Below, in pieces: positions 1 to 64,000 of a stretch of DNA of 64,000 nucleotides (position 1 is its first letter; every line of letters begins with the position of its first letter). The notes beneath the pieces are model-generated. The model was not told the origin of the DNA. It worked only from the letters and a program-made list of their open reading frames with translations, and did no database searches. Made by a program: the position numbers and the translations under genes. The DNA is from Pseudomonadota bacterium (GTDB taxonomy: Bacteria > Pseudomonadota > Gammaproteobacteria > Xanthomonadales > Rhodanobacteraceae), in contig JAJYPJ010000001.1 in NCBI GenBank assembly GCA_021795435.1, forward strand, positions 1 to 64,000. The letters are read 5' to 3'.

Positions 1-1
1 C

Positions 2-412
2 GCGCGGCGTCGAGCGCTGCAGGCTCTGTATGCCTGGCAAATTTCGGGTACCCCGATTGTTGGCGTCATTGAGCAGTTTCGCCACGAACAGGACATGGAG
101 GTGGCTGATCTGGAGTACTTCGAGGACCTGGTCCGCGGCGTCGCCGCGCATATCGACGAATTGGATGCGGGACTCGCGCCGCTTCTTGACCGTCCGATGG
201 GTCAAGTTGACCCCATCGAGCGCGGCGTACTTCGACTTGGTGCGTACGAGCTGCGTTATCGGGTCGACGTTCCCTACCGCGTGGTCCTCAACGAGGCGGT
301 GGAGGTGACCAAGCGCTTCGGTGCGGATCATGGCCACAACTATGTCAACGGCGTGCTCGATCGCCTGGCTTCGCAATGGCGTGCGCCCGAGTATCGCGCC
401 GGGCGTGACTAG
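2..412 (+). CDS. nusB: Transcription antitermination protein NusB (5' end cut off)
   Basis: RNA-binding antitermination factor that pairs with NusE (S10) on boxA RNA in rRNA operons. The frame is open from base 2 and reads ARRRALQALYAW, the usual NusB N-terminal helix. The C-terminus shows the family pattern of ERGVLRLGAYEL, a VPYRVVLNEAVE helix, FGADHGHNYVNGVLD and a short basic tail. The 136 visible residues are close to the normal family length of about 140, so only a few N-terminal residues lie outside the window. The next gene, thiL, starts 38 bases downstream on the same strand, followed by pgpA. This is the common ribH-nusB-thiL-pgpA order, so riboflavin genes probably lie just to the left. 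Internal ATGs at 30 and 95 are not the true start. Confidence 0.95.
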   Translation, partial: ARRRALQALYAWQISGTPIVGVIEQFRHEQDMEVADLEYFEDLVRGVAAHIDELDAGLAPLLDRPMGQVDPIERGVLRLGAYELRYRVDVPYRVVLNEAVEVTKRFGADHGHNYVNGVLDRLASQWRAPEYRAGRD

Positions 413-450
413 CGCATTGATGCATCGTCCTGCGCGACCAGGCTACGGGC

Positions 451-1416
451 GTGGCTGAATTCGACCTGATTGCACGAATCCGGAGTTGCGCGGGAAGCGA
501 TCGGCGCGACGTTGTGCTCGGTATCGGTGATGACGCTGCGGTCCTTTCAGTCGAGCCCGGGATGCAGTTGGTCGCTTGCGTGGACACGCTCAACGCTGGT
601 GTGCATTTCCCCGTGGATACTCAGCCGGATGCGCTCGGCTGGAAGGCGCTGGCCGTCAATCTTTCCGATCTTGCGGCAATGGGCGCGCAACCGTGCTGGG
701 CGCTCCTGTCGCTCAGTCTTCCTTCTGCGGAAACCCCGTCGGTCGACGAGTTGATCCTCGGATTGACACACTTGGCACGCCTTCATGGCATGGCGCTGGT
801 AGGAGGGGATACAACGCGAGGACCGCTCAGCCTGACCGTCACGGCATTGGGGCAGGTACCCGCCGGTACTGCGCTTGTCCGATCGGGTGCCCGTGTCGGT
901 GACGCGATCGTCGTCACCGGCACCTTGGGTGACGCTGCGGCCGGCCTTATGCTGGCGATGGGCCAGGTCGCCGCGCCAAGTCGCGCGGCAGGCGAGATGC
1001 TGCGCAAGCGGCTGGACTACCCGACGCCCCGAATTGCTGCAGGAACGGCAATGCGCGGGATTGCGAGTGCCTGTATCGACGTATCCGATGGCTTGCTGGC
1101 TGACCTCGGGCATGTGTGCGCCGCAAGCGGGGTAGGCGTCCAGATTGACATTGAGGCGGTGCCGCTGTCCGCCGAAATCCTCTCGGTGCTGCCGCGTGGC
1201 GTCGCGCAGCGCTTGGCGCTCAGTGGCGGTGATGACTACGAGCTCTGCGTCGCTGTTCCGCGCGATCATCTTGAAACCGCGCTAGCGGCGCTCCGCGGAG
1301 TCGGCTGCGCGCCTCACATCGTCGGTCGCGTGACGGCCGAGCCCGGGGTGCAGGTACTGGATGCGGCCGGCATGGACGTTACGCCGCGGCAGCGCGGCTA
1401 CGAGCATTTTTCATGA
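451..1416 (+). CDS. thiL: Thiamine-monophosphate kinase
   Basis: Phosphorylates thiamine monophosphate to thiamine diphosphate with ATP, the last step of the pathway, in the cytosol. The 321-residue protein has the PurM/ThiL fold signatures: an N-terminal FDLIARI start, the acidic Mg-ATP loop GIGDDAAVL near residue 28, a GGDTTRGPLSLTVTALG strand near residue 115, and a late SGGDDYELCV motif. Translation starts at GTG 451; no earlier in-frame start fits the family, and the Shine-Dalgarno is weak. The stop codon overlaps the pgpA start (ATGA at 1413-1416), so the two are translationally coupled and belong to the nusB operon. Confidence 0.96.
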   Translation: MAEFDLIARIRSCAGSDRRDVVLGIGDDAAVLSVEPGMQLVACVDTLNAGVHFPVDTQPDALGWKALAVNLSDLAAMGAQPCWALLSLSLPSAETPSVDELILGLTHLARLHGMALVGGDTTRGPLSLTVTALGQVPAGTALVRSGARVGDAIVVTGTLGDAAAGLMLAMGQVAAPSRAAGEMLRKRLDYPTPRIAAGTAMRGIASACIDVSDGLLADLGHVCAASGVGVQIDIEAVPLSAEILSVLPRGVAQRLALSGGDDYELCVAVPRDHLETALAALRGVGCAPHIVGRVTAEPGVQVLDAAGMDVTPRQRGYEHFS

Positions 1417-1904
1417 GCAATTCACTCGGTCCCGCCCAGCGACGCCGACTGCTCGCGCATGCCGATGGGTGGATTGCACTTGGCTTTGGCAGTGGCCTCT
1501 CGCCTGTGGCGCCGGGAACCGCGGGTTCACTGGCTGCGTTGCTACCTTGGCTGGCATTGCGCCAGTTGTCGATGCCTGCATACCTGGCGGCGCTCGTTCT
1601 TGCGTTCGCGGTCGGGACGTGGGCGTGCGGGCGTGCTGCAGGCAGGATCGGCATGCATGACCCCGGTGCATTCGTCATCGACGAGTTTGTTGGCCAGTGG
1701 GCTGCACTTTTGTTCGTGGCGCAGGGCCCTTGGTGGGGCGTGCCGGCAGCCTTCGCGCTCTTTCGCTTGTTCGACGTGTGGAAGCCCTGGCCGATAGGAT
1801 GGATGGACCGGCAAATCCGCGGCGGCCTCGGGGTCATGGCCGACGATGCCGTTGCCGGATTCATGGCGGCTGGCTGGGTTTGGATCCTCCTGCACCTGGT
1901 TTGA
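1413..1904 (+). CDS. pgpA: Phosphatidylglycerophosphatase A
   Basis: Inner-membrane phosphatase that converts phosphatidylglycerophosphate to phosphatidylglycerol. The protein has 163 residues. Recognisable parts are the N-terminal GFGSGLSPVAPGTAGS stretch, the conserved acidic motif DPGAFVIDEFVGQW near residue 90, and FRLFDVWKPWPIGW followed by a final hydrophobic helix. The start overlaps the thiL stop by four bases. Its TGA stop abuts the stop of the convergent gene, so the two stops form TGATCA with no spacer between them. Confidence 0.95.
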   Translation: MSNSLGPAQRRRLLAHADGWIALGFGSGLSPVAPGTAGSLAALLPWLALRQLSMPAYLAALVLAFAVGTWACGRAAGRIGMHDPGAFVIDEFVGQWAALLFVAQGPWWGVPAAFALFRLFDVWKPWPIGWMDRQIRGGLGVMADDAVAGFMAAGWVWILLHLV

Positions 1905-2468
1905 TCATTTCAGGAGCAGCCATAGGCCTAGCCCTCCGAATAGCAATGCCGCGAGCGTGCGTGCCAGCTTCAGTGGAATGACATGCGAATAACGCGAGCC
2001 GAGCCACACGGTGGGTGCGTTGACAGCGAGCATGCCGAGCGTCGTGCCGGTCACGACCTGCCAATAGGGTGTGAAGTGGGCGCCCATGACCAAGGTAGCG
2101 AGCTGGGTTCGATCCCCCATTTCGGCCATGAAGAAAGCTAGGGCGCTGGCGACGAAGACGCCATGTCGCTGGTAGCGCGTCTCGCCCTCGCCCTCGCCGT
2201 CAATGCGTTCGGGCATGAGCGTCCAAACGGCCATGGCCAGGAGCGATAGCCCGATCATCCAGTGCTGGACGCCCGGCGTGAGGAGCGAGTCGAGCCAATG
2301 CCCCGCGAGAGCGGCCAACGCGTGGTTGACCAGCGTGGCCACGAAAATGCCGGCCAGGACGCGCCACGGCTTGCGATAGCGCGCAGCCAGCACCAGCGTG
2401 AGGAGTTGCGTCTTGTCTCCGAGTTCCGCCAGTGCAACGCCGACGAATGCGATCCAGAGCGTATGCAT
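1905..2468 (-). CDS. TMEM165/Gdt1 (UPF0016) family cation exporter
   Basis: Predicted inner-membrane transporter of 187 residues. It carries the duplicated family signature E-x-G-D-(K/R)-T twice: ALAELGDKTQLLTL in the first half and FMAEMGDRTQLATL in the second, each in a transmembrane helix, about six helices in all. Eukaryotic Gdt1/TMEM165 exchange Ca2+/Mn2+ for H+, and bacterial relatives such as Vibrio MneA export manganese, so Mn efflux is the likely role (inference). The chosen start, ATG 2468, has GAGGA eight bases upstream; the frame is open further upstream but that extension does not look like the family. It converges on pgpA. A yybP-ykoY Mn riboswitch was looked for upstream and not convincingly found. 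Confidence 0.9.
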   Translation of the reverse strand: MHTLWIAFVGVALAELGDKTQLLTLVLAARYRKPWRVLAGIFVATLVNHALAALAGHWLDSLLTPGVQHWMIGLSLLAMAVWTLMPERIDGEGEGETRYQRHGVFVASALAFFMAEMGDRTQLATLVMGAHFTPYWQVVTGTTLGMLAVNAPTVWLGSRYSHVIPLKLARTLAALLFGGLGLWLLLK

Positions 2469-2835
2469 GAATCCGTCCTCAGGGACATGCTGCAAGGCGG
2501 TTGCAGCCATTCAGGTCGGTGGGCAGCCCAGGCCCGCGTTCTTGCCGGAGCATCGCGAAATTGCCGGCCATGCCCGGCCGTTCCGGTGAGCGTTCCGTTC
2601 GCGCAAGAAACCATGGAGGCTAGCAAGGGCGCGTGCGGGGTGGCAACCCGCGTCGCTTGCCGAGCGCAAGGCGGATCCGGCTTAGGCGAATCGTCGGCTA
2701 CGACAGGGAGTATCTCGGCAACATCCGCAAGTCGATCCGCGCGCAAAGATCGTCTTCTTTTCCGAAATTGCGCTGCATCGCAGCAGTGGGCTGATTACAA
2801 TCGAGGATTGATCCGCGAACGGTCGAATCCCAACC
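2469..2835. other. Intergenic region between divergent genes
   Basis: 367 bases between the Gdt1-type exporter (leftward) and valS (rightward). A TACAAT hexamer at 2795-2800 is a reasonable -10 for valS and would give a short leader of about 30 bases. No -35 at ordinary spacing stands out. No small gene, terminator or known riboswitch could be recognised by eye. Confidence 0.4.
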
Positions 2836-5800
2836 ATGTCCCTTCCCCCCAGCTTTGAGCCCGGTTCACTCGAGTCCAAGTGGTACCGCCACTGGCTGCA
2901 GCACGGAATGTTCAAGCCTGCCGGCGACGGGGATCCCTATTGCGTCCTGTTGCCGCCGCCCAACGTCACCGGGACGCTGCACATGGGCCATGCCTTCCAG
3001 CAGACGATCATGGATGCCTTGGTGCGTCATGCGCGCATGTCTGGGAAGCGCGCTCTTTGGCAGGGTGGTACCGACCATGCCGGGATCGCGACCCAGAAAA
3101 TCGTCGAGAACCGCTTGGCCGCCGAGGGCAAAACGCGCCATGACTTGGGGCGGGAGGACTTCGTCGATCGCGTGTGGGAGTGGAAGAGGCATTCCGGATC
3201 AACCATCACCAACCAAATGCAGCGACTTGGGGCGAGCATCGACTGGTCACGAGAGCGTTTCACGATGGACGAGGGGCTGTCCGCGGCGGTACGCAAGGTG
3301 TTCGTCGAATGGGCCCGTGCTGGACTGATCTATCGCGGCAAGCGTCTCGTGCACTGGGATCCGGTCTTGCGAACGGCCGTTTCGGATCTCGAGGTGAACA
3401 GCGAGGAACGAGACGGCTTCCTGTGGTCGATTCTGTATCCCTTCGGTGAGGGGCACCTGCAAGGCCCAGGGGGTACGCGAGGCCTCGTGGTGGCAACGAC
3501 GCGCCCGGAGACTCTCTTGGGCGATGTCGCCGTGGCCGTGCATCCCGAAGACGAACGCTATGCGCATCTCGTCGGTAAGACCTTGACGGTGCCGCTGGTC
3601 GAGCGGCGAATCCCGATCATCGCCGATGCATCCGTCGACCGGGCGTTTGGCACCGGCTGCGTCAAGATTACGCCGGCGCACGACTTCAACGATTACGCCA
3701 CCGGCCAGCGGCATGGACTTCCGCTGATCAATGTGTTGACGTTGGACGCTCGCATCATTTCGCCGAGCGATGCTTCGGATGGCGACATGAAGCGAGGGCC
3801 AGGGTATTGCGGAGGTTCGCAAATCCTTCCGGATGGTGACGATCACCCGCATTCCGCGGCATCCGCGCTGGAGCAGATTCCAGAGACCTATCGGGGTCTG
3901 GATCGTTACGAAGCGCGCGAGGCGATCCTTGCCGACCTCGAGGCGCGCGGGCTGCTCGTTGGCACGTCGCCGCACAAGCTGCAGGTACCGGTGAGCCAGC
4001 GTTCGGATGCGGTCATCGAGCCAATGCTGACCGACCAGTGGTTCGTGGACCTGACGCGCGAAAAGCAGCCTGACGGCCGTCCCGGCGGACTCGCGGCGAT
4101 TACCCGGCCAGCGCTTGAAGCGGTCACGTCGGGTGCGATCCGGTTCGTCCCCGAGAACTGGAGTGCCACGTATGTGCAGTGGCTCGAGCACATCCAGGAC
4201 TGGTGCATCAGCAGACAGCTTTGGTGGGGCCACCGCATACCCGCGTGGTACACGCCCGACGGGGATATTCTTGTCGGCGAGGATGCGAAGGAGGCGCTGG
4301 ATTATGAGCTTGAGCGCCTGCGTCGGGAAATCGGTCGATGCGCGACGACTTCACCGCATGAGCCTGGATTCGTCGCCGGCCTCGAGGACAAGCTGGCAAG
4401 GATCACCCGTTATATCGACCATCCGGGGGCGCTGGTCCAGGATGAAGACGTCCTTGATACCTGGTTTTCTTCAGCGCTGTGGCCCTTTTCGACGATGGGT
4501 TGGCCGAAGCTTGATGGTCCAGTGAAGGATGATCAGGGTGAAGTTCTAGCAGATTGGCGCGTTGATCAGGCCTTCCTGCCTAGCGCCGCACTCGTCACCG
4601 GGTTCGACATCATTTTCTTCTGGGTGGCTCGCATGGTCATGGCCACTCGCTATTTCACGGGAAAAGTTCCCTTCCGCGAGGTCTACATCAACGCCATCGT
4701 GCGTGATGCCGAAGGCCAGAAGATGTCCAAGTCCAAGGGCAACACCATCGATCCACTGGATCTGATCGACGGGATCGATCTCGAGGAGTTGGTTCACAAG
4801 TCGACGGCCAGCCTGCTGATCCCGCAAGTTCGTGCCAAGGTCGAGAAGCGCATTCGAAAGGAATACCCGGACGGCATCAAGGCGGTTGGAACGGACGCCT
4901 TGCGTTTCACATTCGCGGCGCTGGCCACGCATGGGCGCACGATCAACTTCGACCTCAAGCGTGCGGACGGATACCGGAATTTCTGCAACAAGCTCTGGAA
5001 CGCCGCTCGCTTCGTCCTGATGAATACGGAAGGGTTCAGCGCCAGTGGGGATCCGCCACTGGCCACGGCTGGCGAGAAATGGATCCATGCGCGCTTCCGG
5101 CACACGATGCACGGCGTGGCGGAGAACTTTGCGTCTTACCGATTTGACCTCGTTGCCCATGAGCTTTACCAGTTCGTGTGGAATGACTATTGCGACTGGT
5201 TTCTGGAACTGTCGAAACTGTCACTCAACGGCGGGCAGGAGGTCGAATCTCGCTCCACACGCCATACGCTGCTGTACGTCCTGGAAGGCGTCCTCCGTGC
5301 CCTTCACCCCATCATGCCGTTCATCACCGAAGAGATCTGGCAGCAGATCGCGCCACGCCTTGGGCTTGACATTGTCAGCGTCCTGGGCCGGCCCTACCCA
5401 TCAGGTGCTCCTGGAAACGACTATCCAGCCGAAGCCAGGGATGTGGAGGTGCTGATCGGGATGGCTGGACAGATTCGCAGCCTGCGCAGCCAATTGGGTG
5501 TATCGCCCGGGAAGCGCGTGCCGCTACTGGTGGAAGGCGTTCCCAGCGATCCGGGCGTGCTTTTGCGGATCGAACCGATGCTGCAGGCCTTGTGTCGCCT
5601 TGAATCGGTCCAGCATTTAGCGCCGGGGCAGATCCCTCCCCCCTCGGCAGCCAGTCCGGTGCTTGGCGTGGTGGTGCATGTTCCCTTGGCCGGCCTGATC
5701 AACCTCGATGCCGAACGTGCGCGACTGACCAAGGAGCGCAGGCGCGTTGAGGCGGAAATCGACAAGTGCGAGAAGAAGTTGGCCAGTCCGACCTTTGTCG

Positions 5801-5901
5801 CAAATGCTCCCACTGCCGTGGTGGCGCAGGAGCGCGAACGGTTGGTGCAATGGCGCGACGAATTGGCGAAGCTGGATGCGCAGGCAGTACGCCTCGGCTG
5901 A
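2836..5901 (+). CDS. valS: Valyl-tRNA synthetase
   Basis: Class Ia aminoacyl-tRNA synthetase charging tRNA-Val, with an editing domain against threonine. The HIGH-type motif appears in PPPNVTGTLHMGHAFQ (about residues 37-52) and KMSKSKGN near residue 629. The inserted CP1 editing domain contains TTRPETLLGDVAVAVHP near residue 222, and GTGCVKITPAHDFNDY follows. A C-terminal coiled coil rich in Glu/Lys/Arg covers roughly residues 955-1021. The length of 1021 residues is somewhat above the 951 of E. coli, mainly through small insertions near residues 310-345 and 475-520. There is no Shine-Dalgarno at the start. It converges with rimI, with only 18 bases between stop codons. Confidence 0.98.
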   Translation: MSLPPSFEPGSLESKWYRHWLQHGMFKPAGDGDPYCVLLPPPNVTGTLHMGHAFQQTIMDALVRHARMSGKRALWQGGTDHAGIATQKIVENRLAAEGKTRHDLGREDFVDRVWEWKRHSGSTITNQMQRLGASIDWSRERFTMDEGLSAAVRKVFVEWARAGLIYRGKRLVHWDPVLRTAVSDLEVNSEERDGFLWSILYPFGEGHLQGPGGTRGLVVATTRPETLLGDVAVAVHPEDERYAHLVGKTLTVPLVERRIPIIADASVDRAFGTGCVKITPAHDFNDYATGQRHGLPLINVLTLDARIISPSDASDGDMKRGPGYCGGSQILPDGDDHPHSAASALEQIPETYRGLDRYEAREAILADLEARGLLVGTSPHKLQVPVSQRSDAVIEPMLTDQWFVDLTREKQPDGRPGGLAAITRPALEAVTSGAIRFVPENWSATYVQWLEHIQDWCISRQLWWGHRIPAWYTPDGDILVGEDAKEALDYELERLRREIGRCATTSPHEPGFVAGLEDKLARITRYIDHPGALVQDEDVLDTWFSSALWPFSTMGWPKLDGPVKDDQGEVLADWRVDQAFLPSAALVTGFDIIFFWVARMVMATRYFTGKVPFREVYINAIVRDAEGQKMSKSKGNTIDPLDLIDGIDLEELVHKSTASLLIPQVRAKVEKRIRKEYPDGIKAVGTDALRFTFAALATHGRTINFDLKRADGYRNFCNKLWNAARFVLMNTEGFSASGDPPLATAGEKWIHARFRHTMHGVAENFASYRFDLVAHELYQFVWNDYCDWFLELSKLSLNGGQEVESRSTRHTLLYVLEGVLRALHPIMPFITEEIWQQIAPRLGLDIVSVLGRPYPSGAPGNDYPAEARDVEVLIGMAGQIRSLRSQLGVSPGKRVPLLVEGVPSDPGVLLRIEPMLQALCRLESVQHLAPGQIPPPSAASPVLGVVVHVPLAGLINLDAERARLTKERRRVEAEIDKCEKKLASPTFVANAPTAVVAQERERLVQWRDELAKLDAQAVRLG

Positions 5902-5919
5902 AGACGCAGGCGAGGACGC

Positions 5920-6411
5920 TCAATCCTGGGGTACGTCATCAGGTGGCAATAGCTCGAGCGCCATCACGATTGCGTCCTCGCGCGCTCTGGTCGCTGGATA
6001 GTAGCCGCGGCGGCGGCCTATTTCGTTGAAGCCGGCCTGGTCGTAAAGCTCAATGGCGCGTCGATTGCTTGGACGCACTTCCAGGAACACTCGCTGCGCA
6101 TCGTGCCAGCGCGCGAGGTCGAGCATGCGTCGGAGCAAGCGCCGACCGTAGCCCTGACCTTGTTCGGATGGCGCGACGCAGAGATTGAGGAGATGGGCTT
6201 CCTGTGCTGCGACGGAGAGGATGCCATATCCGAGAATGCGCGAACCGCTGGCCAGTACCCAGGCGTCGTAGCCGGCAGTCAGACAATCGCGCAAGACACC
6301 GCGGGTCCAAGGGAACTCGTACGCAGCCATTTCGATTTCGGCGACCTGAGCCAGGTCATCGATACGCATGGGACGCAGCGCGACCGGTTGCGGGTTCGGC
6401 TGCGCGACCAT
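5920..6411 (-). CDS. rimI: Ribosomal protein S18-alanine N-acetyltransferase RimI
   Basis: GNAT-family acetyltransferase of 163 residues that acetylates the N-terminal alanine of ribosomal protein S18. The acetyl-CoA loop EQGQGYGRRLL follows LLNLCVAP, and the C-terminus has FLEVRPSNRRAIELYDQAGF and GRRRGYYP, the standard RimI core. Start ATG 6411 overlaps the upstream stop by one base (TAATG), so it is translationally coupled to the psi-subunit-like gene. This matches the enteric holD-rimI arrangement. The target S18 gene (rpsR) lies elsewhere in this window at 17.8 kb. Confidence 0.93.
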   Translation of the reverse strand: MVAQPNPQPVALRPMRIDDLAQVAEIEMAAYEFPWTRGVLRDCLTAGYDAWVLASGSRILGYGILSVAAQEAHLLNLCVAPSEQGQGYGRRLLRRMLDLARWHDAQRVFLEVRPSNRRAIELYDQAGFNEIGRRRGYYPATRAREDAIVMALELLPPDDVPQD

Positions 6412-6929
6412 TACACGACGGTCGTTTGCAGATGCCGCGCGCGCAACGTCTTGAGTGCCTGCCAAAGAGCGCGCTTTCTCGCCGGATGGGCCAGCAGTTC
6501 GCTGGGTGCGTCCGCAGCCACGACGCAGGCCTCTTCCTTGGCGGCCGGTGGCACATGGCCATCCAGCGCATCCATGGTTGGTGAACCCAGCACGAGATAG
6601 GCATCGGCGGCCGGCAGTGGCTCCCGCAGCGCCGAAAGCTCGATACACGGCGCACGCTGCAATGCAATGGGGAGGCTCGTCAGTGCTGCGCGCAAGAGCG
6701 CCTGCTGGCGAGGATCACCGGCCGCGCCTGCGGGGAGGAGAACGATGAGCGGCAAGCGTTTGCCGGCCGCGGGATTCGCAACGGAGGTTGCTTGCGGCGG
6801 CTTCCCAGCCGCTGGCGAGGCGTTGGCCATCACCGGTTCGGGCTGTGCTCGGCGTAGCACCAGTGGTTGCAGGCCGAGCGCGCGGAGCATGCGTTGCCGT
6901 TGCACGGTCGGGGAGAAGGCCACGGTCAT
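6411..6929 (-). CDS. holD: Probable DNA polymerase III psi subunit (HolD-like)
   Basis: A 172-residue protein that plain annotation would likely leave hypothetical. Its N-terminus, QRMLRALGLQPLVLRR, resembles the E. coli HolD start, which has LQQLGITQWSLRRP at the same place and forms the chi-contacting segment. After a Pro/Ala linker (about residues 30-58) come LPLIVLLPAG, a YLVLGSPTM strand and the C-terminal helix LAHPARKRALWQALKTL, matching E. coli LRANPTARAALWQQI. It sits directly before rimI with a one-base overlap, as holD does in E. coli, and overlaps pssA by four bases upstream. In the clamp-loader complex psi would bridge tau/gamma to chi and SSB. The assignment rests on these short alignments from memory plus gene order, so it is probable rather than certain. 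Confidence 0.65.
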   Translation of the reverse strand: MTVAFSPTVQRQRMLRALGLQPLVLRRAQPEPVMANASPAAGKPPQATSVANPAAGKRLPLIVLLPAGAAGDPRQQALLRAALTSLPIALQRAPCIELSALREPLPAADAYLVLGSPTMDALDGHVPPAAKEEACVVAADAPSELLAHPARKRALWQALKTLRARHLQTTVV

Positions 6930-7708
6930 GGTGCGGCGCGCCCCCTCCGTCGCCTACGCTGGCGAGCGGCGAGGCCCCACAGGGTGAGGACTGGGCCGGA
7001 GAGCACGTAGATGAGAATGACGCCAAACGCCACGCGAGGGGGGTCAATCGCGAGTGCAACGAGCACCAGCACGACCACGAACAGGGCAATGAAGGGTACT
7101 CGGTCGCCGACGGGCCAGGCCTTGAAGCTGAAATATCGGAAGCGACTGACCATCAGGAGCGCAGCGGCGCCGACTACAAATGGGGTGACAAATGCCAGCG
7201 TGTGCCCGCTCCATCCAAGATTCTGTGCTGCCCAGAGGTAGATCATCGTGAATCCGGCAGCGGCTGGGCTGGCCAATCCCTGGAAATAGCGCTTGTCGGC
7301 GACGCCGACCTGAGTGTTGAAGCGAGCAAGGCGCAGTGCGGCGCATGCCGCGTAGAGAAATGCGGCCGTCCAGCCGATGCGGCCCCAGACAGGGCCATAT
7401 GCCGACAGTTTCGACAACGACCAAGCGTACAGGATCAAGCTCGGTGCGAGGCCAAAGCTCACCAGGTCGGACAGCGAGTCATATTGGACGCCGAAGTCGC
7501 TTTGGGTGCCGGTCAGCCGCGCCACGCGCCCATCCAGACCATCGAGGATGGCTGCAATGAACACCCCGAGCACGGCATTGCCGAAGCTGCCACCCATGGC
7601 CGAAATGATGGCGAAGAAACCGGCGAACAGTGCCCCCGTGGTGAACAAGTTGGGCAGCAGGTAGATGCCGCGTCGAGGTCGCCGTACAGGGGCTGGTGCA
7701 TCGCTCAT
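6926..7708 (-). CDS. pssA: CDP-diacylglycerol--serine O-phosphatidyltransferase
   Basis: Inner-membrane enzyme making phosphatidylserine, the precursor of phosphatidylethanolamine. The 260-residue protein has the CDP-alcohol phosphotransferase signature DG-x2-AR-x8-G-x3-D-x3-D, seen as DGLDGRVARLTGT followed by SDFGVQYDSLSD (about residues 56-82), and about seven or eight transmembrane segments. It is the small integral type, unlike the soluble E. coli enzyme. The stop overlaps the holD-like start by four bases. A TAAACT hexamer lies six bases before the ATG with no Shine-Dalgarno, so the mRNA may be leaderless. Confidence 0.94.
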   Translation of the reverse strand: MSDAPAPVRRPRRGIYLLPNLFTTGALFAGFFAIISAMGGSFGNAVLGVFIAAILDGLDGRVARLTGTQSDFGVQYDSLSDLVSFGLAPSLILYAWSLSKLSAYGPVWGRIGWTAAFLYAACAALRLARFNTQVGVADKRYFQGLASPAAAGFTMIYLWAAQNLGWSGHTLAFVTPFVVGAAALLMVSRFRYFSFKAWPVGDRVPFIALFVVVLVLVALAIDPPRVAFGVILIYVLSGPVLTLWGLAARQRRRRRGRAAP

Positions 7709-7714
7709 CGGTTC

Positions 7715-7720
7715 AGTTTA
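7715..7720 (-). promoter_or_regulatory. Putative -10 element of pssA, implying a leaderless mRNA
   Basis: On the minus strand the bases read TAAACT, six bases, then ATG. Transcription normally begins about seven bases past a -10, so it would start at or next to the start codon. The -35 region is weak. Confidence 0.4.
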
Positions 7721-7869
7721 ATGCAACGCATGCACCCCGCCGACAGATCCCCTCCCGGATGAATCGCGGAGGTTCGAGCGACGCAGGTCACGCTCCGGCG
7801 CAATTCAGCGTCGCGTCCCCCGGCGGCTCTGCTAGAGTGGGGTTGCTCAGCTTTCGGGGAGGCCTGTCG

Positions 7870-8310
7870 ATGCATCGTTCGTTCTTGCTTGGCTTGGCGC
7901 TGCTGCTGGTCCCCGTCGTGGCGTTGGCCCAGGTCTACAAATGGGTTGATGGCAAGGGCACGGTGCACTTTTCGCAGACGCCGCCACCTGCCGGGGTGAA
8001 ATACGAGGTGATACACCTTGCGAGTGACACGGCAAGTGCGACCGCGGGTACCGCGCCAGCCGCGGCGGGTAGTGCAGCCCCGGAGCAATCAGGGTCGATG
8101 GCCCCGTCGCGTCCCAATACGCCGGCCAATCGTGCCGCGCTTTGCAAGCAATTGCGCCAGAACCTGGCGCTGCTCAGCGGCAACGAGGCGCTCAACATGG
8201 CAGGCGCCGACGGCAAGCCGGTCGCGCTCGAAGGCAAGCAGCGCGCGCTGCAAAAAGCCAACACGGAAGCCCAGATCAGGCAGTACTGCACGTCCCCGGC
8301 GGCCCAGTAG
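7870..8310 (+). CDS. Exported DUF4124 domain protein
   Basis: A 146-residue protein with a clear signal peptide (MHRSFLLGLALLLVPVVALA) followed at once by the DUF4124 core QVYKWVDGKGTVHFSQTPP, a short beta structure common in Xanthomonadales and Pseudomonas envelope proteins. After it comes an Ala/Thr/Ser-rich linker (about residues 55-85) and a helical tail with two cysteines (in AALCKQL and IRQYCTS) that could form a periplasmic disulfide. A GGGGAGG Shine-Dalgarno precedes ATG 7870; the open frame upstream back to 7696 lacks any signal peptide. Function is unknown. It converges with trxC, 21 bases away. Confidence 0.85.
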   Translation: MHRSFLLGLALLLVPVVALAQVYKWVDGKGTVHFSQTPPPAGVKYEVIHLASDTASATAGTAPAAAGSAAPEQSGSMAPSRPNTPANRAALCKQLRQNLALLSGNEALNMAGADGKPVALEGKQRALQKANTEAQIRQYCTSPAAQ

Positions 8311-8331
8311 CGGATTTCCGGCGGCCGCGGG

Positions 8332-8778
8332 TCAGCCGAGCACGCCGTGCTGGCGCAGCCACAGTTCGAATTGGCTGAGTGACATCGCGCCCGACATCCG
8401 TGCCAATTCGCGTCCGTCGCGGAACGCGATCAGGGTCGGGATGCTGCGAATGCCCAGCATCGCCGACGTGGATGGATTGTTGTCGGTGTCCAGCTTGGCG
8501 AATCGCACGTGCGGCTCGAATTGCCTTGAAGCCTGTTCGAATACCGGTGCGAAGGCCCGGCATGGGCCGCACCATGCTGCCCAGCAATCGACGACGACCG
8601 GCACGCGCGTCCGCCCGACCAGGCTGCTGAAGTTGGCGTCAGTCAGCGGGGCCGGATGGCCATCGAACAACAACTTTCCGCAGCGCCCACACTTCGGCTG
8701 TTGCTCCAGCCGAGCGGCGGGTACGCGATTGACCGCCAGGCAATGGGGGCAAGCGATCTCAAGGGCTTCATCGGGCAT
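8332..8778 (-). CDS. trxC: Thioredoxin 2 (TrxC)
   Basis: Cytosolic protein-disulfide reductase of 148 residues. The N-terminal zinc finger of thioredoxin 2 is present, with Cys10-x2-Cys13 and Cys30-x2-Cys33, followed by a complete thioredoxin domain with active site AAWCGPCRAF (Cys70 and Cys73) and the cis-proline loop IRSIPTLIAF. The start at 8778 has GGAG eight bases upstream. In E. coli trxC is under OxyR control; no OxyR site was recognised here. Its 5' end is divergent to the YscW-like lipoprotein gene. Confidence 0.95.
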   Translation of the reverse strand: MPDEALEIACPHCLAVNRVPAARLEQQPKCGRCGKLLFDGHPAPLTDANFSSLVGRTRVPVVVDCWAAWCGPCRAFAPVFEQASRQFEPHVRFAKLDTDNNPSTSAMLGIRSIPTLIAFRDGRELARMSGAMSLSQFELWLRQHGVLG

Positions 8779-8888
8779 GGAGCAACTCCAGTCGCGTGCG
8801 GCGAGCTTGCCGCCCGTGGATGGTCCTCGACATGGTGACGGTCGCGGACGAGTCAAGTGTCGTCCTGCGATGCGCCTCGTCAAAGGCT

Positions 8889-8916
8889 TTGCGCGACAAG
8901 GCCCTGCGGTTATATC
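8889..8916 (+). promoter_or_regulatory. Putative sigma-70 promoter for the YscW-like lipoprotein gene
   Basis: TTGCGC and TATATC are separated by 16 bases. The -10 ends nine bases before the ATG at 8926, so the leader would be only two or three bases long, and no Shine-Dalgarno is visible. Confidence 0.4.
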
Positions 8917-8925
8917 GTCGCCGAC

Positions 8926-9738
8926 ATGAGAAGACAGGGGTTATTGCGCGCTTCGGCCATGGTCCAAGCGCTGCCATTGCTGGTGCTGCTTGGACTGATG
9001 GCTGGATGCGCGCCAGTGGCCGTTCGACCACCCCCGGCTCCACCGCCGGCGGTGGTGCGATTCCACGGCAGCGTGGTCTACCCAGGGGCTGGATCTCTGC
9101 CGGACGGCGCCACGTTGACGGTGAGCCTCTACGAGCGGGGGGCCGTTGGAACTCGTGCCTTGGCCCACTCCCCCCCGGTGCCGGCCAGCGGGTCGCCGCA
9201 GGCCTTCGTGCTGGAGGTGCCGCAGTCGCTTTTGCGCGACGGGCAGTTTTATGTCCTGCGCGCACGCATCGACGATGCGGTCGGGCGGCCGCTGTGGATT
9301 CAGGCGGCACCGGCACCGGTGGACGTCGCAGTCGCCGCCCGGCCCGTCACGTTGTGGCTGATCAATATGGCGGCCAGTCTGCCGAAGCCGGTGTCGCGGC
9401 CGCTTGCCGGTGGTCAGGCAGTGCCGTCGGGACCGCCTGTACTGGTCGCGAACGGTCTTCGCCCGACTTGGACGGCACGGATCTTCGGCGTTCGTGGTGC
9501 AAGGCAACTGCGCACCAGCGTGGGCGCGCACGATCCGCTACGCCAGACCTATCGTGGTGTTTCCAGGCAGCGACTGGCGTCAGGCGTGGTCGTCTACGCG
9601 ACGGCCGACGGTTTCGTCACTCTCACGATCAGTCCAGGCAATTGCCGACTTCCGGCGGGTGCGCGGTCCATGGTCTGGCATGCGATCTTGGAGACGCCGG
9701 CGGCCACGTATCGCGGCTGCGCGAGCGGAATTCCTTGA
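8926..9738 (+). CDS. Lipoprotein with a YscW/YbaY-type domain
   Basis: A 270-residue protein with a hydrophobic leader ending in LLGLMAGC, a plausible lipobox, followed by a proline-rich linker. The segment VVRFHGSVVYPGAGSLPDGATL onward, with the strand FVLEVPQSLLRDGQFYVLRARI, resembles the YscW/YbaY family (type III secretion pilotin-like beta sandwich), which is widespread outside secretion systems. The C-terminal 100 residues include two cysteines (GNCRL and YRGCA) and look like a second small beta domain. ATG 8926 is preferred because a promoter lies immediately upstream and the lipobox falls in a normal place; ATG 8959 is an alternative. Specific function unknown. Confidence 0.75.
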   Translation: MRRQGLLRASAMVQALPLLVLLGLMAGCAPVAVRPPPAPPPAVVRFHGSVVYPGAGSLPDGATLTVSLYERGAVGTRALAHSPPVPASGSPQAFVLEVPQSLLRDGQFYVLRARIDDAVGRPLWIQAAPAPVDVAVAARPVTLWLINMAASLPKPVSRPLAGGQAVPSGPPVLVANGLRPTWTARIFGVRGARQLRTSVGAHDPLRQTYRGVSRQRLASGVVVYATADGFVTLTISPGNCRLPAGARSMVWHAILETPAATYRGCASGIP

Positions 9739-9765
9739 GCAGTTCCCGTGCAGCCGGGCTACACT
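9735..9765 (+). promoter_or_regulatory. Putative slyD promoter
   Basis: TTGAGC, 19 bases, TACACT, ending 26 bases before the slyD ATG. The -35 overlaps the stop codon of the preceding lipoprotein gene. Confidence 0.35.
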
Positions 9766-9791
9766 TGTGCTTTCGCCCGGTCGCTTAAGCC

Positions 9792-10283
9792 ATGCCCATT
9801 GCTGAAAATCAGGTCGTCAGCTTTCACTACCGCCTCAACGAGGGTGGTCGGCAGGTTGAGAGTTCATTTGATCGAAATGAGCCACTGCACGTGCTGATCG
9901 GGCACGGCAACATCATTCCCGGCCTCGAGCAGGCGCTGGTGGGTCGTGAGGTTGGAGACCGTTTCAGCGTCAGCGTGCCCCCGGAACTCGGCTACGGCCC
10001 GCGCCAGGAAGGCATGGTCGTGCGCGTGCCGAAGAAGTATTTCAGCCACGTCCCGCGCCTGGAGGCAGGAATGCTGGTACCCCTGGCGCTGAAAGGGGGC
10101 GGTCAGGAATGGGTTACCGTGGTCAAGGTGGGCATGACCGCAGTTGACGTGGATCGCAACCCCCCGATGGCTGGCAAGATCCTCGATTTCGAGGTCGAGA
10201 TTCTGGCTGCGCGCGAGGCGAGCAGCGAGGAAATGGCGCACAGGCACGCACACGGAGCGGATGGGACGCACGCGCACGGATGA
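9792..10283 (+). CDS. slyD: FKBP-type peptidyl-prolyl cis-trans isomerase SlyD
   Basis: Cytosolic folding factor and metallochaperone of 163 residues. The FKBP core is split by the IF chaperone insert as in SlyD: ENQVVSFHYRLNEGG at the start, GHGNIIPGLEQALVG at 36-50, the insert from about residue 70 to 125, and the returning strand AGKILDFEVEIL. The C-terminal tail is short but retains a metal-binding His cluster (HRHAHGADGTHAHG), which in E. coli delivers nickel. The tail is shorter and has fewer Cys than the E. coli one. It converges with the NlpC/P60 lipoprotein gene across 37 bases. Confidence 0.94.
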   Translation: MPIAENQVVSFHYRLNEGGRQVESSFDRNEPLHVLIGHGNIIPGLEQALVGREVGDRFSVSVPPELGYGPRQEGMVVRVPKKYFSHVPRLEAGMLVPLALKGGGQEWVTVVKVGMTAVDVDRNPPMAGKILDFEVEILAAREASSEEMAHRHAHGADGTHAHG

Positions 10284-10294
10284 AGCCTGGAGAG

Positions 10295-10310
10295 GGCTGC
10301 TGTTGCAGCC
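10295..10310. terminator. Hairpin between two convergent genes
   Basis: GGCTGC, TGTT, GCAGCC forms a perfect 6-bp stem in the 37-base gap between slyD and the NlpC/P60 gene. There is no T tract on either side, so termination activity is only a possibility. Confidence 0.3.
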
Positions 10311-10320
10311 GCAGGGGGAC

Positions 10321-10803
10321 TCAGCGCAAGACGCGCTTGCCATAGAGAAAATGGCTGTGCCAGTACGGGTTGTCCAGCCGGTCGAGGCGCACGGTGCCTC
10401 CCGTGTCCGGCGCGTGGACGAAGCGGCCCTTGCCCACGTAAATGCCGACATGGCTGACTCCGCCGCCGTCGGTTGCGAAGAACACGAGATCGCCCGGCTC
10501 GAGTTGGCCGCTTTCAACGCGCCGGTCGGGCAACCGGCTCATCGCAATGGAGGTTCGCGGGAGGTCCACGCCGGCATCCGTCCGGAAGACGTAGTCGACC
10601 AGGCCACTGCAGTCGAAGCCGCCTTCTGGCGTGTCCCCGCCCCAGCGGTAGGGTGTGCCCACGAGGCTGATGGCGCCAAACAGCACATCATTCGAGAGCA
10701 TCGCCCGAGTGCTGTCAGGCTGCAGGCGCTGGGGCGTGCTCGCGCAGGCGGCCAGCAGCAGCGCGGCGCAAGCGGTCAGGCCTAGTCGCAGCAATCGATG
10801 CAT
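10321..10803 (-). CDS. NlpC/P60 family lipoprotein, cell-wall endopeptidase
   Basis: A 160-residue predicted outer-membrane lipoprotein that would cut peptide cross-links or stems in murein. The signal ends in the lipobox ALLLAAC (Cys20). The NlpC/P60 catalytic residues are visible: Cys65 in GGFDCSGLV, His118 in GVSHVGIYV and His130 in RFVHAP. The size and layout match Spr/NlpC of E. coli. ATG 10803 has GAGG upstream; ATG 10815 would add four residues and remains possible. Confidence 0.93.
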   Translation of the reverse strand: MHRLLRLGLTACAALLLAACASTPQRLQPDSTRAMLSNDVLFGAISLVGTPYRWGGDTPEGGFDCSGLVDYVFRTDAGVDLPRTSIAMSRLPDRRVESGQLEPGDLVFFATDGGGVSHVGIYVGKGRFVHAPDTGGTVRLDRLDNPYWHSHFLYGKRVLR

Positions 10804-10913
10804 GGTCGGCCTCACGTGGCTCGTCGTGAGGTTAGCGCGACCGTCAGCTGGCGCAAGTCATGCCCGCGATCGGCCATGGCTCCAACCGGCCATTGCCTGC
10901 CTGCTGGGCTGAG

Positions 10914-11267
10914 TCAACTCGCGGCAGCGAGGTCGGCGCTTTGTTGGTCGAGCTGGCGTTCGAAGTCCAGCGAGCGTTGAAGTGCCGCCGCGCGTACGAC
11001 CGTCGGGACAACCTGACCGGATTTGCAGAGTTCGGCCAGGAGCGCCTGCTGCTGCGTCGTGAAACCGGGATCCATCTGGGCTTCGCTCAACGCAACGATC
11101 AGCGTGGCCAGCCAGCCACTTCCCTGATTGCGCAGGGCGAGCAGGAGTTCAGAGGTGGTGGCCATGGCGTTGGTCTCTTCGGCGAGGGCGTGAGCGATCA
11201 TGTCCCAGTCAAAGCAGGCTTCGTGCCACACATTGAGACAATGTAGAAACAAAGATTTACAGGCCAT
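10914..11267 (-). CDS. Small conserved-looking protein of unknown function
   Basis: A 117-residue protein I do not recognise. The N-terminus is odd for a cytosolic protein, with three cysteines and aromatic residues in FLHCLNVWHEACFDW. The rest is helical and Gln/Leu/Ala-rich (MATTSELLLALRNQG and QQQALLAELCKSGQ). The chosen start has GGAAAG upstream; ATG 11201 (MIAHALAEE) is an alternative that would drop the Cys-rich segment. There is no signal peptide or lipobox. It lies divergent to the D-amino-acid dehydrogenase-like gene, but nothing in the context gives its role. Confidence 0.55.
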   Translation of the reverse strand: MACKSLFLHCLNVWHEACFDWDMIAHALAEETNAMATTSELLLALRNQGSGWLATLIVALSEAQMDPGFTTQQQALLAELCKSGQVVPTVVRAAALQRSLDFERQLDQQSADLAAAS

Positions 11268-11381
11268 TTTGCAGGCTTTCCGGCGCAATTCGCGGTAGGC
11301 GACGCGTCACATTGCGACACTGGCACGACACGCCGCGGCAGATCGGCGCGTTGCCCTTTCGGTTTGGGGCCATGAACCTCC

Positions 11382-11387
11382 TACAAT
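11382..11387 (+). promoter_or_regulatory. Putative -10 element of the D-amino-acid dehydrogenase-like gene, leaderless
   Basis: TACAAT, six bases, then the ATG at 11394. No Shine-Dalgarno is present. The predicted transcription start coincides with the start codon. The -35 region is weak. Confidence 0.45.
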
Positions 11388-11393
11388 CTCGTT

Positions 11394-12647
11394 ATGAGCG
11401 AGAGGAACGACGTGCTGGTGTTGGGTGCCGGCGTAATCGGGCTGGCCTGCGCGCTGGAGTTGCTGAATCGGGGTGCGAGGGTGCGGGTCCTCGAGCAGGC
11501 GGTGCCTGGCGCAGGGGCCTCGCACGGGAACTGCGGAACGATCACGCCCAGCCACGCGCCACCGCTGACGGCACCGGGAACCATCCTGCGCGCGCTCCGT
11601 TCGCTCGGGCGGGTCGATGCGCCACTGCGCATCGACCCGAGACCGGATCTTGCGCGCTGGCGATGGCTTTTCGGACTCGCCACCCAGGCGCGCCCTCAAT
11701 CATTCTGGCGTGCTTCGCGCGCGCGCGCAGCGCTTCTGACTCGTTCGCGCGAGCTGTTTCCCTCCTGGCTGGCCGGAGCAGCCATCGACGCGGGATGGCA
11801 GGAGCCCGGATTGCTGCTGGTCTTTCGTGATGCCCGCGCGCTAGCCGCTGAGCGTCATTACATCGAGACATTGCATCGCCTGGACATCCCGGCGCGCATG
11901 CTTGCCGGAGACGAAGTCGAAGCACGTGAGCCGGCGCTGACGACGGGTGTCGCCGGCGCGATCGAACATGTCGGGGATGCTGTATTGCGCCCAGAGAGGC
12001 TCGTCGCCGGACTGGCCGCCCGAGTGCAAGCTTTGGGCGGCGTCATTGACACCGGCGTACGCGTCGAAGGGTTCGATTGCGCCGACCGACGCATCGTTGC
12101 CGTGCGGTCGGGGCACGGACGATTCACGGGCGACCAAATCGTCCTGGCGTTGGGCGCATGGTCGCCGCTTGTGGTTCGCGATCTAGGCCTCCGCATACCC
12201 GTCCAGCCTGGCAAAGGCTATTCGATCACCTGGGATGCGCAAGCCGGCGCGCCACGCGCGCCCCTTGTGCTCAAGGAGCGCAGCGTGTGCGTTACGGCCT
12301 GGCCGGACGGGTTTCGCCTCGGCAGCACCATGGAATTCGCCGGATGGAACGAAGGGCTTAACCCGCCCAGGCTCGCCGCGCTTCAACGCGCCGCAGCCGA
12401 GTATCTGAAGGTGCCGCCCACGGGTGGCCCGCGGGAGCAATGGTGGGGGTGGAGGCCGATGAGCCGTGACGAAGTGCCGCTTGTCGGTCCGAGCGGGCGC
12501 TGGCGCAACCTATGGCTTGCAACCGGACACGGCATGCTGGGGGTCAGCATGTGTGCGGCGACCGCCGAGCTGGTGGCCCAACAGATGAGTCGCGAGCCGC
12601 TGACGCTGGATGCGGCACCGTACGACCCGGCCCGCTTCGCCCTGTAG
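11394..12647 (+). CDS. FAD-dependent D-amino-acid dehydrogenase-like oxidoreductase
   Basis: A 417-residue DAO/DadA-family flavoenzyme. The ADP-binding loop VLGAGVIGLACALELL is at residues 9-24, followed by the acidic end of the second strand (RVLEQ), and the family segment ASHGNCGTITPSHAPPLTAPG recalls DadA and hydroxy-proline dehydrogenases. The C-terminus has GWRPMSRDEVPLVGP and WLATGHGMLGVSM, the FAD-closing motif. It probably oxidises a D-amino or imino acid and passes electrons to the respiratory chain. Identity is too uncertain to assign dadA itself. DUF2892 and an N-formylglutamate hydrolase gene follow on the same strand. Confidence 0.85.
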   Translation: MSERNDVLVLGAGVIGLACALELLNRGARVRVLEQAVPGAGASHGNCGTITPSHAPPLTAPGTILRALRSLGRVDAPLRIDPRPDLARWRWLFGLATQARPQSFWRASRARAALLTRSRELFPSWLAGAAIDAGWQEPGLLLVFRDARALAAERHYIETLHRLDIPARMLAGDEVEAREPALTTGVAGAIEHVGDAVLRPERLVAGLAARVQALGGVIDTGVRVEGFDCADRRIVAVRSGHGRFTGDQIVLALGAWSPLVVRDLGLRIPVQPGKGYSITWDAQAGAPRAPLVLKERSVCVTAWPDGFRLGSTMEFAGWNEGLNPPRLAALQRAAAEYLKVPPTGGPREQWWGWRPMSRDEVPLVGPSGRWRNLWLATGHGMLGVSMCAATAELVAQQMSREPLTLDAAPYDPARFAL

Positions 12648-12727
12648 GATCCCGCCTTGCGGTCGTCCCCCCAGCACCGGTTCGACTAGCGCATTAGGAT
12701 GGGATTTCCTTGTATCGGAGGCATGCC

Positions 12728-12937
12728 ATGAAAGCCAATGTCGGCAGTCTGGATCGCATCGTTCGCATTGCCATCGGCATTGCGCTGCTTGCGCTCGTCT
12801 TTATTCTTCCCGGGAGCACGCGCTGGTGGGGCCTGATCGGGCTACTTCCGCTGGCGTCCGGGCTTTTCTCGATCTGTCCGGCGTACGCGTTGTTCGGGAT
12901 CAATACCTGCTCCCTCAAGGACCGGGCGGGCCGTTGA
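12728..12937 (+). CDS. DUF2892 (YgaP-type) two-helix membrane protein
   Basis: A 69-residue inner-membrane protein. It starts MKANVGSLDRIVRIAIG, the diagnostic N-terminus of this family, followed by two hydrophobic helices and a CPAYALFGINTC segment between and after them. In E. coli the same module is fused to the rhodanese YgaP; here it stands alone. ATG 12728 fits the family start better than ATG 12710. It ends five bases before the next gene, so co-translation is likely. No biochemical role is established. Confidence 0.88.
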   Translation: MKANVGSLDRIVRIAIGIALLALVFILPGSTRWWGLIGLLPLASGLFSICPAYALFGINTCSLKDRAGR

Positions 12938-12942
12938 GCACG

Positions 12943-13728
12943 ATGGCCGACTTCACCCTGCTGACCGGCAGTGCACCGCTGCTGGTCAGCTTGCCGCACG
13001 ATGGCGTCGAGATTCCGGTCGAAATCGCTGAATCGATGCGGCCTGAGGCGATTCGTGTACCGGATACCGACTGGCACGTCGCGCGTTTGTATGAATTCGC
13101 CCACGGACTCGGTGCCAGCGTGCTCGTGCCGCGCTGGTCCCGTTACGTGATCGACTTGAACCGGCCACCCGACGGGGCGCCGTTGTACCCCGGCAAGGCG
13201 GAAACATCCCTGTGTCCGACTCAGAGTTTTGCCGGCGGGCCGCTGTACAAGGCGGGCGCAGAGCCGGATGCCGCGGAAATTGCGGCACGCCGCCAGCGAT
13301 ACTGGCAGCCTTATCACGATGCGCTTTCTGCCGAACTTGATCGACTGCATTCCCGCTACCCACGGGTTCTCCTCTGGGAGGGTCACTCGATCCGCTCCCG
13401 GGTGCCGAGGCTGTTCGATGGTGTTTTGCCTGATCTGAACCTCGGCAGTGCCGATGGCCTGAGCTGCGGCATGCGGGTCCAGGGGGCGATTGCTCGTGTG
13501 CTTGCTGCGCAGGGAACCTACAGTTTCGTCATCAATGGCCGCTTCAAGGGCGGCTACATCACCCGCCACTACGGGCAGCCAGACCAGGGCGTGCACGCCT
13601 TGCAGCTGGAGCTGGCGCAGCATACCTACATGGACGAAGACACGTTTGTCTGGAACGCCGCCCGCGCCGCTCGCCTGCAGGCGGTTTTAGGTGCACTCCT
13701 GGACGCGGGCCTGGCCGCAGTCCAATGA
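12943..13728 (+). CDS. hutG: N-formylglutamate amidohydrolase (deformylase)
   Basis: A 261-residue zinc hydrolase family member that releases formate from N-formyl-L-glutamate, the last step of one histidine degradation route. Visible landmarks are PLLVSLPHDGVEIP at 11-24, PDTDWHVARLYEFA, RYVIDLNRPPDG, LLWEGHSIRS with the metal-ligand His, and FKGGYITRHYG. No other hut genes (hutH, hutU, hutI) are nearby, so it may act in a different setting, for instance on other N-formyl amino acids. The start is five bases past the DUF2892 stop. The frame is open far upstream but carries the preceding genes in another frame. Confidence 0.88.
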   Translation: MADFTLLTGSAPLLVSLPHDGVEIPVEIAESMRPEAIRVPDTDWHVARLYEFAHGLGASVLVPRWSRYVIDLNRPPDGAPLYPGKAETSLCPTQSFAGGPLYKAGAEPDAAEIAARRQRYWQPYHDALSAELDRLHSRYPRVLLWEGHSIRSRVPRLFDGVLPDLNLGSADGLSCGMRVQGAIARVLAAQGTYSFVINGRFKGGYITRHYGQPDQGVHALQLELAQHTYMDEDTFVWNAARAARLQAVLGALLDAGLAAVQ

Positions 13729-13951
13729 ATCGATGATTCGGCACCGAAGCAGGGTCCCCTAGCGACCGTGCGCGGCACGCGACAGGTCGCTGCGATGCAC
13801 CGCCCCAGCGCCGACCTTTACTTGCACAATCCACCCGATGAGTTGTTCAGCCTGCAGTGCGAGAGGCTCGGGCAACGTGGACTGGCCGCATCATTGGCTG
13901 CGGTCGGGCCATGGTGCGACAACTGCAGGCCAACCCACGAGGATTGAAGTC

Positions 13952-14266
13952 ATGCGCAAGTTCGCCGTTCCGATGCTGCTGCTTGGGGCAATGCTGTTCT
14001 CGGGCTCGGTATTCGCTGCTCAGGGCACCTCACCAACGGAGCCAATGCCCACGGTCAAGCATGAGATGAAGCAGGAGACCAAGACAAATAAAAAAATGGT
14101 CAAACGCCATACGACAATGGCGAAGCACAAGACCAAGAAGACTTGGCACCATGCCAAGGCCACCAAGCACACCAAGAAGAAATGGCATGCCAGCAAGCGC
14201 GTCAAGCACGCCAAAAAGGTGGAGCTGAAAAAGCCGGGATCAGCGGCGACGAATGGCGGCATGTAA
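13952..14266 (+). CDS. Exported Lys/His-rich basic protein (Asr-like)
   Basis: A 104-residue protein with a clean signal peptide (MRKFAVPMLLLGAMLFSGSVFA) and a mature part made largely of Lys, His, Thr and Ala, with repeats of the kind HTTMAKHKTKKTW, HHAKATKHTKKKW and HASKRVKHAKK. The architecture, exported and intrinsically disordered with extreme basicity, recalls the acid-shock protein Asr of E. coli, though no true alignment can be claimed. Adenine-rich codons make it stand out from its GC-rich neighbours. A GAGG Shine-Dalgarno precedes ATG 13952. The longer frame from 13838 lacks a signal sequence. It could buffer the periplasm, bind anionic polymers or be antimicrobial; none is proven. 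Confidence 0.75.
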   Translation: MRKFAVPMLLLGAMLFSGSVFAAQGTSPTEPMPTVKHEMKQETKTNKKMVKRHTTMAKHKTKKTWHHAKATKHTKKKWHASKRVKHAKKVELKKPGSAATNGGM

Positions 14267-14577
14267 GGGAAAGATCGAGACAAAGGCGGGTACGGTTTTG
14301 CGAACGTCTCCAGCGATGACGCGGGGGGCGTTCGCACTATTCGTCCGACGAAACGGTGGGCGATCGGGTGATCGTCCACTGGCGCCATCTGCGCCAGGGG
14401 TGGGCCGAGGCATAGGCGGCTCAGGGGATCCCCTTGCTGGATCAGCGTCGCCGGAGCGGCCCTGACCGTCCGGCCGGCGTCTCGTCAGGCGAGCGCCGGG
14501 CCAAATGCTGGATGCTCTAAACGATGACGCGGTTGCCCAAGCCCATGGTGCTCGCGGGCAGTGGGCGGGCCCGTTGG
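14267..14577. other. Intergenic region between convergent genes, with hairpin
   Basis: 311 bases between the basic exported protein and the carbonic anhydrase gene. The only clear structure is a perfect 7-bp inverted repeat, CTGGCGC, CATCT, GCGCCAG at 14379-14397, lacking a T tract, which may act as a bidirectional terminator. No gene was recognised. Confidence 0.35.
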
Positions 14578-15243
14578 TCAGCGCGCGAAATCGACCGGCT
14601 TGGCGAGTCCGCCGAGCGCGGTCGCTTGGGCTGCGGCAAGATCGTCGAGGCAGTCAACGCGCATGCCGAGGGGGCGAATCTGGCCATCGACCAGGCTATA
14701 GATCCATGCATGGACCGCCAGCCGCTGGCCGCGCGCCCAGGCGTCCTGCACCACGGTGGTCAGGCAGACATTGGAAGCTTGCTCGATGACATTGAGTTCG
14801 CACAGGCGCGCATTCCGCAGGCTGTCCATGTCGACCACATCGAGGACCGCCCGGTGCTTGATCATCACGTCCCCGACGTGGCGAAGCCAGTTGTCCACGA
14901 GCCCCATCCTGCGCTGCTCCAGAACCGCTTGCACGCCGCTGCAGCCGTAGTGGCCGACGACGAGGATATGCTTGACCTTGAGGACGTCGACGGCGAACTG
15001 GATGGTGCTCAGGCAGTTGAGATCGCCATGGGCGACCACGTTGGCGACGTTGCGATGGACGAATACTTCGCCCGGTGGAAGGCCGATGATTTCGTTGGCG
15101 GGGACCCGGCTGTCGGCACAGCCAATCCACAGGTACTGCGGCGCCTGTTGTCGTGACAGTCGCTTGAAAAATTCCGGTTCGCGCGCGCGTTGCCCATCCG
15201 CCCATTGACGGTTGTTGGCAAGCAGCTCGGCAATCTCAGGCAT
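14578..15243 (-). CDS. can: Beta-class carbonic anhydrase
   Basis: Interconverts CO2 and bicarbonate in the cytosol. The 221-residue protein has all beta-class zinc ligands and the Asp-Arg dyad: Cys42, Asp44 and Arg46 in WIGCADSRVPANE, and His98 and Cys101 in VVGHYGCSGV. FVHRNVANVV and the late WARGQRLAVHAWIYSL also match E. coli Can/YadF. The start is ATG 15243 (MPEIAELLANNRQW); the open extension upstream does not fit the family. A TATCCT hexamer lies six bases before this ATG, so this could be another leaderless gene, though the match is weak. Confidence 0.96.
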   Translation of the reverse strand: MPEIAELLANNRQWADGQRAREPEFFKRLSRQQAPQYLWIGCADSRVPANEIIGLPPGEVFVHRNVANVVAHGDLNCLSTIQFAVDVLKVKHILVVGHYGCSGVQAVLEQRRMGLVDNWLRHVGDVMIKHRAVLDVVDMDSLRNARLCELNVIEQASNVCLTTVVQDAWARGQRLAVHAWIYSLVDGQIRPLGMRVDCLDDLAAAQATALGGLAKPVDFAR

Positions 15244-15370
15244 GGGGCAAGGATAACGCACGGCCGATGACGCCATCCGAAGGCTGCCACGACGACTCGC
15301 GCGCCCGGCACAGGCTCATGCTGTCCATCGAATGCGACTTCGCCGTCCGGGCGGGGCCGCCGATGGGCTC

Positions 15371-16768
15371 CTAGTAGAGGGCATTGCCGGGCGTGCGCGG
15401 GTACGGGATGGCATCGCGAATATTGGCGAGGCCGCACAAGTACACGAGCAGGCGCTCGAACCCCAGGCCAAAGCCGGCATGCGGCACGGTTCCATAGCGG
15501 CGCAGATCGCGATACCACTCGTAGTGCGCAGGGTCGAGGCCGAACTGCGCCATTCGCCGGTCCAGGAAATCCAGGCGTTCTTCGCGCTGGCTGCCACCGA
15601 TGATTTCCCCAATGCCGGGTGCCAGGACGTCCATGGCCGCGACCGTGCGCCCATCATCATTCAGGCGCATGTAGAAGGCTTTGATCGACTCGGGATAGTT
15701 CATGACCACGACGGGGCGGCCGACATAGTCTTCGGCGAGGTACCGCTCGTGTTCCGTTTGCAGGTCCATGCCCCACTGGACGGGAAATTCGAATCGTCTT
15801 GGCGCTTTCTGGAGGACGTCAATGGCATCGGAATAATCGAGTCGCGCGAACGGATGGCGGACAAACGATTCGAGGCGGCTAATGGCCTTCGGCTCGACTC
15901 GCTCGGCGAAAAACGCGAGGTCATCCGCGCGCTCGGACAAGACGGCCTCGAAAATGGCCTTGAGGAAGCCTTCCGCAAGCGTGGCGTCCGCATCCAGGTC
16001 GGCGAATGCGATCTCGGGCTCGACCATCCAGAATTCCGCCAGATGTCGCGCGGTGTTGGAATTCTCGGCGCGAAAGGTGGGGCCGAACGTATAAACCCTG
16101 CTGAGTGCGAGACAGTAGGCCTCGACGTTCAACTGCCCGGACACGGTGAGGAAGGCCTCCTTCCCGAAGAAGTCCTTCCCGAAGTCGATGCCGCCACCGG
16201 GCGTACGCGGCAGGTTCGCCATGTCCAGCGTGGACACACGGAACATTTGGCCGGCGCCCTCGGCGTCGGATGTCGTCACGATGGGTGTGTTGACCCAGAC
16301 GAAGCCCTGGTCGCCCAGCCAGCGGTGTATGGCGCTCATGGCCGTATGCCGCATCCGCGCAACGGCGCCGATCAGGTTGGTACGCGGCCGGAGGTGGGGG
16401 ATTTCGCGCAGGAACTCCAGTGAATGGGCCTTCGGCTGGACGGGATAGGTTTCCGGGTCGTCGACGAAGCCGACAACCTCGATATCGGTTGCCTGCAATT
16501 CGACGGCTTGGCCCTGACCCTGCGACGCGACCAGCATGCCGGTCGCGCGCAGGGCGCAGCCTGCCGTTAGGCGCTTCACTTCCGACTCGTAATTGGCAAG
16601 CGTGGCCGGTGCCACGACCTGGATTGGAGCGAAGCATGAACCATCGGTCAGGTTGATGAATGACAGGCCGGCCTTGGAGTCGCGGCGCGTCCGTACCCAC
16701 CCCTGAACCGTTGCCTGATGGCCAGTCTGATTGCCGGTCAGCGCCTGCTTGACACTGAGGATTGCCAT
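15371..16768 (-). CDS. asnS: Asparaginyl-tRNA synthetase
   Basis: Class IIb synthetase of 465 residues, the usual bacterial length. The N-terminal anticodon-binding OB domain carries [20 protein letters not shown]. Class II motif 1 lies around [19 protein letters not shown], motif 2 is [21 protein letters not shown], and motif 3 is [16 protein letters not shown] near the C-terminus. The true start is ATG 16768 ([10 protein letters not shown]), with GGAG ten bases upstream; the frame remains open another 600 bases, through the divergent neighbour, by GC bias only. Presence of AsnRS suggests Asn-tRNA is charged directly. Confidence 0.97.
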
Positions 16769-16840
16769 GTTTCGTGTACTCCGCTTGCGCGCCGGCGCAT
16801 GCCCCAAAGCGTTGATCGTACCCGACGCGCCGCGGCGCGC

Positions 16841-16846
16841 TAAACT
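16841..16846 (+). promoter_or_regulatory. Putative -10 element of the A-type carrier gene, leaderless
   Basis: TAAACT, six bases, then ATG 16853, with no Shine-Dalgarno. The arrangement is the same as at pssA on the other strand. Confidence 0.4.
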
Positions 16847-16852
16847 GCGCGC

Positions 16853-17197
16853 ATGAAGACGGTCGCATCCCTCCCCATCACGCTCAGCGACGCGGCGCGC
16901 GCGCGCTGCGCCGAGTTTCTGGCACGCGATCCCGCGGCGCGGGCAGTTCGATTTTCGGTCAAGCGCAGCGGCTGTTCGGGTTACAGCTATGTCGTCGACC
17001 TCGCGGAACGCCTCGATGATGATGATTTGCTGGCGGAATGCGCCGGTGTGCCGGTGGCGGTGTCTGAATCGAGCGTACCGGTGCTGACGGGCTTGCACGT
17101 GGACTTCCGGCGGCTCGGTCTGAATGCGCAGTTCGTATTCGAGAATCCGAATGCGACCGGTTCCTGTGGGTGTGGCGAGAGCTTCACTGTAGGTTGA
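16853..17197 (+). CDS. HesB/IscA-type iron-sulfur cluster carrier
   Basis: A-type Fe-S carrier protein of 114 residues that would hold and deliver [2Fe-2S] or [4Fe-4S] clusters to apoproteins. The three invariant cysteines are present: Cys41 in [10 protein letters not shown] and Cys105/Cys107 in GSCGCGESF. The SGCSGYSYV and CGCGESF wording is nearer to IscA/SufA than to ErpA, but no isc or suf genes adjoin it, so no symbol is assigned. It is divergent from asnS across 84 bases and precedes the rpsF operon. Confidence 0.92.
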
Positions 17198-17335
17198 ACC
17201 GGCCGGGGCGTCGCTGCATGGCGCCAGCGCCTTGCCGCAAGGGCAGCGTTGCAGGTACACTTCCGCTTCTGTCTGCCCTGTGCTGACAGCCCTTGCCTCA
17301 CCGCCGGCTGCGCCGTGACGGGAGGCTGACCCCAA

Positions 17336-17349
17336 GCCCCCGATGGGGC
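17336..17349 (+). promoter_or_regulatory. Hairpin in the rpsF leader
   Basis: GCCCC, CGAT, GGGGC forms a perfect short stem 24 bases before the rpsF start. Many bacteria autoregulate this operon through an S6:S18-binding leader with an exposed CCG; whether this stem belongs to such an element cannot be judged by eye. Confidence 0.25.
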
Positions 17350-17373
17350 AGGGCCACCCGCGAGGAAGCAATC

Positions 17374-17769
17374 ATGCGTCATTACGAAGTCGTGTTTCTG
17401 GTCCACCCTGACCAGAGCGAGCAGGTACCAGCCATGCTGGAGCGCTACCGCACGCTGGTCGAGGCCGATGGCGGAAAAGTGCATCGTGTCGAGGACTGGG
17501 GGCGGCGCCAGCTGGCCTATACCATCCAGGACCTCGCCAAGGCGCATTACGCGCTGCTCAACATCGAGTGCGGTGCCAAGACGGTTGCCGAGCTGGAATC
17601 CGGGTTTCGCTTCAACGATGCGATTCTGCGGCATCTGATCGTGCGTCGCGACGATGCGGTCACCGAACCGTCGCCGATCCTGAAGGCCAAGGAGAAGGAA
17701 GAATCCAAGTCCCCGCGCCGCCGCGATGACGAGGCCGAATCCACCGAGTCGCAAGACCAGGTCGCCTGA
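17374..17769 (+). CDS. rpsF: 30S ribosomal protein S6
   Basis: Small-subunit protein that pairs with S18 on the platform. The 131 residues begin [18 protein letters not shown], include the [27 protein letters not shown] core, and end in an acidic/basic low-complexity tail ([18 protein letters not shown]), as is common for S6. In E. coli the tail is glutamylated by RimK. The start is ATG 17374, after GAGGAAG. It is the first gene of rpsF-rpsR-rplI, with 11 bases to rpsR and no priB between, unlike E. coli. Confidence 0.97.
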
Positions 17770-17780
17770 GGAACATTTCC

Positions 17781-18011
17781 ATGTCCAAATTCTTCCGCCG
17801 CCGCAAGTTCTGCAAGTTCACCGCCGAAGGCGTGACCGAGATCGACTACAAGGACCTCAACACGCTGCGGCAGTACATCACGGAAAACGCCAAGATCGTC
17901 CCGAGTCGCGTGTCCGGCACCAAATCGCGGTATCAGCGGCAGCTGGCGACTGCGGTGAAGCGCGCCCGTTTCTTGGCTCTTCTGCCCTATACCGACGCGC
18001 ACGACCTGTGA
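17781..18011 (+). CDS. rpsR: 30S ribosomal protein S18
   Basis: A 76-residue S18 with [11 protein letters not shown] at the N-terminus and the core [23 protein letters not shown] (split here into its usual two blocks), then [25 protein letters not shown]. It binds S6 and 16S rRNA. Its N-terminal residue would be the substrate of RimI, encoded at 5.9 kb; note that the second residue here is Ser rather than Ala. Confidence 0.98.
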
Positions 18012-18078
18012 GCGGCGGCTGCTGATTCGGACCGCCGCAAGGCTGCGCCGCAGGCGCTAACGAATTGAGAGAATCACG

Positions 18079-18525
18079 ATGGAACTTATCCTGCTTGAGA
18101 AAGTGAAGAACCTGGGAAACCTGGGCGACAAGGTCCGAGTCCGGCCGGGGTACGGTCGGAATTATCTGGTACCGCAAGGCAAGGCGGCACCGGCAACGGC
18201 CGCGAACCTGGCCGAATTCGAAAAGCGTCGGGCCGAACTCGAGGCCAAGCATGCGGCCACGCTGGGTGCAGCTGAGGCACGCCGCGCTGGGCTCGAGGGC
18301 CAGGAAGTGGTCTTGAGCGTGAACGCCAGCCCCGAAGGCAAGTTGTACGGTTCGGTTGGTCCGCGCGAGATCGCCGAAGCGCTCACGGCCCGCGGCCTGC
18401 AGGCGGAAAAGAGCGAGGTGATCATGGCCGAAGGGCCGATCCGCGCCGTTGGTGAGGCCAGCGTGACGCTGGCGTTGCATGCGGACGTCAGCGCCACCGT
18501 GAAGGTGATCGTCAAGGCACTCTGA
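18079..18525 (+). CDS. rplI: 50S ribosomal protein L9
   Basis: A 148-residue L9. The N-terminal rRNA-binding domain reads [19 protein letters not shown], followed by [15 protein letters not shown], then the long connecting helix (about residues 40-75) and the C-terminal domain with [14 protein letters not shown]. It starts 67 bases after rpsR, preceded by GAGAG. A strong hairpin follows 22 bases after the stop, so the ribosomal operon probably ends here before dnaB. Confidence 0.98.
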
Positions 18526-18547
18526 CGGATACCGCGGTCAAGGCACC

Positions 18548-18578
18548 ACGACGGGCGCTGCGGCGCCCGTCGTCGTTT
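18548..18578 (+). terminator. Probable terminator of rpsF-rpsR-rplI
   Basis: A perfect 11-bp stem (ACGACGGGCGC with GCGCCCGTCGT, loop TGCG) begins 22 bases after the rplI stop and is followed by CGTTT. The T tract is short, so termination may be partial. Confidence 0.6.
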
Positions 18579-18636
18579 CGGCGTGACGTCGGCGTCGCAG
18601 CCCGTGCGACGCCGATGTGCGAAACAACGCACAGGC

Positions 18637-18645
18637 TTATACACA
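18637..18645 (+). promoter_or_regulatory. DnaA-box-like 9-mer upstream of dnaB
   Basis: TTATACACA matches the DnaA R-box consensus TTWTNCACA exactly. It lies 99 bases before the dnaB start in an AT-richer patch; a weaker copy (TTGTCCACT) follows at 18660-18668. It may link dnaB expression to DnaA activity. Confidence 0.45.
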
Positions 18646-18743
18646 AAAGTGGCACAAGGTTGTCCACTTCCAGTGTGGCACGGTGGGGTCCATCATCCAT
18701 GCCGGGGCCCGTTTTTCTGGGTCGAGTTCAGGAGGAGTCACCG

Positions 18744-20135
18744 ATGTCTGCTTTGATGCCCGAGCGCAAGCCGGCGCCTTCCGTCGAGAGCCTGCGGATT
18801 CCCCCGCATTCGATCGAAGCCGAGCAGGCGGTGCTGGGCGGGATCATGCTGCAGCCGGAGGCTTGGGACCGCGTCGCCGACGTTCTGCAGCCCGAGGACT
18901 TCTACCGACGGGATCACCGGCTGATTTTCACAGCAATCGGCAGGCTCGTCGAACGGAATCAGCCTTGCGATGCCATCACGCTCGGCGAGTGGTTCGAATC
19001 CCAGCAGCAGGCAGGAGACGTCGGTGGCGTTGGCTACCTGGCCGAGCTGGTCAACAACACGCCCAGTGCCGCCAATGTGCGCGCCTATGCGGAGATCGTG
19101 CGAGAAAAGTCGATGCTGCGCCGGCTGATCGACGCCGGCGTCTCGATTGCCGAGGACGCATATCGTCCGGAAGGCCGCGCCACGCGGGAATTGGTGGATC
19201 TTGCCGAACAGCGTGTCTTCGCCATCGCCGAAGGGGGCAAGCGCAACGGGCAGGGTTACGTCGGCATGCACGAGACGGCGCGGGAGGTCTTGCGCCTCTT
19301 GCAGGATCGGTATGCGAATCGTGGCCAGCTCACCGGGCTGGCGACCGGATTCATCGATCTCGACAAACTCACTTCGGGCCTGCAGCCGTCCGACCTCATT
19401 ATCGTTGCCGCCCGCCCCTCGATGGGCAAGACTGCTTTTGCGCTCAACATCGCCGAGCACGCGGCATTGCGTGGCAAGCAGACCGTGCTCGTGTTTTCCA
19501 TGGAAATGTCGGCTACCCAATTGGGCTTTCGCCTGGTGTCATCGATCGGCCGCATCGACCAGACGCAGTTGCGCAATGGCGACATCCCGGACGAGGACTG
19601 GCCGCGGGTGACCAATGCCATGAGCCTGCTCAGTGGCGCGCGGATATTCGTCGACGATACGCCGGCGCTCGCCCCAATGGAGCTTCGCGCGCGCGCGCGG
19701 CGTCTCCAGCGCGAGCATGGCCTCGGCCTGATCGTCATCGATTACCTGCAGTTGATGCAGGTTCCAGGCAGCACGGAGAACCGCGCGACGGAGATTTCCG
19801 AAATTTCGCGCGGACTCAAGGCATTGGCGAAGGAGCTGAACGTGCCCGTGGTCGCCCTGTCCCAGCTCAACCGCTCGCTTGAACAGCGCACCGACAAGCG
19901 ACCCGTCATGGCTGATCTCCGCGAATCGGGCGCCATCGAACAAGATGCCGACGTCATCATGTTCATCTACAGGGACGAGTACTACCACAAGGAGTCATCC
20001 GACAAGGGCCTCGCCGAAGTGATCATCGGCAAGCAGCGCAATGGTCCGACGGACACCATCAAGCTTGCATTTCTGGGTCGCTACACCAAGTTCGAGAGTT
20101 ACGATCCAGGCCATTACGGCGGCAGTTTCGAATGA
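18744..20135 (+). CDS. dnaB: Replicative DNA helicase DnaB
   Basis: Hexameric 5'-3' helicase at the replication fork, 463 residues. The N-terminal collar domain has SIEAEQAVLGGIML and FYRRDHRLIF. The RecA-like motor has Walker A in ARPSMGKTAFALNIAE (about 221-236), the DEAD-type LIVIDYLQLM segment, a SQLNRSLEQRTDKRP loop and SGAIEQDADVI. Start ATG 18744 has AGGAGG upstream; the frame continues to 18615 but those residues are not DnaB-like. The stop overlaps the alr start (ATGA), coupling the two. Confidence 0.98.
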   Translation: MSALMPERKPAPSVESLRIPPHSIEAEQAVLGGIMLQPEAWDRVADVLQPEDFYRRDHRLIFTAIGRLVERNQPCDAITLGEWFESQQQAGDVGGVGYLAELVNNTPSAANVRAYAEIVREKSMLRRLIDAGVSIAEDAYRPEGRATRELVDLAEQRVFAIAEGGKRNGQGYVGMHETAREVLRLLQDRYANRGQLTGLATGFIDLDKLTSGLQPSDLIIVAARPSMGKTAFALNIAEHAALRGKQTVLVFSMEMSATQLGFRLVSSIGRIDQTQLRNGDIPDEDWPRVTNAMSLLSGARIFVDDTPALAPMELRARARRLQREHGLGLIVIDYLQLMQVPGSTENRATEISEISRGLKALAKELNVPVVALSQLNRSLEQRTDKRPVMADLRESGAIEQDADVIMFIYRDEYYHKESSDKGLAEVIIGKQRNGPTDTIKLAFLGRYTKFESYDPGHYGGSFE

Positions 20136-21208
20136 GTCGGCTGGCGGTCGCGCACGTCGACATCGCATCGCTGGCCTTCAACCACGCTCGCTTGCGGGCC
20201 ATGGCGGCCCCCGCCCGTCTCATGGCGGTGATCAAGGCAGATGGCTACGGACACGGGCTCGAGCGCGTCGCGCGCGCGCTGCATGGCGCCGATGCCTTCG
20301 GCGTGGCGGCGATCGCCGATGGGCAGCGTCTGCGTGCAGCGGGTCATCGTGAGCGGATCGTGGTGCTATCGGGTCCTGATGGCCCGGACGATCTCTCGGA
20401 ATTGCGTCGCCTCGATCTCGAGGCGGTGATCCACCATGATTCCCAGCTGCGCTGGCTGGAGGCGGAATCCGTTGGCGCGCCCCTGCGTATCTGGCTGAAG
20501 GTCGACTCCGGCATGCATCGCCTCGGATTCGCGCCCGGACGGGTCACCGAAGTCCATGCACGGTTGTCGCGGCTGCCTCATGTCCACCGGGAGATCGTCC
20601 TGATGACGCATTTTGCTGCCTCAGACGAGTTCGGCAAGTCCACGACCACGATGCAGATCGACGCATTTGAAGCTGCCACGCGTGGATTGGCCGGTCCCAG
20701 GTCGCTGTCGAATTCCGCGGGTCTGCTGGGTTGGCCTCGTGCGCGCGGCGACTGGGCTCGCGCGGGCGGATTGCTCTATGGGCTTTCGGTGGTCGAGGGG
20801 AAGACCGGTGCCGACCACGGCATGCGTCCTGCGCTTCGTCTATGCACGCGGCTCATTGCCATCAATCGTGTTGGCCGGGGGGAGAGCGTCGGTTATGCCG
20901 GTGCCTGGACATGTCCCGAGGACATGCCGGTCGGTATCGCCGCCATCGGCTACGGCGATGGTTATCCGCGAAGCGCGCCGAGCGGAACACCGGTGTTGCT
21001 GGGGGGGCGCGAGGTACCGCTGATCGGCCGCGTGTCGATGGACCTCACGGCGCTGGACCTGCGGCAGGCACCGGATGCGCAGGTGGGAGATGAGGTCGTG
21101 CTTTGGGGCCCCGAATTGCCCGCTGAACGGGTGGCTGCGGCGGCGGGCACGATCAGCTACCAATTGACCTGCGGCCTGACGCGGCGCGTGCTGTTCATGG
21201 AGGCGTGA
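20132..21208 (+). CDS. alr: Alanine racemase
   Basis: PLP enzyme that makes D-alanine for peptidoglycan, 358 residues. The PLP-binding Lys35 is in MAVIKADGYGHG, and the second catalytic base, Tyr255, is in GESVGYAGAW. KVDSGMHRLGF and GRVSMDLTALDL are further family landmarks. The start overlaps the dnaB stop by four bases. The same dnaB-alr pairing occurs in many gammaproteobacteria. radA follows 74 bases on. Confidence 0.97.
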   Translation: MSRLAVAHVDIASLAFNHARLRAMAAPARLMAVIKADGYGHGLERVARALHGADAFGVAAIADGQRLRAAGHRERIVVLSGPDGPDDLSELRRLDLEAVIHHDSQLRWLEAESVGAPLRIWLKVDSGMHRLGFAPGRVTEVHARLSRLPHVHREIVLMTHFAASDEFGKSTTTMQIDAFEAATRGLAGPRSLSNSAGLLGWPRARGDWARAGGLLYGLSVVEGKTGADHGMRPALRLCTRLIAINRVGRGESVGYAGAWTCPEDMPVGIAAIGYGDGYPRSAPSGTPVLLGGREVPLIGRVSMDLTALDLRQAPDAQVGDEVVLWGPELPAERVAAAAGTISYQLTCGLTRRVLFMEA

Positions 21209-21282
21209 TGCGCACGCCTCGTCCATGGCGCGGGAATCGGTGCCTCGTTTGGGCCGTGCGCCCGATCGCGAAGGAGTAGCCC

Positions 21283-22659
21283 ATGGCTAAGGCAAAAACG
21301 GCTTACGTCTGCAACCAATGTGGCGCGGAACACACGCGCTGGCAGGGCCAATGCGCTGCATGCGGTGCCTGGGACACGCTTGGCGAGTTCATCATCGAGC
21401 CGGCACGGGCGGCGAGTTCTGCGCCGAAGCGCGCCGGTTATGCCGGGCAGGTCGATGCGCCTCGCATCACACCGCTGGCGGAAGTTGCACAGGGCTTCGA
21501 GGCCCGGAGCCTCACGGGGATTGGTGAACTCGATCGGGTCCTCGGCGGCGGGATGGTGCACGGCTCGGTGGTGCTGGTCGGGGGTGATCCGGGGATCGGC
21601 AAGTCCACCCTTTTGTTGCAGATGCTCGGCACGCTGGGCGCGCGGCTCCAGGGTTTGTACGTGACCGGCGAGGAGTCACTGGCGCAGATTGCCGGACGCG
21701 CGAGCCGCCTTGGCCTTGCACTGGAGCCCCTCAAGGGCCTTGCGGAAACCTGCGTCGAACGCATCCTCGAGCATGCCCAGGCGGCTCGGCCGCAGCTGGT
21801 CATCGTCGACTCGGTGCAGACGCTCTGGAGCGAACAGCTGGCCGCTGCGCCGGGCTCCGTCAGTCAGGTTCGCGAATCGACGGCGCGCCTCGTCCGGTTT
21901 GCCAAGGGAACAGGAACCAGCGTCTTCCTCGTTGGCCACGTGACGAAGGAAGGCGGCATTGCGGGTCCGCGCGTCCTCGAGCACATGGTCGATGCCGTGC
22001 TCTACTTCGAGGGCGATGCCGGCAGCCGATTCCGCGTGCTTCGAGCTTTCAAGAACCGTTTTGGCGCGGTCAATGAACTGGGCGTTTTCGCGATGGGTGA
22101 ACGAGGGTTGCGCGAAGTGCCCAATCCATCGGCCATCTTCCTGGGTGCGCACAATGGACCAACGCCGGGGAGCGCGGTGATGGTCACGCGCGAAGGCACA
22201 CGACCCCTGCTCGTCGAGGTGCAGGCGTTGGTTGACGCATCGCCCTTGGCAAACCCCCGGCGCGTGGCATTGGGGCTGGATGGTCCGAGGATGGCGATGT
22301 TGCTGGCGGTCTTGCATCGCCACGGCGGATCAGCGGTATACGATCAGGACGTGTTCATTAACGTCGTCGGTGGAATCCGGGTTCAGGAGACTGCGGTGGA
22401 CCTGCCGGTCCTCCTGGCCGTGCATTCCAGCCTGCGTGACAAAGCCTTGCCCATGAAGACCGTGGCGTTCGGCGAGGTGGGCCTGTCGGGTGAGTTGCGA
22501 CCCGTGCCCAACGGCGAGGAACGCCTGCGGGAGGCAGCAACCCATGGTTTTGAGCGCGCGATCGTGCCGCGCGCCAACGCGCCCAAGAAGGCGCATCATG
22601 GATCCATGGAGATCATTCCTGTCGAGCGCCTGGATCAGGCGTTGACGGCGGCATTCTGA
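21283..22659 (+). CDS. radA: DNA repair protein RadA
   Basis: RecA-related helicase that processes recombination intermediates by branch migration, 458 residues. The N-terminal C4 zinc finger (Cys10, 13, 24, 27) is in YVCNQCGAEHTRW and CAACGAW. Walker A is GGDPGIGKSTLLLQ near residue 101. The RadA-specific KNRFG motif is at about 257 (FKNRFGAVNE), and the C-terminal Lon-like domain has GLSGELRPVPNGEERL. An AAGGAG site precedes ATG 21283. It is followed by osmC-like and PilZ genes, as in other Xanthomonadales. Confidence 0.97.
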   Translation: MAKAKTAYVCNQCGAEHTRWQGQCAACGAWDTLGEFIIEPARAASSAPKRAGYAGQVDAPRITPLAEVAQGFEARSLTGIGELDRVLGGGMVHGSVVLVGGDPGIGKSTLLLQMLGTLGARLQGLYVTGEESLAQIAGRASRLGLALEPLKGLAETCVERILEHAQAARPQLVIVDSVQTLWSEQLAAAPGSVSQVRESTARLVRFAKGTGTSVFLVGHVTKEGGIAGPRVLEHMVDAVLYFEGDAGSRFRVLRAFKNRFGAVNELGVFAMGERGLREVPNPSAIFLGAHNGPTPGSAVMVTREGTRPLLVEVQALVDASPLANPRRVALGLDGPRMAMLLAVLHRHGGSAVYDQDVFINVVGGIRVQETAVDLPVLLAVHSSLRDKALPMKTVAFGEVGLSGELRPVPNGEERLREAATHGFERAIVPRANAPKKAHHGSMEIIPVERLDQALTAAF

Positions 22660-22681
22660 GCGTCTTTCGCGGAGCAGGGCA

Positions 22682-23149
22682 ATGAGCACGGGCAGCGAGG
22701 TGCGCGTGGCGGTGAACCAGGTTGGCGATTACGCCTTCCGGGTCGAATTCGAAGGTACGCATCTGGATGCGTTGATCACAGATGAACCTTCGCCCCTCGG
22801 CCACGACGAGGGGCCCAATCCGTCGCGCCTGTTGTTGGCTGCGATCGGCAATTGCATGGCGGCGAGCCTGCTTTTCGCCCTTCGCAAGTTCCGCAATCAG
22901 CCCGGTCCGATCGTCGCGACGATTCGTGCGACACCTGAACGAAATGCCTCGGGCCGATGGCGCATTCCCAAGGCCGAGGTCGAGCTGAGGCTGGCCGAGG
23001 CTGCCGCGAGCCACGTGCAGATGGATCGAATCCTCGCGCAGTTCGAGGAGTTCTGCATCGTCACCCAGAGCGTGCGAGAGGGCATTGCGGTCAGCGCCCG
23101 CGTCGTCGATGCCGAAGGTCGCCAGCTGCATCCACCGGTCACGCCGTGA
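22682..23149 (+). CDS. OsmC/Ohr family thiol peroxidase-like protein
   Basis: A 155-residue OsmC-fold protein that would reduce organic hydroperoxides with two cysteines. Cys58 is in AAIGNCMAASLLFALRK and Cys125 in FEEFCIVTQSVREG, the expected pair in two helices. The N-terminal segment is a beta strand pair with EGTHLDALITDEPSPLG. It differs from classical OsmC and Ohr and falls in the broader OsmC-like group, so the substrate is uncertain. A GGAG Shine-Dalgarno is present, 22 bases after radA. Confidence 0.88.
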   Translation: MSTGSEVRVAVNQVGDYAFRVEFEGTHLDALITDEPSPLGHDEGPNPSRLLLAAIGNCMAASLLFALRKFRNQPGPIVATIRATPERNASGRWRIPKAEVELRLAEAAASHVQMDRILAQFEEFCIVTQSVREGIAVSARVVDAEGRQLHPPVTP

Positions 23150-23187
23150 CCTGGATGGTCCCCCAAAGGGCCTCCCGCGGGCAGGAA

Positions 23188-23559
23188 TCAGTGCCCCAGG
23201 TCGGCAAGCTCGCGATGCAGCAACTCAGGCTGGGGAAGGTTCAACTCCAGCAAGCGCTTGAGCCGCGCAAAGCTATCCAGATCAATGCGATCCCATGCAA
23301 ACGCCAATTGCCCGGGAAGGATGCGCACGAGGCTCACGCCCATGCTCACGGGAAGGTTTTCAAAGATTCGCAGATCCATCCGGAATCGCGCGCCCGTGGC
23401 GGCATCGCAGCCGTCGGGGCGGCCCACCAGCACGCCGCGCAGCGAGAGGTCCACCAGCGCCGCATCCCACGATCCGTCGCGTGCATAAAGCTTCACGGTC
23501 CCGGCGAGAGGGACCCGCTGGAACCGGCGACGATCGTGCTGGGCAGGGGGTGCATCCAT
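23188..23559 (-). CDS. PilZ domain protein, likely c-di-GMP receptor
   Basis: A single-domain PilZ protein of 123 residues. Both c-di-GMP-binding motifs are intact: R-x3-R at Arg11-Arg15 in DRRRFQRVPL, and D-x-S-x2-G at Asp37-Gly42 in LVDLSLRGVLVG. It therefore probably binds the second messenger, in contrast to the type IV pilus PilZ proteins that lack the motif. Start ATG 23559 has GGGAG eight bases upstream; the longer frame from 23616 has none. It converges with the OsmC-like gene. The output target is unknown. Confidence 0.92.
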   Translation of the reverse strand: MDAPPAQHDRRRFQRVPLAGTVKLYARDGSWDAALVDLSLRGVLVGRPDGCDAATGARFRMDLRIFENLPVSMGVSLVRILPGQLAFAWDRIDLDSFARLKRLLELNLPQPELLHRELADLGH

Positions 23560-23628
23560 GGCATGGCTCCCGAATCGGCCGTGATTGTGCGTGCGCGTGC
23601 GTGCGACGGCAACCACGAGCGGGCGGAC

Positions 23629-24420
23629 CTAGATGGGCCTATGAAGTACCAGTTCAAGCGCGAACTTGCTGCCAAAGAATGCCAGGACCAGGACGACCAT
23701 GCCGGCGAGCGTTAACCCGACTGCCCGGCGGCCGCGCCAGCCCCAGCGCCAGCGGCCCATCAACAGGGTGCCGAACACGAGCCAGGCGATGATCGACAGC
23801 ACCGTCTTGTGGACCAGGTGCTGCGCAAACAGGTTGTGCACAAAGAGCGCGCCCGTGAGCAGCGTCAGCGTCAGCAGGGCGAATCCTGATGCGATCAACT
23901 GGAACATCAGTCCTTCGGTCAAGGTCAGTGGTGGCAACGCGCGAAGGAAGGCCGGGGCGCGGTGGTCACGAAGCGATCGCTCCTGGAATGACAGCAACAG
24001 CGCGAGCAGGGCGGCGATCGACAGGAGGCCATAGCTGAGCAGTGCCAGCGTGACATGCAGCTTGATCTGCCAGCTGAGTGCCAGAGGCGCGGTCGGGGGC
24101 GCGAGGAACACATCCACGGCCAGCAGGGCAGCGGCCAGTGGGAACACGATGACCCCCAACGCGGCCACCGGTCGCCACAAGTTGACGACCAGCGTGAGGG
24201 CGGCGATCACACAAGCAATCAGGGAGAGCGCGGCAAAGAAGTGAAGGTCCAGTGCGCCTCGATGGGCCAGCGCGATCTCCCAGCCTTGCGCCAGAATGGC
24301 CATTGCGGCGACCGCCAGCGCCGCTCCCCGCGGCGTTTCACGCCCATCAAGCAGCGGTCGTGCCTGCAGCGCGGCAGCGGCAAGGAACAGCGCGATCGCG
24401 GCAAAGGTCAGCAGCAGCAT
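23629..24420 (-). CDS. CcsA/YpjD-like inner-membrane protein
   Basis: A 263-residue protein with about eight transmembrane helices related to the cytochrome c assembly protein family (CcsA/ResC, PF01578). The segment SWQIKLHVTLALLSYGLLSIAALLAL and the later FVHNLFAQHLVHKTVLSIIAWLVF carry the histidines expected in the haem-handling core. In E. coli the homologous YpjD gene also sits divergently next to ffh, and its role is unproven; it is not thought to be a true c-type cytochrome synthase. A CAAACT hexamer lies six bases before the ATG, with no Shine-Dalgarno. Confidence 0.87.
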   Translation of the reverse strand: MLLLTFAAIALFLAAAALQARPLLDGRETPRGAALAVAAMAILAQGWEIALAHRGALDLHFFAALSLIACVIAALTLVVNLWRPVAALGVIVFPLAAALLAVDVFLAPPTAPLALSWQIKLHVTLALLSYGLLSIAALLALLLSFQERSLRDHRAPAFLRALPPLTLTEGLMFQLIASGFALLTLTLLTGALFVHNLFAQHLVHKTVLSIIAWLVFGTLLMGRWRWGWRGRRAVGLTLAGMVVLVLAFFGSKFALELVLHRPI

Positions 24421-24463
24421 GGCGCAAGTTTGGCACAGCGCCGGCCCGGTGCGTGGCCGCAGC

Positions 24464-24469
24464 TATACT
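24464..24469 (+). promoter_or_regulatory. Putative -10 element of ffh
   Basis: TATACT, 28 bases before the ffh ATG, in the 77-base gap between divergent genes. No matching -35 was found at normal spacing. Confidence 0.35.
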
Positions 24470-24497
24470 GATTCCTTTGGTCCTTGATTTGGCACCC

Positions 24498-25874
24498 ATG
24501 TTCGAGACATTGACCCAGCGCCTCGGCGCGACGATGGAGCGGCTCCGCGGTCGCGGACGGCTGACCGAGGAGAACATCCGGGAAAGCCTGCGTGAAGTGC
24601 GGATCGCCTTGCTCGAGGCCGACGTGGCCCTGCCGGTGGTCCAGGCCCTGATCGAGCGCGTCAAGGTGCGTGCCGTCGGTCAGGAGGTTCTGAAGAGCCT
24701 GACACCCGGCCAGGCCTTGGTGAAAGTCGTGCGGGACGAGCTGACCACGCTCATGGGCAGCAGCAACGCGGTGCTGGATCTGGCGGCCACGCCACCGGCC
24801 GTGGTGTTGATGGCAGGGCTGCAGGGAGCCGGCAAGACGACCACCGCAGCGAAATTGGCGCGCTTCCTCAGCGAGCGCAGCCGAAAGAAGGTACTGCTGG
24901 TCAGTTGTGACATCTATCGTCCTGCTGCGATCGAGCAATTGCGCCTGCTGGCCGATCAGGTCGGCGTCGGTTTCGTTCCAGCGGCCGAGGGCGCCGGTCC
25001 CGTGGAGATCGCGCGAGCCGCCCTCGAGCGGGCGCGTCGTGAAGTGGCTGACGTGCTGATCGTGGACACGGCGGGGCGTCTGGCCATCGATGCGGAGATG
25101 ATGCAAGAGATCAAGGCATTGCATGCCGCGCTGAAGCCGGTCGAGACCTTGTTCGTGGTCGATGCCATGACGGGCCAGGATGCCGCCGTGACCGCCAAGG
25201 CGTTTGCGGAGGCATTGCCGCTGACGGGCGTTGTCCTGACGAAGACCGATGGCGACGCGCGCGGAGGTGCAGCCCTGTCGGTCCGCTATGTCACGGGCCG
25301 TCCGATCAAGTTCCTCGGCGCCGGCGAGAAGACCGAGGCGCTGGAGCCTTTCCATCCAGATCGGCTTGCGCAACGGATCCTCGGAATGGGCGACGTCCTC
25401 AGCTTGGTCGAGGAGGTCGAGCGCAAGGTTGACCAGGACAAAGCCCAGCAGCTGGCCATGAAGGTGGCGAAAGGCAAGCGCTTTGACCTCAACGACATGA
25501 AGGACCAGTTGCAGCAAATGCTCAACATGGGCGGTCTCGCCGGGCTGATGGACAAGTTGCCCGGCGTTTCGGGCTTGCCGGAGAGTGTCAAATCGAAGGT
25601 CAACGACCGCGAGGTACATCGCATGATCGCCGTGATCGACTCGATGACGCGAAAGGAGAGGCGGCACCCCGACCTGCTCAACGGATCGCGGCGGGCCCGG
25701 GTGGCCCGCGGTTCCGGCACGCAACCTGCCGATGTCAATCGCCTGCTCAAGCAATACCAGCAGATGGAAAAAATGATGTCCAAGATTTCGCGCGGCGGCA
25801 TCAAGGGGATGATGCGCCAGATGCAGGGCGCTCTCCGGGGCGGTGGCTTGCCGCCCGGCATGGGGCCGCGCTGA
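24498..25874 (+). CDS. ffh: Signal recognition particle protein Ffh
   Basis: GTPase subunit of the SRP that targets membrane proteins co-translationally, 458 residues. The N domain begins MFETLTQRLGATMERLRGRG. The G domain has the P loop GLQGAGKTTTAAK at about 107, SCDIYRPAAIEQL, DTAGRLAID and TKTDGDARGGAALS. The Met-rich M domain includes MLNMGGLAGLMDKLPG and the C-terminal GGIKGMMRQMQG. The true start is ATG 24498; the frame is open back to 24252 but overlaps the divergent gene. The GT2 gene follows after 64 bases. Confidence 0.98.
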   Translation: MFETLTQRLGATMERLRGRGRLTEENIRESLREVRIALLEADVALPVVQALIERVKVRAVGQEVLKSLTPGQALVKVVRDELTTLMGSSNAVLDLAATPPAVVLMAGLQGAGKTTTAAKLARFLSERSRKKVLLVSCDIYRPAAIEQLRLLADQVGVGFVPAAEGAGPVEIARAALERARREVADVLIVDTAGRLAIDAEMMQEIKALHAALKPVETLFVVDAMTGQDAAVTAKAFAEALPLTGVVLTKTDGDARGGAALSVRYVTGRPIKFLGAGEKTEALEPFHPDRLAQRILGMGDVLSLVEEVERKVDQDKAQQLAMKVAKGKRFDLNDMKDQLQQMLNMGGLAGLMDKLPGVSGLPESVKSKVNDREVHRMIAVIDSMTRKERRHPDLLNGSRRARVARGSGTQPADVNRLLKQYQQMEKMMSKISRGGIKGMMRQMQGALRGGGLPPGMGPR

Positions 25875-25938
25875 TCATGGCGATCGCGGTCGAAGGGTGC
25901 TGCGCCCAGCCAGTCGTCACCAGCCTGAGGTCGACGGA

Positions 25939-26928
25939 GTGAGTTCCTCCGCGATGCCTGGGTCACTCTGGGTGCTGGTGCCCCTGTTCAATGAAGTCGA
26001 GGTGCTGCCTGAGCTGCAGCGACGCTTGGGCGCCGTGCTCGATACGGTGGGTCTCGTCGGGCGCGTCCTTTACGTGGACGACGGCAGCCGTGACGGCAGT
26101 TGGGTGCAGGTATGTGCATTCGCAGCTGCCGATCCCCGCGTTCGCGGACTCCGCCTCAGTCGCAATTTTGGCAAGGAAATTGCGATGACGGCGGGACTGG
26201 ATGCACTGGCGCAGGTCGATGACCTCGTCGCCTGCGTGGTGATCGACGCGGACCTGCAGGACCCCCCGGAGCTCATCCCCGAGTTGGTTGCGCGGTGGCG
26301 AGAGGGCCACGACATGGTCTATGCGACCCGCAGGCAGCGATTGGGGGAAGGGCGCATCAAGCGCCTGACAGCCGCTCTGTTTTACCGAGTGATGGCACGG
26401 TTGTCAGCCACTCGCGTGCCCAGGGACACCGGTGATTTCCGACTCCTGTCGGCGCGTGCCTTGCGCGCGATGGCGGGCTTGCGCGAGCGCCAGCGATTCA
26501 TGAAGGGACTGTTCGCATGGATTGGCTATCCGCAGGCGCAGGTGCTTTACGACCGTGCTCCGCGGGCAGCCGGCCGCACCAAATGGAACTATGGGAAGCT
26601 ATGGCGCTTCGCAGTGGAGGGCATCACGTCGTTTTCGACGCTGCCGCTGCGGTTAGCCACGTGGGTTGGCCTGCTGACGTCGCTGTTGGCCTTCGGCTAT
26701 GGCGGCTGGATCGTGCTCAAGGTGTTGATCTGGGGCATCCGCGTCCCTGGCTATGCCTCGCTCATGGTGGTCATCCTTGTGCTGGGAGGCCTGCAATTGC
26801 TGGCCCTGGGCATCATTGGCGAATACGTTGGCCGCACCTACCTTGAGGCCAAGCAGCGACCGTTGTACCTCGTCCAGGACCACACACAACCGGTCGTGGA
26901 CCGGCCAGCGTCGACAGCGCAGCCATGA
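25939..26928 (+). CDS. Polyprenyl-phosphate glycosyltransferase, GT2 (GtrB/ArnC-like)
   Basis: A 329-residue GT2 enzyme expected to move a sugar from a nucleotide donor to undecaprenyl phosphate on the cytoplasmic face. Key parts are VLVPLFNEVEVLPEL, VDDGSRDGSW, the metal-binding DADLQDPPELIPEL and the acceptor-region QRFMKGLFAWIG, then two C-terminal transmembrane helices. GTG 25939 is chosen because GAGG stands eight bases before it; ATG 25954 has no such site. Its stop overlaps the next gene (ATGATG), an ArnT-like transferase, so the pair probably make and use a lipid-linked sugar. The rest of an arn operon is absent. Confidence 0.9.
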   Translation: MSSSAMPGSLWVLVPLFNEVEVLPELQRRLGAVLDTVGLVGRVLYVDDGSRDGSWVQVCAFAAADPRVRGLRLSRNFGKEIAMTAGLDALAQVDDLVACVVIDADLQDPPELIPELVARWREGHDMVYATRRQRLGEGRIKRLTAALFYRVMARLSATRVPRDTGDFRLLSARALRAMAGLRERQRFMKGLFAWIGYPQAQVLYDRAPRAAGRTKWNYGKLWRFAVEGITSFSTLPLRLATWVGLLTSLLAFGYGGWIVLKVLIWGIRVPGYASLMVVILVLGGLQLLALGIIGEYVGRTYLEAKQRPLYLVQDHTQPVVDRPASTAQP

Positions 26929-28727
26929 TGTCCGCGTCCAAGCGTCGCGTCTGGGTTGGGGCGCTCCTGCTTGCGTGGCTGGTGCTCTGGTTCGCTGGCG
27001 TCCAGTCGCGCGTGCTTCTCGAGCCGGACGAGGGTCGCTACGCCGAAGTGCCACGCGAGATGGTGGCGACCGCCAACTGGGTCACCCCCCGATACGATGG
27101 AGTCTTGTTCTTCGACAAGCCGGCGCTGCAATACTGGGGGACGGCGATTGCTTACGAGGCATTTGGCGTCCACAACTGGACCGCCCGGCTATGGGAACTT
27201 CTCACCGGCCTGATGACCCTGGTCATGGTGGGATGGGCCGGAACCCGCGCGTTCGGGCGCGTCGCAGGCTGGGGAGCGGCCGGGGTGCTGGGGAGCAGCC
27301 TCCTCTGGATCGTCGGAAGTCACATCGCCACGCTGGACGTGGGCGTGGCGGCGTTCCTCGGGCTGGCATTGTGCGCATTCATCCTCGCACAATTGCCGGA
27401 TACGGGTCCGCGCGCGCGTCGCGCGTGGATGTTGGCGACCTGGGCCGCCATGGCCGCGGCATTTCTGTCGAAGGGTCTGATCGGGATCGTCTTCCCGGGC
27501 GGCGCGTTGTTTTTCTACATGGTGTGGACCCGGCAGTGGGCATTGCTGCGGCGCATGGAATGGGCGTTGGGCCTCCCGCTGTTCCTCTTGCTGGCCCTGC
27601 CTTGGTTCGTGGCCGTCCAGTTGCGTCACGGCCAGTTCCTCGATTACTTCTTTGTACGCCAGCAGTTCACGCGGTTCCTCACCGACCGGGACGATCGCCA
27701 GCAACCCCTGTGGTTCTTCCTGCCAGTGCTGGTGGTTGGCTTCTTCCCCTGGCTGGCGCTCCTGCCGGCGGCACTGAAGCGTCCTCAGCCGCAGACGGGT
27801 TTCGACGCGCGCAAGCTGTTGTGGATCTGGACGCTGATGATCTTCGTTTTTTTCAGCGTTTCGCATTCCAAGTTGCCCCTGTACTTGCTCCCGGTTTTTC
27901 CCGCCGTGGCGTTGCTGCTCGGCGACACGATCGCGCGAGGCTCGAACCGCGTCCTGGGTTTGGCTTTGGGCGCTGCCGCTGCGATGTTGCTGCTGGCGGT
28001 TCCGGTCGCGCTGCGCCAGCACGTGCCGGCAGACCTGGCGCTGCTGGCCCCCGCTTTCCGGGGATACATGCGGTCGCTGGCCATGGCGATGGGCGTTGCT
28101 GCGTTAATGCTGACGACGGCAGCGGTGCTCGGTTGGCGAGAGCGCCGCCTGGCGAGCATCGGCGTGGCGTCTTTTGCCGGGCTCGGCCTGCTGCAGGCGG
28201 CGCTGATGGGGTTCCAGGCGCTGGCACCCGCCTATTCGGCCGCTCCGCTGGCCCGGGCCATCTCTCCATGGCTCAAGTCCGGCACGCCCATCTATATGGT
28301 TGACACGCTTCAGCGCGGATTGCCCTTCTACATCCGGCGCCCCGTGATCTTGGTCGGACAGGCGCCTTACGATCTGCGGGACGGATTGCGCTGGGAACCC
28401 TGGCGGCTTATGCCGCAACAGGCCTTCCTGCGGCGATGGCGCCATCAACCCGGGGCATTGGCCGTCATTGCCCCCGATGCGCTGGTCGCCTTGCGTCGGC
28501 AGGGCATGCCCATGCACCAATTGGCGCATTCCCCGCGATGGATCCTGATCCGCCGGCCCGCTGCGAACGCGTTACGCGCCATGGATAATCGACCGTTCAC
28601 CGCAGCCCAAGCCGTCGTATGTCCGCCAAAGTCCAAGTCCGCCGATCCGTCATCCACGGTCGGGGCGTGTTTGCACGCGCCGCAATCCCGGCGGGTACGC
28701 ACATTCTTGACTACAAGGGGCGGCTGA
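26925..28727 (+). CDS. ArnT/PMT-like (GT39/GT83) glycosyltransferase, unusual overlapping 3' end
   Basis: A 600-residue integral membrane protein with about twelve helices. The first periplasmic loop carries the catalytic acidic motif LEPDEGRYAEVPREM and FFDKPALQYW, as in ArnT (lipid A aminoarabinose transferase) and related PMT_2 enzymes. It would take sugar from an undecaprenyl carrier made by the preceding GT2. The recognisable domain seems to finish near 28560 (SPRWILIRRP); the last 50 or so residues are Ser/Arg/Pro-rich and overlap the SET-domain gene by 109 bases in another frame. That tail may be a read-through extension caused by a lost stop codon, or a sequencing error. Confidence 0.87.
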   Translation: MMSASKRRVWVGALLLAWLVLWFAGVQSRVLLEPDEGRYAEVPREMVATANWVTPRYDGVLFFDKPALQYWGTAIAYEAFGVHNWTARLWELLTGLMTLVMVGWAGTRAFGRVAGWGAAGVLGSSLLWIVGSHIATLDVGVAAFLGLALCAFILAQLPDTGPRARRAWMLATWAAMAAAFLSKGLIGIVFPGGALFFYMVWTRQWALLRRMEWALGLPLFLLLALPWFVAVQLRHGQFLDYFFVRQQFTRFLTDRDDRQQPLWFFLPVLVVGFFPWLALLPAALKRPQPQTGFDARKLLWIWTLMIFVFFSVSHSKLPLYLLPVFPAVALLLGDTIARGSNRVLGLALGAAAAMLLLAVPVALRQHVPADLALLAPAFRGYMRSLAMAMGVAALMLTTAAVLGWRERRLASIGVASFAGLGLLQAALMGFQALAPAYSAAPLARAISPWLKSGTPIYMVDTLQRGLPFYIRRPVILVGQAPYDLRDGLRWEPWRLMPQQAFLRRWRHQPGALAVIAPDALVALRRQGMPMHQLAHSPRWILIRRPAANALRAMDNRPFTAAQAVVCPPKSKSADPSSTVGACLHAPQSRRVRTFLTTRGG

Positions 28728-29086
28728 TCACTCATGCGCGGGCTGATCGCGTGTACGGTGATGGGGCGGAAAGCGGCCATACGTTCCTGTTCGCGCTCAA
28801 TCGCCGCTACATCGTCGACGCCACCGTCGGTGGCAACGCAGCGAGGTGGATCAACCATAGCTGCACACCCAATTGTCAGGCGGTCATCGTCCATCACGCC
28901 GATGGCAATCCCCGACGCGACCGCATCGTCATCGAGGCACTGCGCGACATCGCGCCTGGCGAGGAGCTGACCTATAACTATGGCATCGTTCTGGATGTCC
29001 GCCACACCACTCGCTTGAAGAAGCTCTGGGCCTGCCATTGCGGCTCGCCCGCGTGCACCGGCACGCTGCTGCAACCAAAGTATTGA
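28619..29086 (+). CDS. SET-domain protein-lysine methyltransferase
   Basis: A 155-residue stand-alone SET domain using S-adenosylmethionine. The expected motifs are in order: SVIHGRGVFARAAIPAG (10-26), the catalytic pocket INHSCTPNCQ (78-87), EELTYNYG (115-122), and a post-SET zinc site CHCGSPACTG (Cys139, 141, 146, with the SET Cys as likely fourth ligand). Small SET proteins of this sort occur in Xanthomonadales and Legionella; bacterial substrates are mostly unknown. It begins inside the ArnT-like frame, and its first motif needs this early start, so the 109-base overlap is probably real. No Shine-Dalgarno is present. Confidence 0.88.
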   Translation: MSAKVQVRRSVIHGRGVFARAAIPAGTHILDYKGRLITHARADRVYGDGAESGHTFLFALNRRYIVDATVGGNAARWINHSCTPNCQAVIVHHADGNPRRDRIVIEALRDIAPGEELTYNYGIVLDVRHTTRLKKLWACHCGSPACTGTLLQPKY

Positions 29087-29163
29087 GCCGGGTCGACGGC
29101 TGCCTGCTTGTGGCGTCCCTCGGCGCGGCCTAGCGTTCTCTCCAACCCTGACGGGAGCCGGTC

Positions 29164-31233
29164 ATGCCGCAACGTCGTAGCAACCTGGAATCTGGACTGG
29201 CGGGAGCCGGCGCGCCCGGCGCTGCTACTGGCGATGAAGGCAAGCGTGGCATGGACGTCCGAGACATGATCGCCATGGACCGCGTTGGGACACCTCAGAT
29301 AGGTGTCGACCCGCGCTGGGTGCTGTTTGACCTGCGGACCATGGATCTGGAGACCAACCGGGCTGTTTCGAGTGTGTGGATGCTTGATGGCGACGACACG
29401 GACCTGCCTCCAAGGCGCCTCGTCGAGGGCAGCCATGCGCGCTGGTCCGCGGACGGAAGGGACGTTTTCTATCTTGCCAAGGCAGGTGATCGGACGCAGG
29501 TGTTTCGGATCCGCTTGTCCGATGGAATACCGATCCAGGTCACGGACATCGGTGTCGACGTCGAAGGCTTTCGCGTCTCTCCCGATGGCGAGCATCTCGT
29601 GGTTGCACTCTCGGTATTCACCGATTGCGACGGCGACATCAGTCGGACTTGCGATCGCCTTGCGAAGCAGAGCGCCAGCGCGGCAGGCGGTCGTGTTTAC
29701 GACCGCCTGTTCGTACGCCACTGGGATCGCTGGTCCGATGGGCGACGCAGCCAGCTATTCGCGGTCGTACTCGGCGCGGACGGGAAGGCCACCGGGACGC
29801 CCAAACTACTGACGCGCGGGATCGATGGCGACGTTCCATCCAGGCCGTTTGGCGACGATACCGACTATGGCTTCTCGGCCGATGGGGCGATGCTTTATTT
29901 CAGCGCACGCATTGCGCGACATGACGAGCCGTGGAGTACCAATTTCGATATCTACCGCGTACCCGTTCGCGATGGCGGGACGCCCGAGAATCTGACTCCC
30001 GACAATCCCGCGTGGGATAGCCACCCGTTGGCTTCTCCCGACGGATCCATCCTTTATTACCTGGCGATGAGGCGTCCGGGATTCGAAGCCGACCGATTCG
30101 GCATCATGGCGCTGGACCTCGGCAGCGGCATGCGCCGCGAAGTTGCCCCGGCATGGGACCGTTCCGCGGGTCCGCTGGGCATCAGCCCGGATGGGCGAAC
30201 GCTTTACACAACGGCGGACGACACTGGACAGCATCCCTTGTTTTCAGTGGACGTCGCCGATGGGAAGGTGGAACGGCTCACGGGCGAGGGGACCGTTCGC
30301 GGGTTTGCGATCGATGGCCGGGGACGCATCGTTGCCAACTGGCAGGACTTCACGCATCCAGCGGAGCTCTATCGCGTTGAGCCGGGTCAGGCGACTGTCG
30401 CCTTGACCCATTTCAACGCGAGGCGCGTCGCCGCGTTGCGCTTTGGCAAGGTTGAGTACTTCACTTTCAGGGGATGGAACGGCGAGAGCGTACAGGGTTT
30501 TGCGGCGGCCCCCGCCGATTGCGAGCCTGGGCGGAAGTACCCGGTCGCCTACCTGATCCATGGCGGTCCGCAGGGCGCATGGACCAATGAGTTCCACTAT
30601 CGTTGGAATCCCCAGGCTTATGCCGGCGCCGGATTCGCCGTGGTGGCCGTCAATTTCCATGGTTCAACCGGGTACGGACAGCCCTTCACCGATTCGATCT
30701 CGGGTGACTGGGGCGGCAAGCCGCTGACGGACCTCAAGCTCGGCTGGGCTGCGGCGCTGAGGACATTTTCGTTTCTCGATCGCAACCGTGCCTGCGCCTT
30801 GGGGGCCAGCTACGGCGGCTTCATGGTCTATTGGATGGCTGGCGTGTGGAACAAGCCTTGGCGGTGCTTCGTCGACCATGACGGTGTGTTTGACACCCGC
30901 AGCATGTACTACACGACCGATGAGCTCTGGTTCGAGGAGTGGGAAAAGCGCGGGACCGAGTACGAACATCCTCGCCACTTCGAACGTTTCAATCCCATGC
31001 GCTACGTCAAGGACTGGCGCGTACCGATGCTGGTGGTGCATGGCGGACTGGACTTCCGCATCCCCGATACGCAGGGGTTGGCGGCGTTCACCGCACTGCA
31101 GCGGCGCGGCATTCCCAGCGAGTTCCTCCACTTTCCTGATGAGAATCACTGGGTCGTCAAGCCGGCCAACAGCATTCTTTGGCACGATACCGTCTTGAAC
31201 TGGATGAAACGCTGGACGGCGGGTGAAGCCTAG
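29164..31233 (+). CDS. Prolyl oligopeptidase family (S9) peptidase
   Basis: A 689-residue S9-family serine peptidase with an N-terminal beta-propeller (WD/PD40-like repeats such as ARWSADGRDVFYLAKAGD) and a C-terminal alpha/beta hydrolase. The triad is Ser549 in LGASYGGFM, Asp630 in VHGGLDFRI and His662 in DENHWVV. The HGGPQGAW oxyanion segment is present. It resembles dipeptidyl/acylaminoacyl peptidases that are usually exported, yet no signal peptide is visible: the N-terminus is Gly/Ala-rich and polar. ATG 29164 has a GGGAG site; ATG 29251 (MDVRDMIAMDRVG) fits the mature family start. It converges with an oligopeptide-transporter gene, which suggests peptide use. Confidence 0.92.
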   Translation: MPQRRSNLESGLAGAGAPGAATGDEGKRGMDVRDMIAMDRVGTPQIGVDPRWVLFDLRTMDLETNRAVSSVWMLDGDDTDLPPRRLVEGSHARWSADGRDVFYLAKAGDRTQVFRIRLSDGIPIQVTDIGVDVEGFRVSPDGEHLVVALSVFTDCDGDISRTCDRLAKQSASAAGGRVYDRLFVRHWDRWSDGRRSQLFAVVLGADGKATGTPKLLTRGIDGDVPSRPFGDDTDYGFSADGAMLYFSARIARHDEPWSTNFDIYRVPVRDGGTPENLTPDNPAWDSHPLASPDGSILYYLAMRRPGFEADRFGIMALDLGSGMRREVAPAWDRSAGPLGISPDGRTLYTTADDTGQHPLFSVDVADGKVERLTGEGTVRGFAIDGRGRIVANWQDFTHPAELYRVEPGQATVALTHFNARRVAALRFGKVEYFTFRGWNGESVQGFAAAPADCEPGRKYPVAYLIHGGPQGAWTNEFHYRWNPQAYAGAGFAVVAVNFHGSTGYGQPFTDSISGDWGGKPLTDLKLGWAAALRTFSFLDRNRACALGASYGGFMVYWMAGVWNKPWRCFVDHDGVFDTRSMYYTTDELWFEEWEKRGTEYEHPRHFERFNPMRYVKDWRVPMLVVHGGLDFRIPDTQGLAAFTALQRRGIPSEFLHFPDENHWVVKPANSILWHDTVLNWMKRWTAGEA

Positions 31234-31240
31234 GCACGGT

Positions 31241-33238
31241 CTAAGCCGCGCGCCGTGCGACCTTCAGCAGCCAGGCGTACATCGAAAACATCACCAGCGC
31301 GAATGCTATGCCGCCAAGCCACACGGCGGCGCCGGAAAAGTCGGACCCCACCAGCGCGAGCGGCGCATCCTTGCCGCTGAACACCACCAGCGCGGCGAGG
31401 GCGACGCCGATCAGGCTTTCACCAACGATCATGCCACTGGCCAGCAACACCCCGAGCTGCTTGGTCGCATCGGGCTTGCTCGTGCGGTCGGCGCGGCGGT
31501 CGAAGAACCATCCGGCGACTGCCCCCACGACGACCATGAGCGTCGTCGACGTCGGCAGGTAGATACCAAGGCCCACGGCCAATGGCGGCAGGCTGGCAGC
31601 CTTGCCGCTACGTGCCAGCAATTCGTCCGCCACGATGACGACGACTCCGATGAGGGCGCCGATACCGATCATGCTCCAATCGAGCCTGTGCTCGATGACG
31701 CCCTGTGCAAGTGCCGAAATCAGCGCTGCCTGCGGCGCTGCCAGCGCATGGGCGGGATTGGTGCCTGGCATGCCGGCGAAGCCATAGGCTTTCAGCAGCA
31801 GGTCCAGTACCGGCGGGATGACTGCTGCGCCGGCAATGACGCCGATCACCAGCGCGACCTGCTGCTTCCATGGCGTCGCATCGACCAGTTGGCCCGTCTT
31901 CAAGTCCTGGAGGTTGTTGTTGGCGATGGTTGCCACCGCGAAGACCACCGACGTGACGAACAGCGCGAAGGCAACGAGAGCTCCTTCCATGGACGATGGC
32001 AGCGCGGATGAAACACCGAGGACAAGCAGCAGCGCGGCAGCGATCACCACGAGGATGCCGACTCCCGACAACGGGCTGTTGGACGATCCAATCAGGCCGG
32101 CCATGTAGCCGCAGACGGCCGAAACGAAAAAGCTCATCAGCAGGATGAACACCAGGCCTCCAACAAGGAGCAACGCCAATTGCGCTCCAAGCCCCGCGGC
32201 CAGGCCGAAATGCACCAGCATCCAGCCGACCGGCAGAATACACAGTGCCGTGACGATGCCGACGATGCCGATGGGCAGATCCTGCTCGGTGCGCGGCAGT
32301 AGGTGGGACTGTCCCGATTTGCGCGTGCGCGCTGCGGCGATGGCACCGCGCAGGCCCGATGCCACTGGACCAATCAGTTTGGCCAGTGTCCAGATCGCCG
32401 CCACGCCGATCGTTCCCGCGCCGACGAAGCGCACGTGCGTGGCCCACATCGCCTGCGCGACGTCGCTGGCCGACCCTGCGGCAGGGTGAAGCCACGTGAA
32501 CGCGGGGACCAGTCCAGCCCATCCGATCAATGCCCCCACCAGCATTGATAGACCGACCCAAAGTCCCACCAGATGGCCTACCGCAAACAGTGCGAACGAC
32601 AAACTGAAATCGGCGCCCGTGGCGCCACGGTCGTTGCCGAATCGGAAGTAGGTCGCCACGTCGCTGGCAAAGACCCGTGTCGCCACCACCAATGCGAATC
32701 CGGCTGAAACCAGGGAGCTGGTGACAACCGCAACCAGGCCAGCCTTGTTTTCCCGTTCGGCGCTGCTGCCTTGGATGGCACTGCTGCCCACCTTGAGTAC
32801 CTCGGCGCAAGCGACACCTTCGGGATAGGGCAGGTCGATGCCCGTGACGAGTGCTCGCCGCAGCGGGATCGTGTACATCACCCCCAAAATGCCGCCCAAG
32901 GCGCATACGCCGAAGCTCATCCAGAACGGAAAGCCCGTCCACCAGCCCACCATCACCAGGCCGGGCAGCACGAAGATGATCGCAGACAACGTGCCGGCCG
33001 CCGAGGCCAACGTCTGCACGATGTTGTTTTCCTGCAGCGTGGTGCCGCCCAGACCCTTCAGCAGCGCCATCGAGATGACCGCTGCCGGTATCGAGGTGGC
33101 GAACGTCAGACCCGCCTTCAGGCCGAAGTACACGTTGGCGGCCGTGAACACGAGCGTGATGAGGATACCGAGGACGATCCCGCGCAGCGTAAATTCACGC
33201 ACCGGTGGCGTGCCGATGGCGGAGGTTGGGCTGGTCAT
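31241..33238 (-). CDS. OPT family oligopeptide transporter
   Basis: A 665-residue inner-membrane carrier with some 14-16 helices and the family signature LTFATSIPAAVISMALLK near residue 50, then NNIVQTLASAAGTLSA and YPEGVACAEVLKVG. The OPT family takes up small peptides or metal complexes with protons; this bacterial branch has not been defined biochemically in most species. GGGAG precedes ATG 33238. Its stop is only seven bases from that of the convergent S9 peptidase, and both may serve peptide nutrition (inference). Confidence 0.93.
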   Translation of the reverse strand: MTSPTSAIGTPPVREFTLRGIVLGILITLVFTAANVYFGLKAGLTFATSIPAAVISMALLKGLGGTTLQENNIVQTLASAAGTLSAIIFVLPGLVMVGWWTGFPFWMSFGVCALGGILGVMYTIPLRRALVTGIDLPYPEGVACAEVLKVGSSAIQGSSAERENKAGLVAVVTSSLVSAGFALVVATRVFASDVATYFRFGNDRGATGADFSLSFALFAVGHLVGLWVGLSMLVGALIGWAGLVPAFTWLHPAAGSASDVAQAMWATHVRFVGAGTIGVAAIWTLAKLIGPVASGLRGAIAAARTRKSGQSHLLPRTEQDLPIGIVGIVTALCILPVGWMLVHFGLAAGLGAQLALLLVGGLVFILLMSFFVSAVCGYMAGLIGSSNSPLSGVGILVVIAAALLLVLGVSSALPSSMEGALVAFALFVTSVVFAVATIANNNLQDLKTGQLVDATPWKQQVALVIGVIAGAAVIPPVLDLLLKAYGFAGMPGTNPAHALAAPQAALISALAQGVIEHRLDWSMIGIGALIGVVVIVADELLARSGKAASLPPLAVGLGIYLPTSTTLMVVVGAVAGWFFDRRADRTSKPDATKQLGVLLASGMIVGESLIGVALAALVVFSGKDAPLALVGSDFSGAAVWLGGIAFALVMFSMYAWLLKVARRAA

Positions 33239-33385
33239 GCGCAGACTCCCTTGGATGGCTGTTGCGGCGTCGTGTGGATCGGCGACGAGCGGAGGGTAAC
33301 CGATGAGGCGGGAGGCTTGGCGACTTGCCGGGCCCTCTATGCGCAGGGGAGCTGGATTGATCTCCCGGCCTTGCTCGCAGCGTGG

Positions 33386-36300
33386 TCAGCGTTCAACGCG
33401 GTATTTGAGGCTGAAGCGGTTGTAAAGCGCCGAGGACTGCGCCTCGAGATCGAGCAGACGCGATAGCTTGTAACGCAGGGTCACGATCTGCTCGGGTGTG
33501 AACAATCCCACGCCATAGCCCACGTAAAGCCGCGGCGAGAGGTATTTGCCCACCATCAGCGCTGCGCCGCCCAGGTTGGCGTTGTCGCTCACGCTGGCCT
33601 CGACGCCTATGCGCGCACCGATCTCTCTGGCCAGCAAGTTGCCGCCGGCGCTGCCTAGCGCCTGTGCGGCCGAACCCAGCATGCCGCCCTGGCTGCCCTT
33701 GAGTGACGACAGTGGCTTGCCGGTCACGAGATACGAAAGTGCTTCACTTTGCTCCATCGCGGGTGTTGAGAAGACCTGTAGCACCGGTTGTTGCGCGGTG
33801 CCCCCGACATGCAGGCCGGCAGTCATGTCCGTCAGGATCCGCTCGGCGGTGATGTCGAGTCCAGGATTGGCGAGGGGCGTGCCCGCGAACAGGAGCCGGC
33901 CTTGCTTGATGGTCAGGTTCTGCCCATAAGCCCGGTAGGTTCCCGCCACGTGGATTTCGCCCCGACCGATGGCGGCGAGGCCGGGTGACTCTTCGACGCG
34001 CAGTTGTCCCGAAACGGCGCCGTCAAGCCCGAAGCCGCGCAGTTGCACGGCGCTGCCCAGATTCACGAGCACGTCGGCATGGAGTGGCAAGGGCTTTGGC
34101 CGGGGTCTGGGTGGTGCGTTGACGATGACGACATCCGGTGATGGCTTCGCGGCCCCGGCACCGGGAAGTCGCTCGAGGTTCACGCGTGCACGGCCGATCG
34201 CCACCGAGCCGCCAAGTGCATACCCCGCGGCATTGCGACGGAACCGCAGGTCCGGGCTGACGAGCACGTGGGCTGCGGGCACATCAGCGGCCAGCACGTC
34301 CTTGCCCCGGAGCGCGAGCGAGAAGTCCCCCGCTGTCCCAGTGCCCGTGATGGTCAGCGCGCCGGTGCCCGAACGCACGCTGCCGTCGATGCTCACGGCG
34401 CCATCGGCGGCGCGAGCTACCGTGACATCGCCGTGTTCAAGGTGCAGCCCCAGCGCGGGAAGTTCCGCGTCGAAGCCGTGGACGCTGGCCCGGCCCTCCA
34501 GCACGGGGTTTCGCAATGTTCCAGCCAGCGTCGCATCGGCGCCGAGCGTGCCCGCGATTCGCGCCAGTTGGGGGACGAAGGGCTCGATCATGTGCAGTTG
34601 CGGGATGACCAGGTGCACCTGGCCAGTCAATGCCTGCGTGGTGCCGCCAAACGCCGCATGCGCATCCAGCATGCCGGCGGGGACGAGTCGGGCTTGGGCA
34701 TCGAAGCGTCCGTTCGTCGCCTCGATGCGGGCTTGCGCGCGGAGGTCTCGCCAGCCCACCGGTTGCTCGTCGAGGCCGGAGAAGATGATGCTGCCTGTCG
34801 GAGAATTAAGGGTTGCTTGGCCTTGCAGATGCATTGCAGCGTCGAACGAAATGCGGCCAGATCCATCCAGCGCGCCTTGCACGTGCGTCCCTGCGGGAAG
34901 GCCCGCCAGCGATCCCAGCACTGCGAGCGGCAGCCTGTTGATTCGGTAGTCCACCCTCCCGCTCCCGTCCGCTGCGCGGCTGCCGCCGCCGCACACGGTG
35001 GCAGTTGCATGTTCGAGACACGCGTCTGCCATCGTCGCCGCGCCGGCCCGATAGGTCCACGCGACGGGCGCGCGGAGCGCCCATGCACCGACCCGGGGCG
35101 AATCCACCTGCAGGTGGCGCAGGACCCCGGACCAGTTCGACGTTTGCGTGCGGCTTGCCGTTGCGGCCAGGCTCGCATGACCCATGCGGCTGCGAGCCTC
35201 GGCCCGCAGGGTCAGCGCCTGGGGTCGCCCGACGAGGCTCGCGTCGAGGGCGGCGACTTCATGGGCGCCGATTCGCAGGCCCTGGGCCACGACATGTACC
35301 GTGCCGGCAAGCGCGTCCACGCCTCGCACGCGCGTCCGCAGCAGCCCCTGGTCCAGTTGCACCGACGAGACATGCAGATGGCGTACCTGGACACGACCGT
35401 CGAGGTTGAGGTTGGGCCATACGCCCCGGGCAACCATCGAGGCTTGGATCGATCCGCTGGCCTGCGGCAACCAATCCCGGAGTGTACTGACCTCGACCCG
35501 CAGCCATGCCTTGTCGGGCGCGCCGAGGTAGCGCAGCGCGCCTCCGCCTGAATGCAGAACCAGGGTGCCTTGCGGGATTCTTTGCCCCTGCAGGCTGAGA
35601 TTCGCCTTGCCGCGAATGGGCCGCGATCGCAACGTACCCATCAGGCCCCGTAGCCTCAACATGCCCGACGCACCGGAGCGGGAGAGCTCCCCGGTACTGA
35701 CCAGCGCAAAGTCGAGATGCCCTGGCCAGGCCGGTGCGATCAGGGACGGGTCGAAGTGTTCGGCATGGGCGGCGATCCGCCATGAGCGGGGCGTGGCCAG
35801 TGTCACTCGGCCTGTCAACTGGAGCTTCCCGTGTGGCTCACGGCAGTCCAGACTTTCGATATGCAGCGTGCGACGGTTGCCTTGCAGCGCCAGGGTCACG
35901 CGCGCCTGCGCGGCGGGACGGGCGGAGGTACGGACGCTGAATTTCGATTGGATGCGGTAGCCGTCGGCGCTTCCTGCAAGGCGCGCCTGGCCGCTGCTGG
36001 AAGTGGCATCGGGGAGGAGGTTGGCGGGCGGTTGGATGTCGTGCCACTGCAGATCCATGACCGTCGACAGGCGCGGCGTCAGCGCCAGGTGTCCGCGCGC
36101 ATCCAGTCGACCCGGGAAGGCGGGCGACGTCACATCGAGCGCATCCAGACGAACGGTACGGTCGCGTCTACGTGCGAGCCTTGCCTGCACCGCCAATGGC
36201 CAGGCATCGATGGTGAGCGATCCGTCGATCGCAGCACGCAGTTCATCACCCCGGCCGTGCAGATTGAGTGCGAGCGTGTGTCCATTGCCGGGCACCAGCG

Positions 36301-37129
36301 CAGCAAGGGCAAGTCGCGGGGCAGTGAGCGAACCTATCCATGGATAGGGTCCGTGGGTGGCAATATGCACCTCCAGCCTTGCCGCCAGTGGGGCGTTCAC
36401 GGTGGCTGCCACCGTTGCCGTTTGCCCGTCGCTTTGCCCCTGCATTCGCAACGTCAGCGAACGGGATCCCTGGTGGAATTCCACGTCGGCACCGGCGTCG
36501 CCCGGCCATCCGCCGTCGAGTCCAACGGTTCCGTGCGCGAGCACCGACAAGCGCGGCGTCTGAAGCTCGCAAGCGCCCACGATGAGTCGCGACCCGGTCC
36601 ATGCGGTACCCTGCAGGCGGAGCTGGTCAAGCGTGATCGCGGTCTTGCCCTTGCGCAGGATGATGCCACGCTGCAAGACGCCTTCCGCGATGTGGATGTC
36701 GAGTGGCGCATGGAATGACGAATGGGCACTCGCGGTTGCTTTCCGGGCGGGCAAATTCAACCGCAGGCCGCTCACCTTCACCATCCGAATGTCCAACAGT
36801 CCATGCAGCAGCGAGAGCGGGTCGAAGTCGATGACTGCACTGGCGACGCTGACGTCCAAGCCGCCTGTGCCCCGCCATTGGATTCCGCGGAGATCCAGGC
36901 TCCCCCAGAGCCGGCCGCTCGCCTGCTGTACGTTCAGGTTTCCATGCGTCAGCGCCCGCGCGCGCGCGATCGCAAACCGCAAGCCGCTCTGAGTGCCCAG
37001 CAGCCAAGTGGCGGAACCGATGAAGAACAGCACGAGCAGCGCCATCAGGGCCAACGCGCCTGGCCAGCGCTGCAGCCTCCGGTTCGGGGCTGGCTGGGTG
37101 GCGGGTTCCTGCTCCGGTTGCGCGCTCAC
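33386..37129 (-). CDS. tamB: Translocation and assembly module subunit TamB
   Basis: A 1247-residue AsmA-like inner-membrane-anchored protein that spans the periplasm as a long beta groove, working with TamA in outer-membrane assembly or phospholipid transport. An N-terminal transmembrane helix (about residues 24-48, ALALMALLVLFFIGSATWLL) is followed by repeated beta-rich segments and the conserved C-terminal TamB/DUF490 domain, with GELRVEESPG-type and TNPGLDITAER-like motifs seen here as PLANPGLDITAERI, SYLVTGKPLSSL and YLSPRLYVGYGVGLF. The start overlaps the tamA stop by four bases. Confidence 0.95.
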   Translation of the reverse strand: MSAQPEQEPATQPAPNRRLQRWPGALALMALLVLFFIGSATWLLGTQSGLRFAIARARALTHGNLNVQQASGRLWGSLDLRGIQWRGTGGLDVSVASAVIDFDPLSLLHGLLDIRMVKVSGLRLNLPARKATASAHSSFHAPLDIHIAEGVLQRGIILRKGKTAITLDQLRLQGTAWTGSRLIVGACELQTPRLSVLAHGTVGLDGGWPGDAGADVEFHQGSRSLTLRMQGQSDGQTATVAATVNAPLAARLEVHIATHGPYPWIGSLTAPRLALAALVPGNGHTLALNLHGRGDELRAAIDGSLTIDAWPLAVQARLARRRDRTVRLDALDVTSPAFPGRLDARGHLALTPRLSTVMDLQWHDIQPPANLLPDATSSSGQARLAGSADGYRIQSKFSVRTSARPAAQARVTLALQGNRRTLHIESLDCREPHGKLQLTGRVTLATPRSWRIAAHAEHFDPSLIAPAWPGHLDFALVSTGELSRSGASGMLRLRGLMGTLRSRPIRGKANLSLQGQRIPQGTLVLHSGGGALRYLGAPDKAWLRVEVSTLRDWLPQASGSIQASMVARGVWPNLNLDGRVQVRHLHVSSVQLDQGLLRTRVRGVDALAGTVHVVAQGLRIGAHEVAALDASLVGRPQALTLRAEARSRMGHASLAATASRTQTSNWSGVLRHLQVDSPRVGAWALRAPVAWTYRAGAATMADACLEHATATVCGGGSRAADGSGRVDYRINRLPLAVLGSLAGLPAGTHVQGALDGSGRISFDAAMHLQGQATLNSPTGSIIFSGLDEQPVGWRDLRAQARIEATNGRFDAQARLVPAGMLDAHAAFGGTTQALTGQVHLVIPQLHMIEPFVPQLARIAGTLGADATLAGTLRNPVLEGRASVHGFDAELPALGLHLEHGDVTVARAADGAVSIDGSVRSGTGALTITGTGTAGDFSLALRGKDVLAADVPAAHVLVSPDLRFRRNAAGYALGGSVAIGRARVNLERLPGAGAAKPSPDVVIVNAPPRPRPKPLPLHADVLVNLGSAVQLRGFGLDGAVSGQLRVEESPGLAAIGRGEIHVAGTYRAYGQNLTIKQGRLLFAGTPLANPGLDITAERILTDMTAGLHVGGTAQQPVLQVFSTPAMEQSEALSYLVTGKPLSSLKGSQGGMLGSAAQALGSAGGNLLAREIGARIGVEASVSDNANLGGAALMVGKYLSPRLYVGYGVGLFTPEQIVTLRYKLSRLLDLEAQSSALYNRFSLKYRVER

Positions 37130-38871
37130 AGGTCTGGCCCAATGCTGATGTGCAGACTCAGGCCATGCGCGTAGCGATCGCCGATGGGGAAGCCGAAGTC
37201 GATGCGCACCGGTCCGACCGGCGAAATCCAGCGCACGCCAAACCCGGCTGCCTGATGCATCTGAAAGCGGGTGCCATCGAACGCATCGCCGCCGTCGACG
37301 AAAAGTGCTACGCCCCAGCGGGGCCGGAAGTAGTGCTCGTAGGTGAGGCTCCCCACGAGCAGGTCGCGTCCGCCGACGACAAGGCCTTGTGCGTTGCGCG
37401 GCCCGACCGTCTGGTACCCGTAACCGCGGATCGAGCGATCACCGCCAGCAAAGAAGCGTAATTGCGGGGGCAGTGCGTAGAAATCGCGGACCCAAGTGGC
37501 GCCGGCATCGCCTCTGGCGATCACCCGATCGCGGGTGGTCAGGGAATGGATCCAGGTCCCGTCAAGCAGGAGCTGCGTGAACTGCGTCGTTGAAAGGGGA
37601 CCCGCTGCGCGGCCGACTGCGCTCACCGCCCAGCCATTGCGCACGTAGAGCGGATTGGCCCCCCGCTTTCTGCCAAGGCCGACCTGGGCGTAAAGCAGCG
37701 TGGACTTCCCGTTTTGGCCGCCGACCTCATAGTTGCCGGCAAGGGCATCGAGCGCCAGGCTGCTGCTGAACCCGCGCCATTGCCTCGACTCGCCGGCCAC
37801 GATCCCCAGGCTGCGCGAACGCGACGTGGCTGTGTGGGTATCCAGCCAGTTGGCGCCGAGGTTGAAGAGCCTGTCGTTCTCGCCGGGCCGGGGAATCGTG
37901 TACGCGATTCCCGCGGTCTTCAGACGCTGCGTCAATAGCGCATTGATCGCGGCGCTATGTCCCCAGCGATTCAGCCAGCGACGGCGAATGCCCCCCTCGA
38001 TGCCACCCCCGGTATCGGTGCCGTACAGGAGTCCGGCCGAGTAGACCGTGCGCTTGGCCGGGGCGACCGTGACCATCACCGGTACGACACGATTCGTCGC
38101 CAGGCGCGGCTCGGGATTGACCTCGACCATCGAGAAGTAGTCGGTTCCCGCCAATCGCTGCTGCAACTGCAGCAACGCGTCCTGACTATAGAAATCCCCT
38201 GGCCGCCACGGCACATAGCGCTGCAGCATGCGGGGGGCGAATTGGGAGCCCGCAAACCGAACGGCACCCAGCCGATAGCGGGGGCCCGGTGCCCATGCGA
38301 TCGTCACCGCCGCGCTGTGCGCTACGGTATTGACCAGGATTTGGTGGCGGGTGGCCCGGGCATCCAGAAAGCCATCGGCCTGCAGTGCGGCCATCACCGC
38401 CCCCTTCGAGCGCGTGTACGCTGCCTGGTCAAGAATCGCGCCGGCTTGGGGAATGAATGCGCGCAATGCGCGCCGGACCGCCGGCAGCTTCCGGGCGTCG
38501 GCAGGCATCTCCAGTGCAAGTGCCGTGACCCGTACCGGTTTGCCGGTGTCGATCCGCAGCTCGACGATCCAGTTCTCGCCGTTCGCCTGGCTGCCGGCGG
38601 GCCGATATTGGCCGGAGACGATCCGTGCGTCGAAGTAGCCGTAGGGCTCCAATGCATTGCGGACTTCCGCCGCGGTGTGCGCATAGAGCCTGCGCATCTG
38701 AGCCCGGGTGACCTCCCGTCCGGCGTAAGGCGTCAGCGAAAGGTTGGCGCGAATCGCGTCAGCCAGCGGCTTATCCACGCCCCGGATTTCGATTTGCACC
38801 GATGCATGCGTGATCCGGGGGAGCGAGGCCAGCAGGGCCATGACCAGCAGGTTTGCATGTGCGCGGCGCAT
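37126..38871 (-). CDS. tamA: Translocation and assembly module subunit TamA
   Basis: Omp85-family outer-membrane protein of 581 residues. The signal peptide (MRRAHANLLVMALLASLPRI, then THA) is followed by three POTRA-like domains with GYFDARIVSG and DGFLDARATRHQI, and a C-terminal 16-strand barrel with FFAGGDRSIRGYGYQTVGPR, the Omp85 lid-lock RGY motif. Start 38871 agrees with the signal peptide; the extension to 38982 does not. TAGACT at about 28 bases upstream could be the -10. It partners with tamB, overlapping by four bases. Confidence 0.95.
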   Translation of the reverse strand: MRRAHANLLVMALLASLPRITHASVQIEIRGVDKPLADAIRANLSLTPYAGREVTRAQMRRLYAHTAAEVRNALEPYGYFDARIVSGQYRPAGSQANGENWIVELRIDTGKPVRVTALALEMPADARKLPAVRRALRAFIPQAGAILDQAAYTRSKGAVMAALQADGFLDARATRHQILVNTVAHSAAVTIAWAPGPRYRLGAVRFAGSQFAPRMLQRYVPWRPGDFYSQDALLQLQQRLAGTDYFSMVEVNPEPRLATNRVVPVMVTVAPAKRTVYSAGLLYGTDTGGGIEGGIRRRWLNRWGHSAAINALLTQRLKTAGIAYTIPRPGENDRLFNLGANWLDTHTATSRSRSLGIVAGESRQWRGFSSSLALDALAGNYEVGGQNGKSTLLYAQVGLGRKRGANPLYVRNGWAVSAVGRAAGPLSTTQFTQLLLDGTWIHSLTTRDRVIARGDAGATWVRDFYALPPQLRFFAGGDRSIRGYGYQTVGPRNAQGLVVGGRDLLVGSLTYEHYFRPRWGVALFVDGGDAFDGTRFQMHQAAGFGVRWISPVGPVRIDFGFPIGDRYAHGLSLHISIGPDL

Positions 38872-39088
38872 CGTGCGAATTGGATCGGTTCCTTGCCCCG
38901 AGTCTAGCCGCGAGGGTACTCCAGGCGGCAGTTGCCCTCGCCCGACGGCACGGACCGCCATGCTGGCGCGCTGCCCGTGCATGCGGGCTCCCGGAGCGCG
39001 GGGTTGCCACGCTGCCCAGGTGTCTCGGGTTCAACGCCACGCGACGGACCCGCGCGCGGATCCGTCGCGGCTGGCTTACGCACCGTGT

Positions 39089-40477
39089 TTACTGTCCGAT
39101 ACGGCGAAGCGGCTTGCCTTCCATGAGGTTGCGCTCGATCTTCTCCAGCGTGACGCCCTTGGTTTCCGGTACCAGGGCCCAGGTGAAAAGGATGAATGCC
39201 GCATTGAAGGCTGCATACAACCAGAACGTCTGGGCGTGTCCGAAGTGGTTGAGCAACGTCAGGAACGTGGCGCCGACAATGAAGGTGCCCACCCAGTTGG
39301 TGACCGTGGAAACGCCGATGCCGAAGTCCCGGCCCTTCAATGGCTGGATTTCCGAGCAGAGCGTCCATACCAGCGGTCCCGCGGAGAAGGCGAAGCCGAC
39401 CACGAAGACCAGCAGCATGGCGACGGCCAGCAAACGTTCCGCCTGCGTTCCCATGCCTGCATGCATCAGCGTCCCGACCACGCCAAGGCCGACGGCCATG
39501 ACCACGAACCCGGCGTAAAGGATGGGCCGGCGTCCCCAGCGGTCGACAAAACCGATGGCGATGAAGGTGGCCAGGACGTTGGTCAGGCCGACGATGGCTG
39601 TGAACCACATCTGTGCGCTGGTGGCGTAACCGAGGTCCTGGAAAATGCGTGGTGCGTAATACATGACCACGTTGATGCCGGTCAGCTGCTGGACGACCTG
39701 CAACAGGACCCCCAGTCCAACAGAACGGCGGAAATTGCGATTTTCCATGAAGAGGCGCAAGCCGGACTGGGGGGTCTGCAGCTGGGCCTCGATATCGGCG
39801 ACCTCGCGTGTCGCGATCGCGTCATCACCACGCAATTTGCGCAGAACCGTCGTGGCATCGGTGGAACGCCCGCGCAGGACGAGCCATCGCGGACTTTCCG
39901 GCAGTCCCAGGACGCCGAGCAGGAACAGCGCGCCGGGCAGGGCGATGATGCCCAGCATCCACCGCCAGCTTTCCGTGTAGCTGAAGGCAAGGTCGGAAAG
40001 GAAGGCCACGAATATGCCGATCGTGATCATCAACTGGTACGTGGAAATCATGGCGCCACGCTTGTCCTCGGGCGCGATCTCGGCGAGATAGAGTGGCGCC
40101 GTGAAGGCCGCTACGCCGATGGCCAGTCCGAGCGCGATGCGAGCCGCAATCAGCGACTCGGGCGACCAAGCCACGGCACAAGCGAGGGATCCGGCGACGA
40201 ACAGTGCTGCGCTGAAGACCAGCGAACGCTTGCGGCCGAAGTGTCCGGACAGCCACCCGGCACATGCGGCGCCCACGGCTGCGCCGAACATCATGCTGCT
40301 GACGATGTGTTCGAGCATCCGATCGCTGACGGCGAATTCGCGCTGGATGAATTGCTGGGCACCTGAAATGACGCCGACGTCGAGGCCGAACATCAAGCCG
40401 GCCAGCGCTGCCAGCAAGGCGACATAAGCGGCATGGCGGTGCGCCTGCGCGCCCGGATCCCCTGCGGTGTTGCTCAT
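39089..40477 (-). CDS. MFS sugar/H+ symporter (sugar porter family)
   Basis: A 462-residue inner-membrane carrier of the XylE/GalP/GLUT family with twelve helices. The signature motifs are GHFGRKRSL between helices 2 and 3, LPESPRWLVLRGR after helix 6, QQLTGINVVMYYAP in helix 7, DRWGRRP, and VPETKGVTLEKIE after helix 12. The likely substrate is glucose or another monosaccharide. ATG 40477 has GAGAGG at proper distance; ATG 40483 is two codons earlier. It is divergent from the GH13 alpha-glucosidase, and the shared gap holds a LacI-type operator, so it is likely part of the same sugar regulon. Confidence 0.93.
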   Translation of the reverse strand: MSNTAGDPGAQAHRHAAYVALLAALAGLMFGLDVGVISGAQQFIQREFAVSDRMLEHIVSSMMFGAAVGAACAGWLSGHFGRKRSLVFSAALFVAGSLACAVAWSPESLIAARIALGLAIGVAAFTAPLYLAEIAPEDKRGAMISTYQLMITIGIFVAFLSDLAFSYTESWRWMLGIIALPGALFLLGVLGLPESPRWLVLRGRSTDATTVLRKLRGDDAIATREVADIEAQLQTPQSGLRLFMENRNFRRSVGLGVLLQVVQQLTGINVVMYYAPRIFQDLGYATSAQMWFTAIVGLTNVLATFIAIGFVDRWGRRPILYAGFVVMAVGLGVVGTLMHAGMGTQAERLLAVAMLLVFVVGFAFSAGPLVWTLCSEIQPLKGRDFGIGVSTVTNWVGTFIVGATFLTLLNHFGHAQTFWLYAAFNAAFILFTWALVPETKGVTLEKIERNLMEGKPLRRIGQ

Positions 40478-40565
40478 CGGCATTCCTCTCGTTGGCTGCG
40501 AACGCGGCGTCCGCAGGTGGCCGCGTTTATAGCCCAGCAGGGGCATCGAGCGCACGCTGCACTAC

Positions 40566-40579
40566 TGAATACGTATGCA
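40566..40579 (+). promoter_or_regulatory. LacI-type operator, copy 1 (MFS and GH13 divergent genes)
   Basis: TGAATACGTATGCA, with the perfect 8-bp palindromic core ATACGTAT. It lies 88 bases from the MFS start and 107 from the GH13 start. The identical 14-mer occurs at two other sugar genes in this window, and a LacI-family gene is at 52.1 kb. Confidence 0.75.
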
Positions 40580-40686
40580 TCGCCGTCGGCTTATCCGGCG
40601 CGGACGGCTACAGTTCACGGCGCGTGGCCCGTCGGCCATGCACGGACTGCAGATGCCTGGCGGGCGCCGGGCCAAACGGGGAGCGC

Positions 40687-42381
40687 ATGAACGTCGAGGT
40701 TCGGGCAGAAGGGCAATCCCGGAGTCAGGCAGCGGGGATCGGTGGTCCTGGCCGTCTTGCGCAACCATGGTGGCGCGGAGCCGTGATCTACCAGATCTAC
40801 CCGCGGAGTTTCCTCGACAGCGACGGCAACGGGGTGGGCGACCTTCCCGGCATCCTGGCCCGATTGGATTACATCGCCAGCCTGGGTGTCGACGCGATTT
40901 GGATTTCACCGTTCTTCAAGTCGCCCATGGCGGATTTTGGCTACGACATTGCCGAATATCGCGCCGTTGATCCGCTCTTCGGGACCCTGTCGGATTTCGA
41001 CCGCCTGCTCGCCGCCGCTCATGCACGCAACCTGCGGGTCATCATCGACCAGGTACTGAGCCACACGTCCATCGAGCACGCGTGGTTCCGAGCCAGTCGC
41101 GAGAGCCGCGACAACCCCAAGGCCGATTGGTACGTGTGGGCTGACCCGCTTCCCGACGGGACCCCGCCCAACAACTGGCTGTCGATTTTCGGCGGACCCG
41201 CGTGGACGTGGGAGCCGCGCCGGCAGCAGTACTACCTGCACAATTTCCTCGATGCGCAGCCGGACCTCAATTTCCACCATCCCGAAGTGCGCGCGGCGGT
41301 GCTGGACAATGTCCGCTTCTGGCTCGAGCGCGGCGTCGACGGCGTGCGCCTGGATGCAATCAACTTCTGCTTCCACGACGCGCAGCTCAGGAACAACCCT
41401 CCCAAGCCGGAGCATGCGCGCAGCGGACGCGGTTTCAGCTCCGATAATCCCTACGCCTATCAGTATCATCGGTACGACAACACGCAGCCGGAGAACATTC
41501 CGTTCCTGCAGGAGTTGCGGGCGCTGCTCGACAGCTACCCAGGTAGTGTCGCGCTCGGCGAGATCTCCTCCGAGGATTCCCTGGCGACGATGGCGGAATA
41601 CACGCAGCCCGGCCGGCTGCATATGGGCTACAGCTTCGAACTGCTGACCGAGGACCATTCCGCCGCCCACATTCGGGCGACGGTCGAAAATCTCGAGCGG
41701 GTCTTGGGGGCGGGGTGGCCCTGCTGGGCCATTTCCAACCATGATGTCGCCCGCGTGGCGACCCGCTGGGGCGGACCGGCGCCCTGCGCGGCGCAGATCG
41801 CGCAACTGACCGCGATCGCGCTCTGCCTGCGGGGGTCGGTGTGTGTTTATCAGGGCGAGGAATTGGGCTTGCCCGAGGCCGAGGTCCCCTTCGAGGCATT
41901 GCGGGATCCCTATGGCATTGCCTTCTGGCCGAATTTCAAGGGCCGCGACGGATGCCGCACGCCGATGCCGTGGGATGAGGGCGAGCATGCCGGGTTCACC
42001 AGCGGCCAGCCGTGGTTGCCCATTTCGCCGCCGCATCGCCATCTCGCCGTATCACGGCAGGAGGGCGACCCTCAGTCGCCGCTGCAGCGGTTTCGCCGCT
42101 TCGTCCATTGGCGCAAGCAGCAACCCCTGCTGCGCTGGGGATCCGTGCGGGTGCTGGACCTGCCCGAACCTTTGCTGGGGTTTGTCCGGGCGGACGGCGA
42201 AAGCGAAATGCTGGCCCTGTTCAACCTGGGTCCGATGCCCCTGCAGGTGGGTTTGCCGCCTGGCGACTGGCAGGCCTTGTCGCCCGAGGGCCTCGATGCC
42301 GGCGCCATCGAAACGGTGGGGAAGGCGGCCCGATTGCCGGCGTACGGGACGGTTGTCGCGCGCCGGCGGGTAGGGCCATGA
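40687..42381 (+). CDS. Cytoplasmic GH13 alpha-glucosidase
   Basis: A 564-residue glycoside hydrolase of family 13 (oligo-1,6-glucosidase/alpha-glucosidase group). There is no signal peptide, so it acts in the cytosol on imported malto- or isomalto-oligosaccharides or sucrose. The family regions run: WWRGAVIYQIYPRSFLDS, DQVLSHTS, the nucleophile Asp about residue 223 in GVRLDAINF, acid/base Glu about residue 291 in ALGEISSED, and the stabiliser Asp about 349 in ISNHDVAR. GGGGAG precedes ATG 40687. The stop codon TGA is itself the start of an operator that precedes the TonB receptor. Substrate linkage cannot be read from motifs alone. Confidence 0.93.
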   Translation: MNVEVRAEGQSRSQAAGIGGPGRLAQPWWRGAVIYQIYPRSFLDSDGNGVGDLPGILARLDYIASLGVDAIWISPFFKSPMADFGYDIAEYRAVDPLFGTLSDFDRLLAAAHARNLRVIIDQVLSHTSIEHAWFRASRESRDNPKADWYVWADPLPDGTPPNNWLSIFGGPAWTWEPRRQQYYLHNFLDAQPDLNFHHPEVRAAVLDNVRFWLERGVDGVRLDAINFCFHDAQLRNNPPKPEHARSGRGFSSDNPYAYQYHRYDNTQPENIPFLQELRALLDSYPGSVALGEISSEDSLATMAEYTQPGRLHMGYSFELLTEDHSAAHIRATVENLERVLGAGWPCWAISNHDVARVATRWGGPAPCAAQIAQLTAIALCLRGSVCVYQGEELGLPEAEVPFEALRDPYGIAFWPNFKGRDGCRTPMPWDEGEHAGFTSGQPWLPISPPHRHLAVSRQEGDPQSPLQRFRRFVHWRKQQPLLRWGSVRVLDLPEPLLGFVRADGESEMLALFNLGPMPLQVGLPPGDWQALSPEGLDAGAIETVGKAARLPAYGTVVARRRVGP

Positions 42382-42392
42382 ATACGTATGCA
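42379..42392 (+). promoter_or_regulatory. LacI-type operator, copy 2 (TonB receptor)
   Basis: Identical 14-mer TGAATACGTATGCA, 126 bases before the TonB-dependent receptor start. Its first three bases are the stop codon of the upstream GH13 gene. Confidence 0.75.
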
Positions 42393-42518
42393 CGGACCTT
42401 CCGTCCCTTCCCTACGCGCCTACCATGCCATTGCGCCCGCATTGCGGCGCCGTGACACCCCGATGACAACACATCGCCACACGCACGATTCGCTCAACTG
42501 CAGTTCCCGGAGGGGGAA

Positions 42519-45413
42519 ATGATTCAGCTCAAGCGCAACGTACTTGCCATGGCCCTGGCGTCCACGCTGGGCGTGGCTGCATTCGGCATGGCCCAAGCCG
42601 CTCCGGCACCGATGCCGGCGGCAGGCAACAACGCATCGGCTCCAACGCAAGCCGATGCCCCACAGGACACGGGATCGACCACGAGCCAACGATCGACCCG
42701 CGCCGCGAAGGAGAAGAAAGCCAAGGAACTGGGCATGGTGCAGGTGACGGGCTTCGTCAGCAGCATCACCAATTCGACGGCGATCAAGCGCTATTCGACG
42801 GAAATCGTCGAGGCGGTTTCCGCAGAGCAGATCGGCAAGTTGCCGGGCGTCAGCATCGCCGACACCCTCGGACGCCTGCCCGGACTGGCGGTGCAGACCC
42901 TGAACGGACGGCCGCAGGTTGTCACGATCCACGGGTTCGGCCCTGATTTCAGCACGGCGCTGATGAATGGCAACGAGCAGGTCAGCACCGGCAACAGCCG
43001 TGGCGTGCAATTCGACCAGTACCCGTCAAGCTGGTTCAAGAACGTGGTGGTTTACCTCACGCCCAAGGCCAGCCTCATGGGCCAGGGCCTGGCCGGCACG
43101 GTGGACCTGCAGACCTACAGGCCCCTGGACGAATCGCACCGCATCACGGCCGTCAATGCCGGCTATGTCTGGAACAGCCAGTCGACGCTGGCGCCCGGCT
43201 TGAGCAACGAGGGCTACCAGGTCAATGGCATCTATGTCGACCAGTTCCTCAACGATACGTTCGGCGTCACCCTGGGCGTTGATCTGCAGAAGAATCCGTC
43301 GCAGATCGAGCATCAGGCGCCTTGGGGCTATCCGAACGCCGGGACTGGCGGACCGCTGGTCATCGGCGGATCCAAGAACTACGGCATCTCCGACCTGTTT
43401 GGCCGCACCGGATTGCTGGGGACCCTGCAGTGGCGTCCCAACCGCAATTTCACCAGCACGTTGGACATGACGTACGACAATTTCCGCGAAAACCAGTCGG
43501 CGAAGGGCATTGAGTTTCCCTTGTACTGGGGTGGTGGGGTGCAGCTGCAGCCCGGCTATACGGTCAACAACGGCTTCGTTACGACCGGAACTTACAGCAA
43601 CGTCAAGGGCGTGATCCGCAACGACTACAACCGCAATTACGCCCGCGTCTACAACATCGACTGGAACAACCGCTACCGCATCAACGAAAACTGGTCGGCG
43701 ACCGTGGACGCCAACTACTCGCGGGCAAATCGGCGCAGTTTCCTGATGGAGTCGTACAGCGGGACGGGTTACAGCACGGCCAATGGCGCGACCGACACCA
43801 TTGGGTTCACGGAACTGGGCAGCGGCCTGCTGTACCTCAATCCATCGCTCAACTACGCCGGCAGCAATGTCGTGCTGACGGACCCGCAAGGCTGGGGAGC
43901 GGGTGCCAACCCATCGATTGTCCAGGCGGGCTTCATCAATGCACCGCGTACGACCGACTACATCGGTGACTTGCGCGCCAGCCTGAAGCGTGATTTCGAC
44001 AATGGCCCGTTCTCCAGCGTGCAGTTCGGCATTGATCGCAAGACGCGCAACAAGACCTACAACATCGACCAGTACTTCCTGACGCTGCCGAATGGCACCC
44101 AGACGTTCGCGACGAGCCCGATCGGCGCGCAGACGGCACCGATCCCGACCAGTGCGTTCGTCAATGGCGGCACCTGTGATCCGCTGGCGTTCATGGGCGT
44201 CGGCCCGCAGGTCTGCTACGACCCGCTGAGCTTGCTCAACAGTGGCGCCTACGTGGTGTTCCCGACGGCACTTTCATCGATCGGCGTGCCACCAAACTGG
44301 AGGGTACATGAGATCGATACCACCCCCTACGTGCAGTTCAATCTCGATACCCACATTGGTTCGATCCCGCTGACCGGCAATTTCGGCATGCAGGTCGCCC
44401 ATACGCTGCAGGGGTCCGAGGGCCAACGAGTGACCGCCGGCAACGCAGGCGCGGGGTCGCAGGTGCAACTGGTGCCGGTGTCGGGTAGTACCAACTACAC
44501 GCGCTACCTGCCGAGCATGAACCTGATCTTCGGGCTCACCAGCAACACCGACCTGCGTATCAGCGCAGCGCGGGTGATGGCCCGTGCCCGCATGGATCAG
44601 ATGAGCGCCAGCCTGGGCATCAACACCAACATCACGCAGTTGACCTCGACCAATCCCAACCAGGCCTACTTCAGTGCCAGCGGTGGCAATCCCAAGCTGC
44701 TGCCGACGATGGCGAACGACTACAACATCAGCCTCGAGCATTATTTCGCGGGCAACCAAGGCTATGTCTCGGCGTCGGGGTATTACATTCAGTTGCACGA
44801 CTACATCAATCCCAGTGCCGCCTACCTGGCCGATTTTTCGCCATTCATCAGCAGCTACCTGAGCCCTGCGGAACAGCAGCAGCTCGGCACGCCGTATGGC
44901 ATCGTCTCGGGACCCACCAACGATGGCTACGGCAACGTCCGCGGTGCCGTGGTCTCGGCAAGTGTGCCGCTGAAGATGCTGACGCCAGTGCTTCGCGGAT
45001 TCGGCCTGATCGCCAGCGCGAACTACACGAAGAGCTCGCTGGTCTATGCGGGCAACCCGACGCCAATCACCGTGCCGGGCTTGTCGAAGTGGGTGACGAA
45101 CCTGACGGCCTACTACCAGATCGGAGGCTTCCAGGCACGCGTCAGCCGCAACTATCGCAGCAGCTTCCTTGGCGAGGTTGCGGGCATCAGCGCGACGCGC
45201 ATCCTGCAGACGATCCAGGGTGGCAGCACCTACGATGCGCAAGTCAGCTATACCTTCGACCGGGGTCGTTTCAACGGCTTGACCCTCACGTTGCAGGGGT
45301 CGAACCTGTCGAACAAGCGGTTCATCACCTACCAGAATGGCGATCCCCGGCAAGTGCTCTATTGGGAAAGCTACGGTCGCAGTTACGAGGTACTTGCGTC
45401 CTACAAGTTCTGA
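42519..45413 (+). CDS. TonB-dependent receptor, probable maltodextrin uptake
   Basis: A 964-residue outer-membrane active transporter. A signal peptide (about residues 1-27, ending GMAQA) is followed by a low-complexity linker, a TonB-box-like segment GMVQVTGF, the plug with IADTLGRLPGLAVQTLNGRP and RGVQFDQYPSSWF, and a 22-strand barrel ending in YEVLASYKF, with the C-terminal Phe used by the BAM machine. The size and neighbours resemble MalA of Caulobacter and maltose-locus receptors of Xanthomonas (from memory). A strong GGAGGGGG site precedes the start, and an operator lies upstream. A good intrinsic terminator follows. The exact ligand is inferred from neighbouring alpha-glucan hydrolases. 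Confidence 0.92.
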   Translation: MIQLKRNVLAMALASTLGVAAFGMAQAAPAPMPAAGNNASAPTQADAPQDTGSTTSQRSTRAAKEKKAKELGMVQVTGFVSSITNSTAIKRYSTEIVEAVSAEQIGKLPGVSIADTLGRLPGLAVQTLNGRPQVVTIHGFGPDFSTALMNGNEQVSTGNSRGVQFDQYPSSWFKNVVVYLTPKASLMGQGLAGTVDLQTYRPLDESHRITAVNAGYVWNSQSTLAPGLSNEGYQVNGIYVDQFLNDTFGVTLGVDLQKNPSQIEHQAPWGYPNAGTGGPLVIGGSKNYGISDLFGRTGLLGTLQWRPNRNFTSTLDMTYDNFRENQSAKGIEFPLYWGGGVQLQPGYTVNNGFVTTGTYSNVKGVIRNDYNRNYARVYNIDWNNRYRINENWSATVDANYSRANRRSFLMESYSGTGYSTANGATDTIGFTELGSGLLYLNPSLNYAGSNVVLTDPQGWGAGANPSIVQAGFINAPRTTDYIGDLRASLKRDFDNGPFSSVQFGIDRKTRNKTYNIDQYFLTLPNGTQTFATSPIGAQTAPIPTSAFVNGGTCDPLAFMGVGPQVCYDPLSLLNSGAYVVFPTALSSIGVPPNWRVHEIDTTPYVQFNLDTHIGSIPLTGNFGMQVAHTLQGSEGQRVTAGNAGAGSQVQLVPVSGSTNYTRYLPSMNLIFGLTSNTDLRISAARVMARARMDQMSASLGINTNITQLTSTNPNQAYFSASGGNPKLLPTMANDYNISLEHYFAGNQGYVSASGYYIQLHDYINPSAAYLADFSPFISSYLSPAEQQQLGTPYGIVSGPTNDGYGNVRGAVVSASVPLKMLTPVLRGFGLIASANYTKSSLVYAGNPTPITVPGLSKWVTNLTAYYQIGGFQARVSRNYRSSFLGEVAGISATRILQTIQGGSTYDAQVSYTFDRGRFNGLTLTLQGSNLSNKRFITYQNGDPRQVLYWESYGRSYEVLASYKF

Positions 45414-45437
45414 TGGTTCCACGTGTGCTTGGGCTAT

Positions 45438-45468
45438 GCCCCGCCGCCCCCGCGGCGGGGCTTTTTTT
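45438..45468 (+). terminator. Rho-independent terminator after the TonB receptor
   Basis: GCCCCGCCGC and GCGGCGGGGC form a perfect 10-bp stem around a 4-base loop, followed by seven T. It starts 24 bases after the receptor stop. Confidence 0.92.
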
Positions 45469-46076
45469 CGCCCTGCTTGGGAACGCCTCATGCCAGGCGG
45501 CCGCAGTTAACTGATCTGGACCGCCGTCCTGTGGCTTGCGCCGATCCGCGCGGTGTCGATGTGCTGTGGCTGCTCGCTCGAGGGCCGGCCTGATGGCAGC
45601 ATCCCCATCGATCGGCATGGCGATGTCGCTGCCAGAGGCGACCCCTGGCTCGTCTTCAGCCATGACGTCCTGACACGACTTTCGGGCGAAGACCTGGATG
45701 CGGGCCGGATCGGCCGTTCCTTGATCCGGCGCGATCCAAGCCTGGATCGCGCCCGCGACGCGCGCACTCGCTACGATCGGATCGAAAAGCAAGTTCTGGT
45801 CGACACGGCGCGCATCGTCTTGATTTGCGATGTCTCTGGCCGCTTCGCGGCAAGGTGGCTGGTCTTGCGCCAGTCCTTCTGACGCCGCGCGCTCGTGGCG
45901 GATCGCCAAAGGACCGTGTGGACGGACACGAGCCTCCCCGCCCCCGGCGGGATGGCCGGCGAAAGCAATATGCGCCGAGGCGCCAAAGCGGCTGCCGCAC
46001 TCGGCAATGCCGCCTCCCCACGTCCAGCCAGGGCCGCGTCAGCGTGGCCGATTCGCTTTCCAGCCGAAATGCCCCC
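45469..46076. other. Gene-poor stretch, possibly degraded
   Basis: About 600 bases between the receptor terminator and the convergent pseudo-receiver gene. Open frames exist on both strands but none carries a recognised motif, an acceptable ribosome site or a believable start. No repeat or transposase remnant was identified. It may be decayed sequence or an unrecognised RNA. Confidence 0.4.
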
Positions 46077-46775
46077 CTACGCGCTTCGGCGCGGTAGCGT
46101 CTGAATGTCGATTTTCTCGAAGGCGCACAGATCGCCCAGGGCGGTTTCCATCAGCGCCCGGGCGTGGCCCGTTGCCCTTGCCAGCAGCGCGTGGATGCGT
46201 GCGTCGGCAGCGTTGCGATTCTCGCACTGCCTTGAATAGGCCTCGAAAGCACCCAGGGCCAGCACCAGATCGGCAACCTGATTCGGGCATTCGCAATCGA
46301 CTTGGCTGCGGATTTCCTGCAGGCTAACCAGTTGCACGTCGTCAAACCGCCGCGGGGGTGGCGGAGCGGCAGGTACTGCCGGAAGACCACCGTCCAACTG
46401 CCGGCGCTGGGTGATCTCTCGGACGATCAGATTGATGAGGTTTGCCCGCAGCATCCGCACGCTGATCGGCGCACGGACCACTTGCCTTCCCGGCGCCCGC
46501 AAGCTTTCGACCACGCCCCACTTGGCAAATGCGTAGACGACCAGGGTCAGCTCAGGCTGGACCACCTGCTCAAGACGCTGCAGCCGTTCGGACGGTTCGT
46601 TGCCAAGAAGCGCCAGATCAACGGCCAGTACCTGCGGCTTGTGCCGGCCCACCTGCTGTTCGAAGCTCGCGAAGTCGGCGGCACTGACGATGACCTGCAG
46701 GTGTTTGCTTTCCTCTTCGCCCGCCTGTTGCATGTACGCCGGCAGCGTCGCGTGGAGGATGCCCAGAGTGATCAT
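46077..46775 (-). CDS. Pseudo-receiver protein with Cys/His-rich C-terminal domain, unknown function
   Basis: A 232-residue cytosolic protein that I cannot name. Residues 1-115 have an alternating alpha/beta pattern like a response-regulator receiver: an Asp sits where the phosphoacceptor should be (VLAVDLALLG), but the switch Ser/Thr and the conserved Lys are replaced (YAFAK and VRAPIS). After a Pro-rich linker comes a helical module with DCECPNQVADLVLALGAFE, AYSRQCENRNAADARIHALL and a long helix; the CxCP, FExYSxxC and DAxxH arrangement looks like a metal, Fe-S or redox site. I recall similar C-terminal modules in some MerR-like regulators, with low certainty. It is divergent from halogenase 1 across 210 bases, so it may regulate the halogenases or the receptor. 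Confidence 0.6.
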   Translation of the reverse strand: MITLGILHATLPAYMQQAGEEESKHLQVIVSAADFASFEQQVGRHKPQVLAVDLALLGNEPSERLQRLEQVVQPELTLVVYAFAKWGVVESLRAPGRQVVRAPISVRMLRANLINLIVREITQRRQLDGGLPAVPAAPPPPRRFDDVQLVSLQEIRSQVDCECPNQVADLVLALGAFEAYSRQCENRNAADARIHALLARATGHARALMETALGDLCAFEKIDIQTLPRRSA

Positions 46776-46985
46776 GAAGCTGCCTGCAATCGGGTAAAGG
46801 GACGCGGATGATCCATGGTCGGTCGTCAACGCCGTGTGCAGGGTCTGGCCAGTCGGCGGCTTCGCCGGGAAGGCTGGCCCCGGTTGCCCCGGAAGCAAGG
46901 ATGAGTGGGAGGCCTTCCGCTATTCCAACGACCCCAGTCGCACCGTAGTATCGAGTCGCATCTGGCCCGCAGAAGAGGCATCGGG

Positions 46986-48485
46986 ATGGACGGGGAGCGC
47001 ATTCAACGCATCGTGGTCGTCGGCGGGGGGACCGCCGGCTGGATGACGGCTGCACTGCTCGCCAAGGCCCTTGGTCGCGCGGTTCGCATCACGCTGGTTG
47101 AATCCGAGGACATCGGGACGGTCGGGGTTGGCGAGGCCACGATTCCCCAGATCCGCCTGATCAACGATTTCCTTGGCCTGGACGAAGACACGGTGATGCG
47201 CGCCACGAAGGCGACATTCAAGCTCGGTATCCAGTTCAACGACTGGCTGAGGCCCGGCCATGCCTATTTGCATGCCTTCAGCGACATCGGCCTGCCGCAG
47301 GCCGCCGTGCCGTTTCAACATTGGTGGCTGCGCGCGCGCGCGCAAGGCGATGCGTCGGGCCTATGGGCCTACTCGCTCAACGCCCAGGCTGCCGCGGCAG
47401 GGCGCATGGCCCGCCTGGGCCAGGTGGGGGGAAGTCCGCTGACTGGCATGCGCTGGGCCTACCATTTCGATGCCGGGCTTTATGCGCAGTACCTGCGGAC
47501 CGTGGCGATCGGGCTCGGGGTGCATCGAGAGGAAGGCATCATCGTCGACGTGGACCTGCAGGGGGAGGACGGCTTCATCGCCGCCCTCAAACTGCAGAAT
47601 GGCGTGCGCGTCACCGGCGATCTGTTCATTGACTGCTCCGGTTTCCGGGCGCTACTCATCGAAGGCGCGCTGCATGCGGGCTTCGACGACTGGCGGCGAT
47701 GGCTTCCATGTGACCGCGCGCTGGCCGTCCCGAGTGCAAGGGTTGGCGAGGCGCTTCCCTACACGCAGGCCAGCGCTCGTGCCGCCGGTTGGCAGTGGCG
47801 CATTCCCCTGCAGCATCGTACGGGCAATGGTCATGTCTACTGCAGTGAGTTCATGGGCGATGACGAGGCACTGGCCGTGCTCCGGGCGAACCTCGATGGG
47901 GATCCGCTGGGTGAACCGCGGCCATTCCGGTTTACCACGGGCATGCGTCGCGAGGTCTGGGTCAAGAATTGCGTTGCGCTCGGGCTTGCCGCCGGATTCA
48001 TGGAGCCGCTGGAGTCGACCAGCATCCATCTAGTGCAATCGGGAGTCGACAGGCTGCTCAAGTTGTTCCCCGACGCACGATTCGAACCCTCGGTTCGCGC
48101 AGCGTTCAATCGGCAGACGCGCTTCGAGTACGAGCGGATCCGCGACTTCCTGGTCCTGCACTACACGACGACCGAACGACGCGACACGCCGTTTTGGCGC
48201 CACTGCGCAGCAATCGAAAGGCCCGGCGGATTGCAGGACAAGATGGACTTGTTCCGCGCGTGCGGCCAGATCTTTCGTGATGGCGAAGAACTGTTTACCG
48301 AGGTTGGCTGGCTGCAGGTCCTCGTAGGGCAGGGGGTTCAACCGCAGACCTGGCATCCGCTGGCGGATGCGCTGGATTCGGGCCGACTGGACGAGTTCAT
48401 GGTTAGCCTCCGCACCATCATCCAGCGGGCGGTCGCGGCCATGCCGACCCATGGGCGGTTCATCGCCGAGCACTGCGCGGCCTGA
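46986..48485 (+). CDS. Flavin-dependent tryptophan-halogenase-like enzyme 1
   Basis: A 499-residue FADH2-dependent halogenase homologue. The FAD loop [16 protein letters not shown] is at 10-25. Lys79 in ATKATFKLGIQF matches the catalytic Lys79 of PrnA/RebH that carries the hypohalous acid. The family WxWxIP motif is WQWRIP at 269-274, and [13 protein letters not shown] at 338-350 holds the conserved Glu. All diagnostic residues are intact, so activity is plausible. Homologues beside TonB receptors in Xanthomonas and Caulobacter-group bacteria have unknown natural substrates, and several prefer bromide and indole (from literature memory). It faces halogenase 2 tail to tail, seven bases apart. 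A GAGG site precedes ATG 46986. Confidence 0.92.
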   Translation: MDGERIQRIVVVGGGTAGWMTAALLAKALGRAVRITLVESEDIGTVGVGEATIPQIRLINDFLGLDEDTVMRATKATFKLGIQFNDWLRPGHAYLHAFSDIGLPQAAVPFQHWWLRARAQGDASGLWAYSLNAQAAAAGRMARLGQVGGSPLTGMRWAYHFDAGLYAQYLRTVAIGLGVHREEGIIVDVDLQGEDGFIAALKLQNGVRVTGDLFIDCSGFRALLIEGALHAGFDDWRRWLPCDRALAVPSARVGEALPYTQASARAAGWQWRIPLQHRTGNGHVYCSEFMGDDEALAVLRANLDGDPLGEPRPFRFTTGMRREVWVKNCVALGLAAGFMEPLESTSIHLVQSGVDRLLKLFPDARFEPSVRAAFNRQTRFEYERIRDFLVLHYTTTERRDTPFWRHCAAIERPGGLQDKMDLFRACGQIFRDGEELFTEVGWLQVLVGQGVQPQTWHPLADALDSGRLDEFMVSLRTIIQRAVAAMPTHGRFIAEHCAA

Positions 48486-48492
48486 TGCACAC

Positions 48493-50034
48493 TCAGGATT
48501 CGGCGCGGCAGTGTCGGTCGAGATAGGCATCGTGCGCCGGCATCGCGGCCGTCGCCTGCTGCATGACGGTGCGCAGCTCCGCAAGAAAGGTCGGGGCCTC
48601 GACTCCGCGAAGGTCCGCCAGGGAGTCATGGCGCTGCGGTTCGATTCCCTGGCCCGCTAGCACCGCCAGCCAGTTGGCGTTCTGGAACAATTCCAGCGGT
48701 TCGGCCACGAGTCGTCCCGCGGCACGGAATTGGGCAATGCGATAGGCCAGGGTCTCGGGGATCGGCATGGCGCGGGTATGCCGCCACAGCGGCGCATCAT
48801 CGCGCTCGACGGCGTGGTAGTGGAGGATCAGGAAATCGCGGATCCGCTCGTACTCGGCGCTGGTGATGCGGTTGTACTCCTGCGCCGCCAGCGGCTCGAA
48901 ATCGCGATCGGGGAACAATGCGAGCAACCTCGTGATTGCGGTCTGGATCAGATGGATGCTCGTGGACTCCAGCGGCTCCAAAAACCCTGCGGACAATCCG
49001 ATGGCGACACAGTTCCGGTGCCAGGAACGGCGCCGTCGCCCGGCAGCGAAACGCAGCGGCCGCGGTTCGCCCAGGGCTTCGCCATCGAGATGCCCCAAAA
49101 GCAGCGCTGTGGCCTCGTCATCGCCCATGAATTCACTGCAGTAGACATGGCCATTACCGGTGCGGTGCTGCAGGGGGATGCGCCACTGCCAGCCCGCCGC
49201 CCGTGCCGTTGAGCGGGTATAGGGAACCCTGGGGTGCGCGCTGGCGCAGCCAATGGCGACGGCGCGGTCGCAGGGCAGCCAGTGGCGCCAATCGTCGTAG
49301 CCTGCATGCAGCGCATCTTCGATGAGCAACGCGCGGAAGCCGGAGCAGTCGACGAACAGGTCGCCGGCGAGGCGTGCGCCATCCTCCAGTCGCACGGCGG
49401 CGATGAACCCGTCCTCACCCCGCAACTCGACCTCGACGATGCGGCCTTCGCGACGCATCACGCCGCGATGTTCCGCGAAGCGGCGCAGGTACTGCGCATA
49501 CCGCATGGCATCGAAATGGTAGGCGTAGTCGAAAGTGCTCTGCACCCGTTGGGGATCACCCAGCGGCCGATCGAACCGGGCCGCCTGGGCCATGACCCAC
49601 GCCATGGCGTAGTCGTGGATCGGGCGCCTGTCGCCCCTTGCGCGTTCACGCAGCCAGTATTGATGCAGTGGCACCGCGTCGAACTCGACGCCAATCTGGC
49701 CAAAGGGATGGAAATAGCGGTGTCCAATGCGGGTCCAGTCGACGAATTCGATGCCCAGCTTGAACGTGCCCCCTGTCGATCGGAGGAAGTCGTTCTCATC
49801 GATGCCGAGCATGCGATTGAATGCCTTGATGGGCGGGATGGTGGCCTCGCCCACGCCGATGCTGCCGATCTCTGCCGACTCGACCAGTGTGATCGGACAG
49901 CGACCGGCCGTGGCATGGCACAGCGCTGCGGCGGTCATCCACCCGGCCGTGCCACCGCCAACGATGACGATTCCGCGAAGTGCCCGTGCATGGGCGTCGT
50001 CGAGATTCATTACGTCCGGCATCCTGTGGTGCAT
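48493..50034 (-). CDS. Flavin-dependent tryptophan-halogenase-like enzyme 2
   Basis: A 513-residue paralogue of the enzyme on the opposite strand. It has [15 protein letters not shown] at 22-36, the catalytic-type Lys92 in [29 protein letters not shown] (identical to the same stretch of enzyme 1), and [13 protein letters not shown]. The two proteins are clearly alike across their whole length but differ in the substrate-cap regions (for example [15 protein letters not shown] against YLHAFSDIGLPQAAV), so substrates may differ. Three nearby ATGs (50034, 50022, 50010) are possible starts; the first has AGGA close upstream. No operator of the sugar regulon lies upstream, so control is likely separate. 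Confidence 0.9.
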
Positions 50035-50257
50035 GCATCCTGCCTGCCAAGCCCGGCGATGGTGTTCCCGTCGCGGCCGTGAGTCCTCTGCACGTGCGCC
50101 TGGAACCCTGTCCATCCCGGTTCTGCCCGCGCAAATGCGTGTTGCGAATCCCGAGGGATGATCCAAGCCACCAAGACAGTTTCGATAGCGGTCATGATGC
50201 GGCGTCGTTGGGCAGGCTCGGCAAGCGTAACTGCAAATGCCACCGGGTTCGGCCGGG

Positions 50258-51301
50258 TCAGGGGACGGTGCTGCCGGCAGGCGGCCAGATCAGCATGGCA
50301 TCACCGTAGGAGAAGAAGCGGTAGCGCTGTTCCACCGCGTGCCGGTAGGCGGCCAGGATGCGTTCGCGGCCGGCGAGTGCGGAAACCAGCATCAGCAGCG
50401 TCGACTCGGGCAGGTGAAAATTGGTGAGAAGCCCGTCAATCTGGCTAAAGCGGTAGCCGGGCAAAATGAAGATGCCGGTCTCGCCCTCGAAGGGGGCCAG
50501 CCGGCCATGCGGGGCTGCGGACTCCAGCGCGCGCACCACGGTCGTGCCAATGGCAATCACGCGACCACCTTCGGCGCGCGTGCGCATGATCTGTTCGACC
50601 AGAGGGGCTCCGACGTTGATCCACTCCTGGTGCATGCGATGCTGCTCGAGGTGCTCGACGCGCACCGGCTGGAAGGTTCCGGCGCCCACATGCAGCGTCA
50701 GATGGCCGAACTGGACACCGCGCGCGCGTAGGGCCTGCAGTAGGGGTTCATCGAAATGGAGGCCTGCGGTGGGGGCGGCGACGGCGCCTGCATGGCGCGC
50801 GAAGACGGTCTGGTAACGCTCGGCATCGGCTGCACCAGGGGCACGCGTGATATAGGGAGGCAAGGGCATCTGGCCCAACCGCGCGAGTAGTTGTGGCAAT
50901 GGCTCCTGAGATTCGAACCGCAACCGAAAAAATTCCCCGTCGCGACCGAGAACTTGCACGGTACTGCCATCGGCGAGCTGCAATGTGGCGCCTGCGGAGG
51001 GCTTTTTGCTGACGCCCAGTTGCGCCAGGACATCCTGTCCGCCGATGAGGCGCTCGATCAGGATCTCGGCAGCGCCGCCGGTGGACTTTCGGGCATGCAA
51101 TCGTGCCGGCATGACGCGCGTGTCGTTGAAGACCAGCAGGTCCCCTGACCGCACTTCGTCCGGGAGGGTGCGCACCCATGCATCGGTCAGCCGCTCCTGC
51201 GCAGCGTCCAGAACCAGCATGCGGCTGGCACTCCGCTCCGGCAGGGGGGCCTGTGCGATCAACTCACTGGGGAGATCGAAGTGGAAGTCGGACTTCTTCA
51301 T
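50258..51301 (-). CDS. queA: S-adenosylmethionine:tRNA ribosyltransferase-isomerase
   Basis: Adds the cyclopentene-diol precursor in queuosine synthesis in tRNA, using the ribosyl part of SAM. The 347-residue protein begins [20 protein letters not shown] and contains [45 protein letters not shown], and [21 protein letters not shown]-type sequence (seen here as [16 protein letters not shown]), all diagnostic. The usual tgt partner is not in the window. The start overlaps the FMN-reductase stop by four bases. Confidence 0.97.
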
Positions 51302-51855
51302 GCGATCGGCACGTTGGGCGGTTCAGCGGACTTGGACGGGAGGCAGGCAAGGGCCAAAGCGACAAACATCCGTTCGACCGCCGCGCGCACGTCGGTTGCC
51401 CGGGACAGGTCATGGGGATCGAGTCCCGAGCCAAGCAAGGCGACCGAGATGGATGCATCCCCCACAATCCGGGCGGACATGGTTCGCAGCGTTTCAGCCA
51501 GTGCCTCCTGGGCATGATGCGCGCGTGGCGATGTGTTGACCAAGGCGATCGGCTTGGCGATGAAGCCCGCGTCGCCAACCAGCCAATCGAGCGCATTCTT
51601 CATCACGCCGCTGATGCCGTGCGCGTACTCCGGGCTGGCAATGACCATGGCGTCGGTCCGCGAAACGGCGAGACGGAACCGGCGGACTTCATCGGGTGGC
51701 GTCGCCTCGAGATCGGCGTTGAACAAGGGCAATCGCCCCGGTGCAGGGTCCACGACCAGCGTCACCCCGGCGGGTGCGTGCGCTGCAGCCAACCGGAGAA
51801 AAGCGCTGTTGAGCGAAGCGGCACGAAGGCTTCCGGACAGTCCGAGGATCTTCAT
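51298..51855 (-). CDS. NAD(P)H-dependent FMN reductase family protein
   Basis: A 185-residue flavodoxin-like reductase (PF03358 type). The FMN-phosphate loop is [16 protein letters not shown] at 6-21, and the isoalloxazine-side segment is [20 protein letters not shown]. Members reduce FMN, quinones, azo dyes or chromate. It is coupled to queA by a four-base overlap. In principle a flavin reductase could supply reduced flavin to the neighbouring halogenases, but this is only a hypothesis; the enzyme type supplies FMNH2, whereas halogenases use FADH2. Start ATG 51855 fits the family; the upstream extension is basic and not homologous. Confidence 0.88.
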
Positions 51856-52088
51856 CACGATGACGGGGTGGCGGGAGCCGCGCCTTCTTCGGCGGCCCTT
51901 GAGCCTGGTGGCGCGCGGCGAGGGGCCCCGCAGTTTCGCGCGATGGCCAGCCGGATGTCCAACGGCGGTGGCTGCCGGGTCGCGGGGGCGGCAGGCCCGG
52001 GGCCAGTCTTCCATGTTGCACTACAAGCTGTATCGAGCCGGCCGGCGTCCTAGACTCGGGCGGGATCCGTGCGGACAGGCGCAGTGCC

Positions 52089-53198
52089 ATGCCGATCAAG
52101 GGCAAACCCAATTCGCTGGATATCGCGCACCTGGCGGGCGTGTCGCAAGCCACGGTATCTCGCGCGTTGCGGGGCCACCCGGCTGTCAATCGCGCCACCC
52201 GCGAGCGCGTGCTTGCGGTCGCGCGTCAACTGAATTACACGGTGGACAAGAATGCTTCGAACCTTCGGACGCAGCAGTCGGGAACCCTCGCGTTGCTGCT
52301 GTTTGAAGATCCGACCGTTGACGATTCCAACATCAACCCGTTTTTCCATTCGATGCTGGGATCGATCACGCGTGTCTGCGCCCAACGTGGCTATGACCTG
52401 CTGATTTCGTTCCAGCAGCTCTCGCGTGACTGGCATGCCGACTACGAGGATTGCCACAAGGCCGATGGGCTGATCCTTCTGGGGTACGGCGATTACCGCG
52501 AATACCGGAGTCGACTGGAGGCCCTGGTCGCGCAGGGCACCCATTTCGTCCGCTGGGGCGCAGTGCTGGAGGACCAGCCGGGCATATCCATCGGTGGCGA
52601 CAATCATGCCGGCGGCGCCGCCGCGGCCCGCCATCTGCTGGCGCTGGGGCGTCGCCGGATCGGGTTCCTGGGCCACGCCTCCCAGGGCGCGCCGGAATTC
52701 CTCGAGCGGTACCAAGGCTATGCGGCGGCATTGCGTGAAGCCGGGCTGGTGGCCGATCCGTTGCTGCAGGCGGATGCCATATCCACCGAGCAGGCCGGGC
52801 GCGAAGCGGCCGAACTGGTCCTCGAGCGTGGTGCGCGGGTGGATGCATTGGTCTGTGCCAGCGACTTGATCGCGATCGGCGCACTGCGCGCGCTCCAGGC
52901 TCGAGGGCTGCGCGTTCCTGACGACGTGGCCCTGACAGGCTACGACGACATCCCCATGGCGCAGTTCACCACGCCGGCGCTGACCAGCGTCCAGCAAGAC
53001 ACGAAGCGTGCGGGCGAACTGCTGGTGGACACCCTGCTGAAGATGGTCCAAGGCGAAGCGATGGCGCCGATCAAGCTTGCGCCGCAATTGGTGGTGCGAC
53101 AGTCCTGCGGAGTGTCGCAGGCGCCGGCACGCTCGCCGGCCACGGTGACCACGCTCCCTGCCCATGGCCGTCGGCCCTCACGTGGCGCGCGCCATTGA
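52089..53198 (+). CDS. LacI-family transcriptional repressor of the sugar locus
   Basis: A 369-residue regulator. The N-terminal helix-turn-helix and hinge are LDIAHLAGVSQATVSRALRG (residues 9-28) and TRERVLAVARQLNY, then NASNLRTQQSGTLALLL; the rest is the periplasmic-binding-protein-like effector domain with GFLGHASQG, VCASDLIAIGALRAL, GYDDIPMAQFTTPALTSV. LacI proteins usually bind palindromes with a central CG, and the 14-mer with core ATACGTAT found three times at the sugar genes fits. The ligand is probably a maltodextrin or glucose derivative (inference). Its 3' end overlaps that of the convergent SLC45-like carrier by 21 bases. Confidence 0.93.
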   Translation: MPIKGKPNSLDIAHLAGVSQATVSRALRGHPAVNRATRERVLAVARQLNYTVDKNASNLRTQQSGTLALLLFEDPTVDDSNINPFFHSMLGSITRVCAQRGYDLLISFQQLSRDWHADYEDCHKADGLILLGYGDYREYRSRLEALVAQGTHFVRWGAVLEDQPGISIGGDNHAGGAAAARHLLALGRRRIGFLGHASQGAPEFLERYQGYAAALREAGLVADPLLQADAISTEQAGREAAELVLERGARVDALVCASDLIAIGALRALQARGLRVPDDVALTGYDDIPMAQFTTPALTSVQQDTKRAGELLVDTLLKMVQGEAMAPIKLAPQLVVRQSCGVSQAPARSPATVTTLPAHGRRPSRGARH

Positions 53199-54707
53199 CG
53201 ATCGGGCCGCAGACGGCTCGCGCACGCGAAGTACGGCCAGGCCCGCGGCGAACAGGCTGAGTGCGCCCAGGAGCAGTGCGCCCATCGCGTGGCCATCGAA
53301 AAGGTACCTCACCAGCAATCCGAGGATGCTGGCGGCTAGCAGTTGGGGGATGACAATGAAGAAATTGAAAATGCCCATGTAAACGCCCATCTTCCGGGCC
53401 GGCAGGTGGTCGGAGAGCAGGGCATACGGAAGCGAGAGGATCGACGCCCAGGCAATGCCGATGCCGATCATGGGTACGACCAGCCAGTGCGGGTTACTGA
53501 TCATGGAGATCGACAGGAACCCCGCCGCCCCCAGCCAGAGGTTCAGCAGGTGGGCCATGCGCAGCCCCAGCCGCCTGGCCATCGGGGCCAGCGCGATCGC
53601 CGCCAGCGCGGCGACCGCGTTGTAGACGGCAAACAGGATGCCTACCCAGTTGGCCCCGGCATTGAAGGCGGCGGACTGCGGATTGGTTGCGTGGAACTGG
53701 GCGGCAGTGACCGCAGGCGTGGTGTAGATCCACATGGCAAACAGCGCGAACCATGAGAAAAACTGCACCCACGCGAGACGTCGCATGGCCGCGGGCATGC
53801 CGTGCAGGTCTCGCATGATTTGTGCCCATGCGGGTGTCTTGCTGGCGCGCTGCCCCCCGGAGTAGGCCGCCAGCGCGGCGGAGAGCAATCCGAAGGCAAG
53901 CAGGCCGCCCGCCAGCAGATAGACCTCGGGCTTGAGCCGCAGCAGCCAGACCCCCATCGCCGAGCCGACGCCGGAGAGAGACCAGACCCACGCGCTTCTC
54001 CGGAGCCGGGCTGGTGCGACCACCGGCTCTCCATCCGTCGTGGATGGGGTCGTTGATTCATCGGCAAAGGCGTCCAATTGCTGTGGGGGGTACTCCTGTG
54101 TCGAGCCCACGGTCCAGACCATGGAAAGCAACAGGACCACGGCGCCCACATAGAAAGCGTAGCGGACCGTTTCCGGCAGCCGGCCCGGCGCGGCGGTATT
54201 GTCGAATCCGATTTGCGTGAGCAGCCATGGCAACGCCGACGCGATGACGGCCCCGATACCGATGAAGAACGTCTGCATCGCATAACCGGCCGGTCGCTGG
54301 CGTTCGGGCAATTGGTCGGCGACAAAGGCGCGGAAGGGCTCCATCGAGACGTTGAACGAGGCATCCATGATCCAGAGGGTGACCGCCGCCATCCATAGCG
54401 CCGAGGCATGTGGCATACCGACCAATGCTCCTGCGCTGAGCAATGCGCCAGCGAGAAAATAGGGTCGCCGCCGGCCCAGTCGCGTCCACGTACGGTCGGA
54501 ATAGTGGCCGATGATGGGCTGGACCAGCAGGCCGGTCAGCGGCGCAGCGATCCAGAGGATCGGAATCTGTTCGACATTCGATCCCAGGGTCTCGAAGATT
54601 CGGCTGACATTGGCGTTTTGCAGGGCAAAGCCGAACTGGATGCCAAGGAAACCGAAGCACATGTTCCAGATTTGCCAGAATCCCAGCTCGGGTTTGCGGC
54701 TCATCAT
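53178..54707 (-). CDS. SLC45/GPH-like MFS disaccharide transporter
   Basis: A 509-residue inner-membrane carrier of the sucrose/maltose-type MFS group. The N-terminus FWQIWNMCFGFLGIQFGFALQ (split in the first helix) and LTGLLVQPIIGHYSD, then RLGRRRPYF, are characteristic of SLC45/Suc1-like proteins. There is a long central loop (about residues 205-235) rich in Pro/Thr/Ser. It is the fourth gene of the operon that begins at 61.0 kb, starting with a four-base overlap, and would import the products of the three exported hydrolases. The 3' end overlaps the LacI gene on the other strand by 21 bases. Confidence 0.9.
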   Translation of the reverse strand: MMSRKPELGFWQIWNMCFGFLGIQFGFALQNANVSRIFETLGSNVEQIPILWIAAPLTGLLVQPIIGHYSDRTWTRLGRRRPYFLAGALLSAGALVGMPHASALWMAAVTLWIMDASFNVSMEPFRAFVADQLPERQRPAGYAMQTFFIGIGAVIASALPWLLTQIGFDNTAAPGRLPETVRYAFYVGAVVLLLSMVWTVGSTQEYPPQQLDAFADESTTPSTTDGEPVVAPARLRRSAWVWSLSGVGSAMGVWLLRLKPEVYLLAGGLLAFGLLSAALAAYSGGQRASKTPAWAQIMRDLHGMPAAMRRLAWVQFFSWFALFAMWIYTTPAVTAAQFHATNPQSAAFNAGANWVGILFAVYNAVAALAAIALAPMARRLGLRMAHLLNLWLGAAGFLSISMISNPHWLVVPMIGIGIAWASILSLPYALLSDHLPARKMGVYMGIFNFFIVIPQLLAASILGLLVRYLFDGHAMGALLLGALSLFAAGLAVLRVREPSAARSSMARAT

Positions 54708-56938
54708 GGCGCTCCATGGGTTGCCGTCGGGCGTGGCGCCGGCGGCGTGGGCGAGATGAGCAGCGCGTCGATACGGGCCTCATTGAGCGGCCCGCTTGCG
54801 CCACCGGCCCCACCCGTGAACAAGGCGGCCTGGCTCAGGTAACTCATGTTGAAGCCCGGAAGCAGGCGGAATTCGCAGCGCGCGCCGGCCGCGGCGTGGA
54901 ATCGGACCCGGCTTGAACGTTGCAGGCCGTGCCCCTGGGGCATGATCAACGGGCCTGTCCGGGCCGGCGGGGCGCCGCACTGGATGGCAATACGTCGAAC
55001 CGCCGCCGTGATACCCGTGTTGATGGGTCCGTTTGCATTATCGAATTCGAGTCGAAGGACGTATTCGCCGGTACGGGGTGCTGTCCACGTGCGCGGCCAT
55101 GCGCCACCGATGCGATCCGTGGGGCCCATGCATGCCGGTCGGCTCGGCAGCGACTGGACGCCATGGGCGACCGTGGTCAGGTTCACGCAGTGGCGCAGGC
55201 CATCGATTGGCAACCTCCATATCCGCGCGACCTTGTCCGACTGGATGCGTCCGTCGACCCAGAGCGTGGCCGGGACGGTGCTGCGAACGATCCACGCATG
55301 GCCTTCCTGCACAACGTGCGCCGGTGCCGGCGTTGCCGGGGCGAATGAGGGCAACGGTGCATGCAAGGGTGTCGAGATGGCCGTGATCGCCTTGAGCTGG
55401 ATGCGCACGGACTGGCCTTCGCGCGGCGCGCCGGCATCGGCAACGAGCAGGTTGCCCGCCATCTTCGCCGGACGAACCAGCGTGATCACTTGCCCTGGCA
55501 TCCGCAGAGAAATCGACGGGTGGTCACCGAAGAGCATCGGCACGAGCGAGACGGGAATCTCGGGGCGTATGCGGCCATTGTTCTCGAGACCGAACACGCC
55601 CTCGACCACCATGTTCAGGTAGCCCGCCACGGACCAGAGCTGGCGGCGGGAATCCACCACTGGGCCTCCCAGTTTGCCGGGCAGCTTCGTGTCGAGCTGC
55701 GGGAGCGCGAAGTTTTCCATGTTCGAACCGCTCAGGGCCGCGGCGCGGATCAGCGAGCGCAGTTCGTGGGCAATGCGCGCCGGATTCTGGATCCTCCGGG
55801 CTGCACGCAGCGCATAGGCGCTGACGAAGGGCCACATGGCCCGGTTGTGATAGACGGGTTGACTGGCGCGTTCGGGCCAGATCACCGGCGTGCCCGCCGG
55901 CCAGCTTGGATAGTCATTCAGGGCGAGGCGTGCGCGCTTGCCATCGGCCACGCCGCTGACAATGGCCAGCGAAGTACCCAGCAGGTCGTAGGCATCCACG
56001 GGCAATGGCGGATTGCCGCCGCCCAGGTAGCTGCGGTAGAGGCCTCGCCCAGGGTTCCAGAACCAGCGGTTGATGGCCGCCTTCAAGGCATCGGCCTGGC
56101 GGGCATAGTGCGTCGCGATGGCGGTATGGCCGCGACGCTGCGCCAGCTGCACGGCCAGTCGCAGGGCTTCGTAATGCAGGACATTCGTCGACAGCGCGAA
56201 GGAACTGGCGATGAAGCGGACGTTGCGCGCGGTCCAGCCCGGATACGTCTGCTCGCGCCAGTCCATGAAAGAGGTCTCGCCGCGGTAGAGGCCGATGTCC
56301 GGATCAAAGGCGTATGTGCGGTCTTGGGCCAGCGTGTCGCGCAATGCCTTCCAGGTCAGTTCGGCGAATGCAGGGGCCTGCAGCAGATGCCGAGCCCCGA
56401 GGAACCACACCACGCGGTCGGTGCTGATGGGCCAGCTGCCGCCAGAACCGGTGTCTTGCAGCACGTAGAGGCCTTGAGGGGCGCGATTGTCGCGGACGCC
56501 CGAGACCTTGAACGCCAGCGAGTTCCGCGCACGATCCGGATCGAAGCGCCAGAGCGCAAGATCCGTGGAGTAGGACAAGTCCCGGGTCCATACAAACGGC
56601 CATTGCTTTCCGGCGACAAAGCAGTGGCATGGCACGGGCTTGCCGTGGTTCCAAGCGCCATCGGTGATCTCGGAGACGGCGTCCCGCCGGAGGTCCTGCT
56701 GGGCCATCGCGAACAGGCCGTCAAACAACACGCTCGCCGTTTCGACGCGCCAGGGGGCCGGCGGGATCGCGCGTGTCCCCCGACCTTCGGACAGCAAGAA
56801 TCCCGCACCATCGCGACGCATGCTGGCTGAACGCCCCTGCCAGTCCAGCCTCCCATGCCAGTCGCCCGCAACCCGCGCGTGCGCAAGCAGCGGTGCAACG
56901 GCGAGCGCCAGCAGTGCCGAGCTCCCGCGCCGCATCAC
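54704..56938 (-). CDS. Exported six-hairpin (GH63/GH37-like) glycoside hydrolase
   Basis: A 744-residue exported protein. A signal peptide (MMRRGSSALLALAVAPLLAHA) precedes an (alpha/alpha)6 toroid of the glucosidase/trehalase type, with QWPFVWTRDLSYSTDLAL, ETSFMDWREQTYPGW, SLGGGNPP-like loops, WPERASQPVYHNRAMWPF and LWSVAGYLNMVVEGVFG. The C-terminal 200 residues, after about residue 530, look like one or two beta-sandwich modules rich in Pro, Thr and Cys, possibly binding domains. Annotators often call such proteins six-hairpin glycosidase-like. The likely substrate is an alpha-glucan derivative, judged by the operon. Both ends overlap neighbours by four bases. Confidence 0.8.
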   Translation of the reverse strand: MMRRGSSALLALAVAPLLAHARVAGDWHGRLDWQGRSASMRRDGAGFLLSEGRGTRAIPPAPWRVETASVLFDGLFAMAQQDLRRDAVSEITDGAWNHGKPVPCHCFVAGKQWPFVWTRDLSYSTDLALWRFDPDRARNSLAFKVSGVRDNRAPQGLYVLQDTGSGGSWPISTDRVVWFLGARHLLQAPAFAELTWKALRDTLAQDRTYAFDPDIGLYRGETSFMDWREQTYPGWTARNVRFIASSFALSTNVLHYEALRLAVQLAQRRGHTAIATHYARQADALKAAINRWFWNPGRGLYRSYLGGGNPPLPVDAYDLLGTSLAIVSGVADGKRARLALNDYPSWPAGTPVIWPERASQPVYHNRAMWPFVSAYALRAARRIQNPARIAHELRSLIRAAALSGSNMENFALPQLDTKLPGKLGGPVVDSRRQLWSVAGYLNMVVEGVFGLENNGRIRPEIPVSLVPMLFGDHPSISLRMPGQVITLVRPAKMAGNLLVADAGAPREGQSVRIQLKAITAISTPLHAPLPSFAPATPAPAHVVQEGHAWIVRSTVPATLWVDGRIQSDKVARIWRLPIDGLRHCVNLTTVAHGVQSLPSRPACMGPTDRIGGAWPRTWTAPRTGEYVLRLEFDNANGPINTGITAAVRRIAIQCGAPPARTGPLIMPQGHGLQRSSRVRFHAAAGARCEFRLLPGFNMSYLSQAALFTGGAGGASGPLNEARIDALLISPTPPAPRPTATHGAP

Positions 56939-59352
56939 CGTGACTCCAGCGTCAATCGCGCGCCTGATTCCGACGCAAGGCGCACGTAGGTCACCGGTCC
57001 AAAGCGGTCCCTTCCTGTAGACCAGCCTGGCCCGGCGCCGGATTCGAGTCGGCGAAGGCTCGCAAGTCGCGGCAGTGGCGCCCCCGAGGCCTGTAACGCA
57101 TGGGCCGCAATGCCGTGGACGGCGAACAGATACGTCCGTAGCGCGGGGTGATAGCTGCCACGAGGCTGCGAGATCGTCAGGTGCACGGCGGTTCCCACTC
57201 GTTGGACGTCGATTTGCTGAAGATAGTAGGAGCCATGCGCGTAGGCATCATCGTTGCCATCATCGTCGTAGTACTCGAACGAACTGCCCGTTCCAGTGGG
57301 AAAGGCCTGCACGGTGACCTGCGTCACCGAATGCTGGTGCACAAATTGCAGAACTGGCTGCATCGGGATGATCGCGCCATCACGCACGAAGATCGGAATG
57401 TCCTTCCACGTCCGCCAATCGACGGGGACGGTGATCACTTGGCCACCGGTGTACGACTTGCCGGTGTTCCAGTCGAGCCAGGTGCCGGGCGGCAGCAGGA
57501 TCTGTTTTTGCCTCTGGCCCTGCTGCATGACCGGTGCCACCAGCAACCAGTCACCAAACATCCAGGCGCTCGAGTCGTCTTGGACGGCCGCATCATCGGG
57601 GAAAACCATGGGCAGCGGCCGCACGATGCCGATGCCGCGCTCCGCATCGGCCCACGCATAGCTGTAGATGTAGGGGAGCAATCGGTATCGAAGCCGGATC
57701 GCCGCGACGGCGGCCGCTTCCGCCGTGGCGCCATACCGCCACGGTTGGCGGCGCTGGTCATGCGTGCCGTGGACCCGCATGATCGGGCTGAAGGCATCGA
57801 ACTCCATCCAGCGGGCATAGTTCTCCGGGCTTGGGTGGCCATTGAAGCCACCTCCATCCATGGTCCACCACATTTCGCCGGTGTCGATGGCACTGAGCAT
57901 GCGCACTCGCTGTGCCGCCATGCTGGCAAAGCCGGTGTCGATGTCCCCCGACCATAGCGCGTAGGCATAACGCTGCGCGCCAAGGTAAAAATCGCGGTTG
58001 AGTGAGAACACGCGCGTGCCGGGGAAGTACCTGCGCTGCCCGTCATAGAGCGCGCGTTCCATGTTCATGAATTGCGTGTCGTCCGGCGTCGTGTCGGCCT
58101 CGTCGTTCCACCATCCGACAATACCCGTCTCGAAGCTGTGTCGCAGGGTTGGATTGAAGAACCAGGCGCGGACGGCGGGATTGTCGAAGTCGAGATCCTG
58201 CACGAGCTTGTGCGAAAAGTAGTCCGGTTCGGCTTTCAGGCCCGGGAACCAGAAATCGTGGGCGCTGGCGTACCGGCCCTCGACCGTGTGCACGTGAATG
58301 CGCGGCTTCATGATGCCGATCAGGTGCACGCCCAGCGCATCCAACTGCTTTTTCAGCAACCCGTCGGGACCGCCGGGGAACTTGGTCGTGTTCCAGCGGA
58401 ATTCCCCATAATGGTCCTTGCCCCAGGCCTTCCAATCGAAATCCAGCGAAAACGCATCCAGCGGGATGGCCAGGGTCCGGTACTTGCGCACGATGTGCAG
58501 CAGCTCGGACTGGTCCATGCCCCATTGGCTGTTGATGAAGCCGAGGGACCATTCCGGGAAGAGCGGGGACGGGCCGCTGAGGGTGCGAAGACCGTCAAAC
58601 AGCGTTCCCGGCTTGCCGGTCACGATGTACAGCCGGATGTCGGGACGTGACATCCCGCGCCATTCGATCCGTCCCGAATGGATGTCCACGTGGGCGCCTA
58701 GCGTATCGACGAGAACGCCCCAGCCCGCGGTACTCCACAGCCAAGGCGCGCCGGGATGCCCCTGCTCACCCGCCGTCACGTTCCACGGACCCTGCCGAAG
58801 CATGCCTTCGCCGGCACCGACTGATTTGCTGTAGCCGCCCAGGCCATAGAGCGCGTCGGCAGGATTCACGGACATCTGGATCCGCCCATGCGCCATCCGC
58901 TCCATGCCATCCAGCGCAATCAGGGGCCGTCCTGACCCATCCTCGATCCGCAGTGCCTGTGCGGCAGCGTCCCACCGCAGCCTCATGGATGGCGAGTGCT
59001 CGGAGAGGTTGCCTTGGCCGTCCTGGTCGCGTTGCGGCGCGTAGTGTCCAGGGACTCGGTGCGGATCAAGCACCAGGGTTGCCGCGCTGGCGTGGGCGCT
59101 GGGCAGGAGGTGGATCTCGACGATGTTCGGTGCACGCCAGCGGACGCTGAGCACGTCGGGGCCCCAGGGCATCCGGCTCGCGTCATGGTTCAGGGCTTCT
59201 GCAGGCTCAGTGCGAAGGCTGCGCAAATCGAAGCCGTAGCGGTGCGTGGTCACCAGGGCGAACCGCGCAGACGGAGCGGCCTGGGCCCGTGCCGGCATCG
59301 TGGCCGGCAGCGCCAGGAAGCCCGCGAGGAGTGTGGCGGTCAACATACGCAT
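56935..59352 (-). CDS. Exported GH31 alpha-glucosidase/alpha-xylosidase
   Basis: An 805-residue family 31 hydrolase with a signal peptide (ending AARAQA-like: ATMPARAQA). The (beta/alpha)8 barrel shows FSLDFDWKAWGKDHYGEF, the nucleophile region GIVGWWNDEADTTP near residue 415, the acid/base Asp in MDGGGFNGHPSPENYARW near 497, and the later LRYRLLPYIYSYAW and GTWLDWNTGKSYTGG motifs. It acts in the periplasm on alpha-linked glucosides; linkage is uncertain. ATG 59352 overlaps the GH13 stop by one base and has GGAG eight bases upstream. Confidence 0.92.
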   Translation of the reverse strand: MRMLTATLLAGFLALPATMPARAQAAPSARFALVTTHRYGFDLRSLRTEPAEALNHDASRMPWGPDVLSVRWRAPNIVEIHLLPSAHASAATLVLDPHRVPGHYAPQRDQDGQGNLSEHSPSMRLRWDAAAQALRIEDGSGRPLIALDGMERMAHGRIQMSVNPADALYGLGGYSKSVGAGEGMLRQGPWNVTAGEQGHPGAPWLWSTAGWGVLVDTLGAHVDIHSGRIEWRGMSRPDIRLYIVTGKPGTLFDGLRTLSGPSPLFPEWSLGFINSQWGMDQSELLHIVRKYRTLAIPLDAFSLDFDWKAWGKDHYGEFRWNTTKFPGGPDGLLKKQLDALGVHLIGIMKPRIHVHTVEGRYASAHDFWFPGLKAEPDYFSHKLVQDLDFDNPAVRAWFFNPTLRHSFETGIVGWWNDEADTTPDDTQFMNMERALYDGQRRYFPGTRVFSLNRDFYLGAQRYAYALWSGDIDTGFASMAAQRVRMLSAIDTGEMWWTMDGGGFNGHPSPENYARWMEFDAFSPIMRVHGTHDQRRQPWRYGATAEAAAVAAIRLRYRLLPYIYSYAWADAERGIGIVRPLPMVFPDDAAVQDDSSAWMFGDWLLVAPVMQQGQRQKQILLPPGTWLDWNTGKSYTGGQVITVPVDWRTWKDIPIFVRDGAIIPMQPVLQFVHQHSVTQVTVQAFPTGTGSSFEYYDDDGNDDAYAHGSYYLQQIDVQRVGTAVHLTISQPRGSYHPALRTYLFAVHGIAAHALQASGAPLPRLASLRRLESGAGPGWSTGRDRFGPVTYVRLASESGARLTLESR

Positions 59353-61010
59353 CAGCGGTGCTCCGATGGAAGGGCCGCAGGTTGCGCGATGCCTTCGAGG
59401 ACGACACTGCCATAGGCAGGCAGACGGAGGACGCCTCCCGTCACGTCGGTGCCGGATTCGCTCGCGCGAAGCAGTGTGCCGTAGGCAAATCCTTCAACGG
59501 GGCGAAGCATCAGTTGCTGTTCGCGCCCGGAGAGATTGTGCACGACGAGGACGCGTCCCTGCGCATCCTGCAGCCGCCATGCCGCCAGGGCGGCGTTGCC
59601 GCTGGCGAATTCGCCAGCCACGCCATCGCGAAGTGGTGCAATGTCCATGCGCCAGCGGATCAGTTCCCTGTAGCGTTCAAGCAGCGAGTGTGGATTGTTT
59701 TCCTCGGCCTGCACGGAGACGCCCCGATTGGCTGGAATGTTCGTCGGCTCCCATGACGGCTCCCCGGGCGAATGAGGATTGACGTCCCAGCGCATGGGTT
59801 CGCGGATCTGCGGATCAGGCTTGGTCCCGCGCATGCCGATTTCCTCGCCATAGTAGACGAATGGATGGCCCGGTAGCGTCAGCAGGAGCGCGGCGGCAAG
59901 CTTCATCTCGCGCATGTTGCCGGCCAGGTCGCTCATGATCCGGTTCTCGTCATGGTTGGTCAGGAAGGGCGCGTCCATCACGTAATGGCCGGCCGCCGCC
60001 CTGTATTGCTGCTGGATGCTGACGAGCTCCGCGCCAATACCGGCATCGCTGCCAAGCCGGACGCTCCGGATCAACGTGCGCGCCAGGGGGAAATCGAACA
60101 CGGCATTCAGTGGCTTGACGAATGGCGCCATGTAACGCGTGCTCGTGCCCGCGACCTCGCCGACGAGATAGGCGTCCTGATCGACCGGGCGGATGCCGTC
60201 GCGGAACTGTTGCCACCATGCTGCGCTGCGATCCATCACCGCGAGGTCGTCGTCGTCGCGATCGAGCTTGTCATAGATGTGCTTGGCTGCATCCAGGCGG
60301 AATCCGTCGGCGCCCTTGCGCAGCCAGAACCGGCCGATGCCGATCATCGCCGCTCGCACCGACGGATTGTCGTAATCGAGATCCGGCATTTGCACGTCGA
60401 AAATCCCCATGTAGTGCTGCGTGCCCCATGGCGTTTCGATCCGGTGCCAGATGGGCGCGCCCCAAGGGCTGACTTCGGTCAGGTTGGTGGCCGGCGTAGC
60501 CCAGTAGTACCAGTGGCGGTAGGGGCTGTGGGGATCCCGTGATGCCTCGAACCAGGGATTTTCGGCGCTGGTGTGGTTTGCGACCAGGTCGAGGATCACC
60601 TTGATGTGGTCCGCGTGGGCTGCCCGCACCAATCGCTCGAAGTCGGCCATCGTGCCGTACTGCGGGTTGATGGCGCGATAGTTGGTCACGTCGTAGCCAT
60701 GGTAGCTGGGCGACGCGAAGATGGGCATCAGCCAAAGGCCGCTGACGCCAAGGGCTTTCAGGTAGGGGAGCTTCCGGGTAATTCCGTTGAGGTCGCCGAT
60801 CCCGTCGCCGTTGCTGTCGTAGAAGGAGCGCACGAACACCTCGTAGAAGACGCCGGATGGCGCAGGGGCACCGAGGCCAGACCGGTCGATCGGTGCTGCA
60901 GCCGCTGGGTGGTTCGTGCGCTCCGCGGCGCGAACGGCGGGCAAGCCCGTCGCCAGGAGGGACAGCGTCAGTCCCAGCAGGATCGCGTGTGCTCGACTCG
61001 GCATGACCAT
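59352..61010 (-). CDS. Exported GH13 alpha-amylase family enzyme
   Basis: A 552-residue family 13 hydrolase and the first gene of the four-gene operon. A signal peptide (AHAILLGLTLSLLATGLPAV, then RA) sends it to the periplasm. Conserved regions are SGVFYEVFVRSFYDSNGDG, DLVANHTS, nucleophile Asp near 238 in GFRLDAAKH, Glu near 283 in YLVGEVAG, and Asp near 353 in FLTNHDENR; FVYYGEEIGM is also typical. It probably cuts maltodextrins brought in by the TonB receptor. An operator lies 75 bases upstream. ATG 61004 is a possible alternative start. Confidence 0.93.
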   Translation of the reverse strand: MVMPSRAHAILLGLTLSLLATGLPAVRAAERTNHPAAAAPIDRSGLGAPAPSGVFYEVFVRSFYDSNGDGIGDLNGITRKLPYLKALGVSGLWLMPIFASPSYHGYDVTNYRAINPQYGTMADFERLVRAAHADHIKVILDLVANHTSAENPWFEASRDPHSPYRHWYYWATPATNLTEVSPWGAPIWHRIETPWGTQHYMGIFDVQMPDLDYDNPSVRAAMIGIGRFWLRKGADGFRLDAAKHIYDKLDRDDDDLAVMDRSAAWWQQFRDGIRPVDQDAYLVGEVAGTSTRYMAPFVKPLNAVFDFPLARTLIRSVRLGSDAGIGAELVSIQQQYRAAAGHYVMDAPFLTNHDENRIMSDLAGNMREMKLAAALLLTLPGHPFVYYGEEIGMRGTKPDPQIREPMRWDVNPHSPGEPSWEPTNIPANRGVSVQAEENNPHSLLERYRELIRWRMDIAPLRDGVAGEFASGNAALAAWRLQDAQGRVLVVHNLSGREQQLMLRPVEGFAYGTLLRASESGTDVTGGVLRLPAYGSVVLEGIAQPAALPSEHR

Positions 61011-61084
61011 GTCGTTGTCCTCGTGGCGATGGAAGGCAGGTCGGATCCGGGATGGTAGGCTGCAGCGTGCGCCGTGACGGCTGC

Positions 61085-61098
61085 TGCATACGTATTCA
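61085..61098 (-). promoter_or_regulatory. LacI-type operator, copy 3 (hydrolase operon)
   Basis: The plus strand reads TGCATACGTATTCA, the exact reverse complement of the other two 14-mers. It is 75 bases upstream of the GH13 start at 61010 and points toward that operon. Confidence 0.75.
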
Positions 61099-61143
61099 TC
61101 CGAATCGCGTCACGCCGCCGGCGGATCGGCGAACCCAGCGCGC

Positions 61144-61950
61144 TCAAGCGGGTGCGGTCGTTGCGAGGGCCTCGAGTTCGGTTGCGCTGAAGCCGGCGGC
61201 GGTTCTCGCCTCGATATTGAATGGGCCCCGCAGGCCCTCGGGCATGTAGTCGGCCAAAAGCGATTGGAACGTGCTCAGGGGTTCGCGCCCTTCGCGCTGG
61301 CAGCACCAGTTGAACCATCGAGTCCCGGCGGCCACATGGGCGATTTCCTCCTGCAGGATAGTGCCGAGGATGCGGGCGCTGCCGGTGTCACCCACGGCGC
61401 GCAGGCGCTCGATCATCCCCGGCGTCACGTCCAGCCCCCGTGCCTCGAGCACGCGCGGTACCAGCGCCATGCGTGCCACCACGTCATGGGCCGTTCGCCG
61501 AGCCATGGCCCAGAGCCCGTCGTGGGCAGGAAGGTCGCCATAGGCCATTCCGAATTCGGCAAGACGCGCTGCCAGCATGGTGAAGTGCCTCGCCTCGTCG
61601 GCCGCGCACGCGCTCCAGTCGAGGTAAAAGTCTTCAGGCAGGTTGCGGTACCGCGCGACGGCGTCCCAGGCGAGGTTGATCGCATTGAACTCGATGTGTG
61701 CCACGGCGTGCAGCAGTGCGGCGCGGCCGCCTTCGCTGCCAAGTCCGCGCCGGGGCAGGTTGCGCGGATCGACCAGCGTGGGCCGCGAAGGTCGGCCCGG
61801 CCACACGGCCGGCGGACGCCGGTCCGGCTCGTCTCGCAGCGTCAGCGCTCCACTCGCCAGTTCATGGGATGTCGCCAGTGTCCATGCGACTTTGTCGGCT
61901 GGCGAATCACAATCCAGGCACTGCTGCGCGCGTTCGTAAAGGGAAACCAT
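61144..61950 (-). CDS. DUF455 ferritin-like protein
   Basis: A 268-residue all-helical protein of the ferritin-like DUF455 family. Putative di-iron ligands appear in two helix pairs: HIEFNAINLAWDA and CAADEARHFTML, then the later LQEEIAHVAAGTRWF. A Cys pair (WCCQREG) lies near residue 222. MiaE and related tRNA hydroxylases share the fold, but function is undefined for DUF455. Start ATG 61950 is weak in Shine-Dalgarno. It lies just left of the divergent amidase gene and is separated from the sugar operon by the operator region. Confidence 0.85.
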   Translation of the reverse strand: MVSLYERAQQCLDCDSPADKVAWTLATSHELASGALTLRDEPDRRPPAVWPGRPSRPTLVDPRNLPRRGLGSEGGRAALLHAVAHIEFNAINLAWDAVARYRNLPEDFYLDWSACAADEARHFTMLAARLAEFGMAYGDLPAHDGLWAMARRTAHDVVARMALVPRVLEARGLDVTPGMIERLRAVGDTGSARILGTILQEEIAHVAAGTRWFNWCCQREGREPLSTFQSLLADYMPEGLRGPFNIEARTAAGFSATELEALATTAPA

Positions 61951-62025
61951 GATCGCTGCGTGGGGCGGAGGGGAACATCGGTCGCAGCAGGCAGTCTATT
62001 CCCGTGCAACCCGCCGGGGACAGCC

Positions 62026-63519
62026 ATGCAGCCATTCGCGGAATACGATCGACACGACGGACTGGGTTTGGCCCAACGGGTGGCGGCTGGCGACGTGACC
62101 GCGGCCGAGTTGCTGTACACGGCGCAGGTCCGGGCCGATGCGGTGCAGCGAGCGCTGAACCCCATCGTACGACGCATGGATGCGGAGGCTGCCGCGGCGA
62201 TTGCGTCCGGGTTGCCCCGGGGTCCCTTCACAGGCGTCCCCTATCTGCTCAAGGATCTCCTCCAGTCGTGCGCTGGCGTGCCCATGAGCATGGGCAGTGC
62301 GGCGCTGCGCGACCACGTGCCTGCGGATGACGATGAGTTCGTCGCGCGGTTGAAGCGCGCGGGGCTGGTGCTCTTCGGCAAGACCAATGTGCCGGAATTC
62401 GGCCTCGTTGCGTACACGGAACCGAAGGCATTCGGCGCGACTCGCAATCCATGGGATCCGACGCGCACCCCGGGTGGATCCAGCGGCGGCAGCGCCGCCG
62501 CCGTCGCGGCGCGCATCCTTCCGGCGGCCGGCGCCAACGATGGTGGCGGATCCATTCGCATCCCGGCTTCCTATTGCGGCCTATTTGGCCTCAAACCGAG
62601 TCGTGGACGCGTCAGCAGTGGTCCGGACGCCGGCGAAGTCTGGATGGGGGCATCGTGCGAGCACGCCTTGACCCGCAGCGTCCGGGACAGCGCCGCGCTG
62701 CTGGATGCCGTGGCTGGTGCCGCGCCGGGCGATCCGTTCGGCATTGCCCCCGCAGGTTCATTCCTGGAAGCGACACGGCAATCCACGCCGAAGCTGCGCA
62801 TCGCCTTCAGCACCGCGTCGCCGATGGGCACCCCGGTGGCTTCCGCCTGCATCGACGCCGTGCAGGGTGCCGTGTCACTCCTGCAAGAACTGGGTCATGA
62901 GGTCGAGGAGGCGGCCCCCGCCTATGACGGGATCCTGTTGATGCGCGCCTACTTGATGCTCTATTTCGGCGCGGTGGCGGCGCAGCTGCGCGAACTTCGC
63001 GAGCAAGGCGGTCGCCTCCGGGCGCACTTGCTGGAGCCCTCGACGCGCGCGCTGGCGGCCATCGGCGAGGCCATTGGCGCGGGCGAGTTCCTGCGCTGGC
63101 AACAGCGATGGAATCTGTTTGGCCGCGTACTGGGCGGCTTTTTCCAGACGTATGACCTGTGGCTTACGCCAACCACCGCGGACCTGCCGCCGCGGATTGG
63201 CGAGCTGGCGCCGACGCCCATGCAGGAGCAACTGCTGGTATGGGCGTCACGCTTGCGCATAGGCGGCCTGCTTCGGCGCCTGGGGGTGGTGGAGCAGGTG
63301 GCGATCACGAATCTTGCACGCACGCCCTTTACGCAACTGGCCAACCTCACTGGCGTGCCGGCGATGAGCGTGCCGTTGCACTGGACCAACGAAGGCCTGC
63401 CGGTCGGCGTGCACTTCATGGCGCCCTTTGGCGCGGAGGCACGACTGTTTGCCTTGGCCGCGCAGCTCGAACAGGCGAGGCCGTGGGCGGCGCGGGTGCC
63501 GCCCATCGCGCCGACCTAG
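62026..63519 (+). CDS. Amidase signature family hydrolase
   Basis: A 497-residue amidase with the Ser-cisSer-Lys triad: Lys76 in [11 protein letters not shown], Ser152 in [12 protein letters not shown] and the nucleophile Ser176 in [15 protein letters not shown]. It hydrolyses an amide bond; the substrate is unknown (fatty amides, aryl amides or an amino-acid amide are typical). It is not gatA: no gatB or gatC adjoin. No signal peptide, so cytosolic. The real start is ATG 62026; the long open frame upstream to 61264 is GC shadow over the divergent gene. Confidence 0.9.
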
Positions 63520-63958
63520 CGGCGACGGGCTTTCGCCCGCCGGCCGCAAGGACGGCCTGCAATGCGGACCCTCCCTTAACGTGAATTTCGCAATTGCGCT
63601 GGATCGCGTGGCCGTCCCGCATGCGCCATCCGCAGCCGTACGGGAGCGTTCCGCGGCCTGCGGACTGCGCTCCTCGCCCATCCAACGTGAAGGGAATCCC
63701 TGATCGCATGGCGGCGCGCCCCGGGATACTTGCCTCGTCCTGGTTGCGGGAGTAGGTTCGAATCGTGCGGGGCTTCGAACCCGCGCCTTTTCAGGCCCGT
63801 CACCATGCATTGCGCGCCCAGTACATCCGACGCCCCGCCGCATCGCCGGCTGGGTGGCGTGCGGCGCGTGCCCCCTGAACCCTACTCGCAACACCGCCGT
63901 GGCGGGCGGGCGGTGCGTTGCGTCCCTATGTTCCACCCCAACGAAGGAGGTCGCGCGA
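63520..63958. other. Intergenic region with two hairpins
   Basis: 439 bases after the amidase. A 5-bp stem CGGGC, TTTC, GCCCG lies at 63526-63539, just past the stop codon, and a second GC-rich hairpin at 63765-63786 is followed by CTTTT. TTCGAA motifs nearby look tRNA-like at first sight, but no cloverleaf folds. No gene was found. Confidence 0.35.
63765..63791 (+). terminator. Possible intrinsic terminator downstream of the amidase
   Basis: A stem of about 7 bp (one GU pair) with an 8-base loop containing TTCGAA, followed by CTTTT. It is nearly 250 bases beyond the amidase stop, so its partner gene is unclear. Confidence 0.3.
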
Positions 63959-64000
63959 TGTTTGAAAATCACCCACGTGAAGACATCGAGGCATTGATGA
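63959..64000 (+). CDS. Start of an unidentified gene (cut by the window edge)
   Basis: Fourteen codons are visible (MFENHPREDIEALM). The start is supported by a near-perfect Shine-Dalgarno AAGGAGGT, six bases before the ATG. Too little is present to name the product; the acidic, hydrophilic N-terminus argues against a signal peptide. Confidence 0.7.

Follow-up and report, generated by a model that had tools for sequence, protein, structure and literature searches.

The window (the whole 64,000-nucleotide stretch of DNA analysed) carries two intact reading frames for flavin-dependent halogenases, FDH1 and FDH2, arranged tail to tail among sugar-related genes (Table 1). The Pfam family PF04820 covers both over nearly the whole model, at 623 and 644.5 bits against a cut-off of 21, and the two are 57% identical over 491 residues in a pairwise protein alignment. 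Both keep GxGxxG, the PrnA-type lysine (K79 in FDH1, K92 in FDH2), WxWxIP in the form WQWRIP, PLESTSIH, and the catalytic glutamate (E343 and E356); the lysine, the glutamate, and both tryptophans and the isoleucine of WxWxIP are invariant in 149 of 149 aligned family members. Between the window and its sister genome (G008), dN/dS is 0.07 for FDH1 and 0.12 for FDH2; the FDH2 values for L053/L057 (0.24) and L047/L068 (0.40) were set aside, as they come from ORFs with long upstream extensions. No terminator was found between the two stops, and 46800-50400 has a single terminator-like site, at 50338-50318 on the minus strand, no more than expected by chance; a search of the same interval for a sigma-70-like promoter found none. 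A third halogenase gene is located elsewhere in the same genome, on contig C63.

Table 1. Features of the halogenase locus, in window coordinates.
Feature	Position	Strand	Remarks
Sugar porter of MFS, TIGR00879	39089-40555	-	Profile match
GH13 alpha-amylase-family enzyme	40492-42381	+	ORF start probably further in
TonB-dependent receptor, TIGR01782 (TonB-Xanth-Caul), 964 aa	42519-45413	+	Profile match
273-aa ORF between receptor and FDH1	46077-46898	-	No match in Pfam or NCBIfam
FDH1, flavin-dependent halogenase, 499 aa	46986-48485	+	K79, E343; ATG 46986, stop ends 48485
DNA of 32 identical residues, FDH1 (264-295)	47775-47870	+	Overlaps run of concerted sites, codons 266-304
Seven-base spacer, FDH1 stop to FDH2 stop	48486-48492		Without terminator-like site
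FDH2, flavin-dependent halogenase, 513 aa	48493-50034	-	K92, E356; ATG 50034, stop ends 48493
DNA of 32 identical residues, FDH2 (277-308)	49111-49206	-	Sequence comparison
queA	50258-51301	-	Sole PF02547 match found in this assembly (about 90% complete)
FMN_red-family flavoprotein, possible flavin reductase	51298-52014	-	Upstream of queA and FDH2, same strand
LacI-family regulator	52089-53198	+	Profile match
MFS transporter	53178-54707	-	Profile match
Glycosidase-like protein	54704-56938	-	Weak matches only, all under Pfam cut-offs
GH31 glycosidase	56935-59352	-	Profile match
GH13 alpha-amylase with SusG-type C-terminal domain	59352-61010	-	Profile match

The neighbouring genes combine a receptor, glycoside hydrolases, a sugar transporter and a regulator, as in a glycan utilisation locus, and by predicted content (TonB receptor, GH13, GH31, LacI, sugar permeases) this is an alpha-glucan locus. 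In the window genes that the Pfam scans covered, no biosynthetic core enzyme (PKS, NRPS or similar) was found. A preliminary description of the sequence had recognized most of this: two paralogous halogenase-like enzymes with the PrnA-type lysine, WQWRIP and PLESTSIH, converging with seven bases between their stops, sharing an identical stretch of more than 20 residues, and surrounded by a TonB receptor and sugar genes (which lie on both sides) rather than a typical natural-product cluster. All of these points, coordinates included, hold up. Within the genus, the 273-aa ORF occurs in four of 13 genomes (the present one included), and in the neighbourhood maps it appears only here and in the sister genome. 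At the position of the FMN_red gene, the maps show matching unclustered genes only in the sister locus (L016); as a dedicated flavin reductase for the halogenases, it is a lead only. A shared LacI-type operator, which would have supported co-regulation, was also sought by comparing perfect 6-bp dyads between 234 upstream stretches and 447 coding ones, but no motif was common to the locus genes: the frequent dyads were GC-rich ones upstream of halogenases, or sites preceding a single gene class.

By sequence, the top three solved structures are the same for FDH1 and FDH2: 9luq, 6y1w (Xcc4156) and 6frl (BrvH), at 48-51% identity overall and 48-50% to BrvH and Xcc4156. Aligned over the BrvH loop regions, the substrate-loop regions of both have about the same short length as those of BrvH and Xcc4156; the first loop is of BrvH length, longer than that of Xcc4156, and the second is short, as in both. 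The long lid loop by which PrnA, RebH and PyrH hold the tryptophan backbone is absent from both proteins (RebH length as given in a portion of PMC7336383). FDH1 and FDH2 resemble the open-site BrvH/Xcc4156 group rather than the free-tryptophan halogenases, and are members of an already known subgroup.

Related loci were retrieved by likeness to FDH1, and shared neighbourhoods among them therefore partly mirror common descent. Gene calls were our own and missed some genes: no halogenase was called in two of the 96 loci (L065, L073), and for L050 and L110 the calls lack the halogenase by which the locus had been retrieved. Rows left out were L036-L039 and L043 (repeat contigs of others), L048 (identical FDH1), and halogenase ORFs shorter than 430 residues; L096_6923f was excluded from the stretch-identity comparison and later analyses. 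A class-wide sample of 75 genomes, kept out of the linkage counts, gave matches at E ≤ 0.001 in 29, most of them weak, with matches above 300 bits in four (G000, G063, G054, G085).

A TonB-receptor-type gene lies directly upstream, on the same strand, of 67 of 133 halogenase genes of this group, and the gap from receptor to halogenase is 35-280 nt in 58 of 73 cases. Among 29 family loci (L183-L211) the receptor is directly upstream in 16, one of these (L198) a weak match further off; this count covers the best matches alone and used 1.5 kb flanks and our own reference proteins. The receptor-linked halogenases adjoin hydrolases for several different glucans, and the receptors are of two types; the frequent upstream receptor next to such varied hydrolases suggests that the halogenase substrate is linked to uptake rather than to any one sugar. 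Immediate convergent halogenase pairs are found in 21 of 96 loci, in both Gamma- and Alphaproteobacteria, 16 of them with stops at most 33 nt apart or overlapping. FDH2 is missing downstream of at least eight FDH1 relatives in which there is room for it. Of the named sources, Aquisalinus flavus (L077) has the pair and Oleiagrimonas soli (L042) a single copy.

The preliminary description had left open whether the second copy arose by inverted duplication. The 57% identity, the tail-to-tail layout and the 32 identical residues could all suggest that FDH2 is a flipped, recent or lineage-specific copy of FDH1, with the identical stretch as a remnant. In the trees, however, the two are not each other's nearest relatives, but are placed in two different old subfamilies, each shared with other species. 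In a tree from conversion-poor columns they lie on opposite sides of a 99/95 branch; an AU test speaks only marginally against a single clade of FDH1 and FDH2 (p = 0.042), and the naming of the groups followed inspection of a tree. The FDH1 group of 33 rows has a support of only 90, and in the smaller, conversion-poor tree the FDH1 of L077 and L084 is not firmly grouped with the others. The same convergent layout is present in the Alphaproteobacteria L063, L077 and L084, and the outer gene regions follow their orthologues: in the comparison with L018, outer sites are 22 concerted vs. 185 orthologous. As the two subfamilies are old and the layout is common to many species, a recent inverted duplication is not supported, and we regard it as very improbable; a very old one, predating the subfamily split, is possible. 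As for acquisition from distant sources, which the preliminary description had named as one outcome that would speak against its reading, the copies do belong to two old subfamilies, but 21 of 24 FDH2 rows are still convergent with another halogenase.

The identical stretch, 32 residues at its longest (FDH1 264-295, FDH2 277-308), probably has another origin. Of 19 within-genome pairs, four have longest identical DNA runs of 95, 76, 56 and 50 nt; across genomes, the longest runs have a median of 18, a 99th percentile of 42, and a maximum of 52 nt (n = 340). A pairing permutation of within- against cross-genome comparisons gives p = 5e-5; overall identity is likewise higher within genomes than across, so that shared base composition may add to this result, for which the local quartet test controls better. 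In that test, 13 of the 17 quartets show a run of concerted sites at p < 0.01; for the remaining four, p is at least 0.03. For the window and L018 the run is 11 sites long, nine of them at third positions. The longest identical DNA run between the window's own FDH1 and FDH2 is just 21 nt, inside the cross-genome range; the window tract is therefore old, and rests on the quartet test. Traces of conversion are mainly in the FAD/halide “box,” at codons about 176-350, and the substrate-facing “pyramid” stays distinct, at 36% identity vs. 64% for the box. Purifying selection on the catalytic motif could by itself keep such a stretch, with no conversion, and the stretch is indeed conserved across the family: FDH1 rows compared with FDH2 rows average an identity of 0.83 over 29 residues of the stretch (n = 792). 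But selection of this kind does not sit easily with nine third-position sites in the concerted run, with runs of 95, 76 and 56 nt all occurring within genomes, or with the variable residues of the stretch, which agree within the genome in the window, L018 and L063; we think it improbable as the sole explanation. The 32-residue identity appears best explained by local gene conversion, rather than as a trace of duplication, and the newly described part is a conserved two-subfamily pair with conversion centred on the box.

To the computed motifs, phylogeny, linkage and conversion traces a mechanism can be fitted that we consider reasonably likely: FDH1 and FDH2 as catalytically competent open-site halogenases of two old subfamilies, convergent in a TonB-receptor alpha-glucan locus, with parts of the box homogenised by local conversion. 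HOX would be made in the FAD/halide box of each enzyme from FADH2, O2 and halide, with bromide probably preferred, and passed to K79 or K92, where an electron-rich aromatic group would be halogenated at the open site. As their pyramids differ, the two enzymes probably have different substrates or modify different positions, perhaps in sequence; the substrates would be tied to receptor-based glucan uptake. Inverted copies so near each other would permit local gene conversion, re-homogenising parts of the box and leaving the identical stretch.

The pair might instead tailor a secreted aromatic small molecule (an indole derivative, pigment or defence compound) when glucan is plentiful. BrvH does yield 3-bromoindole from indole in vitro, but with activity low enough that its authors propose indole may not be the native substrate (both from sections of PMC5945002), and the lack of PKS, NRPS or similar genes among those scanned also weighs against tailoring, which we rate as possible but the less likely course. 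Modification of an uptake-system protein or peptide before export, for example the TonB receptor itself, would fit the directly upstream receptors and their short gaps, the linkage to two types of receptor and to several sets of glucan enzymes, and the open active sites, for which a peptide proposal has been published for BrvH and Xcc4156 (in parts of PMC5945002 and PMC7336383). No Trp or Tyr column, however, is invariant in 56 halogenase-linked receptors yet absent from 31 others, a comparison set that retained three receptors with a flanking halogenase (L125, L126, and L141, whose halogenase is a distant one). Y168, W382, Y413, W594 and Y952 of the window receptor are present in 66-75% of linked receptors vs. 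0-3%, a graded difference that receptor subfamily confounds, and a single fixed target residue is hard to reconcile with two unlike receptor types. We rate modification of an uptake protein or peptide as unlikely. A wider version, rather unlikely in our estimate, would make the halogenases general accessories of glucan uptake: in the cytosol, one or both would act on the receptor or on some other uptake protein, at an aromatic residue or at an aromatic tag attached to it, and SapC, Cupin_8 and DUF6445 proteins would belong to the same kit in other loci.

With local conversion as the best explanation, the pair shows an evolutionary mode in which close inverted paralogues exchange parts of the catalytic core and their substrate-facing halves stay different. 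TonB-receptor carbohydrate utilisation loci are a known class in Xanthomonas and Caulobacter. The locus described here is like these in its TonB-Xanth-Caul receptor, GH13 and GH31 enzymes, LacI regulator and MFS sugar transporters, and unlike them in carrying halogenases.

Among halogenases, PrnA, RebH and the tryptophan 5-halogenases are present in the solved-structure match lists of FDH1 and FDH2. Structure 5uao, labelled there a tryptophane-5-halogenase but which we take to be MibH, is one of the remoter solved relatives (4e-56 and 2e-58). The peptide substrate of MibH is the basis of the peptide proposal for open-site halogenases, in the portions of PMC5945002 and PMC7336383 drawn on here; among the longer ORFs around FDH1 and FDH2, none was noticed that would encode a precursor peptide. 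PrnA, RebH and PyrH share with FDH1 and FDH2 the catalytic lysine and glutamate, GxGxxG and WxWxIP (features as given in part of PMC5945002), and differ in the long tryptophan-closing loop; no biosynthetic core gene was seen with the FDH pair. BrvH and Xcc4156, brominating enzymes of a subgroup marked by preference for bromide and by action on indole instead of tryptophan, have the same motifs and about equally short substrate loops. Their structures are solved but their native substrates are not known (according to a section of PMC7336383), and the repeated occurrence of such genes next to TonB receptors and diverse glucan hydrolases gives a place to look. The BrvH gene is itself adjoined by a second halogenase gene, 42.7% identical (from a passage of PMC5945002). 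The main texts of PMC5945002 and PMC7336383 contain none of the terms TonB, receptor, glycosid- or gene conversion, and what sets FDH1 and FDH2 apart from these accounts is that they are two subfamilies held in convergent arrangement, with sequence exchange in the box.

The two flavin-dependent halogenase genes of the window, FDH1 and FDH2 (names used here also for their subfamilies), were preliminarily described as lying tail to tail, and their coordinates confirm a convergent layout, with seven bases between the stops. The proteins are 57% identical, and by sequence both have the same closest solved structures: 9luq, Xcc4156 (6y1w), and BrvH (6frl), with which FDH1 shares 49-51% and FDH2 48-49% identity. 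The catalytic residues, assigned via the BrvH numbering in PMC5945002, are K79 and E343 in FDH1 and K92 and E356 in FDH2; 149/149 aligned sequences have this Lys and Glu as well as the Ile and both Trp of WxWxIP.

Features of the halogenase pair and its immediate neighbors in the window
Feature	Position	Strand	Remarks
ORF, 273 aa	46077-46898		between receptor and FDH1; without Pfam or NCBIfam match
FDH1, flavin-dependent halogenase, 499 aa	46986-48485	+	PF04820, full-length
FDH2, flavin-dependent halogenase, 513 aa	48493-50034	-	PF04820, full-length
queA + FMN_red flavoprotein	50258-52014		between FDH2 and LacI gene

A tree built from 150 halogenases puts the 33 FDH1 rows (support 90) and the 24 FDH2 rows (support 99) in groups of their own, with FDH1 nested in a larger one (support 99) that includes Xcc4156, 9luq, and a third halogenase of the window's genome. 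A 46-row tree from columns outside the conversion region divides FDH1 from FDH2 by a 99/95 branch and leaves FDH2 firm (100/99). In an AU test on these columns, forcing FDH1 and FDH2 together was 36.9 log units worse, at a marginal p = 0.042, the groups having been named after the 150-halogenase tree. Convergent pairs also occur in Alphaproteobacteria (loci L063, L077, and L084); in the 46-row tree L077 and L084 have FDH1 genes whose tie to other FDH1 is not firm, and FDH1's partner in L063 is placed elsewhere, so the partner in a pair may on occasion have been replaced.

All 13 genomes of the genus, counting the window's own, have an FDH1 match at E<=0.001, those in G007 and G012 being short or weak only. 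Loci were fetched as the best 80 of 221 FDH1-like loci plus 20 stretches from the genus (one from this genome), giving 96 with the window after five repeated contigs were dropped. Twenty-one of the 96 have an immediate convergent halogenase pair, or 23 counting L078 and L086, whose genes are 3.4 and 5.8 kb apart. In 16 of the 21 pairs the genes overlap or their stops are at most 33 nt apart; the other five are spaced by 193-1055 nt. Most FDH2-clade rows (21/24) are in convergent pairs, and two of the three that are not (L028, L034) have a contig end 1.5 and 0.6 kb away. FDH2 can be absent: there is no second copy within ~9-10 kb downstream of the FDH1 relatives in L020, L041, L042, L045, L049, L051, L054, and L056. 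One contig labelled Edaphobacter aggregans (a MAG; L040) has an FDH1 71% identical, with adjoining receptor and GH genes; it is perhaps mis-binned.

Sequence exchange between the paralogues, probably by gene conversion, was assessed from identical DNA runs in 19 within-genome pairs and 340 cross-genome FDH1-FDH2 comparisons. The longest within genomes are 95 nt (L053), 76 nt (L066), 56 nt (L016, the sister locus), and 50 nt (L018); across genomes, longest runs have a median of 18, a 99th percentile of 42, and a maximum of 52 nt (n = 340). When pairing was shuffled over 18 genomes, the best 30-codon window gave p = 5e-5, also with overall identity subtracted. Overall FDH1-FDH2 identity is likewise higher within genomes than across, perhaps in part from shared base composition. 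In quartets of two genomes, with sites scored as concerted (paralogues agree) or orthologous, concerted sites concentrate in the middle of the gene. For the window and L018, codons 176-350, a region picked here to describe the tracts, contain 21 concerted and 21 orthologous sites, and the remainder 22 and 185. At its longest, a concerted run in this quartet comprises 11 sites, nine of them third positions; it spans codons 266-304 (p = 0.0002) and covers most of the stretch that is identical between FDH1 and FDH2 (264-295). Of 17 quartets, which were hand-chosen and overlap in genomes, the distant ones being open to saturation, 13 gave p < 0.01; L018/L017 (0.03), L066/L047 (0.08), L059/L103 (0.60), and L052/L060 (1.0) did not. 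The longest identical run between the window's own FDH1 and FDH2 is 21 nt; exchange there is therefore not recent.

Region 176-350 falls in the box, the FAD/halide part of the protein. By the domain limits for BrvH in PMC5945002, identity between the window's two proteins is 64% for the box and 36% for the substrate-facing pyramid. Twelve positions cleanly separate the subfamilies, eight of them in the pyramid (28% of the protein; p = 0.0064), which is faster-evolving anyway. Together these point to one partly shared catalytic core with two substrate-facing parts.

A TonB-receptor-type gene is directly upstream on the same strand of 67/133 halogenase genes, counting only genes preceded by 2.5 kb of sequence or more, skipping intervening halogenase, SapC, and Cupin_8 genes, and including in the denominator FDH2 genes, which point away. 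Receptor identity rests on BLAST clusters, of which only representatives were checked against Pfam. The receptor-to-halogenase gap is 35-280 nt in 58 of 73 cases (median over all 73, 117 nt). A family-level PF04820 draw gave matches at E<=1e-80 in 27 of 41 genomes; read by strand, 16 of 29 best-match family loci have a receptor upstream, and 12 of 29 combine a receptor of OMP_b-brl_4 type with a PF10091 'Glycoamylase' gene, as a receptor-halogenase-Glycoamylase block. Companion enzymes vary by locus (GH13/GH31/GH97, PF10091, GH16, GH3, GH30) whereas the receptor and the halogenase persist; by inference, no single glycan would be the halogenase substrate. Next to the third halogenase of the window's genome (L030, G000:C63 5593-7107) are genes that fall in the same clusters as LacI, a receptor of OMP_b-brl_4 type, and a PF10091 'Glycoamylase' gene.

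SapC is found in 11 of the 96 loci, Cupin_8 in 11, and DUF6445 in five, and receptor, SapC, Cupin_8, and halogenase are a recurring kit. They occur in that order in L088, L091, L097, L098, and L112, and with a distant halogenase after the receptor in L107, L109, L113, and L114; GH16- and GH3-cluster genes accompany several of these nine. Erythrobacter and relatives (L087, L094, L095, L101, L104, L105) have four tandem halogenase-cluster genes, the second short (about 345-380 aa), with a receptor gene and oxidoreductases near. SEED-type annotations place TonB receptors together with 'tryptophan halogenase', SapC, and JmjC-type cupins; annotators may therefore already know of the co-occurrence. 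Among the papers listed by a search with subscription papers mostly outside its coverage, none had a title or abstract opening on such a link of halogenases with TonB, SapC, glycan utilization, or gene conversion. Passages of PMC11337851 handle halogenase transcripts and TonB receptors separately, and 'TonB' is absent from the main text of PMC8269204.

The window's receptor is of TIGR01782 type. Receptor and pair are flanked by a sugar porter, GH13, a LacI regulator, an MFS transporter, GH31, a SusG-like GH13, and a glycosidase-like protein with weak matches; from these gene families, this is probably an alpha-glucan locus. In the window and its sister genome (G008) the 273-aa ORF separates receptor from FDH1; it is present too in G005 and G007 of the same genus. 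Several relatives have GH genes after FDH2, where the window has queA (a single copy found in the assembly) and FMN_red, which suggests rearrangement. Another 20 window genes that were scanned have mostly housekeeping functions, and no core enzyme of natural-product biosynthesis turned up among the genes scanned.

In flavin halogenases, FADH2 and O2 form a flavin hydroperoxide, halide is oxidized to HOX, and HOX, once it has moved to the Lys, attacks an electron-rich ring (PMC5945002, PMC7336383). FDH1 and FDH2 would follow this route, with HOX passing to K79 or K92 and then to such a ring. A general reductase may supply FADH2; the product of the FMN_red gene, which lies upstream of queA, is another possible source. 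As a candidate substrate, a small aromatic molecule produced on glucan comes first, and a peptide or protein from the uptake system second. In the alignment, the substrate-loop regions of both enzymes are about as short as those of BrvH and Xcc4156, which are reported to have open sites that accept indoles, not free tryptophan, and for whose native substrate a peptide has been suggested (PMC5945002 and PMC7336383).
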